Assembly: GCA_029975165.1 (NCBI GenBank)
Contig: JARKPR010000031.1
Span: 103,640-167,639 of the forward strand
DNA length: 64,000 bases
Direction: 5' to 3'
Origin: Selenomonadales bacterium
GTDB taxonomy: Bacteria; Bacillota; Negativicutes; Sporomusales; UBA7701
The translations under genes were made by a program, and so were the position numbers. Position 1 is the stretch's first letter. The number at the start of each line of letters is the position of its first letter. A model generated the notes under the pieces. The model saw only the letters and a program-made list of their open reading frames with translations, was not told the DNA's origin and did no database searches. Shown here one piece after another: positions 1 through 64,000 of the stretch.

Positions 1-1103
1 TTTCGCTGTCGTTCACGCTCATCATGTCCACGGCGGCCACCACGGCGATATTTGCCGGCAAAGCGCTGGATTATATCCGGCCGCGGCAGCTCATCCTGCT
101 GGGCGGGGTGGTGTTCGGCGCCGGCATCGGCGGCATGGGCTTCATCCAATCGCTCTCGCACTTATATATATGCGCCGTCCTGGCCGGGATCGGCCTGGGG
201 ACGGTGTACCCCGGCGGGACAATGCCCAATATGGTCCGCTTCTTCCCTGACAGGCGGGGCCTCGTTTCCGGCCTGCTGACCGGCGGCTGCGGCGTGGGTC
301 CCGTGATCTGGGCGCCGGTATCCGTGGCCCTCGTAGCCCAGTTCGGCGTCCTGACAACGCTGAAAATCATCGGCGTCGCCCTCGTCGTCGTCATCGGCGC
401 CGTTTCCCGGCTGGTCATGACGGCGCCCGACGGCTACCGTCCGGCGGGCTGGGCCCCGTCCGCGGGCATGGCCCAGGCCGCGTTCGGCGCGGAAAAGACG
501 TGGCAGGAAATGCTCCGCGACCCGTCGTTCTACTTCCTGGCGAGCATGCTGACCCTCGGTTACGTCAACGGCATGATGATGATCGGGCACGCGTCGCCGA
601 TCGCCCAGGACATCGCCAAGATCACCCCCCAGGCGGCGGCAGTCGTCGTCGGCCTGCTGGCGCTGTTCAACACCGGCGGCCGCGTGGGCTGGGGCTGGAT
701 CTCCGACAAAATCGGCCGCTACCCGGTGGTCGTGATCCTCTTCATCCTCGGCGGCCTCGGCATGAGCGCCATGACCCAGGTAGCGGGCTATTACCCCTTA
801 GTGGCCATGGTGGCGCTCATCGGCCTGTGCTACGGCGGGTTCATGGCCCTCATCGCCCCGTTCACGGCCGACTTCTTCGGGACGAAGAACCTGGGCGTGA
901 ACTTCGGCATCATGTTCCTGACCGTCGCCGTCGCCGCCTACGTCGGGCCGCTGCTGGCGGCGACGGCCAAGCAGACGTACGGCGATTACCGCATGGCGTT
1001 CGTCATCGCGATCGCTATCAACGTCGCCGGCCTCGCCCTGTTCGGCGCGTTCCGGCTGTACCGGAACAGGCGGGCCAAAGCCATACAACTGCAAGAGGCG
1101 TAA
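1..1103 (+). CDS. MFS transporter, oxalate/formate antiporter (OFA) type, 5' partial
   Basis: Inner-membrane carrier of the major facilitator superfamily. The reading frame is open to the left edge (codons from position 3), so the first methionine visible at 24 is internal and the N-terminal helices are missing. About ten hydrophobic helices remain, with the second-half loop motif GWGWISDKIGR typical of MFS proteins. Overall character resembles the OFA family (oxalate/formate, lactate or aromatic acid carriers). It ends about 50 bp before a molybdoenzyme gene on the same strand, so it probably imports the substrate or exports the product of that operon; the substrate itself cannot be read from the sequence. 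Confidence 0.85.
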   Translation, partial: SLSFTLIMSTAATTAIFAGKALDYIRPRQLILLGGVVFGAGIGGMGFIQSLSHLYICAVLAGIGLGTVYPGGTMPNMVRFFPDRRGLVSGLLTGGCGVGPVIWAPVSVALVAQFGVLTTLKIIGVALVVVIGAVSRLVMTAPDGYRPAGWAPSAGMAQAAFGAEKTWQEMLRDPSFYFLASMLTLGYVNGMMMIGHASPIAQDIAKITPQAAAVVVGLLALFNTGGRVGWGWISDKIGRYPVVVILFILGGLGMSAMTQVAGYYPLVAMVALIGLCYGGFMALIAPFTADFFGTKNLGVNFGIMFLTVAVAAYVGPLLAATAKQTYGDYRMAFVIAIAINVAGLALFGAFRLYRNRRAKAIQLQEA

Positions 1104-1154
1104 GACGACTTAACCGCCCGCGGAAAAACCGGGCGCTGAAGCAAGGGGGGCAAC

Positions 1155-3392
1155 ATGAGCAAGAGTATCGACTTGGAACAGGAAGGCATCGAAGTAAAGA
1201 AATCGTGCTGTTACTTCTGCCACCAGAACTGCGGGGTGCTGGCCTATGTCAAGGACGGCAGAGTTCTGGCCATCGAGGGCGACCCCACCTTCCCCACCAA
1301 CGAAGGGGGGCTGTGCTGCCGCGGCAATATCGCTCTGCAGCACCTCGACCATCCCGCCCGCATCAACTATCCGCTGAAACGCGTCGGCAAGCGCGGCGAA
1401 GGCAAATGGGAGCAGATCTCCTGGGATCAGGCGTTGGGCGAGATCGCCGCCAGGCTGACGGCCATCCGCGACCAGCACGGCGCCGAAGCCGTGGCCACGG
1501 CCGGCGGCACCTCGCGCACCGACGACTGGGCCCGCCGCCGGTTCATGAACATCTTCGGCAGCCCGAACTGCTTCCACAACTCCCACCTCTGCTGGATACC
1601 CACCTTCATGGTCGAGACGGCCATCTACGGCTGGTGCCCGTTCGACCTCGACCTGGGCACGAGCCGCTGCCTGGTGCTGTGGGGCCAGAACCCCGGCGCG
1701 TCGAGCATGCCGGAGATGCACCACATCCGCGAGCTGCAGGCCAAGGGGCTCAAAATCATCGTCATCGACCCGCGGTTCACCGAGACGGCCGCCAAGGCCG
1801 ACCTCTGGCTGCCGCTCAGGCCGGGCTCCGACCTGGCCCTGGCCCTGGCATGGGTCAACGTCATAATCCACGAGGGCCTGTTCGACCCGGACTTCGTCAA
1901 CGAATACTGCGAGGGCTTCGGCGAGCTGGCCGACCATGTCGAGCAGTTCACCCCGGAATGGGCGGCGCCGCTCACCTGGCTGACGCCGGAGCAGATCCGC
2001 GAGAGCGCCTACCTGTACGCCACCACCAAGCCCGGCAACATCCAGTGGGGCGTCGCCATCGACCAGGTCGGCAAATCGGCCGGCGCGGCCATGCATGCCC
2101 GCGCCATCCTGCGGGCCCTGACCGGCAACCTCGACTGTCCCGGCGCCGACCTGCTCACCGGGCCCAGCCAGGACTCCGTCACCGACGAGGAGATGGAAGC
2201 CAACGATATGCTGCCCGCGGCGCAGAAGGCCAAGCAGATCGGCGCCGACAAGTTCAAGTTGGTCACCTGGCCGGGCTACGGCAAAATCGCCGAGCTCAGC
2301 AAAAAGCACTGGGGCAAGGCGCCGACCGCCGAGTGGATGTGCGAGGCCCATCCGCCCAGCGTCTTCAACGCCATCCTCACCGGCCAGCCGTACCCCGTCA
2401 AGGCCCTGCTGGTGGCGGCCACCAACCCCGTCAACTCCTACGGCCAGAGCAAGACCATCCTCGAAGCCCTGCGGGCGGTCGACTTCATGGTGACCTGCGA
2501 GTACTGGATGACCCCGACCGCCGCCCTGTCCGACTACGTGCTGCCGATCGCCGGCGCCCTGGAGCGGCCGACGATCACCAACTCCTACGGCTGCGCCGAT
2601 TACCTGCTCGCCTCCCAGCGGGCCATCCAACCGATGTACGAGCGGCGCAACGACTACAACTTCTGGCGCGACCTCGGCGTCCGCATGGGCCAGGAGGAGC
2701 ACTGGCCGTGGCAGACGGTCGAGGAAGCGTACCATTACCGCCTTGAGCCGCTCGGCTACGGCGCCGAGAGCTACGACGAGTTCGTCGAGCTGTACCGCTT
2801 CCACTTCCCGGAGCGCGAGTACTACAAGTACAAACGCATCGGCTTCGGCACCCCCTCCGGCAAGATCGAGCTTTATTCCACCACCCTCAAGGAACTCGGC
2901 TACCCGCCGCTGCCCGAATACGTCGGCCCGACCGAAAACGAACTCGACGATCCCGACCTGGCGGCCAAGTTCCCCTTCGTCCTCACCACCGGTAACGGGT
3001 TCATGCCCTTCCACCATTCCGAGCACTTTCAGATCAAGGAACTGCGCTTCCTGCGCCACGAGCCCCGCGTGGAGATCAACCCGGCCACCGCCGCCGAGCT
3101 GTGCATTGAGGAAGGCGACTGGGTGTGGATCGAGACGGCCCGCGGCCGCATCAAGCAAAAGGCGGCGCTCACCAACGGCGTCCATCCCCACGTCATCGTC
3201 ACCGAGCGCGGCTGGTGGTTCCCCGAGCGGAGCATGGCCGAGCCCGAGCTGGGCGGCTGCCTGGAATCCAATACCAACGTGCTGACAAGCGTCGCCGACG
3301 AGCACTGCGACCCCCTCAGCGGCACCTGGGCCAACCGCGGCCTGCTCTGCCGGGTGTACAAAGTGGACGGCGACGCGAAGGGAGGCAAATAA
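1155..3392 (+). CDS. Molybdopterin (Mo/W-bis-PGD) oxidoreductase, DMSO reductase family, 745 aa
   Basis: Catalytic subunit of a DMSO-reductase-superfamily enzyme. The N-terminal [4Fe-4S] motif is C19-x2-C22-x3-C26-x27-C54 followed by R56-G57. The GSPNC...SHLCW region places C146 where acetylene hydratase and related enzymes have the metal-ligating cysteine. The C-terminal pterin-binding domain has LTTGNGFMPFHHSEH and a GWWFPE motif. There is no Tat signal, so it acts in the cytoplasm. It abuts the ferredoxin gene (1-bp gap) and belongs to an operon with a NrfD-type subunit, a radical SAM protein and a second Mo enzyme. Relatives include acetylene hydratase-like and dehydroxylase-like enzymes; the substrate is unknown. 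Start ATG follows AAGGGGGG. Confidence 0.92.
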   Translation: MSKSIDLEQEGIEVKKSCCYFCHQNCGVLAYVKDGRVLAIEGDPTFPTNEGGLCCRGNIALQHLDHPARINYPLKRVGKRGEGKWEQISWDQALGEIAARLTAIRDQHGAEAVATAGGTSRTDDWARRRFMNIFGSPNCFHNSHLCWIPTFMVETAIYGWCPFDLDLGTSRCLVLWGQNPGASSMPEMHHIRELQAKGLKIIVIDPRFTETAAKADLWLPLRPGSDLALALAWVNVIIHEGLFDPDFVNEYCEGFGELADHVEQFTPEWAAPLTWLTPEQIRESAYLYATTKPGNIQWGVAIDQVGKSAGAAMHARAILRALTGNLDCPGADLLTGPSQDSVTDEEMEANDMLPAAQKAKQIGADKFKLVTWPGYGKIAELSKKHWGKAPTAEWMCEAHPPSVFNAILTGQPYPVKALLVAATNPVNSYGQSKTILEALRAVDFMVTCEYWMTPTAALSDYVLPIAGALERPTITNSYGCADYLLASQRAIQPMYERRNDYNFWRDLGVRMGQEEHWPWQTVEEAYHYRLEPLGYGAESYDEFVELYRFHFPEREYYKYKRIGFGTPSGKIELYSTTLKELGYPPLPEYVGPTENELDDPDLAAKFPFVLTTGNGFMPFHHSEHFQIKELRFLRHEPRVEINPATAAELCIEEGDWVWIETARGRIKQKAALTNGVHPHVIVTERGWWFPERSMAEPELGGCLESNTNVLTSVADEHCDPLSGTWANRGLLCRVYKVDGDAKGGK

Positions 3393-3393
3393 G

Positions 3394-3939
3394 ATGGCGC
3401 GCTACGCGATCGTTTTCGATACCCGGCGCTGTATCGGCTGCCATTCGTGCACCGTGGCCTGCCGGGTGAACAATGAGCTGCCGCTCGACATGATCTACAA
3501 CCCGGTCACCACCGTCGGCCCCGCCGGCGTATACCCCAACCTGAGCATGGTGCACGTGCCGCTCATCTGCATGCACTGCGACAACCCGCCGTGCGTCGAC
3601 GCCTGCCCGACCGGCGCCTCGCAGCGGCGGGACGACGGCATCGTATTTGTCGAGGACAGGAAATGCGTCGGCTGCCTGGCGTGCGTCATGGCCTGTCCCT
3701 ACGGCGCCCGCGTCAAGAACCACGCGACCGGCGCGGTGCAGAAATGCGACTTCTGCAAGGACCGCGTCGACGCCGGCAAGCTGCCGTACTGCGTGCTGAC
3801 CTGCCACCAGAAGGCCCGCGTGTTCGGCGACCTCGACGAACCGGCGAGCGAAGTCTGCAAACTCGTGAACGGCCAACGGGCGGTCCGCCTCCTGGCGGAG
3901 CTGGGCACCGAGCCGTATGCCTTTTACATTTACGGATAG
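3394..3939 (+). CDS. Four-cluster [4Fe-4S] ferredoxin subunit (DmsB/NrfC-like), 181 aa
   Basis: Electron-transfer subunit that links the Mo enzyme to the membrane subunit. Sixteen cysteines form four cluster motifs: CIGCHSCTVAC near residue 12, CMHCDNPPCVDAC near 56, CVGCLACVMAC near 91 and CDFCKD...CVLTC near 118-134. Length and layout match DmsB, PsrB and NrfC proteins. The gene starts immediately after the stop of the catalytic subunit (AATAAGATG) and is followed after 13 bp by the NrfD-like gene, giving the usual catalytic, electron-transfer, membrane-anchor order. Confidence 0.93.
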   Translation: MARYAIVFDTRRCIGCHSCTVACRVNNELPLDMIYNPVTTVGPAGVYPNLSMVHVPLICMHCDNPPCVDACPTGASQRRDDGIVFVEDRKCVGCLACVMACPYGARVKNHATGAVQKCDFCKDRVDAGKLPYCVLTCHQKARVFGDLDEPASEVCKLVNGQRAVRLLAELGTEPYAFYIYG

Positions 3940-3952
3940 GAGGTGCGGGCAT

Positions 3953-4876
3953 ATGAAAAACAAGCATGAAGGCTGGGGCTGGATGCTGGCCGTCGACTTC
4001 TTCTTCGCCGGCATGGGCGGCGCGATGCTGGTGATCGCCGGCGCCGCCGACCTGTTCGTCGGCGAGGGGCGCACCTCGGCGCTCGCAAGCTTCCTCGGGG
4101 CCGCGTTCATGGGCCTCGGGTCGGGGCTGCTCATCTTCGAACTCGGCCGCCCCTTCCAGTCGTGGCGCGTATTCATGAACCCCAAGGCCATCCTCACGGC
4201 GGGCGCCTGGACCATGTCGCTGGCCATCGGCGCCGGCTTCGTCTACACCACGTTTTCCTTCGCCCTCTTCCCCTGGAGCGGCTGGGTGCTTGTCCGCAAG
4301 CTCACGGCCGCCTTCCTGATCGTCGCCGGCCTGGTGGTGGCCGCCTACCCCGGCATCCTGCTGGGCAGGCTCAAAGGCCGCCCGCTGTGGTCCGGCTCGG
4401 GGATGACCAGCCTCTTCCTGACCTCGTCGCTGGTCACGGCGTTCGCCGCCCATTACCTGTGCGGCCTGCTCTACCCGCCGGCAGCCATCGGCGACGTTCT
4501 GGCCAAATTCCCGGCGGTCACCGCCGTCCTCCTGGCCGTACAGCTCGTGCTGTGGGTCAGCTACCTGTGGGTCAAGCACAGCTCGACCGCGGCCGAGACG
4601 ATCGCCGTCAAGCGCTGGATTTCCGGCGAATATGCCGCCGCCTTCAAGTACGGCTTCATCCTGGCAGGCACGCTGCTGCCGCTGGCGCTGGCGCTGGCGG
4701 ACGCGCCGCTCTTCCAGGCCGCGGGCGCCGCGCTGACGCTCGGCGGCGGCCTTGTCATGCGCCTGCTGGTCATTTACGGCGGCAACGCCGACCGTACCTG
4801 GCTGCCGGGCGAGGTCCAGTACCGCTCGCGGCTGCCGCACGGCGACGAGGCGTTCCTGAAGGCCTGGAACAAATAA
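3953..4876 (+). CDS. NrfD/PsrC-type polytopic membrane subunit, 307 aa
   Basis: Integral membrane anchor of the redox complex, expected to exchange electrons with menaquinone. The protein has about eight hydrophobic segments and an early GGAMLV and FELGRPFQSWRVFMNP region characteristic of NrfD-like subunits, where a conserved acidic residue lies near the quinone site. The ATG at 3953 is chosen over upstream codons because AGGAGGT sits 8-14 bp before it. Since neither Mo subunit carries a Tat signal, the Fe-S and Mo subunits probably dock on the cytoplasmic face. Confidence 0.9.
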   Translation: MKNKHEGWGWMLAVDFFFAGMGGAMLVIAGAADLFVGEGRTSALASFLGAAFMGLGSGLLIFELGRPFQSWRVFMNPKAILTAGAWTMSLAIGAGFVYTTFSFALFPWSGWVLVRKLTAAFLIVAGLVVAAYPGILLGRLKGRPLWSGSGMTSLFLTSSLVTAFAAHYLCGLLYPPAAIGDVLAKFPAVTAVLLAVQLVLWVSYLWVKHSSTAAETIAVKRWISGEYAAAFKYGFILAGTLLPLALALADAPLFQAAGAALTLGGGLVMRLLVIYGGNADRTWLPGEVQYRSRLPHGDEAFLKAWNK

Positions 4877-4911
4877 AATCGCGGCCCGGAAGCCGCGGCA
4901 GGAGACTTGCC

Positions 4912-6204
4912 ATGCAACCGGCCAAAACAACCGCCGCAACAACCCTGCTCAAAGAAACGGAAAGCCTCTGCCCCGTCTGCCTGCGGACCGTCCCCGCCCG
5001 GGTCGTCGGCGAGGGCCGGGCCGTTTACCAGCACAAGGCCTGCCCCGAGCACGGGGCGTTCAAGACTTACCTGTGGCCGGACATCGACCACTACACCTGG
5101 ATGGGCTCATTCCAGTTCCCCTGCATCCCGCCCAAGCAGCCGGCCGCGCCGCGGCAGGGCTGCCCGCGGGACTGCGGGCCGTGCACGTCGCACCGCCGCC
5201 AGCCGACGCTGGTCGAGCTCGAGCTCACCCACCGATGCAACCTGCGCTGCCCGGTGTGCTTCATGGCCGCCAACGCGGCACGGGAGACGCCGCCCGAGCC
5301 CGGCCTCGCGGCCATCGAAGCCATGTACCGCGCCATCCTAGCCAGGACCGGGCCGCAGACCAGCATCCAACTGACCGGCGGCGAACCGACCGTCCGCGAG
5401 GATTTGCCGGCTATCGTCCGCCTGGGCCGCGAGATCGGCTTCACCGCCATCGAGGTCAACACCAACGGCCTGGCGATCGCCGCCGACCCCGGCTACGCCG
5501 CCGTCCTGGCCGCCGCCGGCATCAGCGGCATCTACCTGCAGTTCGACGGCCTCGCCCCGGCGGTGTACGAAAAGATCCGCGGCGCCGACCTGCTGGCCGT
5601 CAAGCGGCGGGCGATCGAGAACTGCCGCGCCGCCGGCGTGCAGGTCGTGCTGGCCATGACCGTCATCGGCGGCATCAACGAAGACCAGTTGGGGGCGGTG
5701 CTCGACTTCGCCCTCGCCAACCGCGACACGGTCGTCGGCATCGCCTACCAGCCGGCCTTCGGCTCCGGGCGCTTCGAGGTCTCCCCCGCGCGGCGGCTGA
5801 CGATGGGCGACGTGGCCTTCCTGCTCGCCGAACAGAGCCATGGCCTGCTGGCGCCGTACGACCTGTGGCCGCTGGCCTGCGCGCCCCTGTGCGACTGCGC
5901 CACCTACCTCGTCGAGGACCGGGGCAAATTCACGCCGCTCACCCGCCTCATCTCGCGGGAGGAATACACCGCCTGCTACAACCCCGACAGCCCCCAGGGC
6001 TCGGTGCTGTGGGACATCGCCGCCGAACGGTTCCCCCAGTGCGGCCAGGGCCTGTCGGTCATCGTCATGAACTTCATGGACGCCCTGAGCATCGACCTGG
6101 AGCGCCTGCGCGAGTGCAGCATGCTCGTCGCCGGGCCGGAAGGCCGCCTTATCCCGTTTTGCGCCTACCAGCTGACCGACAGCCACGGCAACAAGCCGAA
6201 ATAA
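4912..6204 (+). CDS. Radical SAM protein, COG1964-like, 430 aa
   Basis: Contains an N-terminal cysteine pair (CPVC at 19-22 and a second group ending CPEHG), a middle CPRDCGPC segment, then the radical SAM cluster motif C-NLR-C-PV-C and a GGEPTVRED glycine-rich SAM-binding stretch. A cysteine-rich tail follows (CAPLCDC, FCAY), suggesting extra Fe-S clusters. The layout resembles COG1964 proteins, which include tetraether-lipid synthases, but no product can be assigned. Its place between two Mo/W enzyme genes suggests it matures one of them or acts on the same substrate. ATG 4912 follows GGCAGGAGACTTGCC. Confidence 0.85.
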   Translation: MQPAKTTAATTLLKETESLCPVCLRTVPARVVGEGRAVYQHKACPEHGAFKTYLWPDIDHYTWMGSFQFPCIPPKQPAAPRQGCPRDCGPCTSHRRQPTLVELELTHRCNLRCPVCFMAANAARETPPEPGLAAIEAMYRAILARTGPQTSIQLTGGEPTVREDLPAIVRLGREIGFTAIEVNTNGLAIAADPGYAAVLAAAGISGIYLQFDGLAPAVYEKIRGADLLAVKRRAIENCRAAGVQVVLAMTVIGGINEDQLGAVLDFALANRDTVVGIAYQPAFGSGRFEVSPARRLTMGDVAFLLAEQSHGLLAPYDLWPLACAPLCDCATYLVEDRGKFTPLTRLISREEYTACYNPDSPQGSVLWDIAAERFPQCGQGLSVIVMNFMDALSIDLERLRECSMLVAGPEGRLIPFCAYQLTDSHGNKPK

Positions 6205-6221
6205 CCACGCAAGGTGCCGAT

Positions 6222-8405
6222 ATGCCACACGAAAAAACCGTCCGCACCAACTGCCGCTTCTGCGGCTACCAATGCGGCCTCAAAGCCACCGTCGCCGGCG
6301 GCCGGGTCACGGCCGTCGAGCCCGACCCCGGCCAGTACCCCGGCGACGCCGCCATCCAGCGCAGCTGCCGGCGGTGGCGGCTGGCGCCGGAATTCCTCGA
6401 CCATCCCCAGCGCATCAACTACCCGCTGAAGCGGGTCGGTGAGCGCGGCAGCGGGCAGTGGCAGCGGATCACCTGGGAGCAGGCGCTCGACGAAATCGCC
6501 GCCAGGCTGGCGGCCCTCAAGGAGCGCCACGGTCCCGAAACGCTGGCCACCTGCATCGGCGGGCCGCACGCCGTCTACTGGCCGCTGCACCGCTTCCTCA
6601 GCCTGTTCGGCAGCCCCAACAACATCGGCATCGGCCAGATCTGCTGGAACCCGGCCACCTGGGTCAACACCCTGACCTACGGCTGGACGGTCGAGAACGA
6701 GCTCGACCCCGGCGCCACCGACTGCGCCCTCTTCTGGGGCACCAACCCGGCCGAGTCGGACAACTCCCTGCTGTGGCGCGAGCTGCTGCGCTACCGCCGC
6801 ACCGGCAAACCGCTCGTCGTCGTCGACCCGCGCCGCTCGCGGACGGCCGAACTGGCCTCCCTGTGGCTGCCCGTCCGCCCGGGGACGGACGCCGTCCTCG
6901 CCCTCGGCCTGCTGCACGTCGTCATTACCGAGCGGCTCTACGACGAAGCGTTCGTCGCCGTCTGGTGCCACGGCTTCGACCGCCTGGCCGGGCATGTCGC
7001 GCCCTACACGCCTGCTTACGTGGCAAGCGTCACCGGCGTGGCGGCCGACGACATCGCCGCCGCCGCCCGCCTGTACGCCGGCCACGCCCCGGCGGCCATC
7101 TTCACCGGCCGGGGCATCGACCAGATCGGCGCCGACAGCATCGCCGTCCACCGCGCGCTGGCCAGCCTGCGGGCCGTCACCGGCAACCTCGACGTGCCCG
7201 GGGCCTCGCACCTCACCGACATGCCCGACTTCATCCCCGAGCTCGACCTCGAGCTGAGCGAAAGCTTCCCGGCCGCGGCGCGCGCCAGGCAGCTCGGCCG
7301 GCTGGGGCTGCAGTCCTACGCAGGCTACGAGCGCGTCAAACAGCTCACGCTCCGCCACGGCCGGCGCCTGCCGATGCGCTACCTCACCTCCGCCCAGCCC
7401 AACCTCGTGTGGCGGGCGATGCTCACCGGCGAGCCTTACCCGGTCCGCTCCCTTATCGTCATGGCGACCAACCCGCTCCTCACCCAGGCGGACAGCCGCC
7501 TGGTTTACGAAGCGCTCAAAAGCCTCGACCTGCTGGTCGTCCTCGAGCTCTTCCCCACGCCGACCGCCATGCTGGCCGACTACGTGCTGCCCAGCGCCGG
7601 CGCCCTCGAACGGCCGCTGCTCGAGACCAAGGCCGGCACGGCCAACCTCGCCTACGGCGGCGAGCAGGCCGTCGCGCCCTACTACGAGCGCCGCCCCGAC
7701 TACGACTTCTGGCGCGGCCTCGGGCTCAGGCTCGGCCAGGCCGACCAGTGGCCATGGGCGGATTTTCACGCCGCCCTGGCCGCCAGCCTGGCGCCGACCG
7801 GCTGGACGTGGGCCGACTTCTGCGGCACCGGCCTGTATTCGCTGCCGCCCGACTACCGCAAGCACGAGCAGCTCGACCCGCGCACCGGGCGGCCCGCCGG
7901 CTTCGCAACCGCCAGCGGCAAGGTCGAGCTGTACTGCGGCCTGCTCGGCGAGCTTGACGGCGACCCGCTGCCCGTCCCCCGGGACAAACCGGCGCCAGGC
8001 GGGGAATTTCCCCTGTCGCTCATCACCGGGGCACGGGTTCAGCCGTACTTCGCCTCCAGCTTCCGCCAGTTTCCGGCCCTGCGGGCCGTCCACCCCGAGC
8101 CCTGGGCGCAGGTCAGCGCCGCCACGGCCGCCAGGCTCGGCCTCGCGCCGGGCAGCCCGATCCTGGTGGCGACGGAACGCGGCCAAGCCCGCTTCATCCT
8201 CCAGGTCGCCGTCATGGCCGACGACGTCGTCAGCGTCGAATACGGCTGGTGGTATCCGGAGCAGGCGGCGGCCGAGCCCGGCCTGGGCGGCCTGTGGACG
8301 GCGAACGCCAACATCCTGACCAACGCCGACTACGAAACCAGCGACCCCTTCGTCGGCACCGCGACCTACAACGGCGTGCCCTGCCGCGTGACGCCGGCCG
8401 AATAG
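6222..8405 (+). CDS. Second Mo/W-bis-PGD oxidoreductase of the operon, 727 aa
   Basis: Another DMSO-reductase-family catalytic subunit, clearly paralogous in layout to the one at 1155. Cluster motif C11-x2-C14-x3-C18-x30-C49 followed by R50-R51, where most relatives have x27 and then x-K/R-G, so the fourth ligand region is slightly unusual. C141 (GQICWNP) is the likely metal ligand. No Tat signal. Start ATG at 6222 has a modest AAGGTGCCGAT ribosome site and lies 17 bp after the radical SAM gene. No separate ferredoxin follows, so it may share the upstream Fe-S and membrane subunits, or work with the radical SAM protein. Confidence 0.9.
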   Translation: MPHEKTVRTNCRFCGYQCGLKATVAGGRVTAVEPDPGQYPGDAAIQRSCRRWRLAPEFLDHPQRINYPLKRVGERGSGQWQRITWEQALDEIAARLAALKERHGPETLATCIGGPHAVYWPLHRFLSLFGSPNNIGIGQICWNPATWVNTLTYGWTVENELDPGATDCALFWGTNPAESDNSLLWRELLRYRRTGKPLVVVDPRRSRTAELASLWLPVRPGTDAVLALGLLHVVITERLYDEAFVAVWCHGFDRLAGHVAPYTPAYVASVTGVAADDIAAAARLYAGHAPAAIFTGRGIDQIGADSIAVHRALASLRAVTGNLDVPGASHLTDMPDFIPELDLELSESFPAAARARQLGRLGLQSYAGYERVKQLTLRHGRRLPMRYLTSAQPNLVWRAMLTGEPYPVRSLIVMATNPLLTQADSRLVYEALKSLDLLVVLELFPTPTAMLADYVLPSAGALERPLLETKAGTANLAYGGEQAVAPYYERRPDYDFWRGLGLRLGQADQWPWADFHAALAASLAPTGWTWADFCGTGLYSLPPDYRKHEQLDPRTGRPAGFATASGKVELYCGLLGELDGDPLPVPRDKPAPGGEFPLSLITGARVQPYFASSFRQFPALRAVHPEPWAQVSAATAARLGLAPGSPILVATERGQARFILQVAVMADDVVSVEYGWWYPEQAAAEPGLGGLWTANANILTNADYETSDPFVGTATYNGVPCRVTPAE

Positions 8406-8569
8406 GGTCTCAAAATGACACTGCCATCGCAAAAGCGGATTAGCCCCAATCGGCGGCGGCGAGCCTTTCTGTGAACCCGTAACCATGATTTTCCCATCCC
8501 AAAAAGAGATAGGGCCGCGTGTCCGCCTGACGGCGGCGGGGAACGGGCAACCCCGGCGCAGAGCCATTT

Positions 8570-8584
8570 CCGGGAAATTCCCGG
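8570..8584. promoter_or_regulatory. 15-bp perfect palindrome beside the sigma-54 promoter
   Basis: CCGGGAAATTCCCGG is a perfect inverted repeat around a central A. It ends 4 bp before the -24 element, so a protein bound here would contact RNA polymerase directly. It may be an operator for a repressor or a local activator site; typical sigma-54 enhancer sites lie further upstream. Confidence 0.5.
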
Positions 8585-8588
8585 CAAC

Positions 8589-8604
8589 TGGCACGCATAT
8601 TGCA
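8589..8604 (+). promoter_or_regulatory. Sigma-54 (RpoN) -24/-12 promoter
   Basis: TGGCACG-CATA-TTGCA is an exact match to the sigma-54 consensus (TGGCACG, four bases, TTGCW). Transcription would start near 8615 and run into the Mo-enzyme operon at 8791, making it dependent on an activator ATPase that is not encoded in the window. Confidence 0.85.
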
Positions 8605-8790
8605 TGTTTTTGCTTTTGGTGCGGCAATATCCGGTTTTTAGTCAATGCCTCACGTTCATAGAGCGTAGCCGGTTCAAAAAACAAGCCCAGGGTCGTTCGA
8701 TTGCCCGAAGGAGGTGTTTGGGTAAAGGAACAGACCGGTCGATGAAGGTGCGTCTTAGAAAACAAGTTTCTTGAAAGGGTTGGTGAGATC

Positions 8791-11037
8791 GTGAACAAAG
8801 AATGGAAGCACGAGAACCCGGACGGTTCATATACCGTCAGAACCTGCGGCTGGTCGCCTCCCGGCGATCATCCCGTAGGATGCGGCATGAAGCTGCACGT
8901 CAAAAACGGCAGGCTCGTCAAAGTCGAAGGCGACCCCGATCATCCCATCAGCCAGGGCCGCCTGTGCATCCGCTGCCTGACGCTGCCCGAATACGTGCAT
9001 CATCCCCAGCGCATCACCTCGCCGATGAAGCGCGCCCCCGAAGACCGCGGCAAAGACAAGTGGCAGAAGATTTCCTGGGACGAAGCCTGGGACATCATCG
9101 TGCCCAAGATCAAGCAACTGAAGAAAGACCACGGCGCCGAATCGATCGTCGTTTTCGGCGGCACCGGCCGTCAGGCCTGCCTGTACTACTACCCGCTCGG
9201 CTTCGCCTCCATCGGCACGCCGAACGTCTGTTACCCCTTGAGCGGCTGGTCCTGCTACGGCCCGCGCTGCTCGATCACCGACTACATCCTCGGCGCCGGC
9301 TACCCTGAGATCGACTTCGCCGGCACCTACCCCGACCGCTACGACAACCCGAACTACGTGCTGCCGAAGTGGATAATGGAATGGGGCAAGAACCCACTCA
9401 TGTCCAACCCGGACGGCTTCTTCGGCCACTCGCTCATCGACCTGATGAAGCGCGGCACGGAACTCATCATGATCGACCCTCGCATGACCTGGCTCGGCAC
9501 CCGCTCCAAGTACGTATGCCAGCTGCGTCCCGGCACCGACGCCGCCCTCGCCCTGGCGTTCATCAACGTCATCATCAACGAAGACCTGTACGACAAGGAC
9601 TTCGTCGCCAACTGGTGCTACGGCTTCGACGAACTCAAAGAGCGCGTCCAGGAATATCCGCCCGAGAAAGTCGCCGACATCACCTGGGTGCCGGCGGAAA
9701 AAATCCGCGAAGTCGCCCGCTTTATCGCCACCAACAAGCCGGGCGCCATCCAGTGGGGCCTGGCCGTCGACGAAAACCCGAACGGCGTCCAGCTCGGCCA
9801 CGCCATCCTCACCCTGTGCGCCATCACCGGCAACCTCGACGTTCCCGGCGGCATCACCCTCGGGCCGCCGGCCGCGCTGCTCGGCAAATGGCGGATGGAA
9901 ACCCGCCGCAACCTGTCCCCCGAGCTGTGGGACAAACGTATCGGCGCCAAAGAATGGCCGGCGCTCAGTACCGCCATGGCCACCACCCACCCCGACGAGA
10001 CCCTCGACACCCTCGAAACCGGCAAGCCGTACAAACTGCGCATGGGCTGGTTCAACAGCTCCAACTTCATCACCCCGACCTGTTCCGCGCAGCCCGACCG
10101 CTGGTACCGGGCCCTCAAGAGCCTCGAATTCAACGTCGTCCAGGATACCTTCATGACCCCCACCGCGATGGCCTTCGCCGACGTCTTCCTGCCGCTGCCC
10201 ACCTTCGCCGAGGCCGACGGCGTTGTCGTCACCCACTTCGGCCGCAACGCCGTCTTCCTGGGCGCCATCAACCAGGCCCTCCGCGTCGGTGACACCAAAT
10301 CCGACATCGAGGTCTGCATCGAGCTCGGCAAACGGCTCCACCCCGACATGTGGCCGTTCGACAGCGTCGAGGACTTCTTCACCAAACAGCTCAAACCCGA
10401 GCTGGGCATCGACTTCAACGACCTCAGGGAGCAGTTCGTCTACCAGCCCAAGTACGAATACCGCAAATTCGAATCCGGCAAACTCCGCTCCGACGGCGAG
10501 CCCGGCTTCAACACCGTAACCGGCCAGGTCGAGCTGACCTCGACGCTGTTCGAGGCGTGGGGCGAAGACGCGCTGCCGTACTACCAGGAACCTCCCTACA
10601 GCCCGGTAAGCACGCCCGAGCTGTTCAAGGAATACCCGCTCGTCCTCACCACCGGCGCCAGAAAGTTCACCTCCTTCCATTCCGAGCATCGGCAGATATC
10701 GACCCTGCGCGAAATCGATCCCGATCCCGAAATGGAAATCCATCCCGACACCGCCGCCAAGCTCGGCATCATCAACGGCGACTGGGTCATGATGGAAAAC
10801 ATGTTCGGCAAGTCGAAAGCGCGGGCCAAACTCACGCCGATCATCCACCCGAAAGTCGTGCATGCCACCCACGGCTGGTGGTTCCCCGAAAAACCGGGCG
10901 AAGAGCCCAGCCTCTTCGGCGTCTGGGAAGCCAACATCAACACCCTGGTCCCGCACAAGCACATCGGGAAACTCGGCTTTGGCTGCCCGATGAAACAGAT
11001 GATCTGCAAAGTCTACCGGATAGAAGAGGGTATCTAG
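8791..11037 (+). CDS. Third Mo/W-bis-PGD oxidoreductase, variant Fe-S motif, 748 aa
   Basis: DMSO-reductase-family catalytic subunit. The usual C-x2-C-x3-C is replaced by C19-x11-C31, followed by x27 to C59 and then C62, with H27 in between; the proximal cluster must therefore use a different ligand set or be absent. GWSCYGPRC near residues 152-160 offers the likely metal-ligating cysteine. C-terminal pterin domain: TTGARKFTSFHSEHR and HGWWFPEKPG. No Tat signal. GTG start at 8791 follows a weak AAAGGGTTGGTGAG site. It sits under a sigma-54 promoter and is followed by its own ferredoxin. Relatives of this type include catechol-dehydroxylase-like enzymes, but the substrate is not assignable. 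Confidence 0.9.
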   Translation: MNKEWKHENPDGSYTVRTCGWSPPGDHPVGCGMKLHVKNGRLVKVEGDPDHPISQGRLCIRCLTLPEYVHHPQRITSPMKRAPEDRGKDKWQKISWDEAWDIIVPKIKQLKKDHGAESIVVFGGTGRQACLYYYPLGFASIGTPNVCYPLSGWSCYGPRCSITDYILGAGYPEIDFAGTYPDRYDNPNYVLPKWIMEWGKNPLMSNPDGFFGHSLIDLMKRGTELIMIDPRMTWLGTRSKYVCQLRPGTDAALALAFINVIINEDLYDKDFVANWCYGFDELKERVQEYPPEKVADITWVPAEKIREVARFIATNKPGAIQWGLAVDENPNGVQLGHAILTLCAITGNLDVPGGITLGPPAALLGKWRMETRRNLSPELWDKRIGAKEWPALSTAMATTHPDETLDTLETGKPYKLRMGWFNSSNFITPTCSAQPDRWYRALKSLEFNVVQDTFMTPTAMAFADVFLPLPTFAEADGVVVTHFGRNAVFLGAINQALRVGDTKSDIEVCIELGKRLHPDMWPFDSVEDFFTKQLKPELGIDFNDLREQFVYQPKYEYRKFESGKLRSDGEPGFNTVTGQVELTSTLFEAWGEDALPYYQEPPYSPVSTPELFKEYPLVLTTGARKFTSFHSEHRQISTLREIDPDPEMEIHPDTAAKLGIINGDWVMMENMFGKSKARAKLTPIIHPKVVHATHGWWFPEKPGEEPSLFGVWEANINTLVPHKHIGKLGFGCPMKQMICKVYRIEEGI

Positions 11038-11071
11038 CCGGCGACGGGAAATAGCGATAGGAGGGTGAACA

Positions 11072-11407
11072 ATGTCACGTAACGGCTTGTTGATCGACTA
11101 CCAATACTGCACAGGCTGCCATAGCTGCGAAGTGGCCTGCAAGAACGAGCATAAAATCCCCCGCGGCAAATGGGGCATAAAACTCACCGAAGTCGGCCCC
11201 TGGCAGATGGAAGGCGACAAATGGGAGTGGAACTACGTTCCCGTCCCCACCTCGCTCTGCGACCTGTGCGAAGACAGGGTCAAAAACGGCGAGAAGCCGA
11301 CCTGCGTCCACCACTGCCTCGGGCAGTGCATGGAATACGGCCCGGTGGAAGAACTGGCCAAGAAGATGGCCGAAAAAGGCAAAAGAGTCGTCCTGTTCGC
11401 TCCCTGA
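11072..11407 (+). CDS. Short two-cluster [4Fe-4S] ferredoxin subunit, 111 aa
   Basis: Electron-transfer partner for the preceding Mo enzyme. Cluster one is CTGCHSCEVAC at residues 13-23; the second is built from CDLC and CVHHC in the C-terminal half, with an extra C in GQC. Compared with DmsB-type subunits of about 180 residues it lacks the two central clusters, and no membrane subunit follows, so electrons probably come from a soluble donor. ATG preceded by AGGAGGGTGAACA. Confidence 0.9.
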   Translation: MSRNGLLIDYQYCTGCHSCEVACKNEHKIPRGKWGIKLTEVGPWQMEGDKWEWNYVPVPTSLCDLCEDRVKNGEKPTCVHHCLGQCMEYGPVEELAKKMAEKGKRVVLFAP

Positions 11408-11557
11408 GCCACGCTGACGACAACATCATTTGTCCGCTGACGAAGCATAAGGCCGTCGGGCCCCCATCACGGGGGGGGCCCGGGGGCAGTATGCGTATTT
11501 GCAGTTACCACGCAAGGCGCTGGTTGTACTCAATACTTTGGGGAAGGAGGGACAAGA

Positions 11558-11722
11558 ATGGCAGAAGAGCAAAAACCGGTTGCCCCGGCTCCGCGCAAGG
11601 TTCAGAAGCCGCTCAATCCGTTGGCGATGAAACCTGGCCAGAAGTACGACTCGGTCAACTACGCGCAAGAAAAGCTCTATAAGGATATCCTGGAAGATCT
11701 GGAAGATAAGGATAAGAAGTAA
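11558..11722 (+). CDS. 54-residue charged protein of the sigma-54 Mo-enzyme operon
   Basis: Short frame with an excellent ribosome site (GGGAAGGAGGGACAAG before ATG 11558) ending in TAA at 11720-11722. The product starts with a Pro/Ala/Lys-rich stretch (PVAPAPRKVQKPLNP) and ends in an acidic/basic helix (KDILEDLEDKDKK). No cysteines or membrane segments. It follows the ferredoxin by 150 bp, so it may be a small accessory subunit or chaperone of the enzyme. I do not recognise a family. Confidence 0.6.
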   Translation: MAEEQKPVAPAPRKVQKPLNPLAMKPGQKYDSVNYAQEKLYKDILEDLEDKDKK

Positions 11723-11910
11723 AATGACGCCCTCCCCTGCAAGGGGGAGTGCAGCAACCGAAAGACAGCCTATCCGATGATGGTGTAGCATGGCCAGATT
11801 TCCGGCTGTTTCAGGCAAAGCCGGGCGGCCGGGCATATGATATTATCGAAGGGTAGGCTGTTTTCGCTGCCGGGGTTGCACGGCGGCGAACAAGGCGGGA
11901 GGGAATAACC

Positions 11911-12198
11911 ATGTGCTGGTCCTGCAACCCCTACTGCGGCGGCTGCAAACCGCCGCAGCCGAAACCGCGGAAATGCCCCGCCTGCAACGCGTTCAATTTC
12001 GGCGACGAGGACAAATGCAGGCGGTGCGGCGCCTCCTTGCCCGAACGGGTGCCGCCGGTCCCCGTCCTGTGCCTCTACATCGGCGGCCGGATGTGCGCCA
12101 ACCCCTGCGGCCGCCACAAAAAAGCGCCCGAGGACGGGGCCGCGGCGAACTGCACCTTTCACACCCCGCTGCCCGACCCCGGCGCGAAGGACGAATGA
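11911..12198 (+). CDS. Cys-rich zinc-ribbon protein, 95 aa
   Basis: Small soluble protein rich in CxxC pairs: CWSC, CGGC, CPAC...CRRC (a zinc ribbon at about residues 22-40) and later cysteines in LCLY, MCANPCGRH and NCTFH. Start ATG after GGCGGGAGGGAATAACC. It stands alone between two terminator-like regions, so is probably monocistronic. Function unknown; metal binding is the only supportable statement. Confidence 0.7.
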   Translation: MCWSCNPYCGGCKPPQPKPRKCPACNAFNFGDEDKCRRCGASLPERVPPVPVLCLYIGGRMCANPCGRHKKAPEDGAAANCTFHTPLPDPGAKDE

Positions 12199-12210
12199 AA
12201 AGCGCCGCCC

Positions 12211-12245
12211 AAAGGCTTCCGGATAACCCGGAAGCCTTGCTTTTC
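12211..12245 (+). terminator. Rho-independent terminator after the zinc-ribbon gene
   Basis: Stem AAGGCTTCCGG / CCGGAAGCCTT with a short loop, followed by GCTTTT. Confidence 0.8.
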
Positions 12246-12387
12246 GGATCCCCGAGACTTGCGGCGGGCAACGAATCGGCATCGCTGCGCCGTAAATATT
12301 CTTCGCGGTACGCAGGTTTTTCGCCGCCCGTCATCGTATTTAAATAACAGGCGGCATCGAGGCCGCCGGAATTTAGGGGGTAGAAAA

Positions 12388-12849
12388 GTGCGTAAACTCG
12401 CCACAAAACCAGGGAAAATCATCGCCGTTCTCGTCGCCGCCTTCATCATCGCCGCCGTCGGCGCGGTCGCTACAGCCACGACGGCAATCGCGGCGCCGGC
12501 AGCCTCAGGCATCGGCTACGTCGACTACCGCCTGCTGATGGCCCAGCATCCGGACACCCCGGCCGCCGAGAAAAATATCCAGGACCTTGTCCAGCAGGCC
12601 GAGAAGGAATTCGCCGAGAAATCGGCCAACATGAACGACCAGGACAAAAAGAACCTGTTCGCGCAGATGAAGCAGCAGCTCGACGCCAAGGGATTGGCCA
12701 TCATGGGGGAGATAGAAGCGAAAGTGATCGCGGCGATCAAAGAAGTCGCCGATAAAAAAGGCCTTTCGGTCATTATCGATAAGAGCGTGGCTATTTACGG
12801 CGGCGAAGACATCACCGCCGAAGTGGGCAAGAAGCTCACCGGGAAGTAG
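12388..12849 (+). CDS. OmpH/Skp-family periplasmic chaperone, 153 aa
   Basis: Exported protein: basic N-terminus, long hydrophobic stretch and an AxA-type cleavage region near residue 36. The mature part begins GIGYVDYRLLMAQHP, the OmpH opening in which a beta strand precedes long coiled helices (QQAEKEFAEKSANMND, KKNLFAQMKQQLDAK), and closes with the EVADKKGLSVIIDKS strand common to the family. Skp-type proteins hold unfolded outer-membrane proteins in the periplasm, so this gene argues for a diderm cell. GTG 12388 is chosen because TAGGGGGTAG lies just upstream and the signal peptide follows directly. Confidence 0.8.
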   Translation: MRKLATKPGKIIAVLVAAFIIAAVGAVATATTAIAAPAASGIGYVDYRLLMAQHPDTPAAEKNIQDLVQQAEKEFAEKSANMNDQDKKNLFAQMKQQLDAKGLAIMGEIEAKVIAAIKEVADKKGLSVIIDKSVAIYGGEDITAEVGKKLTGK

Positions 12850-12856
12850 CAACTCC

Positions 12857-12887
12857 GGCCGGCCCGACAGGGCCGGCCAACCTTTTT
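12857..12887 (+). terminator. Rho-independent terminator after the OmpH-like gene
   Basis: Nine-pair GC stem GGCCGGCCC / GGGCCGGCC with a four-base loop, followed by AACCTTTTT. Confidence 0.85.
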
Positions 12888-12981
12888 GCGCGCCGGCACA
12901 TATTTGCGAAAAGGTACTTGTAGGGGGTTTCCATAAGTAGTACAATTGTCCTGTGTGGACAAACTATTGGGAGGGAGATTT

Positions 12982-13803
12982 TTGGACGTAGTCAAAAGCT
13001 GGCGGATCCATGTTTTCGCACTCGTAATCGTCATCCTCACCGAACTCATCGGTACCAAGAAAATTACCTTGGGCCCAGCTACCCTGCTGTTCCTGCCGAT
13101 GCTGTACGCGATGGTGATCGGCGCGGTTGTCAGCTGGCCCCGCCTCAAGCTGCTCAAGCTGCCGGAAATGAAGGCTTCCTCGGCCGCCCTCGGCGTGCTC
13201 ACCTTCATGCTCATCACCAAGCTGGGCGTCGGCATCGGCCCGGCGATCGGCAAACTGCTCAACTCCGGTCTGGCGCTGTCTATGCAGGAACTGGGACACT
13301 TCCTCGGCACGGTGATCCTCGGCCTGCCGGTGGCCCTGCTGCTCGGCATCGGCCGCGAGACGATCGGCGCCACCTATTCCATCGACCGCGAGCCCAACAT
13401 CGCCATCATCGCCGAGCGGTTCGGCAGCGACTCGCCCGAACTGCGCGGGACGATGGCCGTGTACATATGCGGCACGCTGTTCGGCGCCATCTGGCTAGGG
13501 ATGTTCGCCGGCGTCATGGCCAGCATGAACATCTTCCATCCCTACGCGCTGGCCATGGGTTGCGGCGTCGGCTCCGGCAGCATGATGGCCGCCTCCTCCG
13601 GCGCCCTCCAAGCCGCCTTCCCCGAAATGGGCAAAGACATCCTCATTTACGCCGGCGCCAGTAACCTCCTGACGAGCACCATCGGCATCTATTTCGCCCT
13701 GTTCGTTTCCCTGCCTGTCACCGAGTACCTCTACAAGAAGCTGTCGCCGATAATCGGCCGCGGGCCCATCCATCAGGCGGCCAGCAAGGGAGGGACGAAC
13801 TGA
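12982..13803 (+). CDS. DUF3100-type membrane protein, 273 aa
   Basis: Polytopic inner-membrane protein with about eight hydrophobic helices and a glycine-rich GCGVGSGSMMAASSGAL segment near residue 200. It looks like the DUF3100 family, often paired with a second small membrane protein and an amidohydrolase, which is the case here. TTG 12982 is preferred because GGGAGGGAG lies 6-8 bp upstream; an in-frame ATG at 12946 lacks a ribosome site. Likely half of a two-component carrier for the substrate or product of the M20 hydrolase on the facing strand. Confidence 0.75.
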   Translation: MDVVKSWRIHVFALVIVILTELIGTKKITLGPATLLFLPMLYAMVIGAVVSWPRLKLLKLPEMKASSAALGVLTFMLITKLGVGIGPAIGKLLNSGLALSMQELGHFLGTVILGLPVALLLGIGRETIGATYSIDREPNIAIIAERFGSDSPELRGTMAVYICGTLFGAIWLGMFAGVMASMNIFHPYALAMGCGVGSGSMMAASSGALQAAFPEMGKDILIYAGASNLLTSTIGIYFALFVSLPVTEYLYKKLSPIIGRGPIHQAASKGGTN

Positions 13804-14255
13804 TGAAAATCACGGAATACGGACTGATGCTGCTTATCGCCGGCGTCATGGCCGTCATCGGCAACAAAGTCGGCTATAGTCCCACCGTGCCGGTGGGCGA
13901 AGCCGTCATCGGCTACCTTATCATGGTGGCCATCACCCTCGTAGGCATCGGCGTCCAGCGGGTGCTGCCCTTCAAGCTGCCAATCGTCTTCTGGGTATCG
14001 ATCGTCGCCATCCTCTCGACCACGCCCATCTCGCCGATCGCCAAAACGGTCACCTACTACACCGACAAGGTCGCTTTCCTGGCCCTATGCACGCCCATCC
14101 TGGCCTATGCCGGCCTGGCGGTCGGCAAAGACCTCGAAGATTTCAAGAAAATCTCCTGGAAGATCGTAATCGTCGCCCTGTGCGTATACACCGGCACCTT
14201 CATCTTCGCGACGATGGTGGCCCAGGTCATGCTGCACATCGAAGGGGTTATTTAA
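13803..14255 (+). CDS. Small membrane partner of the DUF3100 protein, 150 aa
   Basis: Five or so hydrophobic helices, no signal peptide. Start ATG overlaps the previous stop (TGATG), showing translational coupling, so the two products are probably made in fixed ratio and form one carrier. Function inferred only from this pairing and from the neighbouring amidohydrolase. Confidence 0.7.
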   Translation: MKITEYGLMLLIAGVMAVIGNKVGYSPTVPVGEAVIGYLIMVAITLVGIGVQRVLPFKLPIVFWVSIVAILSTTPISPIAKTVTYYTDKVAFLALCTPILAYAGLAVGKDLEDFKKISWKIVIVALCVYTGTFIFATMVAQVMLHIEGVI

Positions 14256-14278
14256 TCCCGGGTCTATCCGCAAACACA

Positions 14279-14308
14279 GAAGAGGCCGGCATTGCCGGCC
14301 TCTTTTCT
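14279..14308. terminator. Bidirectional terminator between convergent genes
   Basis: Stem AGAGGCCGGC / GCCGGCCTCT with loop ATT and TTTT on the plus side; serves the transporter pair and the M20 gene that face each other. Confidence 0.8.
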
Positions 14309-14319
14309 CGGACTCCATC

Positions 14320-15633
14320 CTACTTCTTGCGCAGGTTCTCCATAAAGCTTAGGTAACTCTCCTTAGTCATCTTCGGCGTGAAGCTGGCGGCGATCCCCTC
14401 GGCCACGGCCGCATCGTCCGCCAGCAGATCGATAACCGTCATCGCCATCAGCTGGGCCGGCACGAGATACGCCATCTCCGGATCGACGACCGTAAAATCG
14501 CGGGTGTGGGCAGTGCCGGTGACGCCGCCGACATACGGCTGGATGATCGGCATGATATGCGCCAGGTCGCCCATGTCGGTGCTGCCGGCATGGTGGCCGG
14601 CCTGCCTGACGGCATCCTTCCCCAGCAGGGCGGCGGCGTTGGCGGCGAACAGCCCCGACATCGTCGGCTCCTCGAACATCGGCAGATAACCGGGCAGGTC
14701 GGTGATCTCCACGCTGGCGCCGATGGCGTCGGCCCCGGCCCTGAGGGCGCGGTCGACCTTCCTGTTGGCGTCGACGATGGCCTCGACCGTCCGGCCGCGC
14801 ACATAGCTCTCCATGCGGACATCGGACGGGATGACGTTGACGAGGTCGCCGCCCTTGGTGAGGATGGGGTGGAAGCGGACGTAATCCTCGTCGCGGAAGG
14901 TTTCCCGCTGGGCGTTGACGGCCATGATCGCTAGCATGGCGGCATTCAAGGCATTGATGCCCTCGTGGGGGGCGCCGGCGGAGTGGGCCTCGCGGCCGAT
15001 GAAGCGGGCCAGCTTGCCGACGAAGCCGTTGTTCGTGCCGCCGACCGCGACGGACCGCCCGGCTTTGCCGCCTGTGTCGGAGTGGATCATCATCGCCATA
15101 TCGATGTCGTCGAAATCGCCGCGGGCGATAAGCTCGGGCTTGCCGCCGAGATACGTGAGCTTGCCGTCCTGGCAGAGACGGTTGCGGTACTCGATCTCCA
15201 CATACTCTTCGGCCGGCACGGCAAACAGCACGACATCGCCGGCCAGGTGCGGCATGACCTGGCCGGCGGTCAGGCCGATGCCGCAGCCGACCATCGCCGC
15301 TATCTGGGCGAAGTGGCCGCAGGCATGGGCGGCGCCGGTCTGGGGGTTGGCGAAGGGATGCTCATAACAGATGACCGCGTCGAGCTCGCCGAGGACGGCG
15401 ACCGACCGCCCGGGCCGGGCGCCTTTCAGGCGGCCCTTCACGCCGGTTATGGCGTGGCCGGTGGTATGGGCGATGCCGTGGCGCGTGAGCGCCGCCGCCA
15501 CCTTCGCGGCGGTCGCCGTTTCCTTGAAGCCCAGTTCGGGCTCGCGGAAAATGTTGTCGCCGAGGCTTTTTATCTCGCCGGCATGGTCGCGGATGGCCCT
15601 GCAGGCCTGCTCCTTGAGGGTGGCTTTGTCCAT
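14320..15633 (-). CDS. M20-family amidohydrolase (AbgB-like), 437 aa
   Basis: Cytoplasmic zinc-dependent amidohydrolase of the M20D type (aminobenzoyl-glutamate or N-acyl-amino-acid hydrolases). Visible motifs: FREPELGFKE near the N-terminus, GELDAVICYEHP, HACGHFAQIAAM (metal ligands), PAEEYVEIEYRNR (catalytic Glu pair), VGGTNNGFVGKLARFIGREAHSAGAPHEGINAL for the dimerisation lid, and GSTDMGD near the C-terminus. Start ATG 15633 is selected because TTAAGGAGCTGAGC precedes it. Convergent with the two membrane genes, which may transport its substrate. Confidence 0.85.
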   Translation of the reverse strand: MDKATLKEQACRAIRDHAGEIKSLGDNIFREPELGFKETATAAKVAAALTRHGIAHTTGHAITGVKGRLKGARPGRSVAVLGELDAVICYEHPFANPQTGAAHACGHFAQIAAMVGCGIGLTAGQVMPHLAGDVVLFAVPAEEYVEIEYRNRLCQDGKLTYLGGKPELIARGDFDDIDMAMMIHSDTGGKAGRSVAVGGTNNGFVGKLARFIGREAHSAGAPHEGINALNAAMLAIMAVNAQRETFRDEDYVRFHPILTKGGDLVNVIPSDVRMESYVRGRTVEAIVDANRKVDRALRAGADAIGASVEITDLPGYLPMFEEPTMSGLFAANAAALLGKDAVRQAGHHAGSTDMGDLAHIMPIIQPYVGGVTGTAHTRDFTVVDPEMAYLVPAQLMAMTVIDLLADDAAVAEGIAASFTPKMTKESYLSFMENLRKK

Positions 15634-15854
15634 AATGCTCAGCTCCTTAAGATATGGTGCGGAAAGGGAATAATAAACCCAATACCACCTCGGCAGGGCA
15701 AAATCCTGCCGCCGGCGCCTTGAGGCGACAATCGCGGCCAAAAAGGCCGCCGGCGAGCGAAACTTTGCCGCGGAGGGCTGGAAATTCCGGCCGGTTCTGC
15801 TATAATGAGCATGAGGCGGAACAAAACCGGTCCGCCGCGGCGAAAAATGGATAA

Positions 15855-15948
15855 AGGCTGGGGGAGCCGGGATGGCCGGCTGAGATATAGACCCGCTCGT
15901 CTATGACCCCTATAACCTGATCTGGGTAATGCCAGCGTAGGGATAGCT
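15855..15948 (+). promoter_or_regulatory. TPP riboswitch (THI box)
   Basis: Carries the thiamine-pyrophosphate aptamer signatures CTGAGA (15880) and ACCTGATCTGGGTAATGCC (about 15914-15932), ending in AGCGTAGGGA. Position and orientation fit control of the thiM-thiW operon that starts 150 bp downstream. Confidence 0.95.
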
Positions 15949-15965
15949 GCGGGAATCGTCGTGTT

Positions 15966-15999
15966 TCGGGCGCATCCTTACGGGGAGCGCCCGTTTTTG
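15966..15999 (+). terminator. Riboswitch expression-platform terminator
   Basis: Stem CGGGCGC / GCGCCCG followed by TTTTT, directly downstream of the TPP aptamer. TPP binding should favour this hairpin and stop transcription before thiM. Confidence 0.75.
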
Positions 16000-16096
16000 T
16001 CGCCTTCACGTCCCTTTTTTCTGTGGTTCGGGGCCGCCCTCCCGGCGGTGGCCGCCACCGGGCTCTATATTTTCTCGTGGGGAGGTGCGCCGCAAA

Positions 16097-16903
16097 ATGG
16101 TCCTGTTGCCGGAAATCGCCCAAACCGTTGCCGCGGTAAGGGCCCAAAAGCCGCTTATCCATCACCTGACCAACTACGTCACCGCCAACGACAGCGCCAA
16201 CATCACCCTCGCCTTCGGCGCCTCGCCGGTCATGGCCAGCGCCCCGGACGAGGCAACCGCCATGGTCGCCATGGCCGCCGCCCTCGTCCTCAACCTCGGC
16301 ACCCTCAGCCCTGACGCCGTCGACACCATGGTCGCCGCCGGCCGCCGGGCCGGCGAACTCGGCATCCCCGTCGTCCTCGACCCGGTCGGGGCGGGGGGAA
16401 CGCCGCCGCGCACCGCCGCCGCCCACCGCATCCTCCGCGAAGTGCCCCTGGCCGTCGTCCGCGGCAACGCCGCCGAAATCGCCGCCCTCGCCGGCCGCCG
16501 GGCCGCCATCCGCGGTGTCGACGCCGCCGGAGCAGAGGCGGACGGCGAAGCGATCGCCGCCGGCCTGGCCCAAGAACTCGGCTGCGTCGTGGCCGTCACC
16601 GGCCCGGCCGATATCGTCGCCGCCGCCGGCCGTATCTGCCGCATCGCCAACGGCCACCCGTGGCTGGCCGGCGTCACCGGCACCGGCTGCATGGCCACCT
16701 CCCTCATCGGCTGCTGCTGCGGATCCGGCGCCGCCCCCTACGTCGGCGCCGTCGCCGGCCTGACCGTCATGGGCGTCGCCGGCGAACTCGCCCACCGCGC
16801 CCTCCGGCCGGGGGAAGGGATAGGCACCTTCCGCGTCAGGCTGTTCGACGCCGTCTTCGCCATGACCCCGGAGCTCGTGCTCCGCCACGGCCAAATAGGC
16901 TGA
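16097..16903 (+). CDS. thiM: Hydroxyethylthiazole kinase
   Basis: Phosphorylates 4-methyl-5-(2-hydroxyethyl)thiazole for thiamine salvage. Family motifs: PLIHHLTNYVTANDSAN near the N-terminus, LDPVGAGGTPPR, VRGNAAEIAAL and GVTGTGCMATSLIG with the catalytic cysteine. Length of 268 aa is normal. ATG 16097 is favoured because GGGGAGGTG lies about 10 bp upstream; a GTG at 16085 sits inside that site. Under TPP riboswitch control and co-transcribed with thiW. Confidence 0.95.
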   Translation: MVLLPEIAQTVAAVRAQKPLIHHLTNYVTANDSANITLAFGASPVMASAPDEATAMVAMAAALVLNLGTLSPDAVDTMVAAGRRAGELGIPVVLDPVGAGGTPPRTAAAHRILREVPLAVVRGNAAEIAALAGRRAAIRGVDAAGAEADGEAIAAGLAQELGCVVAVTGPADIVAAAGRICRIANGHPWLAGVTGTGCMATSLIGCCCGSGAAPYVGAVAGLTVMGVAGELAHRALRPGEGIGTFRVRLFDAVFAMTPELVLRHGQIG

Positions 16904-16921
16904 TAACCGGAGGGATGCAAC

Positions 16922-17413
16922 ATGAACAACCGGAAACTCACCTTCACCGCCTTATTCGTCGCCATTGGCGTATTCGCCGCCCAGCTCGTCTACATCCCGG
17001 TCGGGGTCGCCAAGTGCTTCCCCGTCCAGTCCGCCATCAACATCCTCCTGGCGGTGCTGCTCGGAACACGGTCCGCAGTCAACGCCGCCTTCGCCACCTC
17101 GCTCCTGCGCAACTTCCTCGGCACCGGCTCGCCGCTCGCCTTTCCCGGCAGCATGATCGGCGCCGCCCTCGCCGGCATCATCTACAAGCGCACCAACAGC
17201 TTCCTCGGCGCCGTGGCCGGCGAACTCCTCGGCACCGGCCTCGTCGGCGCGCTGGCCGCCTTTCCCGTCGCCAAATACCTCATCGGCTCCCAGGTCGGCG
17301 CCCTGTTCTTCGTCGTCCCGTTCGCCGTGAGCGCGGCCGGCGGCGCGGTCGTTGCCGCCCTGCTGTACTACACGCCGGCCGTAACCCTAATGCGCGAATG
17401 GCTAGGTAATTGA
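16922..17413 (+). CDS. thiW: ThiW, thiazole-precursor ECF transporter S component
   Basis: Substrate-binding membrane component of an energy-coupling-factor transporter, 163 aa with about six helices. The N-terminal KLTFTALFVAIGVFAAQLVYIPVG and VAKCFPVQSAINILLAVLLG segments are typical of ThiW. It follows thiM by 19 bp behind the TPP riboswitch, so uptake and phosphorylation of thiazole are co-regulated. The shared ECF A/T module is not in the window. Confidence 0.92.
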   Translation: MNNRKLTFTALFVAIGVFAAQLVYIPVGVAKCFPVQSAINILLAVLLGTRSAVNAAFATSLLRNFLGTGSPLAFPGSMIGAALAGIIYKRTNSFLGAVAGELLGTGLVGALAAFPVAKYLIGSQVGALFFVVPFAVSAAGGAVVAALLYYTPAVTLMREWLGN

Positions 17414-17427
17414 AAAATTATTCTCAA

Positions 17428-17459
17428 AGCCGGCGGCCGCTGCCGCCGGTTACTTTTTT
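17428..17459 (+). terminator. Terminator of the thiM-thiW operon
   Basis: Stem GCCGGCGGC / GCCGCCGGT with a four-base loop followed by TACTTTTTT. Confidence 0.85.
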
Positions 17460-17537
17460 CCCTCATCTACTGCTTATTCCCATGAAAGCGCGGCCGGCGA
17501 TACGCCAATACTAAAGCCGACGAAGGAGGTGGGCGCA

Positions 17538-17582
17538 ATGCCGGCACAAGAGCGCGCGGCCATGGCAACCCGCCATGGATGA
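17538..17582 (+). CDS. 14-codon leader ORF overlapping the MATE start
   Basis: A perfect AAGGAGGT precedes ATG 17538, which opens a 14-codon frame ending TGA at 17580. That stop overlaps the ATGGATGA start region of the exporter gene at 17575, which has no ribosome site of its own. This looks like translational coupling through a leader peptide. An alternative is a frameshift that split an originally longer N-terminus. Confidence 0.45.
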   Translation: MPAQERAAMATRHG

Positions 17583-18924
17583 CCGCAGCAGCCTGGGACG
17601 CAAAAACATCGGCACCCTCATCTGGGACTTTTCCATACCGGCCATCACCGGCATGCTCGTCAACGCCCTCTACAATATCGTCGACAGTATCTTCGTCGGC
17701 CATGGCGTCGGCGCCATCGGCCTGGCGGCCGTCACCATCGCCTTCCCGCTGATGATCGTCCTCATGGGCTTCGGCATGCTCGTAGGCGTTGGCGCGACGA
17801 CGCTCGTCTCGATCCGCATCGGCCAGAAAAAGATCGCCGACGCGGAAAAAATCCTCGGCAACGCCTTCGTCCTGGGGATAGTGTTCGCCGTCAGCCTGTC
17901 CGGCCTGATGCTCGCCTTCCTCGACGAGATCCTCGTCGCCCTCGGGGCGGGGCCGGACGTCCTGCCCTATGCCCGCGACTTCACCACCCTGATCCTCGGC
18001 GGCAGCGTCTTCATGTTCACCGGCTTCGGCCTCAACAATGTCATCCGCGCCGAAGGCAGCCCCCGCATCGCCATGATGACCATGGTCATGTCCGCCCTCC
18101 TCAACACCCTCCTCAACCCCCTGTTCATCTTCGGCCTCGGCCTGGGGATCAAAGGCTCGGCGCTGGCCACCGTCATATCACAGGCCCTGTCCGCCGTCTG
18201 GGTCGTCGTCCATTTCCGCAGCCGGCGCAGCTACCTAAAGCTCCGCGGCGCCAACATGCGCCCCGAGCGCCGGATCGTCACCGACATCATCGCCATGGGC
18301 TCGTCGGCCTTCTTCATGCAGGTCGCGGCCAGCGTCGTCGCCGGCCTGTTCAATAACATCCTCATGGCCCACGGCGGCCAGACCGCCGTGGCCGCCATGG
18401 GCATCATCAACCGCGTCTCGATGCTCACCCTCATGCCGCTGTTCGGCATCAGCCAGGGCACCCAGCCCGTCATCGGCTACAACTACGGCGCGAAGCACTA
18501 TCACCGGGTCAGGGAAGCCGTCGTCAAAGGCAGCCTGGCCGCCACCGCCGTCGCGGTCGGCGGCTTCGCCGTCGTCCAACTGTTCGACGCTCACATCATC
18601 CGCCTGTTCAGCAGCGACGCCGAACTGGTCGCTCTGGGCGCGGCCGGTCTGAAGATCTTCCTGGCCATGCTCCCCATCATCGGCTTCCAGGTAATAGGCT
18701 CCTCCTTCTTCCAGGCGATCGGCAAGCCCCTGCACTCCCTGCTCCTCAGCATGTCCCGCCAGCTCCTCATCCTCATCCCGGTGCTGCTCATCCTGCCGCG
18801 CTTCGTCGGCCTGAAAGGAGTGTGGCTCGCCGGGCCGATTGCCGACCTCGGCTCCACGCTGCTCACCGCCGTGCTCGTCGCCACCCAGGTCAGGCGGCTG
18901 GCCAAAGCCGAAGAGGACGCCTAG
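17575..18924 (+). CDS. MATE-family efflux transporter, 449 aa
   Basis: Cation-coupled multidrug/toxin exporter with about twelve helices in two MatE repeats. First-repeat motifs: DFSIPAITGMLVNALYNIVDSIFVGHGVGAIGLAAV; second repeat includes ISQGTQPVIGYNYGAK. Length is normal. The ATG at 17575 has no nearby ribosome site; translation probably depends on the 14-codon leader that overlaps it. Confidence 0.93.
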   Translation: MDDRSSLGRKNIGTLIWDFSIPAITGMLVNALYNIVDSIFVGHGVGAIGLAAVTIAFPLMIVLMGFGMLVGVGATTLVSIRIGQKKIADAEKILGNAFVLGIVFAVSLSGLMLAFLDEILVALGAGPDVLPYARDFTTLILGGSVFMFTGFGLNNVIRAEGSPRIAMMTMVMSALLNTLLNPLFIFGLGLGIKGSALATVISQALSAVWVVVHFRSRRSYLKLRGANMRPERRIVTDIIAMGSSAFFMQVAASVVAGLFNNILMAHGGQTAVAAMGIINRVSMLTLMPLFGISQGTQPVIGYNYGAKHYHRVREAVVKGSLAATAVAVGGFAVVQLFDAHIIRLFSSDAELVALGAAGLKIFLAMLPIIGFQVIGSSFFQAIGKPLHSLLLSMSRQLLILIPVLLILPRFVGLKGVWLAGPIADLGSTLLTAVLVATQVRRLAKAEEDA

Positions 18925-19066
18925 CCCCGCGGCCGTATTATTTGCCGGCAGCCCGTCCATAATAAACATAGGCGAAGCCGGCGTCATCCCGGCGCGCCGA
19001 ATACGTAAGGCAGGTACCGGTGAACCTTTTGGCCGGCGGCCTGCCTTCGGTCCGAAGAGGTGGCCG

Positions 19067-19243
19067 ATGGTAGAAAAATGGAACGAGGTCAGGACCCAAA
19101 CCCTCTGCCCCGCGGAGGTCGAGGCGCTGCTGGCGAGGGAATTCGGCGGCAAGATCACCCCCGTCAACCGGGAAGAACTCGCCAAAAAGCACCGCAGCCA
19201 GGAACGGCAGCAAGAAGGCAAGAAAACGGCCCCACCCGCCTGA
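19067..19243 (+). CDS. Small charged protein, 58 aa
   Basis: ATG 19067 follows GAAGAGGTGGCCG. The product is soluble, opens MVEKWNEVRTQ and ends in a strongly basic, Gln/Lys-rich tail. The 140-bp region upstream contains GGCAGG and CCTGCC arms that could form a structured leader. Followed closely by a terminator, so it is a separate unit from the c-di-GMP gene. No family recognised. Confidence 0.55.
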   Translation: MVEKWNEVRTQTLCPAEVEALLAREFGGKITPVNREELAKKHRSQERQQEGKKTAPPA

Positions 19244-19249
19244 AAGAAG

Positions 19250-19277
19250 AAAGCTCCGGTCAGCCGGAGCTTTTCTG
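19250..19277 (+). terminator. Rho-independent terminator
   Basis: Stem AAGCTCCGG / CCGGAGCTT with TTTT tail; ends the 58-residue gene. Confidence 0.85.
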
Positions 19278-19374
19278 TTTCCTGCCTTAATACCACCTTT
19301 TACCAGAGAGGAGAAGCAGGAAAACTGTCGAATGGTAAAAAAAGGAGACAATATCACCGCCGCGGGAGGACCAG

Positions 19375-21984
19375 ATGGACGGGAAGCAAGGACAGGGGGC
19401 CGGCCGCGATAGAGCCGTCGCCCGGCAGGGAAAAAAACGCATCTCCCCGCAACAACTGCAAAGCGAATATTTCGCCGCCCTGCACCAAGTCGCCATCGGC
19501 CTCATGCGCCGCCGGAACCTGGACTCGCTGCTCAAAGACATCGCCGTCCGCGCCGCCGACCTCCTCCACACCCCCAACGCCTTCCTGTACCTCATCACCG
19601 ACGACGGCACGGCCATGGAGATGAGGGTTGGGGTGGGATTCAACCGCTCCACGATCGGCGCCCGACGCCGGCCGGGGGAAGGCTTCGTCGGCAGGGTCTG
19701 GCAGTCCGGAGAATTTTCCGGCGAACAGAGGATATGGCAGGCCGGCCCGGCAGACGGGGGGGAAGACGTCGTGGGGACGATCATCGGCGTACCCCTGCGC
19801 GACAACCGGCGGATCATCGGCGTCCTCGGCTTCAACATCCTCCGCGAGCGCTACGTTCCTTCACGCACCGAACAAGCCATGCTGGAGAGATTCGCGGAGC
19901 TGGCCTTCATCGCCATCAGCAACGTGCGCCTCTACACCAGACTGCAGCGCGAGCTGGCCGAACGCCGCCGCGCCGCGGAACTCATCCGCCGGCAGAACCA
20001 TTACCTCGAGCTTCTCCATGCCTTGTCGCTGCAGCTCATGACCCGCTTCGAACTCGGCGGGCTCCTCGCCAGCATCCTCGACGGCGCCTGCGGGCTGATG
20101 GCGACCAAGCACGGCTACATCTATCTCGTCACCGCCGACGGCACCCACCTCGAAGCCCGGCTCGCCCACGGCTTTTACCGCGAAATCATCGGCAAAAAGC
20201 TGAAAAAAGGCGAAGAACTGTCGGGCCAGATATGGGAAAACGGCCGCCTGTTCGTCACCGACGACTACAGCCGGGAAAAAGAGCGCACCCCCGACCCCGC
20301 CCACGACAAAGTGCGGGCCTGGGTCGGCCTCCCCCTAAAACGGGGCCGGGAAGTCCTGGGCGTATTCTGCCTGGCCCATATCGACTCGGCCCGCGTCTTC
20401 CGCGCCGAAGAGATCGCCGTCCTGGAAAAATTCGCCGAATTAGCCTCCCTGGCCCTCAACAACGCCAGGCTGTACGAAGCCCTGGAGGAAGAACTGCGCG
20501 AGCGCGGCCGGGCCGAGGCGGCGCTGCGCGAAAGCGAAGCCATGTACCGCACCCTGGCCGAGAACCTGCCGGGGATCGTCTATCGCCTCTACCTCCGCGA
20601 CAACGCGCGGGTCCAGTTTTTCAACGCCACGCTCCACGCCGTCACCGGCTACGATCCTCGCCGTCTCCCTCCCGGGGGGCTGTGCCCGCTGGAGAGCATC
20701 GTCCTGCCGGCCGATCGCGAGCGGGTGCTGGCCAAAATCCGCGACGCGATCAACGGCGACCAGCCTTTCGAAGTCGAATACGGCATAATCGCCAAAAACG
20801 GCGCGATCCGTTCCGTGGTCGAACGGGCCCGTCCGGTGCAAGGCCCCGACGGCCGCCCCCACTACATCGAAGGCGTCATCATGGACGTCACCACCCAGAA
20901 GAACGCCCAGGACAAACTGCTGTACATCAGCACCCGCGACGGTCTTACCACCCTCTACAACCGCGCCTTCTTCGAACAGGAACTCGACCGGGTCGGCACT
21001 GTGGGCGACGGGCCGGCAGGCGTAATCGTCTGCGACATAAACGGCCTCAAACTCGTGAACGACGCCATGGGGCACCTCGTCGGCGACGGCCTGCTGATGG
21101 CCGCGGCGATGATCATCAAAGACGCCTTCCGCCGCGACGACGTCGTGGCCCGCATCGGCGGCGACGAATTCGCCGTCCTCGTGCCGAACGCCACTCGCAG
21201 CGCCGTCGAGGCCGCCTGCCACAGAGTGCGCTGCGGCATAGACGACTACAACCGCATGCGGCCGGGAGCGCACCTCAGCCTGTCGATCGGCTACGCCGTG
21301 GGCACCAGGGGCGATGCCTGCATCCGCACCCTTTTCCGGGAAGCGGACAACAACATGTACCGGGAAAAACTCCACCACTCGCAGAGCGCCCGCAGCGCCA
21401 TCATCCAGACGGCCATGAAGCTGCTGGAAGAACGGGATTTCCTCACCGAGGAGCACGCCGAGAGAATCGACGCGCTGATCCTGAAGCTGGCCCGGAAAAT
21501 CAAACTGGCGGCGCCCGCCATCGCCGAAATGCAACTGCTGGCCAAATTCCACGACATCGGCCAAGTGGGCATAGCCGACAACATCCTCCTCAAGCCCGGC
21601 CCGCTGACCCCGGAGGAAAAGCGGGAAATGCAGCGCCACTGCGAGATAGGCTACCGGATCGCCCAGTCGTCGAACGAACTCCTGCCGATCGCCGACTGGA
21701 TCCTCAAGCACCATGAATGGTGGAACGGCGGCGGGTATCCTGTCGGCCTGCGCGGCGAACAGATTCCCCTGGAATGCCGCATCCTCGCCGTCGTCGACGC
21801 TTACGACGCCATGACCAGCGACCGCCCCTACCGTGCGGCCATGAGCCACGAAGAAGCGCTCGCCGGGCTCCGGCGCGCGGCCGGCACGCAGTTCGACCCG
21901 AAGATCGTCAAAAAATTTCTCGCCCTGTTCGCCGGTGAAAAAGGCGCTTTGCCGCCGGCCAGCGCGGCGGCAAAGCGCGAATGA
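19375..21984 (+). CDS. GAF-GAF-PAS-GGDEF-HD-GYP signalling protein, 869 aa
   Basis: Soluble c-di-GMP turnover protein. Two GAF domains (about residues 35-185 and 225-365), a PAS domain (about 385-505), a GGDEF domain with intact GGDEF at 595-599 (diguanylate cyclase), and an HD-GYP domain with KFHDIGQVGIAD, HHEWWNGGGYP (from residue 779) and VVDAYDAMTSDRPYR (phosphodiesterase). Both output domains look catalytically complete, so net activity should depend on the GAF/PAS inputs. No membrane segments. ATG follows CGGGAGGACCAG. Confidence 0.93.
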   Translation: MDGKQGQGAGRDRAVARQGKKRISPQQLQSEYFAALHQVAIGLMRRRNLDSLLKDIAVRAADLLHTPNAFLYLITDDGTAMEMRVGVGFNRSTIGARRRPGEGFVGRVWQSGEFSGEQRIWQAGPADGGEDVVGTIIGVPLRDNRRIIGVLGFNILRERYVPSRTEQAMLERFAELAFIAISNVRLYTRLQRELAERRRAAELIRRQNHYLELLHALSLQLMTRFELGGLLASILDGACGLMATKHGYIYLVTADGTHLEARLAHGFYREIIGKKLKKGEELSGQIWENGRLFVTDDYSREKERTPDPAHDKVRAWVGLPLKRGREVLGVFCLAHIDSARVFRAEEIAVLEKFAELASLALNNARLYEALEEELRERGRAEAALRESEAMYRTLAENLPGIVYRLYLRDNARVQFFNATLHAVTGYDPRRLPPGGLCPLESIVLPADRERVLAKIRDAINGDQPFEVEYGIIAKNGAIRSVVERARPVQGPDGRPHYIEGVIMDVTTQKNAQDKLLYISTRDGLTTLYNRAFFEQELDRVGTVGDGPAGVIVCDINGLKLVNDAMGHLVGDGLLMAAAMIIKDAFRRDDVVARIGGDEFAVLVPNATRSAVEAACHRVRCGIDDYNRMRPGAHLSLSIGYAVGTRGDACIRTLFREADNNMYREKLHHSQSARSAIIQTAMKLLEERDFLTEEHAERIDALILKLARKIKLAAPAIAEMQLLAKFHDIGQVGIADNILLKPGPLTPEEKREMQRHCEIGYRIAQSSNELLPIADWILKHHEWWNGGGYPVGLRGEQIPLECRILAVVDAYDAMTSDRPYRAAMSHEEALAGLRRAAGTQFDPKIVKKFLALFAGEKGALPPASAAAKRE

Positions 21985-21998
21985 AGAAACGAAAAAAC

Positions 21999-22030
21999 AA
22001 AGGGCCTGCGCAGGCAGGCCCTTTCCGTTT
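21999..22030. terminator. Terminator between convergent genes
   Basis: Stem AAGGGCCTGC / GCAGGCCCTT with flanking A and T runs, between the c-di-GMP gene and the exported-protein gene on the other strand. Confidence 0.75.
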
Positions 22031-22039
22031 AGTTGGCGG

Positions 22040-22483
22040 CTACAGCATTTCGATTGTCGGGGCGGTCGACTCCGGAGGAGCAACGAGGAACGTTACCTCC
22101 TGGCCGGTGTTGCGGAGCTGCAGCCCCCCCTTGCCGAGGGCGACATTTTTGTCGTCGGCCACCACGATCTCGAGATCGAGGAATTCGTTATTTCCCGTAG
22201 TTATCGCCAGGTCGCCCCTTTCCTTGCCCGCCAGAACGACATCGGCCCGGTTGGCCTTCGTACCGTTGTTGGTCGTCCAGACCACCTGGACGACGTGCGG
22301 CTTCCTTACCTTGCCGTCACTTGTTATGTAAGGGTACGACCAGAAAGTTTTCGAATCGAAAACATCAATCCTCACCATCAGCTTGGCGGGCTTGTCGGCG
22401 GCCGAGCAAACTGACGGGGCGAAGACGAGCAGTGTGAGCAGCATGGTCAGCGCAAGCGCGGCGGCGGTCGTCCGCTTCATCAT
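22040..22483 (-). CDS. Exported protein of unknown function, 147 aa
   Basis: Signal peptide MKRTTAAALALTMLLTLL with cleavage near CSAAD. The mature part, about 120 residues, opens KLMVRIDVFD and looks all-beta. No recognised motif; the copper-amine-oxidase-like stalk repeats common in this group are absent. Upstream on its strand is GAGGGGG about 12 bp before two adjacent ATG codons. Probably periplasmic. Confidence 0.6.
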   Translation of the reverse strand: MMKRTTAAALALTMLLTLLVFAPSVCSAADKPAKLMVRIDVFDSKTFWSYPYITSDGKVRKPHVVQVVWTTNNGTKANRADVVLAGKERGDLAITTGNNEFLDLEIVVADDKNVALGKGGLQLRNTGQEVTFLVAPPESTAPTIEML

Positions 22484-22626
22484 AATAAAGGTTACCCCCT
22501 CACGGATTTTACCCCTATTGTATCATATTTCCGCGCCAAAAGGAGATATCCGCGCCCGGCTTGGCAAAAAAAATGGACTCTGCTGACCGCAGAGCCGACT
22601 GGCAAAAAAAGCAACGGGAAGATATG

Positions 22627-22821
22627 CTATGTGGGGAGGTGGTGGGCGAGAGGAGAGGAATCGGCGTCGCCGTTCCCGGGCAGGAAAGGCCTGATCGCGT
22701 AGCGGTAAAGGATGCCCAACGGCGCCAAGGCAATCACCGATATATAAATTAGAGGCGCGAGCAGGCAACACAACAAAGCGATCGGCAGGCCGAGGAGGGA
22801 GAAAACCATTTTCGGGAGCAT
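22627..22821 (-). CDS. Small membrane protein, 64 aa
   Basis: Opens MLPKMVFSLLGLPIALLCCL and has a continuous hydrophobic region of roughly 40 residues, enough for two helices, then a short polar tail. TGGGAGGT precedes the ATG at 22821, supporting translation. Unknown function. Confidence 0.55.
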   Translation of the reverse strand: MLPKMVFSLLGLPIALLCCLLAPLIYISVIALAPLGILYRYAIRPFLPGNGDADSSPLAHHLPT

Positions 22822-22942
22822 AAAGCAAACCTCCCATAAGTGAAAATTATCACATTCACCTGATTTGATTATACACCGACACCGCCGAAAAGTCCATACA
22901 TCCGGCTAAAAAATAGGGAAATTTTTCACATGAGGTTTGTTT

Positions 22943-22978
22943 AAAAACCCCCGGGACATTTTCTTGTCCCGGGGGTTC
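22943..22978 (-). terminator. Terminator of the gene at 22991
   Basis: Long perfect stem AACCCCCGGGACA / TGTCCCGGGGGTT; on the minus strand it is followed by TTTTTAAAC. Confidence 0.85.
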
Positions 22979-22990
22979 GCCGGTCTTTTC

Positions 22991-23425
22991 TCAGAAGCCT
23001 GGCGTGTAGACCGTCAGCCCCGCAGGCACCGCCTTGATGACGATGTTGCCGCCGGCCTCCTTCAAGTCGGAAACCTGCGTCCACACCAAATCGTCCGCCG
23101 TCCAGGTCTGCAGGCGGAGTTTGAGGTTGGTCACGCCATGAGGGATGACGAATTTGTGCGGTTTGGCCTCCTGGGGGGTAAAGGCATGGACGGCGAACTC
23201 CCGGCTGCCGGCAAGGATGGTCACCTCGACCTTCTTGACCCTATGCAGAGTCACGGTGTCCCCGCTTGCCGGCTCGGGGCCGAGATGGTAGCTCCGCCAC
23301 AGGGAATCGTCAACCGAGACCCGCAGCGTCGCAGGGTCGAACGGGGCCGCCGCCGCGGGCCCGGCCGCCGTTGCCAGCAGCAGAACCGTCAACAACAGGC
23401 ATAGCGCCTGGCGCACATTCTTCAT
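22991..23425 (-). CDS. Exported protein of unknown function, 144 aa
   Basis: Clear signal peptide (MKNVRQALCLLLTVLLLATA, cleavage near AAAAP). The mature part of about 117 residues has alternating hydrophobic and charged residues with no conserved motif I recognise. Ends at a strong terminator. In the same small cluster as two other exported proteins (22040 and 23475), all on the minus strand. Confidence 0.6.
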   Translation of the reverse strand: MKNVRQALCLLLTVLLLATAAGPAAAAPFDPATLRVSVDDSLWRSYHLGPEPASGDTVTLHRVKKVEVTILAGSREFAVHAFTPQEAKPHKFVIPHGVTNLKLRLQTWTADDLVWTQVSDLKEAGGNIVIKAVPAGLTVYTPGF

Positions 23426-23474
23426 ACCGTATCGCTTCCTCCCTCGGCCGGCGCTTGTGCGCGCCGGCGGCCGC

Positions 23475-24017
23475 TTACCGGCCTTCGATGTCGTATAGCG
23501 CCTTCTGGGCGTTCACCAGGCCTTCGCAGATCTCCATGATCCGCGCGTCCGCCTCGAAAGGCAGCCACCTGTCCTTGGAATAGGCGTTGCGGCCAAGCAG
23601 CTTGCCGTTTTTATCATAATCCACCTGCACGAGCAGCGCGACCTCCCTGGTTGCCGGGCGCACCCGCAGCTGCTGGAGAGAAAAGGCCAGCTTATCGTAG
23701 CCGGCGACGTTCTTCTCCTGGGTCCTAAGAGACTCCGTCACCTCCCTGGCGCCGTTCTTCTCGTATTCCACCTTGACCCAGGCCTGGATATAGCCTTTAT
23801 CCTTATAGAGCTGGGCGGGGTCCTTGGCGAAATCGTGGCCGACGTCGGCCGGCATGTGGTAGAGGGTCTTAAGGTCGAGGTAATAAGTGCTGAACGTGTC
23901 TTTCGACGCCTTGCTCAGAGGAAAGTAGCGATCCTCCTCCTCGGCCGCCAGCGCCGGCAGCGCGGTGACCGCCAGGAGCAGGAGGACGGCGGTAAGAATT
24001 CGGGCTGGTTTGAACAT
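23475..24017 (-). CDS. Exported protein of unknown function, 180 aa
   Basis: Signal peptide MFKPARILTAVLLLLAVTAL with cleavage near ALAAE, then a mature domain with KASKDTFSTYYLDLKTLYHM and several Tyr/Asp-rich stretches. ATG 24017 is chosen because GAGGTGAG lies 4-10 bp upstream; an ATG eight codons earlier would put charged residues before the signal. Likely periplasmic. Unknown function. Confidence 0.6.
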   Translation of the reverse strand: MFKPARILTAVLLLLAVTALPALAAEEEDRYFPLSKASKDTFSTYYLDLKTLYHMPADVGHDFAKDPAQLYKDKGYIQAWVKVEYEKNGAREVTESLRTQEKNVAGYDKLAFSLQQLRVRPATREVALLVQVDYDKNGKLLGRNAYSKDRWLPFEADARIMEICEGLVNAQKALYDIEGR

Positions 24018-24091
24018 TTTACTCACCTCACCAGTTGACATTTGGCATATTTTATTAAATTCGCCCCGGATGGCGTTATTCCTTCAAAGCG

Positions 24092-24964
24092 TCAGCGCCC
24101 TTCGCCGCCCATGCCGGCGAGCAGGCTGCTTTTCTGGCGGTTGATCCTGGCAATGAACATATCGTACAACTCAAGCACCCGTTTCTTGTCGCCCATGAAA
24201 TTCAGGCAGGCGCCAATATTGCTGAACGCTTTGCGCACCTCCTCGTAATTGCCGAGGCTTTCGAAAATGGCGCGCGCCTCCTCGAAAGAAGAGCAGGCCT
24301 CGTCATAGCGGCCCGTCATCTGATAGCACGTGCCCCGGTCGAAAATAATCCGCGCCAACTCGTGGGGCAGATCGTGCTGTTCGAGGACGCGCCTGGCCCG
24401 TTCATAAGCATCGAGAGCGTCGGCATAACGGCCGAGGTTCTGCTGGCAGCGGCCGGCCAGCGCGAGCGTCTTGCCCGTCTCCGGCGCGTTGCCGGCCGCC
24501 TCGAACAGGCGCAGGGCGCTTTCGTACAAGACCAGGGCCTCGGCATACGCGCTCCTCACCATGTGCAGGTGAGCCTCCTGCAGCAGGGCGGTCGCGTCGA
24601 GGCCGGCAACGCGTTTGCGGAAAAACACCTCGTCGCCGCGGTCGTCGAGATTCTTCGCCACCGACTTCAGTTCCCGTACCGTCGCCTTTACATCGTCGTC
24701 CGCGTCAAGGCGGAGGGCGGTCCGCAGGATATCCTGCCAGGAGCGGCCACGGCTCTCGTGATAGGCCGCCGCCAGGAACTTCAAATTGACGACATCCTCA
24801 TTGTTTTGGATGAGGAACTTCACCTTGGAGAAATCGTCCAGCAACAGGAAATGGAAAACGCCGGCCTCGATAACGTCCGACAGAGGGACCTTGAGGTTTT
24901 TGAGCGCATCCACCGCCGTGGCGTTGATCCGGGCGCTGATCGTTGCCTTGCCGTTTGTCGCCAT
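24092..24964 (-). CDS. TPR-repeat protein with ribbon-helix-helix-like N-terminus, 290 aa
   Basis: Soluble. N-terminal 50 residues (GKATISARINATAVDALKNL) resemble a ribbon-helix-helix or CopG-like dimer segment. From about residue 130 on there are tetratricopeptide repeats: ALVLYESALRLFEAAGNAPE, DALDAYERARRVLEQHDLPHE, ACSSFEEARAIFESLGNYEE. Two ATGs lie close together (24970 and 24964); the second is better spaced from AAAGGTGGG. Probably a protein-protein scaffold or regulator; partner unknown. Confidence 0.65.
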   Translation of the reverse strand: MATNGKATISARINATAVDALKNLKVPLSDVIEAGVFHFLLLDDFSKVKFLIQNNEDVVNLKFLAAAYHESRGRSWQDILRTALRLDADDDVKATVRELKSVAKNLDDRGDEVFFRKRVAGLDATALLQEAHLHMVRSAYAEALVLYESALRLFEAAGNAPETGKTLALAGRCQQNLGRYADALDAYERARRVLEQHDLPHELARIIFDRGTCYQMTGRYDEACSSFEEARAIFESLGNYEEVRKAFSNIGACLNFMGDKKRVLELYDMFIARINRQKSSLLAGMGGEGR

Positions 24965-25113
24965 CGTCATCCCACCTTTACATTGTCACCAATATTTTAC
25001 TATTATTCCGACAGGCTTTCAATAAATTAGTGACAAATCCCCGGAATCCATGCCTCTGTCGGCCCGTGAAGTAATAACCGTTCAATAAAATGTCATACAA
25101 AATTGGTATTGGC

Positions 25114-25155
25114 GTCCGGCCATACGTCTGATAGGGGAGGGGCGTATGGCCGGAC
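25114..25155 (+). promoter_or_regulatory. Hairpin enclosing the ribosome site and start of a small membrane peptide
   Basis: Perfect 13-bp inverted repeat GTCCGGCCATACG (25114-25126) / CGTATGGCCGGAC (25143-25155). The loop contains GGGGAGGGG and the right arm contains ATG 25146, so the folded mRNA would hide the start codon. Confidence 0.6.
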
Positions 25156-25328
25156 CGCGCCAGTCAACAATAGTAATAATAATAATTTTTATAATTATAG
25201 TAATTACAATAATAATTATAGCTGTTTCTTTGCTGCTGAACAACCGGGCCAGGTTTTTTCGCCTGCGTGACAGGAGTGGCAGGATTCGGGCCGGGCGGCC
25301 GCCAACTATTTCAGCTAAACAACGCTAA
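25146..25328 (+). CDS. Small Ile-rich membrane peptide, 60 aa
   Basis: After a short polar start the protein has a 22-residue stretch that is mostly isoleucine, then LLL, then a basic tail (NNRARFFRLRDRSGRIRAGR). The Ile run is encoded by an AT-rich ATA/ATT tract unlike the GC-rich surroundings. Ribosome site GGGGAGGGG sits in the loop of a hairpin. Single-span peptides with basic tails and sequestered starts are typical of type I toxins, but no antisense RNA has been identified. It could also be a chance frame. Confidence 0.4.
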   Translation: MAGPRQSTIVIIIIFIIIVITIIIIAVSLLLNNRARFFRLRDRSGRIRAGRPPTISAKQR

Positions 25329-25342
25329 GGAGATGATAAACC

Positions 25343-26113
25343 GTGCGGCTTGAAAACTTAGCTGCGGCGGCGACCGATTTCTTGCGTGAAACCCCCCTCA
25401 ATCGCGTGGCAGAGCTCGGCGGCCTGGTGATCTACGACCCGCCCCTGCTGGCGGCGGCCGCGGCGGACGATCCGCTGTTCACCCGCCTCAAAGACACCGA
25501 CGCCGTCGGCCCGCACCACCTCTCGCCGCTCGAATGGCTGGCATCGGCCCGGTCGGTGGTATCCTTCTTTCTGCCGTTCTCGGCCGCCGTGCGCACCGCC
25601 AATCGCCGGCCCGGCCTGCCGGCGACCGAATGGCTCTACGGTCGCGTCGAGGGCGAGATGGTCAACGACGCCCTGCGCCGCTTCCTGGCCGAAAAGCTGG
25701 CCGCGGCCGGCCACCAGACAGTCGTGCCGGCCCTCGACCCGCGCTTTGCCGTGATCGAGCGGCGCAGCAACTGGTCGGAACGCCATGCCGCCCATATCGC
25801 CGGCCTCGGGACCTTCAGCCTCAGCTGCTCCCTCATCACCGCCCGCGGCTCCGCCGGCCGCGTCGGCAGCGTCATCACCAGCCTCGCCCTCGAGCCGACG
25901 CCGCGTCCCTATACCGCCAGCCACGAATACTGCAGCAAATGCGGCGCCTGCATCCGCCGCTGCCCGCCGCAGGCCATCGACGAGGCCGGCAAGCGCCACC
26001 CGCCCTGCGCTGCATACCTCGACACCGTCAGAGAACGCTTCAAACCCCGCTATGGCTGCGGCAAATGCCAGACCGGCGTCCCCTGCGAAGAACGCATCCC
26101 CGCCTGGAAATAA
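25343..26113 (+). CDS. QueG-like [4Fe-4S] protein, 256 aa
   Basis: Related to epoxyqueuosine reductase (QueG/DUF1730 plus ferredoxin) but short: QueG is about 350-380 aa. The middle holds RSNWSERHAAHIAGLGTFSL, similar to the cobalamin-binding region of QueG-like proteins, and the C-terminus has CSKCGACIRRCPPQA and a second CGKCQTGVPCEERIP group, together eight cysteines for two clusters. In anaerobes such short forms occur as reductases of unknown substrate. GTG start after TAAGGAGATGATAAACC. Confidence 0.8.
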   Translation: MRLENLAAAATDFLRETPLNRVAELGGLVIYDPPLLAAAAADDPLFTRLKDTDAVGPHHLSPLEWLASARSVVSFFLPFSAAVRTANRRPGLPATEWLYGRVEGEMVNDALRRFLAEKLAAAGHQTVVPALDPRFAVIERRSNWSERHAAHIAGLGTFSLSCSLITARGSAGRVGSVITSLALEPTPRPYTASHEYCSKCGACIRRCPPQAIDEAGKRHPPCAAYLDTVRERFKPRYGCGKCQTGVPCEERIPAWK

Positions 26114-26150
26114 CACAAGACCCCGCGTATTTCGCGGGGTCTTGTGTTTT
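26113..26150. terminator. Bidirectional terminator
   Basis: Long stem ACACAAGACCCCGCG / CGCGGGGTCTTGTGT followed by TTTT; between the QueG-like gene and a convergent small gene. Confidence 0.9.
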
Positions 26151-26167
26151 ATGCGTGTCGCCTTTCG

Positions 26168-26422
26168 TCACGCTCCGTCCGGGGGTGGAAAAACGCGGGG
26201 CCTGACCGGCGTGTTGGCCGTCCGGTCGCTGGCCGCGTTGCTGTAATCCTCGGGGTCGCCTAATGTCTGCCTGGCGCTGGGGGCATCCCCGTCGGCCTGT
26301 TTCCGCAGCTCGTCCTGAATTACGCCGCCAGTAGGGGGCGGAGAGTAACGGACCGCCGGAGCCTCGGAAACGTGGGCATCGAACTCGGACTGCATATCCG
26401 CGCCGCTGTTTTTCGCCGCCAT
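26168..26422 (-). CDS. Small hydrophilic protein, 84 aa
   Basis: GGAGGTGACGCGCG precedes ATG 26422. Soluble, Pro/Asp/Ala-rich, low complexity, no cysteine or membrane segment. May be one of the short hydrophilic proteins found in spore-forming Firmicutes, but nothing specific is visible. Confidence 0.5.
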   Translation of the reverse strand: MAAKNSGADMQSEFDAHVSEAPAVRYSPPPTGGVIQDELRKQADGDAPSARQTLGDPEDYSNAASDRTANTPVRPRVFPPPDGA

Positions 26423-26487
26423 CGCGCGTCACCTCCGGCATTAGCATGCCCCGCAGAAAGCAAATAAAGTCCCCCGAAATGCCGTGA

Positions 26488-26540
26488 GGCCCCCCAGGAT
26501 GCAAGGCGCTCTGAAGAGCAACGCCGCAGATGGGGAGGCC
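26488..26540. repeat. Palindromic intergenic repeat, copy A
   Basis: Outer arms GGCCCCCCA / TGGGGAGGCC enclose GGATGCAA, an inner hairpin (GGCG, CTCTGAAGAG, CAACGCC) and GCAGA. The blocks GATGCAAG-CGC and GAGCAAYGCCGCAGAYGGGG recur in copy B at 31867-31980. From memory this resembles REP-like dispersed palindromes of many GC-rich anaerobes; not checked against a database. Confidence 0.6.
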
Positions 26541-26641
26541 CGCGCCTCTGGGCGCGGATAGCTCAACTAAGGCTCGGGCCGATCGCCCGAGCCAAGTTTC
26601 GCTTATCAACGGCCTACCTTCAAAAAAAGACTCCAAGACGC

Positions 26642-26912
26642 AAATAGAAGGGGAGGCGTTGAAGCCTCCCCCATCACGGCACCATCCCTACAGTATAGCT
26701 GATACTGACAGACCGGAATACCTCCATACGCTCGAATGAACCGAATCTTGCGGGTAACTGGCAACTGAGCTGATCCACGACTGGGTCGCTTACGGGGGGA
26801 AACGAAAAACACTACCCTTTGGACCGGTTTGCTACTTGCTAGGCTCGAAAAGACTGACTTTCGGATGCGCTTGCAAATGTTAAAAACCAGAGTCTCTGTA
26901 AGGATGGTGCCT
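26642..26912 (-). ncRNA. Structured noncoding RNA, about 270 nt, family unknown
   Basis: On the minus strand a promoter (TTGCAA, 17 bp, TATAAT) would start RNA at about 26912. The RNA begins directly with GGCACCATCCTTACAG (26911-26896), which pairs with CTGTAGGGATGGTGCC (26693-26678) to give a continuous 16-bp closing helix. The only non-Watson-Crick pair is U-G on this strand but would be a C-A mismatch in a plus-strand RNA, so the strand is supported. A GGGGAGGC / GCCTCCCC hairpin with TTCTATTT ends the unit. No convincing protein frame. It lacks the SRP RNA GGAAGGAAGCAG signature. A 6S-like or raiA-like RNA is possible but untested. Confidence 0.65.
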
Positions 26913-26918
26913 AGCTTT

Positions 26919-26947
26919 ATTATAGCATCCCCGCCCCCTTGTTGCAA
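26919..26947 (-). promoter_or_regulatory. Sigma-70-type promoter of the structured RNA
   Basis: Minus strand TTGCAA (26947-26942), 17-bp spacer, TATAAT (26924-26919) preceded by TGC (extended -10-like). Confidence 0.7.
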
Positions 26948-27020
26948 CATAACGGCGTAATTTTTCTTGCTGCCCGCTCATATCATTAAATGGAAACCAA
27001 ACAGGGGAGGAAAAGCTGCC

Positions 27021-27455
27021 ATGAACAACCTGGAAAGGTTTTTCGACCGGATTTTCGCCGGCTGGCTGCCGGGGCTGCCGCCCAATATAAAAGATGGGGC
27101 GGCGAAAATTCTCCCATGGCTCTTAATCGTCCTCGCGGCCCTCGGCCTGCTGTCCTGGCTGAGCGTCGCCGGCCTCTTCAGCGCCGCCTCCCTCGGCGCC
27201 GTGGGCGCGCGCTACCCCTATCCCGCCTTCGCCGTCACCGTCTTCAACGTCCTTGTCCCCATCCAGCTCGCCCTGGCCATCGCCAGCGGCGGCTACATGC
27301 TGCAGCGGCGCCGCCTCGGCTGGCGGCTGGCTTTCTATGCCCTCCTGCTCGGCCTGCTCGTCAACCTCGTGTGGTTCAGCCTCGCCGGGCTCATCTGGAG
27401 CCTCATCTTCGCCTACCTGCTCTTCCAGGTCAAGCCTTATTTCCGCCAAGGATAA
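27021..27455 (+). CDS. Small four-helix membrane protein, 144 aa
   Basis: After a 35-residue amphipathic start (MNNLERFFDRIFAGWLPGL) come about four hydrophobic helices with a RRRLGWR loop between helices two and three. ATG 27021 follows GGGGAGGAAAAGCTGCC. Resembles uncharacterised Firmicute integral membrane proteins; no function is assignable. Confidence 0.7.
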   Translation: MNNLERFFDRIFAGWLPGLPPNIKDGAAKILPWLLIVLAALGLLSWLSVAGLFSAASLGAVGARYPYPAFAVTVFNVLVPIQLALAIASGGYMLQRRRLGWRLAFYALLLGLLVNLVWFSLAGLIWSLIFAYLLFQVKPYFRQG

Positions 27456-27538
27456 AATGCGGGAGGATTCGTCGCCCCGAGGCGCGAATAATCTGCTAAG
27501 AACCGGCATACTTAAACAGAAAGCCGGCGATCTTAGGA

Positions 27539-28537
27539 GTGATCATTCTGCCGCAGGAAATTCTCCCCGGGCTGTTCCGGCTTGAAATACCTCTGCCCGG
27601 AAACCCCCTCAAGATGCTCAACTCGTACGTCATCATCGGCCCGGAGCGGGCCCTCGTGGTCGACACCGGCTTCAACCGTCCGGAATGCCTGGCGGCGATG
27701 ACCCAGGGCCTGCAGGAACTGGCCGTCGATCCCGAAAGGATCGACCTCTTCATCACCCACACGCACGCCGACCACGTCGGCCAGGCCGGCGTTCTGGCCA
27801 CCGCCACCTCCCGCGTATGGTGCGGCGCCTTCGACGCCTTCGACGTCGACCATGCCATCAGCCTCGACCCCTCCGACCCCTTCTGGGACGGCCCCATCGC
27901 CCTGGCCCGCCGCCACGGCTTCTCGCCATCCGAAGCCACGGAGTCCGTAAGGCGCCACCCCGGATACCGCTACGCCCCCCGAACCCCAATCGCCTTCACC
28001 ACCGTCGCCGACGGCGACGAAATCGCCGCCGGCCGCTACCGCTTCACCTGCCTGGCGACCCCGGGCCATACGCCGTGGCACATGTGCCTGTACGAACCCC
28101 GCGAAAAAATTCTTCTGGCCGGCGATCTTCTGCTGCGCGACATAACCCCCAACATCTCCCTCTGGCGCGAGGAAGGCGACCCCCTGGCCGACTATATTGC
28201 CTCCCTCAAGCGGATCGCGGCCCTCGACATCGCCCTCGTCCTCCCGGGACACCGGCGGCTGTTCGACGACTGCCGGGTAAGGATCGACGAAATGCTCGCC
28301 CACCACGAACACCGGGCCGCCGAAGCGGCCTCCCTCCTGGCGGGCGGCCCGCTCACCGCCTACGACGTTGCCGCCGGCATGACCTGGGACATGACCTACA
28401 GCCACTGGGCCGACGTCCCGTCGGTGCAGAAATGGTTCGCCGTCGGCGAAGCCATCGCCCACCTCCGCTACCTGGAAAGACTGGGGAGAATAAGCCGCTG
28501 CGAGCGGCAAGGCCAGATCATTTTCAAGAAGGACTAG
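27539..28537 (+). CDS. MBL-fold metallo-hydrolase, 332 aa
   Basis: Metallo-beta-lactamase-fold hydrolase: VVDTGFNRPE, the zinc motif THTHADHVGQ near residues 76-85, ATPGHTPWHMCLY, LAGDLLL and LPGHRRLF. A C-terminal extension of about 90 residues (AAEAASLLAGGPLTAYDVAA, then a winged-helix-like end) is shared with lactamase_B/DUF-type hydrolases. The start is unusual: AGGAG (27535-27539) overlaps GTG 27539, so initiation may really be at ATT 27545 or CTG 27548; no in-frame ATG is available. Substrate unknown. Confidence 0.85.
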   Translation: MIILPQEILPGLFRLEIPLPGNPLKMLNSYVIIGPERALVVDTGFNRPECLAAMTQGLQELAVDPERIDLFITHTHADHVGQAGVLATATSRVWCGAFDAFDVDHAISLDPSDPFWDGPIALARRHGFSPSEATESVRRHPGYRYAPRTPIAFTTVADGDEIAAGRYRFTCLATPGHTPWHMCLYEPREKILLAGDLLLRDITPNISLWREEGDPLADYIASLKRIAALDIALVLPGHRRLFDDCRVRIDEMLAHHEHRAAEAASLLAGGPLTAYDVAAGMTWDMTYSHWADVPSVQKWFAVGEAIAHLRYLERLGRISRCERQGQIIFKKD

Positions 28538-28624
28538 AAAGACGGCCGCCGCGGGAAACGGCCGGAATAACAACGGCCACCGCCGGCGAACACTAGAAAC
28601 GAATAATGTGTCGGAGGTGGCGCC

Positions 28625-28768
28625 ATGCCGGATACCTACTCGTTCTGGAACGGCAAAAACCTGAGCGGCCGCCAGGAATACCTCGAGATCGGCGGCGAGG
28701 CCGAATGTGACGGATGCGGATTTCGTTGCGTCGAAGGCACGGAAACCGTAAGCGGAAACGAACTGTAG
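28625..28768 (+). CDS. Small Cys-motif protein, 47 aa
   Basis: CGGAGGTGGCGCC precedes ATG 28625; stop TAG at 28766. The product is acidic and carries CDGCGFRC near residue 28, suggesting metal or Fe-S binding or a redox-active pair. It sits 87 bp after the hydrolase gene and directly before a strong terminator. No family recognised. Confidence 0.6.
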   Translation: MPDTYSFWNGKNLSGRQEYLEIGGEAECDGCGFRCVEGTETVSGNEL

Positions 28769-28773
28769 AGACT

Positions 28774-28799
28774 AAAAAAGAGCGCGAGCGCTCTTTTTT
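28774..28799. terminator. Bidirectional terminator
   Basis: Stem AAAAAAGAGCGC / GCGCTCTTTTTT, serving the 47-residue gene and the histidine kinase on the other strand. Confidence 0.85.
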
Positions 28800-28814
28800 C
28801 TTTGGCAGCCGCCG

Positions 28815-30821
28815 CTATTTATTCCGCAAAGGAAAGTGGACCGAAAACGTCGTCCCGCCCGTACCGCTGTCGAAAGTGATGGTCGCGCCGTGGCGGGCGG
28901 CGATGCTGTAGCACACCGCCAGGCCCAGCCCCACCCCGTACTCCTTCGTCGTAAAAAACGGCGTGCCCACCATGTCGGCAATATCGGGGGCGATCCCCTT
29001 GCCCTGGTCCTGCACCGACAGCACGACCTGATCGTCGCGGCAAGACGTCCTGATGGTCAACGTACCGCCGGGAGGCATGGCATCCAGGCCGTTGCGCGCC
29101 AGATTGACCACGAGCTGGCGGATCTCCTTCTCGTCGAGCGGTACCTCGGGAATCTCCGCCAAGTCGGTCTTCACCGCCTTGTTGTATAAGATGGCGCCGG
29201 CCTCCAGTAGCGGCAGCAGCATCGTTACGATCGTGTTGAGGCTGCCCTCCTTGAGATCCACGGCCTTATTCTTCGCCAGAGAGAGGAACTCGGTTATGAT
29301 GGCGTTAGCCCGGTCTAGCTCGTTGATCATCAGGTCGAAATGATTGCGGTGGTCGGCAAAATGGTCCTTGGCGCTCATCATCTGCAGGAACCCGCGCACC
29401 GTCGTCAGCGGGTTGCGGATCTCGTGGCCGATGCCGGCCGCCATCGACCCGATAAGATTGAGGCGGTCGAGCCGGGCCATCTCCTTTTCGACCCGCTTGC
29501 GCTCGCTGATGTCGCGGGCGATCGACACCATGCAGGGCCGTTCGTCCAGATAAACGAGATGAGTGTCCACCTCCACCGGGATGGTAGTATTGCTGCTTGT
29601 CAGGTAAGCGCTTTCCAACGAAATATGCTTCTGGGCGTAAAGCAACTCGATCTTTTCCCGCGAATCGCCGCGCAGCTCGATCGGCACGATGTCGGTCGGC
29701 GTGCGCTCGAGAAGCTCCTCCCGGTTGTAGCCCAGACGGTGGCAGGCCGTTTCGTTGGCGTCGACGATCAGGCCGGGCAGGCCGTCGGACGTTATCTCGG
29801 CGATGAACAGGATATCATGGATGCTGTTGAACAGCATCCTGTACCGTTCCTCGCTCAAACGCAGGGCCGCTTCGGCGGCCTTGCTCGTGCTCAGTCCCCG
29901 GCGCACGGCAGTGTGCTCGGCGGCGTTTGCCAGGGCCACCGCCGCCATATCGGCAAACTTGGCCAGCAATAAGACCTCGTCCTCGCGGAAATGGTATTCC
30001 TCATCAGGCGAATACAAGCCGAGGACGCCCGCCGGCTTCGTGCCGCGCTTCAGCGGCACGGCCACCGTCGCCACCTCCATATCTTCGTCTTCCGCGGCGT
30101 CGGTCATGAATACCTGGCGGCTCTGGGAGACGGCGGGCTCGCCGGTCTTCCATACCTTGCCCGCCAGGCCGTCCCCCGGCTCCACCGTCGGACTGAGGCG
30201 GCCGCCGACCGCCGGCACCTTCAGCTCCAGCAGCCCGCTCGTCTCGTTGAACAAGTAAATGAAGCCGTGGGGCGTCCCGAGCAGAGACCCGGCGCGGTGC
30301 ACCATAGCTACGAGCAGGTCGCTCTCGTCCAGCTTGCCCATCACCGCCAGAATGGTTTCCTGGAGAAGCGCCAGGCTGCCATGATCCAGGAGCAGGCGCT
30401 GCTCCGACAGCTTCCGGCGGGTGATGTCGCGGAAAATCGCCAGCACAAAATCGTGGTCGCCGATGGCCACCGCTTTGAGATAGCCCTCGACCCAGAACTC
30501 GTGGCCGGCCTTGTTCTTCGTCTTCCACTCGAACATTTGCGGGGCGCCGGCCGCCGCCTCGCGGAAACGGCGCAGCGCCTCCTCGGCGGTATAAGGGTAT
30601 TCCCCCGGCGTCATGGCCACCATACCGAGCCGGCGGGCCTCCTCGTGGGTATAGCCGAACATCTCGCAAGCCTTCTCGTTCAAGGTCACGACCACGCCGG
30701 TGTGACTGTGGTGCAGGAAAATCGCCTCGTTCGTCTGCGCGAAAACGGCAAAATCCGACGGGTTGAAAAAAGGGCGCGGCACGGACGGGGCGACCGGGGA
30801 GATTTTCTTCATCTTTTCCAT
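28815..30821 (-). CDS. PAS-GAF-PAS sensor histidine kinase, 668 aa
   Basis: Cytoplasmic sensor kinase without membrane segments. PAS domain at about residues 20-140, GAF about 155-310, second PAS about 330-445, then HisKA with H-box GIGHEIRNPLTTVRGFLQM and HATPase with N-box NLARNGLDAM, G1 DQGKGIAPDI and G2 GVGLGLAV. Resembles KinA/KinE-type sporulation or stress kinases. ATG 30821 follows TCGGAGGTAAGT; a longer upstream frame lacks a ribosome site. No response regulator is adjacent, so it is an orphan kinase. Confidence 0.92.
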   Translation of the reverse strand: MEKMKKISPVAPSVPRPFFNPSDFAVFAQTNEAIFLHHSHTGVVVTLNEKACEMFGYTHEEARRLGMVAMTPGEYPYTAEEALRRFREAAAGAPQMFEWKTKNKAGHEFWVEGYLKAVAIGDHDFVLAIFRDITRRKLSEQRLLLDHGSLALLQETILAVMGKLDESDLLVAMVHRAGSLLGTPHGFIYLFNETSGLLELKVPAVGGRLSPTVEPGDGLAGKVWKTGEPAVSQSRQVFMTDAAEDEDMEVATVAVPLKRGTKPAGVLGLYSPDEEYHFREDEVLLLAKFADMAAVALANAAEHTAVRRGLSTSKAAEAALRLSEERYRMLFNSIHDILFIAEITSDGLPGLIVDANETACHRLGYNREELLERTPTDIVPIELRGDSREKIELLYAQKHISLESAYLTSSNTTIPVEVDTHLVYLDERPCMVSIARDISERKRVEKEMARLDRLNLIGSMAAGIGHEIRNPLTTVRGFLQMMSAKDHFADHRNHFDLMINELDRANAIITEFLSLAKNKAVDLKEGSLNTIVTMLLPLLEAGAILYNKAVKTDLAEIPEVPLDEKEIRQLVVNLARNGLDAMPPGGTLTIRTSCRDDQVVLSVQDQGKGIAPDIADMVGTPFFTTKEYGVGLGLAVCYSIAARHGATITFDSGTGGTTFSVHFPLRNK

Positions 30822-31022
30822 ACTTACCTCCGAGCCAAGGGCCGGGAATCGATTCGGTAATTTATATTTGACAAACACTGACAAATCCCTTCCAGTTTAG
30901 TGGGAAAAAATGCCTTAATTTGTATTAATTTTTATAATAAAAGCTAAAATGCACAATATATTGATTTTCCTTGACAATATCGCCGGCATCTCCATCGCCG
31001 CCGCCCGCCCTTCGCTTGGTCG

Positions 31023-31063
31023 CAAAAAAAGCCGGCCATCGGTACCCCGGCGGCCGGTCTTTT
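31023..31063 (-). terminator. Terminator after wrbA
   Basis: Minus strand stem GACCGGCC / GGCCGGCT with TTTTTT tail. Confidence 0.8.
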
Positions 31064-31066
31064 CCG

Positions 31067-31678
31067 CTACTTCGTCAACTTGGCCGCAATCGCCGCCACG
31101 TGTCTGCCCTGGAAGCGCGCACCGTCGAGCTCGATCTTGTTCGGCATCCGTCCGCCGTCCGGGCCGGCGATTGTCGACGCCCCGTACGGCGAGCAGCCGG
31201 CCACCTCGTCGACCAGCGTCTGCGGCTGGTAAGTATATGGCAGGCCGACGATAACCATCCCGTGATGGAGGAGCGTGGTGTGGAAACTCAGGATGGTCGA
31301 CTCCTGGCCGCCGTGCTGGGTGCCGCTGCTCGTGAACACGCTGCCGACCTTGCCGACCAGAGCGCCCTTCGCCCACAACCCGCCCGTGGCGTCGAGGAAC
31401 GACCGCATCTGGCCGCACATGTTTCCGAACCTCGTCGGCGAGCCGAAGACGATCGCGTCCGCCTCGGCCAGCTCCGCTACGGTGCACACCGGCACATGGG
31501 CCATCATTTTTTGGGCCTCCGTTGCCCCCAGCTTCGCCACCAGCTCGGCGGACAGCGTCTCCGGCGCGCGCCGCAGCACGGCCTCCGCCCCCGGCACCTC
31601 GCCTATCCCCTCGGCCACCGCCTCGGCCAGGCGGTGTATATGGCCGTAAAGGGAATAATAAACAACCAGAACCTTCAT
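31067..31678 (-). CDS. wrbA: NAD(P)H:quinone oxidoreductase / flavodoxin-like WrbA
   Basis: FMN-binding flavodoxin-fold protein of 203 aa. Visible motifs: [20 protein letters not shown] (FMN phosphate loop), [36 protein letters not shown], and [12 protein letters not shown] near the end. Length and motifs fit WrbA, which reduces quinones by two electrons. ATG follows GAGGCGACG. Single gene. Confidence 0.93.
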
Positions 31679-31822
31679 ATCGTCGCCTCCTCGTAATTCT
31701 TATTAAATGATATTACATATCAATTTATTCGCGCCGCCGGCCGGAACTTCCTGCCAAGGAATTAAATCCCGTTCATGCCTGCCCGTCGCCCGGGGAAAGA
31801 TAAAAACGAGACCAACAGAAAA

Positions 31823-31850
31823 GAACCATCGCCGCGCCGTGATGGTTTTT
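31823..31850 (+). terminator. Orphan terminator-like hairpin
   Basis: Stem AACCATC / GATGGTT followed by TTTTCATTTT, with no plus-strand gene upstream. It may end a short unannotated RNA from 31700-31850. Confidence 0.5.
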
Positions 31851-31866
31851 TCATTTTAAAAGACTA

Positions 31867-31980
31867 AGGCCGTTCAGAAGTGCCCAGATGCAAGACGCAC
31901 CGGAAGAGCGCGCCGCGCCGCGTGCTTGGTTGCGTACGCTGGCAAGCGCTCTGGGAGCAATGCCGCAGACGGGGCGCTGC
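31867..31980. repeat. Palindromic intergenic repeat, copy B
   Basis: Shares GATGCAAG-CGC, GAAGAGC and GAGCAAYGCCGCAGAYGGGG with copy A, with a larger centre containing GAGCGC / GCGCTC arms and GCGTACGC. Outer arms GTGCCC / GGGCGC. It ends only 30 bp before the TerC start, so it lies in that mRNA leader. Confidence 0.6.
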
Positions 31981-32010
31981 CGGGCGGCCGGTACGGAGGC
32001 AGGTGACGGC

Positions 32011-32676
32011 ATGGAATACCTCGGCCCGCTGTTCGCCATCATCATGGTCAACTTGCTCCTCAGCGGCGACAACGCCCTCGTCATCGCCCTGGCCAGCAGG
32101 CGACTGCCGCCCCGGCAGCAGCGCCAGGCCATCCTGTGGGGCGGCGCCGGCGCCGTAGGCCTGCGCATCGTCCTCACCCTCGTCGCCGTCATCCTGCTCA
32201 CCGTCCCCTACCTCCAGCTCATCGGCGGCCTCCTCCTCGAGTGGGTCGCCATCAAGCTCGTCACCGACGACCACAGCGACGAAAACGAAATCGAGGCCGC
32301 CGGCGACCTGTGGACCGCCATCAAAACCATTCTCGTCGCCGACCTCGTCATGAGCCTCGACAACGTCATCGCCATCGCCGGCGTCGCCAAAGGCCACACC
32401 GGCCTCCTCATCATCGGCCTCGCCATCAGCATCCCGATCATCGTCTGGGGCAGCACCCTCATCACCGCCCTCATGCAGCGCTGGCCGGTCATCGTCGTCA
32501 TCGGCGCCGCCTTCCTCGGTTGGACGGCCGGCGGCATGATTCTCGCCGACCCGGCCGGCAGCACCTTCGCCGTCGCCTACCCCTTCCTCCACTGGGCCGT
32601 GCCCGGCCTGTTCGCCGCCGCCGTCGTGGCCTGCGACTTCCTCAAAGGCAGGCCGAAAGCGCGGGGCGAAGGGTAA
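32011..32676 (+). CDS. TerC-family integral membrane protein, 222 aa
   Basis: Polytopic protein (about seven helices) with the TerC/YkoY signatures MVNLLLSGDNALVIALA near the N-terminus and DLVMSLDNVIAIAGVA in the middle; the acidic DN residues are proposed metal sites. Family members export metals such as Mn, or support secreted-enzyme metallation. ATG 32011 follows GGAGGCAGGTGACGGC. I do not see a yybP-ykoY Mn riboswitch in the leader; the leader instead holds a palindromic repeat. Confidence 0.88.
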   Translation: MEYLGPLFAIIMVNLLLSGDNALVIALASRRLPPRQQRQAILWGGAGAVGLRIVLTLVAVILLTVPYLQLIGGLLLEWVAIKLVTDDHSDENEIEAAGDLWTAIKTILVADLVMSLDNVIAIAGVAKGHTGLLIIGLAISIPIIVWGSTLITALMQRWPVIVVIGAAFLGWTAGGMILADPAGSTFAVAYPFLHWAVPGLFAAAVVACDFLKGRPKARGEG

Positions 32677-32693
32677 GTGCCCCATACCCGCAG

Positions 32694-32727
32694 AAAAGCC
32701 GGCCCCCCGTTCGCGGGACCGGCTTTT
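32694..32727. terminator. Bidirectional terminator
   Basis: Stem AAAAGCCGG / CCGGCTTTT with inner CCCCG / CGGG pairing; lies between terC and the convergent small gene. Confidence 0.8.
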
Positions 32728-32742
32728 GCCTGCCGTAGGCGG

Positions 32743-32985
32743 TTACACCGTCTGATTCGCTTGCGCGGAAAAATCGAGGCCGGCAAGAAACCCGTCGAAC
32801 TTCGAATCGGTCTGAGCCTGTACCAAAATCGCCTGGAGCAATTCCTCGATATAATTGATAGTGCGCTCATCGTTCGTAAGCAGCTCGATATGCGACCGTA
32901 ACTTGTGATGCAAAAGCTGTAACTCCGCCGATTCGCTGACCTTTTCCGCGATAACCTTGCCGATAAGATTATGCCACTCCGCCAT
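32743..32985 (-). CDS. Small helical protein, 80 aa
   Basis: MAEWHNLIGKVIAEKVSESA opens a helix-rich, soluble protein with heptad-like leucines (ELQLLHHKLRSHIELLTN, YIEELLQAILVQAQ). ATG 32985 follows GGAGGTGGTACAT. No recognised family; likely dimeric by its amphipathic helices. Confidence 0.55.
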   Translation of the reverse strand: MAEWHNLIGKVIAEKVSESAELQLLHHKLRSHIELLTNDERTINYIEELLQAILVQAQTDSKFDGFLAGLDFSAQANQTV

Positions 32986-33057
32986 ATGTACCACCTCCGC
33001 ATTCTCATCTCTATACTATAACAATCGGCGGCAAGATTCAAACAGCAAATGCGGCCT

Positions 33058-33960
33058 TCAGAACCGGAACTCGCTCGACACATAAAACCCCTTCTGCACA
33101 TTCGTCGCCTTATCCCAGGTTACCTCGCCGTTCGTGCTCTCCGCCCCGTTATACAGGCTCATATACTGGTAACGGTAGCCGGCCGTCACCGCCGCCGTCT
33201 TACTGTCGTTCAGCGCGTACCGCAGCCCGACGTACGCGTCCACCATCTGCCCCACGCCGCTGTGGTCGAAGTCCAGGCTGCGCAGGTTCCACCAGCCGTG
33301 GCCCTGGACGAGGGTGAGAGGGGAGTAGGCCAGCGAACCGACTACACTTACCCGGGGCGACAGAGCGACCCTGTCCCGCACCCCGACGTGCGGCCCCTGG
33401 TACGTGGCCGTGTACGTCGAATCGAGGCCCGGCAATGTGTCGGGAGGACTCTGAGCGGTATAATTCTCTATGTAATAGACTCCTTCGGTCATGCGGAACG
33501 CGTTCTGACGGTACCCGTAGCCGATGAAGAACTCGTGGCCGTCCGCCCCTTGCCTGACGAAGTCGACGTTCGCGAACGCGCTCGCCCCGGTCGTCTTGAA
33601 CTCGCCGTAATACCACGGATTCTGGCTGTGCGTGTAGTCCCAGTCCGTATCGCTGCCCGCCCTGCCCCGCAGGCCGTTCGTCAGCCCGCCCTCGACCCGC
33701 AGCTTGTTCCCGCGCTTCAGCACGTTCTCATAGCTGACAGTGAGATAAGTGCCGCTTTGCGGGTAGCGCAGTTCCGACGCGCCGTCGGCCGGGAAAGTGA
33801 TCCGCCACATCTGCCAGCCGTCGGCCGGCCACTGGCCGAGCGTCAGCTCGCCCGCCGCCGCCGCCCCCGTCCAGGTCAAAAAAACCAGCGTCGCCAGGAT
33901 CAGGGACCGCGCCATCTTCTGCAAAACTACTCCCCACTTTACATAAACATTAAAAGACAT
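33058..33960 (-). CDS. Omptin-like outer-membrane beta-barrel protein, about 300 aa
   Basis: Signal peptide (MARSLILATLVFLTWTGAAAAG) then a beta-barrel with alternating strands ending in the terminal aromatic SSEFRF expected for outer-membrane insertion. The overall layout resembles omptins: an SDTDWD segment near the first catalytic aspartates and YQGPHVGVRDRV and GSLAYSPL strands. The OmpT-type D-x-H dyad is not evident (the equivalent loop has QGHGWWN), so it may not be a protease. Start is uncertain: ATG 33960 or ATG 33915; the latter gives a cleaner signal peptide but neither has a strong ribosome site. Confidence 0.65.
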   Translation of the reverse strand: MSFNVYVKWGVVLQKMARSLILATLVFLTWTGAAAAGELTLGQWPADGWQMWRITFPADGASELRYPQSGTYLTVSYENVLKRGNKLRVEGGLTNGLRGRAGSDTDWDYTHSQNPWYYGEFKTTGASAFANVDFVRQGADGHEFFIGYGYRQNAFRMTEGVYYIENYTAQSPPDTLPGLDSTYTATYQGPHVGVRDRVALSPRVSVVGSLAYSPLTLVQGHGWWNLRSLDFDHSGVGQMVDAYVGLRYALNDSKTAAVTAGYRYQYMSLYNGAESTNGEVTWDKATNVQKGFYVSSEFRF

Positions 33961-34078
33961 ATTCGCCCTGTCCTGGGAGGAAACCTGTTCCCTTGATACC
34001 GGTAATTTATGTAAAGAAAGGCATAAAATCGTCACCGCCACACAGACTAAAGACAACACACAGCGAGGAGGAGTCACA

Positions 34079-34882
34079 GTGCCCGACCGGGAACAGCTCA
34101 TCACCAGCACCGACGAAGTCAGCAGGGGGGACGTGGAATCCGTCCTGGGACGGGGCGACGCCAGCGGCAGCAACGACCCCGACGCCCATTTCGACGTCCA
34201 CGCCAACGCCCGCAAATACTACGACATCGCCAAGTCCCCGCCGCCGGAGGGCGTATTTGCCTGGCAGCGCGAACATATCCGCACCCACGACCAAGGCGCC
34301 GACGGCTACCCCCTCAACATCATCCTCGATCCGGCCATGCGCGAAATGTACCAGCACGTCCACGCCCAGGGGCTGACCAACGTCTTCGACCGCTGGCAGC
34401 AGCAGGAAAAGATCCGCTGCACCTTCTGCACCCAGGGTCTGAGCTGCCAGCTCTGCGCCCAGGGCCCGTGCCGCATCAACCCCAAAGTGCCGCGCGGCGC
34501 CTGCGGCGTCGACGCCCACGTCATGGTCGCCCGCAACTTCGTCTACCGCCACGTCACCATCGGCACCGCCGCCAACATCTTCCACGCCCAGCAGGCCGCC
34601 CGCACCCTCAAGGCCGCCGCCGAAGAACCCGAAAGCGGCCTGACCATCCGCGACCCGGACAAGCTCCTCAAATACGCCGAAATGGCCGGCCTCAACAGCA
34701 AACAAGACGTGAACAAAGTCGCCCGCACCTTCGCCGACTGGGTGCTCGCCGACATGGGCCGTCCCTACTACGAGGAAGCCGCCATGGTCCAGGCCTTCGC
34801 CCCTGCCAAGCGCAAGGAACTATGGCGCAAGCTCAAGCTCTTCCCCGGCGGCGGCAACAGCGAGGTCGCGTTTGCAAAATAG
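34079..34882 (+). CDS. cooS: Anaerobic carbon monoxide dehydrogenase, N-terminal fragment interrupted by the prophage
   Basis: N-terminal part of a Ni-Fe-S CO dehydrogenase (normally about 630-680 aa). FDRWQQQEKIRCTFC...LSCQLCAQGPCRINP...GACGVDAHVMVARN aligns by eye with the D- and B-cluster region of CooS. The B-cluster cysteines are C123, C126, C131 and C142. D-cluster ligands are C114 and probably C117, because the usual second ligand is S122. Homology runs to PGGGNSEV (residue 263, near 34867); the next four residues and the stop come from other DNA. A serine recombinase gene begins 105 bp later. GTG start follows GCGAGGAGGAGTCACA. C-terminal C-cluster domains should lie beyond the right end of the window. 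Confidence 0.85.
   Translation: MPDREQLITSTDEVSRGDVESVLGRGDASGSNDPDAHFDVHANARKYYDIAKSPPPEGVFAWQREHIRTHDQGADGYPLNIILDPAMREMYQHVHAQGLTNVFDRWQQQEKIRCTFCTQGLSCQLCAQGPCRINPKVPRGACGVDAHVMVARNFVYRHVTIGTAANIFHAQQAARTLKAAAEEPESGLTIRDPDKLLKYAEMAGLNSKQDVNKVARTFADWVLADMGRPYYEEAAMVQAFAPAKRKELWRKLKLFPGGGNSEVAFAK
34860..34875. other. Predicted prophage left attachment junction (attL)
   Basis: The cooS reading frame stops resembling CO dehydrogenase after the GTC codon ending at 34867, and non-host DNA follows. The crossover core of a serine integrase is usually only a few bases and must lie about here; its exact bases cannot be fixed without the right junction. Confidence 0.6.
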
Positions 34883-34898
34883 GCCAAAACAGCCGCTT

Positions 34899-34927
34899 TG
34901 TGAATAAAGGACAAAAACCCTACAATA
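34899..34927 (+). promoter_or_regulatory. Promoter of the integrase gene
   Basis: TTGTGA, 17-bp spacer, TACAAT, about 60 bp before the recombinase start. Confidence 0.5.
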
Positions 34928-34987
34928 CCAGTAGAACCGCTGTTTCATTGCTAGCGGATTTACTTGCGGGAAGGGGAGAGATTCACA

Positions 34988-36607
34988 ATGGCCAAGATTA
35001 GCGGCCCGACAGTGAAGCAAAAGGTGGCGGATGGGGATTGGGCAAGCCTCGTACGCGTTTCGACGGACGGTCAGTTCCAGGAGGGCGAGAGCTACGAGAT
35101 CCAGGCCCAGGTCAACAAAGAAACGATCGAGAGCCACGGTGGCAAGCTGTACAAGGAATACAAGGAGGACGGGGTGTCGGCCTTCAAGAAGCGAGTCCAC
35201 CAGCGGCCGGTTATGATGGCGCTGCTGAACGACATCGCCGCCGGCAAGGTTAAGAACATCGTTGCCTTCAAGCGCGACCGCATATGTCGCGACCCGATGG
35301 ACTATTACATACTACGCGACGCGTTCAGCAAGGCCGGCGTCAAAATTATTCTTACCTGCGGAACCGAAACCTGGGGCGATCCTGATACCAATTCGCCGAC
35401 AGATGAGTTGCTTGATGGCTTGATGCCACTCCTGGCGAAGTTCGAGAGCATGACAACCTCCCAAAGGGTCAGGGCAAACCTCCAGGCCATTGTCCAGCGC
35501 GGCGAGTGGAGGAACAGCCGGCCGCCCTACGGTTATAGATATGACGCCGAAACCAAGCGAGTATTGCAAGTCCCCCACCAAGTCGAAACCGTTAGGTTGA
35601 TCCGCGACCTCTACATCCAGGGCAACGGCGCGCGAAGGATTGCCGACCAATTGAACAACACATACAGGAGACCGTATGAAAGCACCGCTCCCGGTTGGAA
35701 GACCGAACACATGAAAAAACGGGAGCTGTGGTACCCCGAAGTGGTGCTCTCCGTCGTTTCTAAACCAGTCTACATGGGTGTGCAGGTATGGGGCGGTGAA
35801 TGGTACGAGTGCGGCGCCATTGACCCCATCTTCACAAAAGAGGAGTGGATGGAGGCTTACGAGATATACAAGGCCAAGCTGACCAAGACCGTCCCGCACA
35901 AGTACTACAGCACGGTGTTTCTCTTCAAGGATATAATGTATTGCGCCCATTGCGGCGAAAAGATGATACCAAAATATCACAAGCGTCGATACCAAAAGCA
36001 GGACGGTTCGGAGTCAATTTACGAATACTACGAATACAGATGCGAAGGCCGCTGGGATAGGGCCAACGGCTGCAAGAGCCGGGTCCATCGGAGAGGCTTC
36101 ATAGAAGATGCCATCGTGGAGCTTGTGGCGGAACGGATACTTGACTACGATATCGATGAGCTTTACAAGGCGCTCCTTGATAAAATGAAGAGTGAAGTCA
36201 AGGACTACAATAGGTCGATAGTTAATCTTCAAAACGAAATTAAAAGCATGCAGAAAACCGCCGACCAGCTGACAGAAAGTTTCTTGGAGGCTCCGCCCAA
36301 CTCCAGTATGAGGAAAAGGCTTCTTGAAAAATCGGAGGCCGTAGAGCAAGCTTTGATGCAACTACAGGGCGAGTTGGAGGCTCAGTTACAGAATCCACCG
36401 ATTGAGCACGTTAGTCAGACGGATGTGGCCAAGACATACGAAAGTATGAAAAAATGGAACGGCATTATGCGAAATCCCGACATAGGTCGAGAGGTTAAGC
36501 GGAAGCTGGCACTGGAGGTAGTGAGCAGGATTGAGGTAGACAAGGAAGGCGGTCTTAACATTTGGCTTAAGGTTGACCCTAAATTTCCCCAGAGTAGAAG
36601 TGCATAG
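34988..36607 (+). CDS. Large serine recombinase (phage integrase), 539 aa
   Basis: Site-specific integrase. N-terminal resolvase domain with ASLVRVSTDGQ (nucleophile S25 in the 539-aa numbering) and FKRDRICRDPMDYYILRD; then the Recombinase domain (PPYGYRYDAETKRVLQV) and a zinc ribbon with CAHCGEK...C...C, followed by a long coiled coil (KDYNRSIVNLQNEIKSMQ) that controls recombination direction. ATG 34988 follows GGAAGGGGAGAGATTCACA. Its position at the cooS junction makes it the enzyme that inserted, and can excise, the prophage, normally with a directionality factor for excision. Confidence 0.95.
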   Translation: MAKISGPTVKQKVADGDWASLVRVSTDGQFQEGESYEIQAQVNKETIESHGGKLYKEYKEDGVSAFKKRVHQRPVMMALLNDIAAGKVKNIVAFKRDRICRDPMDYYILRDAFSKAGVKIILTCGTETWGDPDTNSPTDELLDGLMPLLAKFESMTTSQRVRANLQAIVQRGEWRNSRPPYGYRYDAETKRVLQVPHQVETVRLIRDLYIQGNGARRIADQLNNTYRRPYESTAPGWKTEHMKKRELWYPEVVLSVVSKPVYMGVQVWGGEWYECGAIDPIFTKEEWMEAYEIYKAKLTKTVPHKYYSTVFLFKDIMYCAHCGEKMIPKYHKRRYQKQDGSESIYEYYEYRCEGRWDRANGCKSRVHRRGFIEDAIVELVAERILDYDIDELYKALLDKMKSEVKDYNRSIVNLQNEIKSMQKTADQLTESFLEAPPNSSMRKRLLEKSEAVEQALMQLQGELEAQLQNPPIEHVSQTDVAKTYESMKKWNGIMRNPDIGREVKRKLALEVVSRIEVDKEGGLNIWLKVDPKFPQSRSA

Positions 36608-36668
36608 AGTATTTTTACCAACACGGTGTTTTTGCTAACTAATCTGCAGTTTAACTAATTATACATTA

Positions 36669-36714
36669 AAAGCCAGGAACCCATGAAAGTGGGATAATCC
36701 TGGCTTTTTCATTA
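36669..36714 (+). terminator. Terminator after the integrase
   Basis: Stem AAAAGCCAGGA / TCCTGGCTTTTT with an internal CCCAT / GTGGG pairing; T-rich tail. Confidence 0.85.
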
Positions 36715-36861
36715 CTTTAAATTCTAGATAAAATAGTTCACTCCGAACGACGCTTTTCGCCTAGAATTTTGGGCAGCTTTTTAAGTAAACTGTAGTCAAA
36801 AGCACGAACTTTCTTTTGGCGCCTCAGTGGGCCGCATAAATAAATGGATATATTCCTGATG

Positions 36862-37257
36862 TTAGCTTTCGACCTGCTGATCGACTCTCGCGAGCTTCGA
36901 TTCAATTTCTTTTCGCCTCTTTTTTAAATAGCCGTACTCGATATAGTCCATATTTTCGGGGTCGAGCACAAATTCTCGCAGATGTTGTGGTAAGTGATCG
37001 AGTTCCCCCTTTGGTGTCTCTCTTATATACTCCATCGTAATTTCTAAGTGCGGCAGTAGTTTTTCGATGATATCAATAGGCAGTCTCTTGTATTCATCTT
37101 TTTCTATTCTCGCGATTGTTGGCCGTGAAATTCCCGACAGTTTTGCTAAAGTCTCTAAGGTTAGTTTTTTCGATACCCTTGCTTGTCTTATTTTACTGCC
37201 AGGGGTCTTCGGCTCATGCGTATCAAAAATAGCAAAACCCTCCTCAATAATTCTCAC
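36862..37257 (-). CDS. Phage repressor 1, HTH XRE family, 131 aa
   Basis: Helix-turn-helix protein: KIRQARVSKKLTLETLAKLSGISRPTIARIEKDEYKRLPIDIIEKL at about residues 22-67, then an acidic C-terminal region. Read divergently from the next gene, typical of lysogeny control. The start is odd: GTG 37257 overlaps the palindrome CCCTATATAGGG and has no ribosome site, while GAGGAGGG lies inside the frame and would better serve an ATT codon about 27 bp in. Likely binds the two palindromes at 37259 and 37388. Confidence 0.85.
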   Translation of the reverse strand: MRIIEEGFAIFDTHEPKTPGSKIRQARVSKKLTLETLAKLSGISRPTIARIEKDEYKRLPIDIIEKLLPHLEITMEYIRETPKGELDHLPQHLREFVLDPENMDYIEYGYLKKRRKEIESKLARVDQQVES

Positions 37258-37258
37258 G

Positions 37259-37270
37259 CCCTATATAGGG
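37259..37270. promoter_or_regulatory. Operator 1 of repressor 1
   Basis: Perfect palindrome CCCTATATAGGG, 29-bp-class match to the second site at 37386 and downstream of a TTGACA at about 37281-37286 on the minus strand, so it overlaps the repressor's own promoter/start. Confidence 0.6.
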
Positions 37271-37385
37271 TACGGAATCCTGTCAAGTTCCATTCATTGA
37301 ATTCTCAGCATGGCAACAATTTTCTCAAAAAACGAGAAAATTTCTATTGAAATCTCATCCTTCGGCGGTATATAATTTAATCCTG

Positions 37386-37399
37386 CCCTCTATAGAGCA
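37386..37399. promoter_or_regulatory. Operator 2 of repressor 1
   Basis: CCCTCTATAGAGCA, core CTCTATAGAG palindromic, sharing CCCT-TATAG with operator 1. It lies 20 bp before the ribosome site of the divergent gene at 37419. Confidence 0.55.
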
Positions 37400-37418
37400 T
37401 ACTACTAGAGGGGGTTCA

Positions 37419-37805
37419 ATGCTTATGATTGACCGAAAAAGCTTAAAAGAACTTATTTCCAAGCTATTCCGGCGAAACCGAGAAAAACATGTTGTCGTCT
37501 GTGACGACGACGAGGATGAATTCCCGAAGAGTTATGTGGTGAATAATAGGGAAGAGTTGGAGTGCTTAAAACGTACACTTCTTGCCGATAACGTAAAAAA
37601 CGTACGCCACCACAGAATTTTTACTGGTATTTTGAAATGGTTCTTTTATATCATGGTGTTTTATCTTTTTAGTGACGTTATCCTGGAATTGCTCTATCGG
37701 TTTCACCTTTTGGTTCACACCCATAGCCCTTGGGATATTCCGAAACTCCTAAATGAGTATTTTTTTCACGATAAACGGGGCTTCCCGGATCACCCACTCC
37801 AATAA
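37419..37805 (+). CDS. Phage protein with one or two membrane helices, 128 aa
   Basis: First gene read rightward from the repressor operators. Basic/acidic N-terminal region (MIDRKSLKELISKLFRRNR, DDDEDEF), then a hydrophobic hairpin (WFFYIMVFYLFSDVILELLY). ATG 37419 follows AGAGGGGGTTCA. Possibly a superinfection-exclusion or membrane-acting early protein; no family recognised. Confidence 0.6.
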   Translation: MLMIDRKSLKELISKLFRRNREKHVVVCDDDEDEFPKSYVVNNREELECLKRTLLADNVKNVRHHRIFTGILKWFFYIMVFYLFSDVILELLYRFHLLVHTHSPWDIPKLLNEYFFHDKRGFPDHPLQ

Positions 37806-37902
37806 ACACCTTTTTAACAAACTTTACATATCAACGGCAACGGTCGCTGGTTCTTCTGCGCCGTCGCCGTTGATCAATTTAAAAAAAAGGGGAGAGATTA
37901 GC

Positions 37903-38085
37903 TTGAAGACCCTGTACGACCTGAGCGACTTTTCCGGAGCCTTTTGGTGGGTCCGGTTGCCTAACGGCGTCTATCTCGTCGATCACCGTTACGAAGTCGA
38001 TTTTTTGGCGCACGCCAGTAAGAAGCGGGCGAAGTGTTCAAGGTGTTCCCTTCTGGAGGGAGAGAGCCTTCCCAAAAGCAAGTAA
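37903..38085 (+). CDS. Small phage protein, 60 aa
   Basis: TTG 37903 follows AAGGGGAGAGATTAGC. Product opens MKTLYDLSDFSGAFWWVRLP and ends with a CSRC pair and basic tail. Its end overlaps the convergent repressor gene by 48 bp. Unknown function. Confidence 0.5.
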   Translation: MKTLYDLSDFSGAFWWVRLPNGVYLVDHRYEVDFLAHASKKRAKCSRCSLLEGESLPKSK

Positions 38086-38451
38086 AAGATTGTCTGCAGC
38101 CTCCGGTGTAATGCCCATCTTCTTTATCTTCATCGCCAGCAATAAGTAATCGATGTTGCTGGTATCAAATATAAAATCACGGACTTCGACAGGTATCTCT
38201 TGGGGAAACAAATCCATGAGATTATCCCCATCGTAGTAAAAAAATATTGGGTCTTTACCTAATGCCGCGCAAAGCGCCTCTACGGTCGCTGGGCGCGGAT
38301 TTTTATTTTTCCCCGTTTCTATATCCGACTGAGTTGAGGCTTTAACCCCGCTCAGTTCTTCGAGATCAGCCATGGTATAACTTTTGCGGTCTTTGTTGTT
38401 GCCTTCTCTAGCCTCTTTTAACTTATGGCCGTGAAATAACAAGCTTTTCAA
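38038..38451 (-). CDS. Phage repressor 2, HTH XRE family, 137 aa
   Basis: Cro/CI-type helix-turn-helix at about residues 10-70 (KLKEAREGNNKDRKSYTMAD, LEELSGVKASTQSDIETGKN), with a C-terminal segment unlike S24 peptidases, so not LexA-cleavable by the classical route. TTG start at 38451 follows AAAGGGGATGGACAC. Divergent from the gene at 38634, with three ACCGT-type palindromes between. Confidence 0.8.
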   Translation of the reverse strand: MKSLLFHGHKLKEAREGNNKDRKSYTMADLEELSGVKASTQSDIETGKNKNPRPATVEALCAALGKDPIFFYYDGDNLMDLFPQEIPVEVRDFIFDTSNIDYLLLAMKIKKMGITPEAADNLLLAFGKALSLQKGTP

Positions 38452-38482
38452 GTGTCCATCCCCTTTCGTGCAACATTATATC

Positions 38483-38493
38483 CGGTTTAACCG
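38483..38493. promoter_or_regulatory. Operator site A of repressor 2
   Basis: CGGTTTAACCG palindrome 30 bp upstream of the repressor 2 start. Confidence 0.55.
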
Positions 38494-38522
38494 TAGAAGT
38501 CAAATTTGATAATCGTTATTTT

Positions 38523-38537
38523 ATACGGATTTACCAT
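38523..38537. promoter_or_regulatory. Operator site B of repressor 2 (partial)
   Basis: ATACGGATTTACCAT shares ATACGG...ACC with site C; one arm is imperfect. Confidence 0.4.
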
Positions 38538-38597
38538 TGATTCCCGATTGATTTAATTCATTTTAACTTATAAAATTCATTATAGATTCGCAATTAC

Positions 38598-38614
38598 ATA
38601 CGGTAAAACCGTAT
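38598..38614. promoter_or_regulatory. Operator site C of repressor 2
   Basis: ATACGGTAAAACCGTAT, near-perfect palindrome of 17 bp just before the ribosome site of the gene at 38634. Confidence 0.6.
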
Positions 38615-38633
38615 AACGAAAGGGGAATTGTAT

Positions 38634-38807
38634 GTGCCAACGGTTGATGAGGTTTTAAGTAACCGTGAAACTTTGATGTTTCTGTTACAAAAAGTTTCGA
38701 CAGCAGACCTGGCTGACGCTTTGGCCGTCAGAAAGGAAGTGATCGCGCTACGCCAGACCGGTGTCCATGTATTAATGGTTCCGGGGTCGCGTTCCTCTGC
38801 TGCATAA
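38634..38807 (+). CDS. Small phage early protein, 57 aa
   Basis: GTG 38634 follows AAAGGGGAATTGTAT; stop TAA at 38805. Product has LSNRETLMFLLQKVSTADLA and a short helix. First gene downstream of repressor 2 operators, so probably an early or antirepressor-type gene; no family recognised. Confidence 0.5.
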   Translation: MPTVDEVLSNRETLMFLLQKVSTADLADALAVRKEVIALRQTGVHVLMVPGSRSSAA

Positions 38808-38833
38808 TCCTAAGTTGAAAGCAAGGTGAAGTT

Positions 38834-39109
38834 GTGAACTGGAAAGATCGAACCCACTCCGAGCGCATCACCTTCCCAACTACGTCGAAACCCACCTCAG
38901 AAGAAGAATTAAAAGCTCTGCTTATTGACTTTCAAGCTTATCTGGAAGAATTCGAAATTCATTTCTCCAATCTCGTTAGCCAGGTTCCCTGCCTAGATGC
39001 GACAGGAATCGATTTCGACATTGTGCTACGGACCTACCAGAACGTGCTGGTACTGCTTGACAGCTCGGTAAAGTTAAAAAGATTTGTTGAAAAGAGGGTA
39101 GGTGCCTAA
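38834..39109 (+). CDS. Phage protein of unknown function, 91 aa
   Basis: GTG 38834 follows AAGGTGAAGTT. Soluble and mostly helical (EEELKALLIDFQAYLEEFEI, VLRTYQNVLVLLDSSVKLKR). It is the last gene before the tandem-repeat array. No family recognised. Confidence 0.55.
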   Translation: MNWKDRTHSERITFPTTSKPTSEEELKALLIDFQAYLEEFEIHFSNLVSQVPCLDATGIDFDIVLRTYQNVLVLLDSSVKLKRFVEKRVGA

Positions 39110-39199
39110 ATAAAGCGATCCATTCGTTTTAACTACGTTCCTAAAGCAAAGCACTTTCGTCCGTCCTCCGCGCTAGACGAGCTTGCTTTCAAATCTAAA

Positions 39200-39604
39200 T
39201 AACCCATCCAAAGCGCGCGAGTAAACCAAGGTCTTTCAGCGAGCCGTCGCGGGTTAGAAACCCATTCCAAAAAAGCGAGCCGGACTATGCCAGTAATCCA
39301 AGGGTGTCAAGCGAGCCAAGTACATCAAGAAACCCAACACCGCCTAGCGAGCCAGGTAGGAACAGAAACCCATTTGAGCAAAGCGGGCCGTTGCATGTAA
39401 GGCGTCCGGGGCTTAACAGCGAGCCGTTCCTGGCAAGAAAACCAAAGTTGTAAAGCGAGCCGTCCCTTCCCAGAAACCCATTACTCAATAGCGAGCCACA
39501 ACGGAAAAGAAAACCACTCCGTTCCAGCGAGCCATCGATCAGAAGAAACCAAGACCCTTTCAGCGTGCCAAACAAGATCAAGTAACCCATTCGTCATCAG
39601 CGAT
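39200..39604 (+). repeat. TIGR-like tandem interspaced guide array, ten 36-bp units
   Basis: From 39238 nine units of exactly 36 bp and one of 37 bp follow each other; a half unit (AGTAAACCA) precedes at 39220 and a truncated box (AGCGA) ends it at 39599. Each unit: AGCGAGCC (exact in eight of ten), unique 10-nt spacer, AGAAACCCA (exact in four, close in most others), unique 9-nt spacer. Spacers do not resemble one another apart from a slight purine-T bias at their first bases. Direction is assumed to be that of the flanking genes. This equals the published TIGR layout (36-nt tigRNAs with two short guides). Confidence 0.85.
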
Positions 39605-39616
39605 AAGGAGGCAGCC

Positions 39617-40498
39617 GTGAATAAATCAACCCTTCGTTCCATGGTCAAGTCGTTCTATGACGCTCAAAAGCTCCGGATCGAGGTCGGGAACCGCATCGTC
39701 GGTAACGTCCGGGTTCGGCTCGGGCAAGAACCCGGCACCAAAACCGAGGAAATGGACGACAAGGCACAGGACCTTCTAGGTTCCCTGGTTATCGACTACA
39801 AGCGGATCACCGACGCGCTGACTTCGTCTAGCAACCGGGCAAAGGTGAAGGCAATCGAATCCAACAGCGGCATTATTACTGATCTTTTCGAGTACAACCT
39901 GGTCGGCTATTACATGGCGTTGCTGAACAGCGAGCTGTCGCTCGAAAAAACCATCAAGGATGCCGTGGCCACCTTCCCGATCTGGGGCGCGTTCCTTGAA
40001 GGCGTTAGGGGCTGCGGGCCGCTTATGGCTGCGGTAATTCTCAGCGAGCTGGACCCCGCGAAGGCCGACCGCGTATCCGGTTTTTGGCGCTACGCCGGGC
40101 TAGATGTGGTTGTCGACGAAGAAGGGCACGGTGAGGGAAGGTCGCGTAAGCAGCACCACCTGGTCGACCGCGCCTACACAAACAAAAAGGGCGAAGAAAC
40201 AACGCGCAAAGGTATAACCTTCAACCCATTTTTGAAGACAAAACTGGTCGGTGTTTTGGGTTCCGTCTTCATCAAACTGGGAGGGGCCTATCGGGAAGTG
40301 TACGACGGCTACAAGTTCCGGTTACAGAATCGGCCTGATTGCAGCGAACTGTCAAAGGGTCACATCCATAACCGTGCCGTCCGATACATGATTAAAATCT
40401 TCTTGCGGGACCTGTGGTTGGCCTGGCGCGAAGTGGAGGGCCTGCCAGTAACCCCGGACTACGCTACCGGGAAGCTGGGAATCCAACATTCCGCGTAA
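39617..40498 (+). CDS. tasA: Tas-like protein with Nop/IS110 C-terminal domain, no nuclease (TasA type), 293 aa
   Basis: Predicted guide-RNA-binding effector of the adjacent array. An N-terminal helical region (residues 1-120) is followed by a helix-hairpin-helix-like stretch, VRGCGPLMAAVILSEL (130-145), FWRYAGLDVVVDEEG (156-170), and HIHNRAVRYMIKIFLRDLW (249-267), the layout of the IS110/IS116/IS902 C-terminal domain to which the snoRNP Nop domain is related. There is no RuvC DEDD set and no HNH motif, so it should bind DNA rather than cut it. GTG start follows AAGGAGG, which begins within a few bases of the last array box. Alternative reading: a stand-alone IS110-derived phage protein. Confidence 0.75.
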   Translation: MNKSTLRSMVKSFYDAQKLRIEVGNRIVGNVRVRLGQEPGTKTEEMDDKAQDLLGSLVIDYKRITDALTSSSNRAKVKAIESNSGIITDLFEYNLVGYYMALLNSELSLEKTIKDAVATFPIWGAFLEGVRGCGPLMAAVILSELDPAKADRVSGFWRYAGLDVVVDEEGHGEGRSRKQHHLVDRAYTNKKGEETTRKGITFNPFLKTKLVGVLGSVFIKLGGAYREVYDGYKFRLQNRPDCSELSKGHIHNRAVRYMIKIFLRDLWLAWREVEGLPVTPDYATGKLGIQHSA

Positions 40499-40511
40499 GG
40501 AGAGGACACAC

Positions 40512-40970
40512 TTGGCAAAAATCACCGTCTATGTTGAATCCGATAATCCTGCCGATCTCCGCGCTGCTCTACAGGAGCTACTGACTGGCGCTCCGGTCGT
40601 GGTGGGCGCACCTGAGCCGGCCAAACCGGCGAAGCCTAAAAAGGCCACCGAGAGCAAGCCCGAGCCGGTCGTGGCCGCCGATCCGGCGCTAGCTGCTGAT
40701 CCGGTCGAACCGCCGGCGGCTGATCCCGCTCCGGCACCGGCTCCCGCTCCCGCTGCCAAGGAAAAGAAGATCACCCATGAAGATCTTCGGGAAGCCATGC
40801 AACCGCTGAAACGAGAAGTTTCGCTCCAACTGGTGGCTGAGTTCAGCGGCAAGGCACCCGAGGAAAAGCCCAAACTTAGCGACGTTCCGGCCGAGAAACA
40901 TGCGGAGCTGCTCGCTGAAGCACAGCGGCTTTCCCAGCTGCCCGAAAACGTGAAGCAGGCCATTGCATGA
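40512..40970 (+). CDS. Phage protein with Ala-Pro linker, 152 aa
   Basis: TTG 40512 after GGAGAGGACACAC. Short N-terminal alpha/beta part (KITVYVESDNPADLRAALQE), a long Ala/Pro/Glu linker (about residues 35-85) and a helical C-terminal domain (HEDLREAMQPLKREVSLQLV). Its stop overlaps the next start (ATGA). Function unknown; the two-domain plus linker form suggests a tether between partners in the replication module. Confidence 0.55.
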   Translation: MAKITVYVESDNPADLRAALQELLTGAPVVVGAPEPAKPAKPKKATESKPEPVVAADPALAADPVEPPAADPAPAPAPAPAAKEKKITHEDLREAMQPLKREVSLQLVAEFSGKAPEEKPKLSDVPAEKHAELLAEAQRLSQLPENVKQAIA

Positions 40971-42133
40971 GCCAACACGCACTACTTTCGGCCTCCAGCG
41001 CCAAACGCTGGATGAACTGCCCGCCGAGCGCCCGGATCGAAAGCACGATGCCCGAACAGCAGAGCCTTTTCGCTACCGAGGGCAGCTTTGCCCACGACGT
41101 CGCACATATGCTGCTGGTGGAATACCTGGGCCGCATGAACCCGGCCGGGCTGGATGAGTGGCAGTATAGTCTGCGGCACGACCCGCTCTGGACCGAGGAT
41201 TTGCTGGATTATGTCCAGGTGTATGTCGATCTGGTCATTGAGAAAATCAACGCTGCCAGGGCTGTGTCCCGCGATGCAGTGATCCTCCTGGAGCAAAAAC
41301 TGGACTATTCTCCGTGGGCACCTGGTGGCTTCGGAACCGGCGACGCCGTGATTTACGCGGATGGCTACTGCGAGGTTATTGATTTGAAGTATGGGAAAGG
41401 CGTCTCGGTGTCGGCCGAGGACAACCCTCAACTGCGGCTCTACGGCCTGGGTGCCCTCAATCGCCCGGACGCCCATCTCTACAGCATAGAAAACGTGACC
41501 ACGACCATCGTGCAGCCGCGCCTCGATAGCGTCACCAGCGAAACCCTAAGCGCCGACGATCTGCTTGCCTGGGCCGATGCCGAGGTAAAACCCAAGGCAC
41601 AGCTTGCCTGGGATGGTAAAGGCGAATACTGCGCCGGTGAATGGTGCCGGTTCTGTAAAATCAAGCACACCTGCCGGACCCGGGCCAACGAGGCCATAGC
41701 TCTGGAATCATACGGCCGCACTAAACCCCAACTGTTAACGGTTACTGAGATTGCCGACATTCTGGGAAAGGCCGAGCTACTTATCTCCTGGGCGTCCGAC
41801 GTCAAGAGCTGGGCGCTCGAACAGGCTGAAAAACACCATGTTACTTATCCGGGCTGGAAATTAGTCGAAGGTCGCAGTAATCGGGCATATGCCGACCGGG
41901 CACTGGTGGCCACGCGGCTGCTGGACGCCGGCTTTAAGCCCGAAATGATCCACAAGGACCCGGAATTGCTGGGCATCACCGAAATGGAGCGGCTGCTCGG
42001 CAAGAAACGCTTTGCGGAGCTGTTGGAGGGTCTGGTTATCAAGCCGGCCGGCAAACCGGCCCTAGTGCCGAGTACCGATAGGCGGCCCGCGATCAATTCC
42101 CTGGAAGCGGCCATCGCCGACTTCGCCGACTAG
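40967..42133 (+). CDS. DUF2800 phage protein (PD-(D/E)XK nuclease-like), 388 aa
   Basis: Opens HALLSASSAKRWMNCPPSAR and has VILLEQKLDYS, VIYADGYCEVIDLKYGKG (the D-x(n)-E-x-K-like acidic/lysine set) and four cysteines (CAGEWCRFCKIKHTC) for an Fe-S or zinc site, as in Cas4/AddB-type nucleases. Common in Firmicute phages beside DUF2815 and a PolA-type polymerase, exactly as here. Probably a recombination exonuclease. Confidence 0.85.
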   Translation: MSQHALLSASSAKRWMNCPPSARIESTMPEQQSLFATEGSFAHDVAHMLLVEYLGRMNPAGLDEWQYSLRHDPLWTEDLLDYVQVYVDLVIEKINAARAVSRDAVILLEQKLDYSPWAPGGFGTGDAVIYADGYCEVIDLKYGKGVSVSAEDNPQLRLYGLGALNRPDAHLYSIENVTTTIVQPRLDSVTSETLSADDLLAWADAEVKPKAQLAWDGKGEYCAGEWCRFCKIKHTCRTRANEAIALESYGRTKPQLLTVTEIADILGKAELLISWASDVKSWALEQAEKHHVTYPGWKLVEGRSNRAYADRALVATRLLDAGFKPEMIHKDPELLGITEMERLLGKKRFAELLEGLVIKPAGKPALVPSTDRRPAINSLEAAIADFAD

Positions 42134-42145
42134 GAGGCCGAACCT

Positions 42146-42616
42146 TTGAAACAGATTACACAAACCACCGCATGGGTTCCCGGCGTCGGGCCTGACGCGC
42201 CCACCGTGGTAAACGAGAAGGGCGCCAAACAGTCCAAGTGCCTTTATAAGTTCACCGATTTCGACCCGCGCCATGTTCTCCGGGTGGCCGCCGTATCCGC
42301 CAAGGGCTTCACCAAATATGGACCGAGGAACTACCTCGGAATCCCGACCCTGGAGCATATCGACCACGCTCTCACACACATTAATGCGTTCCTGGCCGGT
42401 GATCCGCAGGAGGACCACCTGGCCCACGCCATCTGCAGACTTTACTTCGCCATGGCGACCAAAGAGTTAGACGCCGATCCGGCACCGGCCGCCGAGGGCT
42501 GCGCCCACATGACGGAAGCCTGCCCGGCGGTCTGCAAATCTGATTCAGACGATCCCTGTCCGGTTCCCTGGACCCGCGCAATGATCGAAGTAATAAACAC
42601 AAAAGGGGAGATTTGA
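42146..42616 (+). CDS. DUF5664-like dATP/dGTP diphosphohydrolase-type protein, 156 aa
   Basis: TTG 42146 follows TAGGAGGCCGAACC. The core HIDHALTHINAFLAGDPQED and HLAHAICRLYFAMATKE has the helical metal-binding look of the DUF5664/MazG-like group annotated as dATP/dGTP diphosphohydrolases. A C-terminal Cys-rich tail (CAHMTEACPAVC) is unusual. Overlaps the general theme of dNTP handling in this module. Confidence 0.55.
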   Translation: MKQITQTTAWVPGVGPDAPTVVNEKGAKQSKCLYKFTDFDPRHVLRVAAVSAKGFTKYGPRNYLGIPTLEHIDHALTHINAFLAGDPQEDHLAHAICRLYFAMATKELDADPAPAAEGCAHMTEACPAVCKSDSDDPCPVPWTRAMIEVINTKGEI

Positions 42617-42620
42617 ATTA

Positions 42621-43181
42621 ATGGCCACGAAACCGCAACCCACAAAACTCGTAACCGGCAAGGTCCGCCTCTCCTATGCATTCTTGACCGCTCCGAAGAA
42701 AAACGACGCTGGGGAAGATGTCTGGAGCTGCCAGGTGCTGATCCCTAAGACCGACACCGTCACCATTGAAAAGTACAAAGCCTGTATCGCCGCCGTCAAG
42801 GCCAGTCCGGCCGCCGTCGGCAAGTGGGGCGGGAAGGTGCCCGGCGAGCTGAAGCTGCCGCTGCGCGATGGCGATGCCAGCGCCGACGAATTCCCGGAAA
42901 GAAAGGGTTGCTGGTTCTTCAATGCCAATGCCTACGAGGCACCTAAACTCGTAGACGCCGACCTCCAGCCCATCATGGACGCCTCTGAAATCTACAGCGG
43001 CATTTATGGCCGCGTCAGCGTGAACTTCTTCGCCTTCAACAATTCGGGAAATAAGGGGATCGGCGTCGGTCTGAATTCCGTTCAGAAGCTCAAAGACGGC
43101 GAACCGCTAGGAGGAGTCCGCAGTAAGCCGGAGGACGACTTCGGCGACGGCTTCGAGGACGACGACGATTTCCTGGACTAA
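42621..43181 (+). CDS. DUF2815 phage protein (ssDNA-binding-like), 186 aa
   Basis: Family hallmarks: TGKVRLSYAFLTAPKK, VWSCQVLIPKTDT, WFFNANAYEAP, and RVSVNFFAFNNSGNKGIGVGL, with an acidic C-terminal tail ending DDDDFLD. DUF2815 proteins resemble T7 gp2.5-type single-strand DNA-binding proteins; the acidic tail fits partner recruitment. Followed by a terminator and then the polymerase. Confidence 0.85.
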   Translation: MATKPQPTKLVTGKVRLSYAFLTAPKKNDAGEDVWSCQVLIPKTDTVTIEKYKACIAAVKASPAAVGKWGGKVPGELKLPLRDGDASADEFPERKGCWFFNANAYEAPKLVDADLQPIMDASEIYSGIYGRVSVNFFAFNNSGNKGIGVGLNSVQKLKDGEPLGGVRSKPEDDFGDGFEDDDDFLD

Positions 43182-43188
43182 CCATAGA

Positions 43189-43234
43189 AAAGCAAATAGG
43201 CTGATGTGCTACCACACATCGGCCTATTTTTTTT
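43189..43234 (+). terminator. Terminator between DUF2815 and polymerase genes
   Basis: Stem ATAGGC-GATGTG / CACATC-GCCTAT with loop CTAC and TTTTTTTT; weak enough by its bulges to allow read-through into the polymerase. Confidence 0.75.
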
Positions 43235-43252
43235 CGGTAAGGAGTGTGCCCA

Positions 43253-45250
43253 TTGAGGGACGTCCTCAGCATTGATATTGAGACATTTTCCCCTGTTGAT
43301 CTCCAGAAATCCGGCGTCTATCCCTATGCCGAACACGCCGATTTCGCCATTCTCCTGTTTGGCTATGCTTTCAATTCAGATCCCATTCGGGTCGTCGACC
43401 TGGTCAGCGGCGAGCCGCTACCGGACGAAGTGTGCGACGCCCTGGTGGATAGCCGGGTGCTGAAAGCGGCCTATAACGCGGCCTTCGAGCGCATCTGCCT
43501 CTCGCGCTACGTGCGGCCGTGGGCGCTCTCTGACAGCGAATTCCTGCCGCCCGAGCAATGGGTCTGCACGATGGTCCAGGCGCTTACGCTGGGCCTGCCA
43601 GGCAACCTGGCGGGCGTGGCAAAGGTGCTTTTCAATGGGCAGCAGGACAAGCAGAAAATGACCGAGGGCAAGGCCCTAATCCGGTATTTCTGCACACCCT
43701 GCAAGCCCACACATTCGAACGGCGGCCGGACCCGGAACCACCCGCAGCACGCGCCGGCCAAGTGGGCGATCTTTAAGGCCTATTGCGGACAGGACGTCGA
43801 GGTTGAGCGGTCGGTCCGGAAAAAGATTAATCGCTATCAGTTGGTGGAAACCGAACGCCGGCTGTGGGTTCTGGACCAGCAAATCAACGACCGGGGCATC
43901 CGGATAGATATTCCGCTGGTCCATCAGGCGATCCGCTGCGACGAGGAAGACAAGGCTCGCGCCATGGATGAGGCGATCCGCCTTACCGGCCTGGAGAACC
44001 CAGGTAGCGTAGCGCAACTCAAAGAGTGGCTGTTCGCAGAAACCTCCGAGGCGGTTCAATCGCTGAACAAGAAAACGGTTCCGGCGCTGCTGAAGGCCAC
44101 CGACAACGAGAAGGTCCGGAGAGTCCTGGAGCTGCGTCAGGAGCTATCGAAGACCAGCGTAAAAAAGTACACGGCTATGGAAAACGCCGTGTGTAAGGAT
44201 TCCAGGGTCCGGGGGCTGCTCCAGTATTACGGCGCAAACAGAACCGGGCGGTGGGCCGGGAGGTTGGTCCAAGTCCAGAACCTACCCCAGAATAAGTACA
44301 AGGACCTGGACTTGGCTAGGCGCCTGCTCCGCGAGGGTGACTTCGAACTGCTTGATATGTTATTCAGCGGGGTCCAGAACCCCCTTTCGCAGCTCATACG
44401 GACGGCCTTCATCCCCCTGGTTGGCGGCTACTTCATCGTTGCCGACTTCAGCGCGATCGAGGCCCGCGTTATCGCCTGGCTCGCCGGCGAGAGGTGGCGG
44501 CTGGAAGTGTTCAGCTCCCACGGTAAAATCTACGAAGCGTCCGCCTCGGCCATGTTCCATGTGCCCATCGAGTCCATCACTAAGGCATCACCGCTCCGCC
44601 AGAAGGGGAAGGTGGCCGAGCTGGCATTGGGATACCAGGGCGGCCCGAAAGCCCTCATAGCCATGGGAGCCCTGGATATGGGGTTGACCGAGGACGAACT
44701 GCCCGGGCTGGTGACGGCTTGGCGGGAGGCCAACCCCAACATTGTACAGCTCTGGCGCGACGCCGAGCGGGCGGCCGTGAAGGCGATCCGGGAAAAAACC
44801 ACCGTCAAGCTGAAGATGGGAGTTTCCTACACCTACGAGCGCGGGATGCTCTTTGCGAATCTGCCGAGCGGTCGCCGGCTGGCCTATGTTCGGCCGAGGA
44901 TGGAGCAGCACCCGACACTGGAAAAACAGTCCCTGACCTACGAGGGCATGGACCAAACCACCAAGCAATGGCGCAAAATCCCCACCTATGGCGGGAAGCT
45001 GGTCGAGAATCTGGTCCAAGCCATCGCCCGGGATTGCCTGGCGGCGGCGCTCATGCGGCTCGACGAGAACGGCTATTCCACCGTGATGCACGTCCACGAC
45101 GAGGCGGTCATTGAGATGGCCGGTACCGGTGCCATGGAGGCCGAGCTGGAGAAAGCCTGCATACTCATGGGGCTGCCGATTTCCTGGGCGCCGGGGCTGC
45201 CGCTCCGGGCTGATGGATATGTCTGCCATTACTACAAAAAGGATGATTGA
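43253..45250 (+). CDS. Phage DNA polymerase, family A with 3'-5' exonuclease, 665 aa
   Basis: Exonuclease domain: SIDIETFSPVDLQKSG at residues 6-21. Polymerase domain: GRWAGRLVQVQNLPQ, DFSAIEARVIAWLAGE (motif A, near residue 400), KVAELALGYQGG (motif B) and MHVHDEAVIEM (motif C). TTG 43253 is favoured because AAGGAG lies 8 bp upstream; a GTG at 43244 is inside that site. Replicates the prophage with VapE primase-helicase and the two helper nucleases. Confidence 0.93.
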   Translation: MRDVLSIDIETFSPVDLQKSGVYPYAEHADFAILLFGYAFNSDPIRVVDLVSGEPLPDEVCDALVDSRVLKAAYNAAFERICLSRYVRPWALSDSEFLPPEQWVCTMVQALTLGLPGNLAGVAKVLFNGQQDKQKMTEGKALIRYFCTPCKPTHSNGGRTRNHPQHAPAKWAIFKAYCGQDVEVERSVRKKINRYQLVETERRLWVLDQQINDRGIRIDIPLVHQAIRCDEEDKARAMDEAIRLTGLENPGSVAQLKEWLFAETSEAVQSLNKKTVPALLKATDNEKVRRVLELRQELSKTSVKKYTAMENAVCKDSRVRGLLQYYGANRTGRWAGRLVQVQNLPQNKYKDLDLARRLLREGDFELLDMLFSGVQNPLSQLIRTAFIPLVGGYFIVADFSAIEARVIAWLAGERWRLEVFSSHGKIYEASASAMFHVPIESITKASPLRQKGKVAELALGYQGGPKALIAMGALDMGLTEDELPGLVTAWREANPNIVQLWRDAERAAVKAIREKTTVKLKMGVSYTYERGMLFANLPSGRRLAYVRPRMEQHPTLEKQSLTYEGMDQTTKQWRKIPTYGGKLVENLVQAIARDCLAAALMRLDENGYSTVMHVHDEAVIEMAGTGAMEAELEKACILMGLPISWAPGLPLRADGYVCHYYKKDD

Positions 45251-45251
45251 T

Positions 45252-45695
45252 GTGACAAGTATTCAGAAGCTGTTTTCCTTATGGAACCGGATTGTGAGCC
45301 GTGAGTCCCAGGTTTTCAACCGTTCGGATATCTCGATCGGCAGCGAGCTGATCCGGGAGCTTCGCCTGGAGGCGCTCCGACAGAAAGAGGAGCGGGAGAA
45401 GGGCGCCGAACTGAAAGCGGTTGACAAATTCTTAAGCAACACACTTTTCCAGCAGTTGGTCGCTATCGGCCGGGAGTACCAGGAGGTCCATTATGCTTAT
45501 CTCGATCTGCACGATTCCTGGGACAAGCCAATAACAAAGGACCCGGACGCCTGCACCAAAGCATTAGCCGAGGAACTGGTCGATCTGCAGACGGTGTGTC
45601 AAACGATGCTAGTTATGCTCGGGGTGGACATCGACCAAGTCCGGCGTGACGTCATAGAGAAAAACGCCCGCCGGGGCTATTACGACCGCAATTAA
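45252..45695 (+). CDS. MazG-like phage protein, 147 aa
   Basis: Helical protein whose C-terminal part, ALAEELVDLQTVCQTMLVML followed by IEKNARRGYYDRN, matches the EE-x(n)-D-type helix pair of MazG-like nucleotide pyrophosphohydrolases. GTG 45252 has AAAGGA at good distance; an ATG at 45243 overlaps the polymerase stop. Probably sanitises or adjusts nucleotide pools. Confidence 0.5.
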   Translation: MTSIQKLFSLWNRIVSRESQVFNRSDISIGSELIRELRLEALRQKEEREKGAELKAVDKFLSNTLFQQLVAIGREYQEVHYAYLDLHDSWDKPITKDPDACTKALAEELVDLQTVCQTMLVMLGVDIDQVRRDVIEKNARRGYYDRN

Positions 45696-45710
45696 AAGGA
45701 GGCGTATTCC

Positions 45711-45839
45711 ATGTACTCAAACGAACGCGAGCGACTACTCTCCCTGCTTGCCGATCTCGAAGACGCGCCCGATTCCGAAAAAATACAACAAATCATCGAG
45801 TTGCTCCGCGAGCTGATCTGGAGTGGCCGGTGGGACTAA
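45711..45839 (+). CDS. Small phage protein, 42 aa
   Basis: AAAAGGAGGCGTATTCC precedes ATG 45711; stop TAA at 45837. Product is a short acidic helix bundle (ERERLLSLLADLEDAP, QQIIELLRELIW). No family recognised. Confidence 0.5.
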   Translation: MYSNERERLLSLLADLEDAPDSEKIQQIIELLRELIWSGRWD

Positions 45840-45855
45840 GCATGGAGGACGTACA

Positions 45856-46425
45856 GTGAAATTTTTTATCTGCCCGGAATCGCAACAGTCCGTTTATCCG
45901 TCTAAATGCCAGCGCGAGTGCGAGAAAACCGGCTACTGCGAGGCTTATATGATGACAGCCCGCACCGGCGCCTATTCAATGGACCGGCTGCAGCCGAAAG
46001 GGGTTAAAACCCGGACAACCCGCGAGTACAAAGGGATTTCGGTCATGTGCCCGGAGGGCCTAACTGAAGAAGAATTTCAGACCATCTGCGCCGAGGAAGT
46101 CGAGATATGGAAGGCCAAGCAGCGGGTGATCAGTTTAATTGACATCAGCGTCGATGGCGATGAGCTGGTGGTCTTCACCCGCGAGAAAAGCCCGATCAAA
46201 CGAATTCGCCGGATAACGGGCTACCTCAGCGAACTGGCATCTTTCAACGACGCCAAACAGGCCGAGGAGGTCCAACGTTACAAACATGTCAAGGGTATTG
46301 AGGACCCGGTACTGGAGCACGACCCTGCGCCGGCGTCCGAAGAGGCAGCGAAAACCCCGAAGGAAACGCGCGAGGTTTCCAAGACTTGGGCGACGCTCCG
46401 GGACGAAAGCGGGGATGGGCTATAA
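45856..46425 (+). CDS. Phage protein with anaerobic ribonucleotide reductase C-terminal-like segment, 189 aa
   Basis: GTG 45856 follows TGGAGGACGTACA. N-terminal cysteine group (C-PESQQSVYPSK-C-QRE-C...YC). C-terminal region IRRITGYLSELASFNDAKQAEE resembles the NrdD C-terminus (RITGYL...N..K.AE). A complete glycyl-radical enzyme is absent, so this is a small stand-alone protein possibly acting with host NrdD. Overlaps the next start (TAATG). Confidence 0.55.
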   Translation: MKFFICPESQQSVYPSKCQRECEKTGYCEAYMMTARTGAYSMDRLQPKGVKTRTTREYKGISVMCPEGLTEEEFQTICAEEVEIWKAKQRVISLIDISVDGDELVVFTREKSPIKRIRRITGYLSELASFNDAKQAEEVQRYKHVKGIEDPVLEHDPAPASEEAAKTPKETREVSKTWATLRDESGDGL

Positions 46426-47045
46426 TGCGGGTTATCGAGCCGAGTCATGAGTTTCTTGACGAGATAAACGGTGCCGCTATTCTCCGTAAGATTGAGCAAA
46501 TCGGGCGCCTCTGCTATAAAAGCGAGGACCGGATCGCCGCCGGCACCGCGCCCCAATTTGTAAAAATGCTTATCGCCCGGGGGCATGAGGCGATGATCGA
46601 ACACGTTGGGTTTTCAGTACACTTTGTCACCGATCGCGGCGTGTCGCATGAGCTGGTCCGGCACCGGCCCGCGAGCTACGCCCAAGAATCGACCCGCTAC
46701 TGCAATTATGCCAACGAGAAGTTCGGCAACCACATCACCTTCGTCGCGCCTCCCTTTGAGCCGAAAACCTGGCAGTACGCCATCTGGCAGGAGACGATGG
46801 CCGCAGCCGAGGCTGCGTACTTCGAGCTTATCAAGAGCGGCGCCAAACCGGAACAGGCCCGTGCCGCGCTGCCTAACTCGCTGAAAACCGAGATTGTCGT
46901 GACTGCCAACCTTCGCGAATGGCGCCACATTCTCCGGCTACGGACAGCCGCCGACGCGCACCCGCAGATGCGGCAGCTCATGCGCCCTCTGCTGACCGAG
47001 TTGAAAGTCCGTATTCCAGTGGTTTTCGATGATATTGCTGCGTAG
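46425..47045 (+). CDS. thyX: FAD-dependent thymidylate synthase
   Basis: Flavin-dependent dUMP methylation. Motif RHRPASYAQESTR at residues 79-91 (RHR-x7-S) is complete and LPNSLKTEIVVTANLREWRH matches the C-terminal ThyX signature. 206 aa is a normal length. ATG overlaps the previous stop; with the neighbouring NrdD-like and MazG-like genes it forms a dTTP-supply module. Confidence 0.95.
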   Translation: MRVIEPSHEFLDEINGAAILRKIEQIGRLCYKSEDRIAAGTAPQFVKMLIARGHEAMIEHVGFSVHFVTDRGVSHELVRHRPASYAQESTRYCNYANEKFGNHITFVAPPFEPKTWQYAIWQETMAAAEAAYFELIKSGAKPEQARAALPNSLKTEIVVTANLREWRHILRLRTAADAHPQMRQLMRPLLTELKVRIPVVFDDIAA

Positions 47046-47056
47046 GGGGCTAAACC

Positions 47057-47380
47057 ATGATACGCGTTTACATTACCCACCCGCTGCGCGGCGAAAACTG
47101 TCGGGAAAACATAGAAAAAGCGAGTCGGCATTGCCGCAAATATGTGATGAAGGATAAAGACATTCTCCCGGTGTCGCCGCTGCACGCGTTCGCTTTCCTC
47201 GATCCGAACACCTACGATCCGGAACACGGTATGCAGTTGTGCCTGGCGCTGCTCGAAATGTGCGACGAGGTCTGGGTTCACGGCGAGTGGGAAAATTCCG
47301 AGGGCTGCCAGCGTGAAATAAAACACGCCTGGGCTAAGGGCATCAAGGTTCGCTGGATCACCGATGAGGTGGTGGCATGA
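47057..47380 (+). CDS. DUF4406-type nucleoside 2-deoxyribosyltransferase-like protein, 107 aa
   Basis: Opens MIRVYITHPLRGENCRENIE, contains PVSPLHAFAFLD and ends GECQREIK-type residues (SEGCQREIKHAWAKGI), matching the DUF4406/nucleoside deoxyribosyltransferase fold. May exchange bases or glycosylate nucleotides. Stop overlaps the next start (ATGA). Confidence 0.7.
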   Translation: MIRVYITHPLRGENCRENIEKASRHCRKYVMKDKDILPVSPLHAFAFLDPNTYDPEHGMQLCLALLEMCDEVWVHGEWENSEGCQREIKHAWAKGIKVRWITDEVVA

Positions 47381-47874
47381 ATGTCCTGAGCCTGTTTTCA
47401 GGGGTCGGGGGGCTTGATCTGGCGGCTGAACACGTCGGCATGAAGCTGGTCGCCTGTTGCGAGATCGAGCCATACCCCATAGAAGTTTTGAAACTACGAT
47501 TTCCAGGGGTGAAAATTTACAATGATGTACGAACCCTCACCGCACAAAGACTCAGACAAGACAGAATCCCCGAAATTGATATCATTATCGGCGGGTTCCC
47601 GTGCCAGGACTTGTCCTGCGCTGGAAAACAGGCGGGCCTCGAAGGAGAAAGGTCGGGACTCTGGTTTGAAATGCTTCGACTCGTGCGGGAAGTGCGCCCT
47701 GGCTGGGTCCTTGCAGAAAACGTGCGTAACGCAGTTAATCTTGCGCTCGACACCTGCCGGCTGGGTCTGGAAGCCGAAGGCTACGAAGTCAGGTCTTTCG
47801 TACTTCCTGCATCTAGTATCGGAGCGCCCCACAAAAGGGAAAGGCTGTTCATCGTGGCCCACGCCGCGAGCTAA
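47377..47874 (+). CDS. DNA cytosine-5 methyltransferase, N-terminal part of a frameshifted gene
   Basis: Carries C5-methylase motif I (LFSGVGGLDLAAEHVG), catalytic IV (GGFPCQDLS, C76), VI (LAENVRN) and VIII (RERLFIVA), then stops in AHAAS at 47874. The target-recognition domain and motifs IX-X are missing from this frame but appear in the next frame downstream. Alone it would probably lack activity. Confidence 0.85.
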   Translation: MNVLSLFSGVGGLDLAAEHVGMKLVACCEIEPYPIEVLKLRFPGVKIYNDVRTLTAQRLRQDRIPEIDIIIGGFPCQDLSCAGKQAGLEGERSGLWFEMLRLVREVRPGWVLAENVRNAVNLALDTCRLGLEAEGYEVRSFVLPASSIGAPHKRERLFIVAHAAS

Positions 47875-48616
47875 CGACGCGGAAAAACGCGGCGAATTTG
47901 CAAATGACCCACGCAACGGCCTGCCGGCTGCGGCTAAATACTGGCCGACCCCGGCGGCGCAGGATGCCAAAAATTCTACCCTGCCGGAAAGTCAGGTCGG
48001 GCGCGATACCGTTCCCGGCGCTGTAATCGGCCAACTGTGGCCGACACCCCGCGCCGGGAAAACAACCGGGGAAGATGCCGGCACCTGGCTTAAGCGCAAA
48101 GAAGCGGGTAAGGTATCAACCCCGCCGCTCGATCTCGCGGTTAGGTTATGGCCGACCCCTGTGGCGCATGACGCGGTCGGATCGACAGGCGGCTCTCAGC
48201 ATAGCTCGCTCAGGACCAACATCCAGGGCCAACTCAATGCTGACTGGGTTGAGTGCCTTATGGCGTTCCCGATCGGCTGGACCGATGTTGATCGCGCCGA
48301 ACCGCAACCGTGGCCGGGCTGGCCGGCTCCGCTGGGGGTCGGCCATATACCAACACCTACCGTTCAAGACGGAGAAAAACGTACCACGATAGCGCAGGAA
48401 ATGAAGCGCATGGTTAACGGAAAACAGGCGTCCGTTACCGGAGCCGTCGGGCTGACCGATTCTGGACAATACCCATATGAGCCGCCAAGGATTACAAACG
48501 GCCAAAGGCACAGGCGGGAGCGTCTAAAATGTTGCGGGAACGGAGTTGTTTGGCTTCAGGTCCTGCCGATCATGAGGGCGATCATGGAGGTTGAATATGA
48601 TTTTCTCTACGCCTGA
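47858..48616 (+). pseudogene. C-terminal part of the cytosine methyltransferase in another frame
   Basis: From about 47858 the +1-shifted frame continues with WPTPRANDAEK and repeated WPTP-type segments (LWPTPRAGK, LWPTPVAHD) common in phage methylase recognition domains, and ends with CCGNGVVWLQVLPIMRAI, a motif X. No start codon or ribosome site opens this part by itself. Either a frameshift or a deletion broke the gene, or ribosomes shift frame near 47850-47870 (AAAAGGGAAAGG precedes). Confidence 0.7.
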
Positions 48617-51020
48617 CGCGCTCAAAGCCCGGAATTTGAAGTACGACGGCCAGCTCGCCGTAGCGGTCGGCCGCAGCCGTTTCGAGAAAGATTGGAAAAA
48701 CAAAGAAATGCCCTGGTCCGGCCTGGTTGAGAAACTCAGCCAGACGACCCGGACCAGGGAAACCCTGGCCGAGTTTAACGCCATGTCGAAATCCGAGCAG
48801 GACAACTTGAAGGATGTCGGCGCCTTCGTCGGCGGCATCTTGAAGGGCGGACGGCGGACAGCCGGGGCGGTCGCCTGGCGCCAGATCGTAACCCTCGACG
48901 CCGACTTCGCCGTGCCGGAGCTGTGGGACGAGTTCTGCCTGTATAACGATTACGCAGCCTGCGTGTATTCGACACATAAACACCGTCCGGAAAAACCGCG
49001 CCTGCGCTTCGTGATCCCTCTGACCCGGCCGGTCAATCCGGACGAGTACCAGGCGGTTTCGCGGATGCTGGCGCACGGCATCGGCATGGACTTTTTTGAT
49101 GACACCACTTACCAGGCCCATCGCCTTATGTATTGGCCTTCAACGTCGGCCGACGGCGAGTTTTACTTCCAGTTGCAGGACGGTCCCTGGCTCGACCCGG
49201 ACAAGGTTCTCGCCAAGTATCAAGATTGGCAGGATCAGAGCCAATGGCCGGAATCGTCGCGGACGCGGAACAACCGGGCCAAGCTGGCTGAAAAGCAAGG
49301 CGACCCTTTAGCAAAGGTTGGCATCGTCGGTGCTTTCTGCAGGACCTACTCCATCCAGCAGGCCCTGGATACATTCTTGTCCGATACTTACGAGCCGTGT
49401 GCCGTGGAGGGGCGGTATACATACCTTCCAGGGTCCTCGGCCGGCGGCCTGGTTCTCTATGAAGACCGTTTCGCGTATTCCCACCACGGCACCGATCCGA
49501 TCGGCGGGCAGTTGGTAAATGCCTTCGATTTGATCCGGCTGCACAAATTCGGCGACCTGGACATCGAGGCCCAGCCGGGTACAGCGGTTAACCGGATGCC
49601 GAGCTACCTGGCTATGGTCGAGTGGGCGGCCGAAGACGAGAATGTCAGGATGACGATCGGCATGGAGAAGCTGGAAAACGCCCAGGCCGATTTCGCCGAC
49701 ACAGTTATCGACCCGGACGACATGAGTTGGCTAAAAAAATTAAAGACCGGCACCAAGGGCGGCTATTTGCCGGTCGCCGAGAACATTCTGCTGATCTTGA
49801 AACATGACCCGAATCTTGCCGGCAAATTCGCCATGGACGATTTCGCTCACCGCATCGTAGTGGTCGGCGACCTGCCGTGGCGGCCGGCGGGCCAGAGCCG
49901 GTTCTGGACGGACGCCGATGAGGCCGCGCTGCGGAACTATTGCAGCCGCATCTACGGCATCATCGGGAAAGGCATCGTCCTTGACGCTCTCCTGGAGGTC
50001 CTGCTATACAACACGATTCATCCGGTGCGCGACTACCTGACCGCCCTGGTCTGGGACGGCCGCCGGCGTCTGGACACGTTGTTCGTCGATTACATGGGGG
50101 CAGCTGATACCGAATACACCCGCGCCGTGACCAGGAAGATGCTCGTCGCGGCCGTCGCCCGAGTCATGAACCCTGGCTGCAAGTTCGACAACATGCTTGT
50201 CCTGGTCGGCAAACAGGGCCAAGGCAAGAGCTATCTGCTGAAACGGATCGGGCGGCAATGGTTTTCCGATTCGCTCACAACCGTCCAAGGCAAGGATGCT
50301 TACGAACAGCTCCAGGGGTCCTGGATTCTCGAAATGGGGGAGTTGTCGGCCATGAGAAAGGCCGAAGTCGAGGCGGTCAAGCACTTCCTGAGCAAACAGG
50401 TTGACAACTTCCGCGTCGCCTACGGCCGCAACATCTCGTTCTTCCCCCGGCAATGTGTCGTTTTCGGGTCCACGAACAAAATTGACTTCCTTCGCGATGT
50501 CACTGGGAATCGGCGGTTTTGGCCGGTGGCTACGCGGGTCCGGGAGCCGGTAAAAAACATCTTCCGGGATCTAACCGATGAAGAAATAGACCAGCTATGG
50601 GCGGAGTCCGTGGCCGCTTACAATGGCGGTGAAACACTGTATCTGGATGAAACCTTGGCTTCCGTGGCGGCGGCCGTGCAGGAAGAACACATGGAGGAAT
50701 CCGAGAAATTCGGCCAGGTCCAGGAGTTCCTTGAGATCAAGCTGCCGACAGATTGGGCCGAGCGCGATCTCAGCGAGCGCCGAGCGTACTTCCTTGGCGA
50801 TTTTTGCGAAGGCCCGGAGGGTACCGTCGAGCGGGACCGGGTCTGCGCCCTGGAAATTTGGGTCGAGTGCTTTGGCGGCGATCCGAAGACCTTTGACAAC
50901 ACTCGTTCGCGGGAAATCAAGGACATTATGTACCGGATGCCGGGCTGGGTTTTCTATAAAAGTAAGCTGCGGTTCGGTAAAGCCTACGGCCTTCAAAGGT
51001 GCTATGTGAAATCAAAATAG
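48597..51020 (+). CDS. VapE-family phage primase-helicase, 807 aa
   Basis: N-terminal half resembles an archaeo-eukaryotic primase-type region (FVIPLTRPVNPDEYQA, DTTYQAHRLMYWPS); C-terminal half is a VirE/VapE AAA+ helicase: LVGKQGQGKSYLLKRIG (Walker A), WILEMGELSAM (Walker B), RQCVVFGSTNKIDFLRD and GNRRFWPV. ATG 48597 follows TGGAGGTTGA. Starts replication, probably from the iteron array that begins at its stop codon. Confidence 0.92.
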   Translation: MIFSTPDALKARNLKYDGQLAVAVGRSRFEKDWKNKEMPWSGLVEKLSQTTRTRETLAEFNAMSKSEQDNLKDVGAFVGGILKGGRRTAGAVAWRQIVTLDADFAVPELWDEFCLYNDYAACVYSTHKHRPEKPRLRFVIPLTRPVNPDEYQAVSRMLAHGIGMDFFDDTTYQAHRLMYWPSTSADGEFYFQLQDGPWLDPDKVLAKYQDWQDQSQWPESSRTRNNRAKLAEKQGDPLAKVGIVGAFCRTYSIQQALDTFLSDTYEPCAVEGRYTYLPGSSAGGLVLYEDRFAYSHHGTDPIGGQLVNAFDLIRLHKFGDLDIEAQPGTAVNRMPSYLAMVEWAAEDENVRMTIGMEKLENAQADFADTVIDPDDMSWLKKLKTGTKGGYLPVAENILLILKHDPNLAGKFAMDDFAHRIVVVGDLPWRPAGQSRFWTDADEAALRNYCSRIYGIIGKGIVLDALLEVLLYNTIHPVRDYLTALVWDGRRRLDTLFVDYMGAADTEYTRAVTRKMLVAAVARVMNPGCKFDNMLVLVGKQGQGKSYLLKRIGRQWFSDSLTTVQGKDAYEQLQGSWILEMGELSAMRKAEVEAVKHFLSKQVDNFRVAYGRNISFFPRQCVVFGSTNKIDFLRDVTGNRRFWPVATRVREPVKNIFRDLTDEEIDQLWAESVAAYNGGETLYLDETLASVAAAVQEEHMEESEKFGQVQEFLEIKLPTDWAERDLSERRAYFLGDFCEGPEGTVERDRVCALEIWVECFGGDPKTFDNTRSREIKDIMYRMPGWVFYKSKLRFGKAYGLQRCYVKSK

Positions 51021-51290
51021 GTGTTACCACTCCGGGTCAGGTGTTACCACTCCGAAAAGGGGAGAGGTGTTACCACCCGTTACCACAAACATGCCGAGTG
51101 GTAACAGGGTGGTAGCACCCGCCGGCCCAGGTGCAATGGGGTTGGAGCTTCTAGTGTTACCAGTGTTACCACTAAAAATAATAAAAATAAATAAATAAAA
51201 ATAGAGGGGTAAAAGGGCTATATATACGCCTATAACCGCTATATAGAGGTTACTACGATTTAGTGGTAACGTGGTAACACCCCTCTTTAA
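51018..51290. other. Iteron array and AT-rich tract, candidate phage replication origin
   Basis: About ten copies of a GTGTTACCACT-type word occur in both orientations: forward near 51021, 51041, 51067, 51079, 51154 and 51162; reverse near 51097, 51110, 51259 and 51268. The middle is an AT-rich tract (AATAATAAAAATAAATAAA). Location after the primase-helicase gene and before the VRR-NUC gene is typical for an origin. Confidence 0.7.
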
Positions 51291-51301
51291 GAAGGACAAA
51301 C

Positions 51302-51622
51302 GTGCTAGAAAGCGCCATTGAAAAATACCTCAAACGCTATGTTGAAAAATTGGGCGGCCTCTGTTGGAAATTTGTATCGCCCGGTACCGACGGCGTTCCT
51401 GATCGCATCGTCCTCTTAAATGGCTGGGTCATATTCGTCGAGCTAAAGCGCCCCGGTGAAACACCCCGACCGCTACAACTAAAGCGCCACGCGCAGCTCC
51501 GTAGGCTGGGTTTCGAGGTTGCTGTCCTGGATTCGATTCCCGCTATCGACCTTTTTATCGGGGAGCTGATCGCACATTGCAGTACACGCCGCACGTCTAC
51601 CAGGACCATTTTTCCGAGCTGA
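51302..51622 (+). CDS. VRR-NUC domain nuclease, 106 aa
   Basis: Small stand-alone VRR-NUC: ESAIEKYLKRYVEKLGGLCWKF, GTDGVPDRIVLLNGWVIFVELKRPG (catalytic D-x(n)-E-x-K) and RRLGFEVAVLDSI. These PD-(D/E)XK nucleases process branched DNA in phages. GTG start after GAAGGACAAAC. Overlaps the helicase by 46 bp, so the two are probably co-translated. Confidence 0.88.
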   Translation: MLESAIEKYLKRYVEKLGGLCWKFVSPGTDGVPDRIVLLNGWVIFVELKRPGETPRPLQLKRHAQLRRLGFEVAVLDSIPAIDLFIGELIAHCSTRRTSTRTIFPS

Positions 51623-52950
51623 TTATGGACAAGCCCGCCGTGGCCGGATTCCTGGACATGGGCCTCGGTAAGTCGGTCAGCACGCTGACGGCCATTGCCG
51701 AACTGCTGCACAACTGCTTCGAGGTTGAGCGCGTTCTGGTGATCGCGCCGCTACGGGTGGCAAAGTACACCTGGCAGGACGAAATCGAAAAGTGGGACCA
51801 TACGTCCTACTTGAAGCTATCCAAGATTCTAGGCACCGAAAAGCAGCGCATCGCGGCGCTGAAAACGAACGCCGACATTTGGGTGATCAACCGCGAAAAC
51901 GTGACATGGCTGGTGAAATACTTCGGCAGTCGCTGGCCGTTCGATATGGTGGTCATCGACGAAAGCTCGAGCTTTAAATCTCATAAGGCGCAACGGTTCA
52001 AAGCGCTACGGAAGGTCCGGCCTCTGATTAAACGCATCGTCGAGCTGACCGGCACGCCGGCACCGAACAATCTGCTGGACCTATGGCCACAGATTTACCT
52101 TCTGGACCGGGGTGAGCGCCTGGGCCGCACTATCACCGCGTATCGCGACCGTTATTTTGAGCCGGACAAGCGAAACGGCCACATCGTCTATTCGTGGCGG
52201 CCGAAGCCCGGGGCGGAGGAGGCCATTTACGCCAAGATTGCCGACATCTGCGTCAGCATGAAGGCCAAGGATTGGCTGCAGCTACCGCCTCGGATGGATA
52301 ACGTTATCAAGGTCTCGTTGGAACCGGCCGTCAAAAAGTTATATAAGCAGTTGGAGCGCGATCTGCTGCTGCCCTACACCGATGGCGATGTCGTCGCTGG
52401 TCAGGCGGCTGACCTGTCCAATAAGCTGCTGCAGCTGGCGAACGGCGCCGTCTACGATGAAAACAAAGCGGTCCGCGTCATCCACGATTCCAAGCTGGAC
52501 GCGCTGGAAGAAATCATCGAAGCGTCGGCCAACGGCAACCCGGTCATGGTGTTCTATTGGTATAAGCACGACCTGGCCCGGCTAAAGCAGCGTTTCCCGC
52601 ACGCCCGCACTCTGGTCAGCACAAAGGATGTGAAGGCATGGAATTCTGGAAGTATACCACTGTTGTTGGTTCATCCGGCTTCCGCCGGGCATGGTCTAAA
52701 CTTGCAGGCTGGCGGGAACATCATCGTCTGGTTCGGCCTGACCTGGTCGCTGGAGTTGTACGAGCAGGCGAACGCGAGGCTGGACCGGCAAGGGCAGACA
52801 AAGTCTGTCATTGTCCACCATCTTGTCGCCATCGGCACGGTCGATGAAGCTGTGATGAAAGCGTTACAAAATAAAGCGACCGGGCAAGACGCCCTGATGG
52901 CTGCGGTCCGGTCGCGAATCTGCGAGGTTCAGAAAATAAAGGCTGCCTAA
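51577..52950 (+). CDS. SNF2-type DEAD/DEAH helicase, 457 aa
   Basis: Motif I GLGKSVSTLTAI (from residue 30), motif II VVIDESSSFKS, motif III LTGTPAPNN, and C-terminal motifs V-VI (NLQAGGNIIVWFGL, NARLDRQGQTKSV) of the SNF2 superfamily. Such helicases are standard in phage replication modules after VRR-NUC. TTG start with GGGGAGCTGATCGCACA upstream. Confidence 0.92.
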   Translation: MQYTPHVYQDHFSELIMDKPAVAGFLDMGLGKSVSTLTAIAELLHNCFEVERVLVIAPLRVAKYTWQDEIEKWDHTSYLKLSKILGTEKQRIAALKTNADIWVINRENVTWLVKYFGSRWPFDMVVIDESSSFKSHKAQRFKALRKVRPLIKRIVELTGTPAPNNLLDLWPQIYLLDRGERLGRTITAYRDRYFEPDKRNGHIVYSWRPKPGAEEAIYAKIADICVSMKAKDWLQLPPRMDNVIKVSLEPAVKKLYKQLERDLLLPYTDGDVVAGQAADLSNKLLQLANGAVYDENKAVRVIHDSKLDALEEIIEASANGNPVMVFYWYKHDLARLKQRFPHARTLVSTKDVKAWNSGSIPLLLVHPASAGHGLNLQAGGNIIVWFGLTWSLELYEQANARLDRQGQTKSVIVHHLVAIGTVDEAVMKALQNKATGQDALMAAVRSRICEVQKIKAA

Positions 52951-52967
52951 CGGGGGAGGACGCACTA

Positions 52968-53138
52968 GTGAACATGCTACCTATCAACAAAGAATGGGAC
53001 CGGCGTATCCGGTGGGCCGAAAAGCAGCGGGCGGCGCAGAAGCTAAAAACCAAGGGAGGGGACACAGGTTGCTTGACTACGCTGGGCAGAACCGCTACGC
53101 CACAAAATGGCTCTTGGAATATCCGGAAAGACGACTAG
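52968..53138 (+). CDS. Small phage protein, 56 aa
   Basis: GGGGGAGGACGCACTA precedes GTG 52968; stop TAG at 53136. Basic product (KEWDRRIRWAEKQRAAQKLK). Overlaps the next gene by about 70 bp in another frame. Unknown function. Confidence 0.4.
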   Translation: MNMLPINKEWDRRIRWAEKQRAAQKLKTKGGDTGCLTTLGRTATPQNGSWNIRKDD

Positions 53139-53557
53139 ACTTCCTGGACCGGATGGGCGAGTTCAGCACGCTGTCAGCAACCAAGCTTACCGGGATGCCG
53201 ATGGGCACCGATGTTGGCCGGCCAGTCGAGAACCTGGGCCTGTCCCTGGTACGGCTGGAGGAAACACGGCTATGGCTCGCCACGATCGAAGACACCGAGA
53301 AGATCCTGGGGGAAAAGAAGCTCGCCTTCTTGAACGCTCGCCGCTGGGTCCACAAACAGCAGCAGTATGCGGGCGCCGTCGACAAGGGGCGGCCTGGCTG
53401 GGTCAGTGGTACGCAGGCCCGGTACACCGATTGGTTCTACCGCCGCTACGGGTGTGTGAGTTATCCCGACCCCAAGACCCTGACACGCTGGTGGGATGAG
53501 ATCGTGAACATCGCAGTGCGAATTGCCATTGCCCGAGGATGTACTTTCCAGGAATAA
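53069..53557 (+). CDS. Phage regulator-like protein (ArpU-like position), 162 aa
   Basis: TTG 53069 follows GGGAGGGGACACAGG. Helical protein with LLEYPERRLDFLDRMGEF, RLEETRLWLATIEDTEKILG and a C-terminal WWDEIVNIAVRIAIARG. Its place immediately before the terminase block matches the late transcription regulators (ArpU/RinA type) of Firmicute phages. Assignment is by position; the sequence similarity I can see is weak. Confidence 0.45.
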   Translation: MLDYAGQNRYATKWLLEYPERRLDFLDRMGEFSTLSATKLTGMPMGTDVGRPVENLGLSLVRLEETRLWLATIEDTEKILGEKKLAFLNARRWVHKQQQYAGAVDKGRPGWVSGTQARYTDWFYRRYGCVSYPDPKTLTRWWDEIVNIAVRIAIARGCTFQE

Positions 53558-53654
53558 CGAATAAAACACCACCCGATATTCCGACTTTTCCGTGTTAGTA
53601 TGATACCAAGAGCCTTAGCCGATTGCGTTTTCGGCAGGGGTTTCGAGTTCTTGC

Positions 53655-53686
53655 AAGCCGCCACTAACCTGGCGGTTATTTTTTTG
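53655..53686 (+). terminator. Terminator in the late-region leader
   Basis: Stem AGCCGCCA / TGGCGGTT followed by ATTTTTTTG. A TATGAT at 53600-53605 about 55 bp upstream may be the -10 of a short leader transcript, so this could be an attenuator controlling late genes. Confidence 0.7.
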
Positions 53687-53703
53687 TCCGGAGGTGCGTT
53701 GTC

Positions 53704-53886
53704 GTGAAGAACGGCTGCGACTACTACAAACCTTCCCGTGATGGCATCGTCAATTGCTCGAGCTGCGTCCATTGGCTGCCTCAGCACGAACGCTGCGCCA
53801 TCGAGGACAAGGTTCTCCGGAACGACAAGACGGCCTTGGTCCATGAGCCTGTGCCGCCTGGTCGCAACCGGCGCGTCTTCCGCTAG
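53704..53886 (+). CDS. Small Cys-rich phage protein, 60 aa
   Basis: GTG 53704 follows CCGGAGGTGCGTTGTC. Three cysteines early (C-DYYKPSRDGIVN-CSSC) and one later suggest a zinc site. No family recognised. Confidence 0.5.
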   Translation: MKNGCDYYKPSRDGIVNCSSCVHWLPQHERCAIEDKVLRNDKTALVHEPVPPGRNRRVFR

Positions 53887-53995
53887 ATGGCCCCCCAGGC
53901 TGCAGAAACGAGGTCGCCCAGAGCAAGACCGGAGGTGGGCCTTAAATTTTGCGCGTTGCAATTATTTACGGTTTTTTGGAAAGGCGGAGCCTGGC

Positions 53996-55378
53996 GTGAG
54001 CGAACTTAGGATAATTTACAAAGACATCAGCGAAGTTACACCCTACGCTAACAACCCGCGCCACAACGAGCGCGGCGTCGATAAGGTGGCCGCCAGCATC
54101 CAGGAGTTTGGCTTTAAGGTGCCGGTCATCATCGACGGCGCCGGCAGCATCGTGGCTGGCCACACACGGATTCTGGCCGCTCAGAAGCTCGGCCTGACGC
54201 GAATTCCCTGCGTGGTGGCCGACGACTTGACCCCGGCCCAGGTGAAAGCCTTCCGGATCGCGGACAACAAGGTCGCCGAATTCTCCAGCTGGGACGATGC
54301 TCTGCTGCTGGAGGAGTTCCAGGCCCTGCGCGATATGGACTTTGACCTAAACCTCACCGGCTTCGACATGGCGGACGTGGAGCTGATCGAGCAGGAGAAC
54401 GGCGTCGCTCCCGGCAAGGATGACGACTTCGACCTGTCTGAGGAGCTGGAGAAGGTTTCCACGCCGGCGACCCAGCCGGGCGACGTTTACGTCCTCGGAA
54501 CGCACCGGTTGCTCTGCGGCGACGCCACGAAGCGCGAGGACGCCGAGCGGCTGATGGACGGCGCGCTGGCCGACATGATATTCACCGACCCTCCGTACAA
54601 CGTTGCCTACGAGGGCGGCACGGCTGACAAACTGACCATCATGAACGATTCAATGAGCGATTCCAATTTCTACCAGTTTTTAAAGGACGCATACTCGGCC
54701 ATGCTCGCGGTCGCCAAACCTGGCGCCGCGATTTATGTTTGTCACGCCGATTCCGAGGGCCTCAACTTCCGGAAGGCGATGCTTGACGCCGGCTGGCTTG
54801 TAAAACAATGCCTCATCTGGGTCAAGAACACCTTCGTCCTCGGCCGGCAGGACTATCAATGGAAACATGAGCCAATTCTGTACGGCTGGAAACCCGGCGG
54901 CTCGCACTATTTCCACGGCGGCCGCAAACAATCCACCGTCATCGACGACGTCGCCGGCATCACGGTCCAGCAGGACGGCGACGGCTACATACTTTCTTTC
55001 GCCAGCGGCCTGGCCAGCGCCAGCATCCGGGTGCCCAGCTACGAGGTTCTGTTCGCGGGCCTCGACGATGAAACGACGACATGGCGGGTCGAAAAGCCTG
55101 CCCGGAACGCCGACCACCCCACGATGAAGCCGATCGCCCTGTGCGCGAGAGCAATAAAAAATTCCAGTAAGCCGGGAGGAATCGTCGTCGACCTGTTCGG
55201 CGGCTCCGGCTCTACGCTAATCGCTTGCGAAGAAACAGGGCGGGCGTGCTACACCATGGAGCTTGACCCGAAATACTGCGACGTGATCGTCGCCAGGTGG
55301 GAGCAGCTCACCGGAAAGAAGGCGACACGAATTGCCGCAACAACCAAAAAAGCTAAACCTAAACGAGCAGGCGGCTGA
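53996..55378 (+). CDS. ParB-N / adenine-specific DNA methyltransferase fusion, 460 aa
   Basis: N-terminal ParB-like nuclease domain (DISEVTPYANNPRHNERGVD, GHTRILAAQKLG), then an N-6/N-4 methylase with DPPY at about residues 199-202 and the SAM-binding FGGSGSTLIACEE near the end. This fusion is very common in Firmicute prophages before the terminase genes. Product probably methylates phage DNA for protection or packaging control. GTG after GGAAAGGCGGAGCCTGGC. Confidence 0.92.
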   Translation: MSELRIIYKDISEVTPYANNPRHNERGVDKVAASIQEFGFKVPVIIDGAGSIVAGHTRILAAQKLGLTRIPCVVADDLTPAQVKAFRIADNKVAEFSSWDDALLLEEFQALRDMDFDLNLTGFDMADVELIEQENGVAPGKDDDFDLSEELEKVSTPATQPGDVYVLGTHRLLCGDATKREDAERLMDGALADMIFTDPPYNVAYEGGTADKLTIMNDSMSDSNFYQFLKDAYSAMLAVAKPGAAIYVCHADSEGLNFRKAMLDAGWLVKQCLIWVKNTFVLGRQDYQWKHEPILYGWKPGGSHYFHGGRKQSTVIDDVAGITVQQDGDGYILSFASGLASASIRVPSYEVLFAGLDDETTTWRVEKPARNADHPTMKPIALCARAIKNSSKPGGIVVDLFGGSGSTLIACEETGRACYTMELDPKYCDVIVARWEQLTGKKATRIAATTKKAKPKRAGG

Positions 55379-55691
55379 GATTCTGCGGATCGCCGAAAAG
55401 CACGGCGTCGAGCAGAATTTCTTTTTTATAACTACCTTCAAACGCTACCAGGTGCAGCTCAAGATTTTGAACGAGCTGGAAAAAACCATCTCCGAGGATG
55501 GCGTGCTGGTCACTAAGCAGTACGTCAAGGGCAGGGAGAACGTGTACTCCCACCCGGCTATCGCCGACTACAACAAAACGGTCGACAGCTCCAACCGGAC
55601 GGTGGCCACCTTGGTGAAAATCATCACCACACTTCGGCATGGCGACAAAGAGGAAGAAGACGAGCTGCTCGCGTTTTTGCGGAAGCATTAG
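55332..55691 (+). CDS. terS: Terminase small subunit (P27-like), 119 aa
   Basis: Helical protein with EQAAEILRIAEKHGVEQNFF and KIITTLRHGDKEEEDELLAF; size, place (directly before TerL) and basic/acidic halves match P27-type small terminases. TTG start after GAAAGAAGGCGACACGAA; overlaps the methylase gene end by 47 bp. Confidence 0.75.
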   Translation: MPQQPKKLNLNEQAAEILRIAEKHGVEQNFFFITTFKRYQVQLKILNELEKTISEDGVLVTKQYVKGRENVYSHPAIADYNKTVDSSNRTVATLVKIITTLRHGDKEEEDELLAFLRKH

Positions 55692-55700
55692 GCGGCCGCC

Positions 55701-57374
55701 ATGAGCTACTTGGAAGAATATGCCCGGAAGGTTCTTTCTGGCGAAATCGTCGCCTGCCGGCGGATTAAGCAAGTCTGCGGGATACTGCTGGACAAGCTGC
55801 TCCACCCGGAAAAATACGACCCTTGGGTCTTCGATGAGAAGCTGACGGAGAAGCCTATCGACTTCATCGAAACCTTCTGTAAGCAGGCGCAGGGGAAAAT
55901 GGGCACGCCTATAACGCTGGAGCTGTTCCAGAAGGCGAAGTTCCAGGCCCTCTTTGGGTTCGTCCACAAGGACACCCGGTTCCGCCAGTACAACGAGTGC
56001 CTGACGATTGAGGGCCGCAAAAACGGCAAGTCCTCGGAATCCGCCGCCGTCAACCTGTTTCTGCTCATGGGGGATGGGGAGGGCGCGCCGGAAATCTACA
56101 ACATCGCCACCATGCTCGACCAGGCGAAGATCGGCTGGGAGTACGCCTACAAGATGGTCAAACAGTCGCCGGTCCTCCGGAAGCATATCCGGAAGCGCAT
56201 CAGCGACCTGTACTTCCCGGTGAACATGGGGATTATCAAACCCCTGGCCAGCAACAGCAACAGCTTGGACGGTCTGAACGCCCACGGCGTCACCATCGAC
56301 GAGCTGTCCGCCATAAAGAACCGCGATATTTACGACTTGATGAAACAGTCCATGTCGGCCCGGCAGCAGCCGCTGCTCTTTTGCATCACGACCAACGGCT
56401 TCGTGCGCGACGGCATTTTCGATGCTCAGTATGACTACGCCTGCGCGATCTTGGACGGCAAGGTCAGGGATGACCGTTTTCTGCCGTTCATCTACGAGCT
56501 GGACGACAAGGAGGAGTGGGACAAGGAGGAGTGCTGGATAAAGGCCAACCCCGGCCTGGGCACCATCAAGTCCCTGGCGTTTCTCCGCGACTGTGTCGCT
56601 AAGGCCAAGAACGACCCGGCCTTTAAGCCGACGGTCATGGTCAAAGATTTCAACATGAAGGAAAACAGCAGCTCCGCCTGGCTTACCTGGGACGAAATCA
56701 ACAACCAGGGGGAGTTCGACTTCCGCGCCATGGGCTTCCGCTACGGCATCGGCGGGTTCGATGCCTCGGAAACCACGGACCTCACGGCCGCTAAGGCTAT
56801 CGCCATGAAGCCCGGCGACAACCGCATATATGTGCGGTCGATGTACTGGATTCCGGAGGATGTCCTTCGCAAGATGGACGCCGACGGCAATCGCCGCGAG
56901 CGCGACAACGTGCCCTACCTCCTGTGGGAGAAGCAGGGCCTGCTCAGAACCACGCCGGGGAACAAGATTGATAAGCATTGCATCCTGGAGTGGTTTAAGG
57001 AGCTGCGCGACCAGGAGGATTTATACATCCCCTGGATAGGCTACGACCCCTGGCATATCGAGGACGCCCTGCTAAACGAGTTTAAGGCCGAATTCGGCGC
57101 GGAATCCATGATTAAAGTTCGGCAGGGGGTTCAGACATTGAGTTATCCGATGAAGTCCCTAAAAGGCGACCTGGCTGCCGGGAAGATCATCTTCAACCGG
57201 AACCCGGTCGATATGTGGAATCTTTCAAACCTGGAAATCCGCACCGACCTTAACGCGAACATCCAGCCGGTCAAAGGCAAGGACGACCGGCGCCGCATCG
57301 ACGGCGCCATGGCGCTCATCATCGCCTACGTCGTTCTCCAGGACAAGATGGATGAATACTCCAATCTGATTTGA
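55701..57374 (+). CDS. terL: Terminase large subunit, 557 aa
   Basis: Packaging ATPase-nuclease. Walker A variant GRKNGKS at 105-111, Walker B LNAHGVTIDELSA, coupling motif CITTNG, and RNase H-like nuclease residues in GIGGFDASETTDLTA and GAMALIIAY. Follows TerS and precedes HNH and portal genes, the HK97-type order. Confidence 0.93.
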   Translation: MSYLEEYARKVLSGEIVACRRIKQVCGILLDKLLHPEKYDPWVFDEKLTEKPIDFIETFCKQAQGKMGTPITLELFQKAKFQALFGFVHKDTRFRQYNECLTIEGRKNGKSSESAAVNLFLLMGDGEGAPEIYNIATMLDQAKIGWEYAYKMVKQSPVLRKHIRKRISDLYFPVNMGIIKPLASNSNSLDGLNAHGVTIDELSAIKNRDIYDLMKQSMSARQQPLLFCITTNGFVRDGIFDAQYDYACAILDGKVRDDRFLPFIYELDDKEEWDKEECWIKANPGLGTIKSLAFLRDCVAKAKNDPAFKPTVMVKDFNMKENSSSAWLTWDEINNQGEFDFRAMGFRYGIGGFDASETTDLTAAKAIAMKPGDNRIYVRSMYWIPEDVLRKMDADGNRRERDNVPYLLWEKQGLLRTTPGNKIDKHCILEWFKELRDQEDLYIPWIGYDPWHIEDALLNEFKAEFGAESMIKVRQGVQTLSYPMKSLKGDLAAGKIIFNRNPVDMWNLSNLEIRTDLNANIQPVKGKDDRRRIDGAMALIIAYVVLQDKMDEYSNLI

Positions 57375-57381
57375 GGTCATC

Positions 57382-57681
57382 GTGGCGCAGGATTTTGCAA
57401 AAGCATTTTACAACTCCACGGCCTGGCTGAAATGCCGGGCCGCTTATATTGCGTCGGTCTTCTACTGCTGCGAGCTGTGCCATGAGCCGGCTGGCACCAG
57501 CGGGATTGTCCACCACAAGGTGCTGCTGACGCCGGCGAACATCGGCGACCCCGATGTCACGCTTAATTGGGACCGGCTGGAGTACCTGTGCCAGCGGTGC
57601 CACAACCAGACGCACGGCGACAGCCGCCCCACCCGGGAGGGCGTCCGGTTCGACGAACAAGGCAATTTGGTGATGGGGTGA
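57382..57681 (+). CDS. HNH endonuclease, 99 aa
   Basis: HNH fold with two CxxC pairs: CCELC-HEPAG, VHHKVLLTP (HH of HNH), and CQRCHNQTHGD. In HK97-like phages an HNH beside terminase supports specific cutting at the packaging site. GTG start just after the terL stop. Confidence 0.9.
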   Translation: MAQDFAKAFYNSTAWLKCRAAYIASVFYCCELCHEPAGTSGIVHHKVLLTPANIGDPDVTLNWDRLEYLCQRCHNQTHGDSRPTREGVRFDEQGNLVMG

Positions 57682-57685
57682 AAAA

Positions 57686-58969
57686 TTGGAGTTTAGGTCT
57701 ATGTTTGATGCCGTCTTCGGCGGTAAGAAATCGCCGGTGAACGTGACGCAGTTCCAGTTTTTGAACGACTACGCGCCGTTCTTCTCGTCGGTCAGCGGCA
57801 ATTTCTACGACAGCGATGTCGTCCGGACCTGCGTCGACGCGATCGCCAGGAACGCGGCGAAGCTGAAGCCTAAACACATTAGGCGGGCCAACGGCCGGGT
57901 CACGGCAATTGCCGACGACCTACAATGGCTTTTGGAGGTGCGGCCTAACCCCTATATGTCGGCCTATGATTTCCTCTACAAGGTGGTTAGCCAGCTCTAT
58001 ACCAACAACAACGCCTTCGTCTACATCCGGTTTGATTCGATCGGCAAAATTACCGGCCTGTTTCCGCTGTCGTATTCCTCTCTGGAGTTCGTGGAGTACG
58101 AGGGCGAGCTGTACTGTCGGTTCACCTTTCTGACCGGGTTCCGGATGACGGTCCCCTATACCGAACTGATTCACATTCGGCGCCACTTCAACGGCAACGA
58201 CATATTTGGGGAAACCAACGAGCGGCCGTTTAAGCCGACGCTCTCTCTCATCCAGACGGTTAACGAGGGCATTATCAACGCCATCAAATCCTCGGCCCGG
58301 CTGCGGGGCTTCCTCAAATTCACCCAGACCCTCCGGCCGGAGGATCTCAAAAAGCAACGCGACCAATTCGTGGCCGACTATCTCTCTATTAACAACGACG
58401 GCGGCATCGGCGCCGTGGACGCCAAGGCCGATTTCACGCCGGTCGAAATGAACGGGAAGATGGTCGACGACAAGCAGATGGCCGTTATCCGGGACAGCGC
58501 CTACCGCTATTTCGGGATTAACGAGAACATCATAAAAGCCGACTACACCGAGGACCAATGGAACGCCTTCTATGAATCGGTGCTTGAACCCATCGCCATC
58601 CAACTGTCGCTGGAGTTCACGGAGAAGTGCTTCTCCGACCGCGAGAAGGGGTTCGGCAACGAGGTTATCTTCGAGGCCAACCGCCTCCAGTACGCCTCCA
58701 ACAAGACCAAGATAACCCTGCTCCAGTATCTGATGCCCATGGGCATTTTCTCTATCAACGATGCGCTGGAAATCCTCAATATGCCTCCGGTCGAAGACGG
58801 CGACCGGAGGATTTTTAGTTTGAACTACGTCAACGTCGAGCTGGCCGACGTCTACCAGACTGGGAAGCCAGCGCTAAGACCAAACACACAAAAAGGGGGC
58901 GATGCTGTTGAAGGAAACGAGGCAGAAGGAAGTCCGGATGGCGGAGATGCGGGCGATCCCGCAGGATGA
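57686..58969 (+). CDS. HK97-type portal protein, 427 aa
   Basis: Forms the DNA entry vertex. Family features: MSAYDFLYKVVSQLYTNNNAF, YTELIHIRRHF near the middle, YFGINENIIKADYTEDQWNAFYE and LEPIAIQLSLEFTEK. TTG 57686 (TGGGGTG upstream) is the likely start; ATG 57701 is an alternative that loses five residues. Confidence 0.92.
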   Translation: MEFRSMFDAVFGGKKSPVNVTQFQFLNDYAPFFSSVSGNFYDSDVVRTCVDAIARNAAKLKPKHIRRANGRVTAIADDLQWLLEVRPNPYMSAYDFLYKVVSQLYTNNNAFVYIRFDSIGKITGLFPLSYSSLEFVEYEGELYCRFTFLTGFRMTVPYTELIHIRRHFNGNDIFGETNERPFKPTLSLIQTVNEGIINAIKSSARLRGFLKFTQTLRPEDLKKQRDQFVADYLSINNDGGIGAVDAKADFTPVEMNGKMVDDKQMAVIRDSAYRYFGINENIIKADYTEDQWNAFYESVLEPIAIQLSLEFTEKCFSDREKGFGNEVIFEANRLQYASNKTKITLLQYLMPMGIFSINDALEILNMPPVEDGDRRIFSLNYVNVELADVYQTGKPALRPNTQKGGDAVEGNEAEGSPDGGDAGDPAG

Positions 58970-59534
58970 TCAGCAGGACATGATGGTCGAAGGCTACGCG
59001 ATAGTCTTTGAACAGCCGACGGTCCTCTGGACCGACCCGGACACCGGTAAAGAATACAAAGAAGTGATTTCTCGCGGTGCCCTGGACGGCGTCGATCTTT
59101 CGGACGTGCCGTTTAAGTATAACCACAGCGACAACGTGATGATTATGGCGCGTTCGCGGAACAAGACACTGACCCTTATCCCGGACGACGTGGGGTTGAA
59201 AATAATAGCCAACCTGGCGCCCACGACCACCGGCAAAGATTTATATACGCTTATCCAACGAGGCGACATCAACAAGATGTCGTTCGCTTTTTATGTGGCC
59301 GACGATGAGTTCGACCGGGCCACGACCACCCGCCGCATTAACAAGTTCGCCGCCATCGGCGACGTGTCGGCCGTTGATATGCCTGCCTATGACCAGACGT
59401 CCCTGGCGGCCCGCTCTTATTACGAGAGTCAGAAGGCGGCCGCCGAGCTGGTCGAGCGCGAAAAGCGCGAGGCCGAAAAACGCGAGCAACTGCTTCGCCT
59501 GCGGAAGAAGCTCATTGCTAGAACTAGCCTGTAA
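58902..59534 (+). CDS. HK97-type prohead protease, 210 aa
   Basis: U35/HK97 protease: VEGYAIVFEQP, ISRGALDGVDLSDVPFKYNH (catalytic His region), SFAFYVADDEF and AIGDVSAVDMPAYDQT (catalytic Ser region). Start is uncertain: ATG 58902 lies too near AAAAAGGGGG; TTG 58908 is better spaced. C-terminal basic coiled tail likely interacts with the capsid protein. Overlaps the portal gene end by 68 bp. Confidence 0.9.
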   Translation: MLLKETRQKEVRMAEMRAIPQDDQQDMMVEGYAIVFEQPTVLWTDPDTGKEYKEVISRGALDGVDLSDVPFKYNHSDNVMIMARSRNKTLTLIPDDVGLKIIANLAPTTTGKDLYTLIQRGDINKMSFAFYVADDEFDRATTTRRINKFAAIGDVSAVDMPAYDQTSLAARSYYESQKAAAELVEREKREAEKREQLLRLRKKLIARTSL

Positions 59535-59560
59535 AAATCGGCCGGATGGCCGTTTTTTAT
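59533..59560 (+). terminator. Short terminator before the capsid gene
   Basis: Stem CGGCC / GGCCG with TTTTTT; may help raise the capsid transcript relative to upstream genes if a promoter lies in 59560-59680. Confidence 0.6.
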
Positions 59561-59682
59561 TGCCTTAACTCGGGACGCTGGATAGCTACCGAGCGCCCTG
59601 GATAGGACGTGGCGTGTTTCTGTTCCGGCTTCGGTTTCTGCTCCGTCCCGCAAAAAATCTGTATTTTGAGAGGAGAACCGAT

Positions 59683-60855
59683 ATGGAAATGCGCCTCAGA
59701 GAAATTGCCGCACGCAAGGCCGAAATCCGCACCCTTCTGCAAAACGACAACGAGTGCGACCTTGACGCCATCCAGGCCGAGCTGGATACCCTTGACCAGG
59801 AGGAGCGCAACATTCAGCGGCGCCTCGACATCGCTGGCAAACTGAACGCCGGCGACGTTCGCGGTCGCATCATCCTGCCTCCGGGCGCCAAGGGCGCCCA
59901 GGAAGACGAGCAACGCTCCGATTTCGACACCACGTCAATGGAATACCGCACTGCCTTCATGAACTACGTGTTGCGCGGCACGCCGCTGCCGCAGGAGTTC
60001 CGAGCGGACGCCACAACCATGACCACCGGCGCTCCGATTCCCCAGAACGTACTGAACACCGTCATTGATAAGCTACTGGCCAGTGGCATGATTCTTCCCC
60101 TTGTTACCCAGACCAACTACAAGGGCGGCGTAGCCATCCCCAATTCCAGCGTGAAGCCTGTCGCCACATGGGTGTCTGAAGGTCAGGGCAGCAGCAAGCA
60201 GGCCAAGACCACCGGTTCCATCATCTTCGGATATTACAAACTGCGCTGCGCCGTGGCGGTTAGCCTTGAGGTTGATACCATGGCCGTGCCTGCCTTTGAG
60301 GCCGTCCTGATCAACAACGTGTCTCAGGCCATGGTCATCGCTCTGGAACAGGCCATCATCACCGGCACCGGCGTCGGTCAGCCGACCGGCATCATTTCCG
60401 CCGGCACCACCGTCAACGCTGGCCAGGTCATCACTGGCGTTCCCAAGCGCGCCGACTTCATCAAGGCCGAGGGCGCCCTGGATATCGCCTACGAGGCAAC
60501 AGCGAAATGGTGCATGACCAAGCAGACCTGGAACACCATGCTGGGTGAAACCGATACCGCCGGCCAGCCGATTGCCCGCGTGAATGAGGGCATTCCCGGC
60601 AAAACCTCCCGTACGTTGCTCGGGCGCGAGGTTGTGCTGTGCAATTATCTCCCTACCTATGCCACCGGCCTAACGGCTGGCACTGTCTGGGCCTTCCTCT
60701 TCGACTTCAGCGACTATGTGCTGAATACGAACTATAACATCAACATCCAGCGCTACCAGGAAATTTGGGTGGGTGACGATTGGGTAACCCGGGCGGTTCT
60801 CGTCGCCGACGGCAAAGTAGTCGATCCCAACTCCCTGGTCACTCTCGTTAAATAA
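59683..60855 (+). CDS. Major capsid protein, HK97 family, 390 aa
   Basis: HK97-fold coat protein. N-terminal delta domain is a coiled coil (AARKAEIRTLLQND, DAIQAELDTLDQEERNIQ) removed by the protease; mature part begins near residue 105. Motifs include TTGAPIPQNVLN, VATWVSEGQG, EQAIITGTGVGQPTGI and NINIQRYQEIWVGDDW. ATG 59683 follows GAGAGGAGAACCGAT. Confidence 0.92.
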   Translation: MEMRLREIAARKAEIRTLLQNDNECDLDAIQAELDTLDQEERNIQRRLDIAGKLNAGDVRGRIILPPGAKGAQEDEQRSDFDTTSMEYRTAFMNYVLRGTPLPQEFRADATTMTTGAPIPQNVLNTVIDKLLASGMILPLVTQTNYKGGVAIPNSSVKPVATWVSEGQGSSKQAKTTGSIIFGYYKLRCAVAVSLEVDTMAVPAFEAVLINNVSQAMVIALEQAIITGTGVGQPTGIISAGTTVNAGQVITGVPKRADFIKAEGALDIAYEATAKWCMTKQTWNTMLGETDTAGQPIARVNEGIPGKTSRTLLGREVVLCNYLPTYATGLTAGTVWAFLFDFSDYVLNTNYNINIQRYQEIWVGDDWVTRAVLVADGKVVDPNSLVTLVK

Positions 60856-60902
60856 TTATGGGACGGAGCAATCCGCCCTACTCTTTTAAGGCGGTGACAC
60901 GG

Positions 60903-61112
60903 ATGAAAAAGATTGACGAGGTGGCGGCGGCTTTCGCCGAGCTGAACCTCAGGATCGTTAACGATATCCTCGCCCGCGGCTACACGCCTATTGACGAGGA
61001 GACGCTCTCAATGGTCAGGGAGAACCTCCTGGCCCTCAAAGGTTTCGACATCGACGTGCCGGCTCCGGCCGAGCCGGCCCCTGCGACGAAAACCGGCAAG
61101 GCTGGTAACTGA
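60903..61112 (+). CDS. Small phage head protein, 69 aa
   Basis: AAGGCGGTGACACGG precedes ATG 60903. Short helical protein (ELNLRIVNDILARGYTPIDE) with an Ala/Pro tail. Lies between capsid and connector genes, so likely a minor head or decoration protein; no family recognised. Confidence 0.5.
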   Translation: MKKIDEVAAAFAELNLRIVNDILARGYTPIDEETLSMVRENLLALKGFDIDVPAPAEPAPATKTGKAGN

Positions 61113-61114
61113 CC

Positions 61115-61420
61115 GTGGCCGCAGCGCTCACGCTCGATGACGTGAAGCTCTACCTCCGGGTTGACGGCGTCGATGAGGACACTCTCATCCAGGACTTGAT
61201 GGATGGGGCGGTTAGCTACATGCAGCGCATGACCGGCAAGGTCTACGACCCCGCCGACGGCGTGTGGAAGATGGCGGTGAAGTACCTCTGCTCGCATTGG
61301 TACGAGAACCGGGATGACACGGTCGCCGGCCGTGACGCGAAGGTTGGCCACACCATCGACGCGCTCATATACCACATCTCCCTCTGCGACGACTACGACG
61401 ACCTTCCGGTGTCGCCATGA
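61115..61420 (+). CDS. Head-tail connector, gp6-like, 101 aa
   Basis: Phage_connect_1/gp6 type: LTLDDVKLYLRVDGVDEDTL, YMQRMTGKVYDP, and WKMAVKYLCSHWYENRD. Forms the ring below the portal. Ends over the start of the next gene. Confidence 0.88.
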   Translation: MAAALTLDDVKLYLRVDGVDEDTLIQDLMDGAVSYMQRMTGKVYDPADGVWKMAVKYLCSHWYENRDDTVAGRDAKVGHTIDALIYHISLCDDYDDLPVSP

Positions 61421-61731
61421 TAAGCGGGCGAATGAACTGGCGGGTGACGCTGCTGCAGCCGGTCAAGATTCCCGACGGCATGGGCGGCTCCCGGTCCGAC
61501 TTTCAGCCGGTGGGCAAGGTCTGGGCGGAGCTGCGGAACGTCAACACGAAGGAGGTGCCGGCGGTCGGGGCAGCCGCCAGCGACCTGGTGAGGCAGATTT
61601 CCATCCGGCGCCGGGCCGACGTTAGGCGTGGCTGGCGTGCCCAGATCGGCGGCCGGTTTTACGACGTGCTGAACACCTACGACATCAACCGCGAGGCCAC
61701 GATGCTGGTCTGCCGGGAGGTGACGACTTAA
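61417..61731 (+). CDS. Head closure / head-tail adaptor protein, 104 aa
   Basis: SPP1 gp16-like: MNWRVTLLQPVKIPDGMGGS, WAELRNVNTKE, and RRGWRAQIGGRFYDVLNTYDINRE. Overlaps its neighbours by 4 bp (ATGA) and 1 bp, showing a coupled connector block. Confidence 0.88.
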   Translation: MISGRMNWRVTLLQPVKIPDGMGGSRSDFQPVGKVWAELRNVNTKEVPAVGAAASDLVRQISIRRRADVRRGWRAQIGGRFYDVLNTYDINREATMLVCREVTT

Positions 61732-62162
61732 TGGCGGCCTTCGTTGTAAACCTGGGCATTAACGATTTGCAGCGGACACTGGGGGCCTTCAAAACCTACG
61801 ACGCGCAGACCCAGGAGCGGCTGCGCTCTACGGTGCAATCGTCGACGTCGGCCATCATGCTCGGCGCGAAGCGGCGGGCGCGGGTCAAGTCCGGCGGCCT
61901 GGTCAGGAACATCACCATGACCTACGACGGCGCCCAGAACACCGGCACGGTCCGGGCTAAATCGCCGCACGCCCACCTGGTGGAGTACGGCGCTCGGGCG
62001 GCCCTGGTGCGCCCGGTCAAGAAGAAGGCCCTGGCCATCGGCGAGAACTTGGTCGCCTCGGCTAAAGTGCCGGCCCGCACAGCCCACCCCTATATGCGGC
62101 CGGCGTTCGAGGATGAGAAGCCCGACCTTCTCCGGGCGACGCAGGCGGCGGTGAAAGCATGA
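61731..62162 (+). CDS. HK97 gp10-like tail-completion protein, 143 aa
   Basis: Contains ARVKSGGLVRNITMTYDG and HAHLVEYGARAALVRPV, the HAxLVExG hallmark of HK97 gp10-like proteins, and ARTAHPYMRPAFED near the end. Part of the connector assembly. Confidence 0.9.
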   Translation: MAAFVVNLGINDLQRTLGAFKTYDAQTQERLRSTVQSSTSAIMLGAKRRARVKSGGLVRNITMTYDGAQNTGTVRAKSPHAHLVEYGARAALVRPVKKKALAIGENLVASAKVPARTAHPYMRPAFEDEKPDLLRATQAAVKA

Positions 62163-62560
62163 TTGTAATGCGGCGTATACCAATGACGGCCCTGCAAACA
62201 GGGCTTTTTTCTTTGCTGTCAGCAGGGCAGACCACCCCGGTTTATGACGACGTGCCGGAGGAAGCTGTCTTTCCCTATATCACCATCGGCGCTTTCACCT
62301 GTAAGCGCGTGGCTGACAAAACCTCCGACATCTGGGACGCCTCCATCCAGTTGCACATCTGGTCTAACCACAACGGCAAGGCGGAAATCAACGCGGTGGC
62401 CGACGACATCGCCACGGTGATCACGTCGGCCCCGATCAAGGCGCCGGGCTTCGCTGTTATCAGTCAAGACGTGGACTTTTTTGAAGCCTTCCCAGAGCAG
62501 GAGTTTGGCTATCACGGCGTTCTCACCGTCGTCGTCACCATTCAGAACACAGGAGGCTGA
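62159..62560 (+). CDS. Tail terminator / DUF3168-like protein, 133 aa
   Basis: TALQTGLFSLLSAG, PYITIGAFTCKRVADKTS and ASIQLHIWSNHNGKAEI match DUF3168/tail-tube-terminator proteins. Overlaps the upstream gene by 4 bp. Confidence 0.85.
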   Translation: MIVMRRIPMTALQTGLFSLLSAGQTTPVYDDVPEEAVFPYITIGAFTCKRVADKTSDIWDASIQLHIWSNHNGKAEINAVADDIATVITSAPIKAPGFAVISQDVDFFEAFPEQEFGYHGVLTVVVTIQNTGG

Positions 62561-62565
62561 CATCT

Positions 62566-63021
62566 ATGCCCGTGAATCTTCCGAGCAATCCGTCGCCAGC
62601 GCAGGCAACGGTCGGCAAGGACTATCTGCTCTATATCAACACCGGGACTGCTGCGGTTCCGATCTGGACCCTGATCGGCGGCCAGCGGGCAGGCACATTG
62701 ACCCGTAAGGGCGACACCATCGACGCCAGTGACAAAACCACCGGCGGCTGGAAGGCTTCGCTGGTCGGCCTGCTCAGTTGGGCGATCTCCCTGGACGGCC
62801 TGGTGCTGCTCCAGGACGACGGCCTGGACGCTCTGGAAGCCGCATTCAACGCCGGAAAGCAGATACACGTCCAGTTCGTTTACCCGAATAAGTCCTACCG
62901 CACTGGCTGGGGCACGATTTCCGAGCTGACCATCGATAACCAATACAACCAGGCCGCCACGCTGAAGGGCACCATCGACGGCGTCGGCCCGCTCTCCGAT
63001 CTCACCGACCCCGCAGCCTAA
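62566..63021 (+). CDS. Major tail tube protein, 151 aa
   Basis: TP901-1/phi13 type: KDYLLYINTGTAAVPIWTLI, DTIDASDKTTGGWKASLVGL, RTGWGTISELTIDN and AATLKGTIDGVGPL. Makes the siphovirus tail tube. Confidence 0.9.
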   Translation: MPVNLPSNPSPAQATVGKDYLLYINTGTAAVPIWTLIGGQRAGTLTRKGDTIDASDKTTGGWKASLVGLLSWAISLDGLVLLQDDGLDALEAAFNAGKQIHVQFVYPNKSYRTGWGTISELTIDNQYNQAATLKGTIDGVGPLSDLTDPAA

Positions 63022-63040
63022 AACTGAACGAAAGAAAGGC

Positions 63041-63117
63041 CGACCAGGCCCGAGTTACGCGGGCCTGGGTATACGACAACTCCCACCGCCCATAAAGGCC
63101 GGTGGGAGTTGTTCTTA
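63041..63117. terminator. Two tandem hairpins between tail gene and toxin gene
   Basis: CCAGGCCCG / CGGGCCTGG at 63047-63070 and CAACTCCCACC / GGTGGGAGTTG at 63079-63113 followed by TTCTT. The second can terminate either direction and insulates the tail operon from the antisense toxin-antitoxin pair. Confidence 0.7.
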
Positions 63118-63390
63118 AGGTCTTTTGAGGGTCATGTCATGTTCACCAATGTTCCGCAGATAGACCGTATCAGGTTTGATGTACTGGAAGGACACACGGA
63201 CGCTCATGTTTACCGATGCCTCAAAAATGTCCGTAGTCCCCTGGATCTTCTTGATGCGCAGGGAAGGATGCCGTGGGTTCTCTTCGATGAGCCGGAGGAA
63301 TTTTTCGACTTGTTCGATTGTGAGAACGCCTTTGTCGATTAATTTCCGGAGTTCTTTTATGAACCTGTCACTGCGGCTAATTTTGGGCAC
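63115..63390 (-). CDS. Type II toxin, RelE/ParE-like, 91 aa
   Basis: Basic RelE-fold protein: ISRSDRFIKELRKLID, HPSLRIKKIQGTTDIFEASV, RVSFQYIKPDTVYLRNIGEH. Translationally coupled to the antitoxin (14-bp overlap). Probably an mRNA interferase or gyrase inhibitor. Confidence 0.8.
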   Translation of the reverse strand: MPKISRSDRFIKELRKLIDKGVLTIEQVEKFLRLIEENPRHPSLRIKKIQGTTDIFEASVNMSVRVSFQYIKPDTVYLRNIGEHDMTLKRP

Positions 63391-63661
63391 GTTTTATTTC
63401 CCCCAGGAGTTCGTCCGCCGTGTACTCCTTACCGTGTCCCTTTTCGGTTATCTCCTGCTCCACTTCCTTCTCGGCGGCTTGCCATTCCTTCGACCAATAC
63501 CATGCTTGCTCTTTGGGAACAAGGGTCTTCGGCGTGATGATGATTTTGCCGCCCTCGATGGTGTATTCCAGGATATCACCCTCACGGATAGCCAGGGTCT
63601 TGGTCAGTGCTTTGGGCAGGGTGACCTGATTTCTATTGCGTACTTCCATGCGTCCCGTCAT
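63377..63661 (-). CDS. AbrB/MazE-type antitoxin, 94 aa
   Basis: SpoVT/AbrB DNA-binding fold at the N-terminus: MEVRNRNQVTLPKALTKTLA, REGDILEYTIEGGKIII; acidic C-terminal half for toxin binding. Represses its own promoter, likely with the two AATTCGG repeats near 63680-63710. ATG after CAGGGGGCGTTCAGA. Confidence 0.85.
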   Translation of the reverse strand: MTGRMEVRNRNQVTLPKALTKTLAIREGDILEYTIEGGKIIITPKTLVPKEQAWYWSKEWQAAEKEVEQEITEKGHGKEYTADELLGEIKRAQN

Positions 63662-63760
63662 TCTGAACGCCCCCTGTTTTCCGAATTTCTCACTTTCAGT
63701 ATATCCGAATTACGCACAAAAAGAAACCTCTATGCAGTTAATCAAGGAGGAAAAAATTAT

Positions 63761-64000
63761 ATGAAAAAAACTGTACCTTTTGACTTCTTTGGGGCTGGGC
63801 AAACCATTTACTTCGACATCACTCGTCTTGGAGAACTGGAAAAAGTTTTAGGCGATTCAATTATAAACGTGGTCCGGCGCCAGGACGCCGGTGTCAACTT
63901 CTGCATCGCGGGCCTGCTGATCGGGCTAAAGCACCACTACAACCGGCCGACGCCGGCGCTCATCGCCGAGAAGATCGAGGAGTTCCTCGACAACGGCGGC
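63761..64000 (+). CDS. Phage tail assembly chaperone, 3' partial
   Basis: AAGGAGGAAAAAATTAT precedes ATG 63761. The first 80 residues (FDFFGAGQTIYFDITRLGEL, NFCIAGLLIGLKHHYNRPTP) resemble gpG-type tail assembly chaperones that precede the tape-measure gene. Cut by the window edge. Confidence 0.7.
   Translation, partial: MKKTVPFDFFGAGQTIYFDITRLGELEKVLGDSIINVVRRQDAGVNFCIAGLLIGLKHHYNRPTPALIAEKIEEFLDNGG

Follow-up and report, generated by a model that had tools for sequence, protein, structure and literature searches.

At the locus, a TIGR dual-repeat array lies directly before tasA on the same strand of the window, i.e. the whole stretch of 64,000 nucleotides that we analysed (Table 1). Both belong to a prophage that spans about 29 kb on the contig and is incomplete here, as the end of the window is also the end of the contig. 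The 152-aa gene that follows starts with TTG 13 nt past the tasA stop, and the gene order beyond the DNA polymerase A gene proceeds through methyltransferases and helicases to terminase, portal, head, and tail genes.

Table 1. Features of the array–tasA locus and of the prophage around it (window positions).
Feature	Position	Strand	Remarks
Serine recombinase, likely prophage integrase	34964..36607	+	Pfam Resolvase/Recombinase/Zn_ribbon
Second HTH (XRE) regulator	36862..37257	-	Pfam
HTH (XRE/Cro-C1) regulator, likely lysogeny repressor	38038..38451	-	Pfam
Three related 24-nt operator-like repeats	38475-38498, 38518-38541, 38593-38616	.	Divergent gap between repressor gene and early operon; predicted promoter region
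57-aa ORF	38634-38807	+	Precedes 91-aa ORF
91-aa small ORF	38834..39109	+	Just 5' of array; no family
TIGR dual-repeat array	39202..39604	+	11 units; 5'-truncated first edge, 3'-truncated last edge
Junction	39599..39616	+	Truncated last edge AGCGA (about 39599-39603), then tasA ribosome-binding site AAGGAGG
tasA	39617..40498	+	Solo Nop-domain Tas protein, 293 aa, GTG start
Genes after tasA	40512..45250	+	152-aa unknown, DUF2800/PD-(D/E)XK, dGTPase-like, ssDNA-binding, DNA polymerase A
Terminase, portal, maturation protease, major head, connector, major tail	55701..63021	+	PHROGs; tailed-phage late genes

We infer that array and tasA likely lie on one repressor-controlled early transcript: no rho-independent terminator was found on the + strand in 38000-40700, where tasA comes after the array on the same strand; sigma-70-like matches in the predicted promoter region are at chance level (3 vs. 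a mean of 2.3). A terminator after the array is typical of dual-repeat TIGR-Tas loci, but is not defining. An Rfam scan of 34000-64000 gave no match at gathering scores.

Three further observations concern the same prophage and its border. One ORF (53738-55378) joins ParB-like and DNA methyltransferase parts; TasA loci are described as sometimes sitting with parB-like genes (PMC12045711). A nucleotide-metabolism cluster (42146-48616; dGTPase-like protein, thymidylate synthase, nucleoside 2-deoxyribosyltransferase) together with DNA methyltransferases is a possible DNA-modification module. Finally, 34079-34964 encodes the first ~182 of 621 model positions of cooS (anaerobic CO dehydrogenase) and stops just before the serine integrase, and the remainder (176-621) lies on the minus strand of another contig (C34:125796-127142), bordered by lower-GC DNA; none of the 8 ORFs scanned there is a structural gene of a phage. 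That insertion of the prophage divided cooS is possible but unproven, as the overlap of the two fragments (SEVAFA) differs in codons.

The array, whose position was read from the sequence, has the 36-bp period that the first-pass annotation had reported here: in units 1-9, 16 of 36 columns show at least 7/9 identity, vs. a maximum of 4 in 100 shuffles of 39101-39700. Its tandem units stand, but they number 11 rather than ten, unit 0 (39202-39237) having been skipped; likewise, of the 10-nt and 9-nt spacers it proposed only the 9-nt length holds, because the base ahead of spacer A, an A or a G in units 1-10, is part of the edge repeat. Each unit consists of an edge, spacer A, a loop, and spacer B of 9 nt each, with the consensus edge AGCGAGCC(A/G) and the consensus loop AGAAACCCA; unit 10 alone is 37 nt long, with spacers of 10 and 9 nt, and unit 0 reads truncated edge ACCCATCCA, spacer AAGCGCGCG, loop AGTAAACCA, and spacer AGGTCTTTC. 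Edges and loops share AG...CC (box D/box C); the G2-C7 pair is kept in 11/11 loops, and G2-C7 and C3-G6 are both kept in 10/10 full edges. The 18-bp half phase had been attributed to duplication of the boxes, an idea that is not supported: in the published structure it arises because two repeats touch two identical protomers. Both terminal edges are truncated (ACCCATCCA at 39202, AGCGA at 39599): the first lacks its 5' side and retains CCA; the last lacks its 3' side and retains AGCG. These are the halves that a mature tigRNA would carry, so that each of the 11 units could give rise to a guide.

The TasA protein scores 135.7 bits against NF052498 (cut-off 100) and matches TasR/TasH in a PDB sequence search; its predicted fold is nearer to TasH/TasR than to IS621 and, in the fold alignment, begins at TasH residue 66 or TasR residue 111. 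Pfam detected no HNH or RuvC nuclease domain, which places the protein in the TasA subtype. Public databases file Tas homologues (P0005, P0009, PHROG 4285) as transposase. The NCBI family name is endonuclease, though the member in the window has no nuclease domain; we count this name against a protein that only binds.

Database searches returned 1,723 matching proteins, the best named relatives being from Veillonellales (65% identity) and Sporomusa aerivorans (64%). A protein of the host shares 94% identity with one labelled Sporomusaceae bacterium, and 85% with one labelled Geobacter; with the TasA relatives, this makes a Negativicutes host likely. Among 398 genomes sampled from the phylum, a full Tas was found only in the window's own genome (511.8 bits), and a further 19 genomes gave partial matches only (19.8-28.8 bits), which we read as IS110. 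Tas was absent from 4 other genomes of the genus and from 1 other genome of the family.

We fetched 89 related tas loci (11 + 8 + 70 new, the last batch from the best 80 of 153; some contigs are near-identical) and required 8 invariant columns over 5 units to call an array, vs. a maximum of 4 in 90 shuffled loci. This threshold was passed by 79 of 90 loci (the window, L012, included), 76 of them at 36 bp; on visual inspection, some of the 11 that failed still look array-like (L019, L028). After L068 and L080, which have no TIGR-like boxes, were dropped, 76 of the 89 related loci carry the same kind of array; together with the window, the array lies downstream of tas in 55 cases and upstream in 22, the window among the latter. 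For covariation we used 60 arrays with 887 edges, near-duplicates and the misphased L016 and L034 having been removed. The edge pair 2-7 is standard in 849/887 edges (A-U 341, G-C 278, G-U 230) and the pair 3-6 in 867/887; as edges and loops were assigned with the 3-6 pair, the 3-6 count leans to structure, whereas the 2-7 count does not. Both pairs correspond to pairing in the TasR structure (PMC12045711).

The array anatomy matches that of published TIGR systems: two alternating 8-12-nt repeats with spacers of about 9 nt define the dual-repeat type, and box D/box C motifs occur in edge and loop alike, the edge having an extra covarying pair (PMC12045711), all of which we find here. With TIGR-TasA as described by Faure et al. 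(2025; PMC12045711), e.g. FpTIGR, to which we liken the locus by description, the window shares a solo Nop protein, a dual-repeat array with a 36-nt unit and 9-nt spacers, truncated terminal edges, and a phage or prophage setting. The window locus differs from TIGR-TasA in that its array occupies the tasA leader and continues into the ribosome-binding site, no terminator having been found between array and gene, and in its host, likely a Negativicutes bacterium; box D is AG in the window and UG in the TasR arrays described (PMC12045711). In TIGR-TasH (Salicola phage CGphi29) and TIGR-TasR (9mty), an N-terminal HNH or RuvC nuclease is present, whereas the window protein has none. The window protein also has no N-terminal catalytic domain of the kind found in IS110/IS621 bridge-RNA recombinases, and an array instead. 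Archaeal and eukaryotic box C/D RNPs (Nop5, Nop56/58) employ the partner proteins L7Ae and fibrillarin and a K-turn; in the window the guides form a compact array. CRISPR-Cas systems combine 25-36-nt repeats, a single spacer, and cas genes. The array resembles CRISPR arrays in having unique spacers between constant boxes, but its 9-nt repeats alternate and each guide has two spacers of 9 nt, and Pfam and PHROGs revealed no cas families among the scanned window proteins. Membership of the locus in TIGR-Tas is near certain, and the first-pass reading of a TIGR array in a prophage is borne out by the adjacent Tas gene, the published repeat anatomy, the related arrays, the edge covariation, and the integrase-to-tail context.

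Among 861 unique guides from the arrays, 51 pairs differ at no more than 3 of 18 positions, vs. 1-2 in five shuffles of B against A. Arrays that share guides have tas genes 3-25% apart in DNA; A and B are not separated, the two spacers of a pair moving jointly as an A-loop-B cassette. Between arrays whose tas genes are 46-57% diverged at fourfold-type sites, each pair has 1 to 4 guides in common, and their spacer mismatches add up to 0-4, where sharing means at most 3 mismatches by definition, so that some guides persist, not all, and most units turn over. The persistence of some guides when synonymous tas sites are near half diverged argues for selection on guides; alternatively, units may have been exchanged horizontally. 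A codon-wobble test on the differences between related guides was not significant (p 0.07-0.33). The window array has no guide in common with its relatives at up to 4 mismatches, including L021, whose Tas is 77-78% identical.

Target searches used the geometry A+rc(B), which we derived from the cut sites and overhang in PMC12045711, where they are worded in two ways that are one bond apart. The paired-spacer search proposed in the first-pass annotation yielded no convincing target in the window or, for 6/11 guides, in the host. Self-targeting within the prophage part in the window was rejected: with both orientations (A+rcB, rcA+B) and gaps of 0-2, the best sites had 4 and 3 mismatches, and 40 shuffled pairs gave 3-6. 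The host search, in a 100-contig draft assembly (96.29% complete), covered u1, u2, u3, u4, u6, and u9 at gap 0 as A+rcB; no match had fewer than 2 mismatches. Against 5 genomes of the genus, u1 and u2 (up to 3 mismatches allowed) gave a best match of 2, in other species, and u3 (up to 2 allowed) also a best of 2; against 100 genomes of the class (own and 3 of the genus included; up to 2 allowed), u4, u6, and u9 gave one 1-mismatch match, for u4 in another family, and otherwise 2. For all 6 of these guides, which lie within 39238-39561, the real pattern outnumbers the reversed control (u1 34/15, u2 7/4, u3 3/2, u4 11/5, u6 23/11, u9 6/2; 84 vs. 39 in total by our counts). This excess may only reflect spacers that resemble natural DNA word order, because reversal breaks that order.

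Cross-targeting among the related tas loci found no convincing support: the 861 guides against 1.15 Mb of these loci (both strands, up to 2 mismatches, A+rcB) gave 33/50/24 matches at gaps 0/1/2, vs. 33/28/25 in the wrong orientation and 27/34/22 in one shuffle. Gap 1 stands out; hits repeat over near-identical contigs. Exact scans of IMG/VR gave matches near chance for u8 (2, at gaps 1 and 2), u3 (7 in 3 unrelated genes), the L069/L087/L009 guide (3 in one phage, in a gene read as tape-measure), and the L033/L036 guide (1, at gap 1). The L001/L002/L087 guide gave 9: 7 at one polymerase site, 1 in a gene read as radical-SAM, and 1 at gap 1. This guide, TTGAAGGCA/ACTTGGTCT in the L001 array, matches exactly and at gap 0 one family-B polymerase site on the viral contigs L184, L186-L188, and L190-L192. 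Arrays of three related phages carry a member of its family, exact in L001 and with one mismatch in L002 and L087. Family B is the Pfam assignment of the L190 copy; T4-like is our reading. In a 236-kb phage and 3 kin, matches at up to 1 mismatch come only from this guide family and from one L031 guide (1 mismatch). In the wrong-orientation control, 2 exact matches and 3 with one mismatch appeared at gap 0, all at the polymerase site because that site contains A-rcB-A, and one further match at gap 1; two shuffles gave 0 and 2 one-mismatch matches. The match is suggestive and concerns a guide of relatives rather than of the window array, and may be a single chance event that the abundance of the gene has multiplied. 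No natural target is established for the window guides in the window, in the host (6/11 guides), or in the IMG/VR scans (u3 and u8).

We consider it highly probable that the locus is a prophage-borne TIGR-TasA system in which a guide array before a nuclease-free Tas gene would supply 36-nt double-spacer tigRNAs to a TasA dimer that would bind DNA but not cut it. Within this reading, the array, the gene, family membership, predicted fold, repeat covariation, and prophage position come from the present analysis; transcription, processing, the dimer, and DNA binding are extrapolated from the published account (PMC12045711). Array and tasA would be co-transcribed from the repressor-controlled early region, and these tigRNAs would be released from the transcript by processing. 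Guided by one of them, a TasA dimer would find an 18-bp DNA site, spacer A reading one strand and spacer B the other. The complex would bind this site without cutting, as suggested by the missing nuclease domain and by published work on relatives; the passages of PMC12045711 drawn on here report a 36-nt RNA bound to a TasA, and DNA binding for TasR and TasH only. The RNP might then block transcription or replication of competing mobile elements as the phage turns lytic. Such an anti-competitor role is the most likely one but a guess, and we count against it that TasR in E. coli reduced neither conjugation nor plaquing in that account, although plasmid loss was seen (PMC12045711).

An unlikely, though still serious, alternative is that the same TIGR-TasA RNP performs work other than competition, i.e. 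bends DNA to aid integration or excision, or regulates host or phage genes. TasR introduces a bend of nearly 180 degrees into its target DNA, and its discoverers suggest an aid to integrases (PMC12045711); moreover, the tasA operon adjoins the immunity region of a serine-integrase prophage. However, no target-like site beyond chance occurs in the window, the integrase end included, the six guides sought in the host have no match there with fewer than 2 mismatches, and eleven different guides exceed the needs of integration. Rather doubtful is a more elaborate form of the anti-competitor reading, a silencer fired in the phage early programme that blocks conserved genes of rival phages and in which tigRNA trimming reshapes the tasA mRNA, the array being the tasA leader. 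Tas-dependent trimming beside the tasA ribosome-binding site would then provide a built-in self-limitation, and a family-B DNA polymerase gene, like the one matched above, is what a weapon of this kind might be expected to aim at.

That the array is decayed or silent, kept by chance and with no tigRNA function, appears very unlikely. The loop of unit 5 (AGGCGTCCG) deviates, one box C base is missing from that of unit 9 (AGAAACCAA), and the spacing of unit 10 is irregular, and units 5 and 10 had been taken at first pass as degenerate signs of ageing; yet unit 5 retains AG...CC, the needed pairs are kept in every loop and full edge, no decay is visible, tasA is intact and in frame, and some guides of relatives outlast neutral sites. 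We give hardly any credence to an IS110-family transposase gene next to an unrelated tandem repeat: Transposase_20 (19.3 bits) stays under its cut-off of 21.3, PHROG 4285 is matched and labelled transposase, and some relatives are named transposase, but NCBIfam IS110 reaches only 14.6 bits (cut-off 140; match 199-271 of 343) whereas TIGR_Tas_endo passes, the N-terminal DEDD catalytic domain of IS110 is absent, the fold lies nearer to TasH/TasR than to IS621, and relatives too have adjacent arrays. A protein-coding repeat, which the first-pass annotation had named as a possible refutation, can practically be dismissed: the unit length is divisible by three and 5/64 arrays of at least 300 bp hold one open frame, but 59/64 hold none, no frame is open across 39220-39616 in the window (a listed minus-strand 101-aa ORF, 39285-39590, falls short of spanning the array), and invariant boxes alternate with variable spacers.

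In conclusion, the window locus is a clear, typical TIGR-TasA that is new for its likely host group; in the literature library searched, no paper on TIGR-Tas with Sporomusa was found. The novelty that had been claimed for the repeat sequences is small by comparison of sequences, as AGCGAGCCA is the consensus edge in 15/60 and the loop consensus given above recurs in 14/60 non-redundant arrays. The discovery paper names TasA's function and the natural targets of tigRNAs as open questions (PMC12045711). For these questions the window copy is useful, with about 29 kb of prophage on one contig, an early region behind a likely repressor, and 11 resolved guides, and the host group includes a named species with a TasA homologue, Sporomusa aerivorans. 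The comparison of related loci, in which A-loop-B cassettes move and some guides are long-lived, offers a usable hint that the guides are selected.
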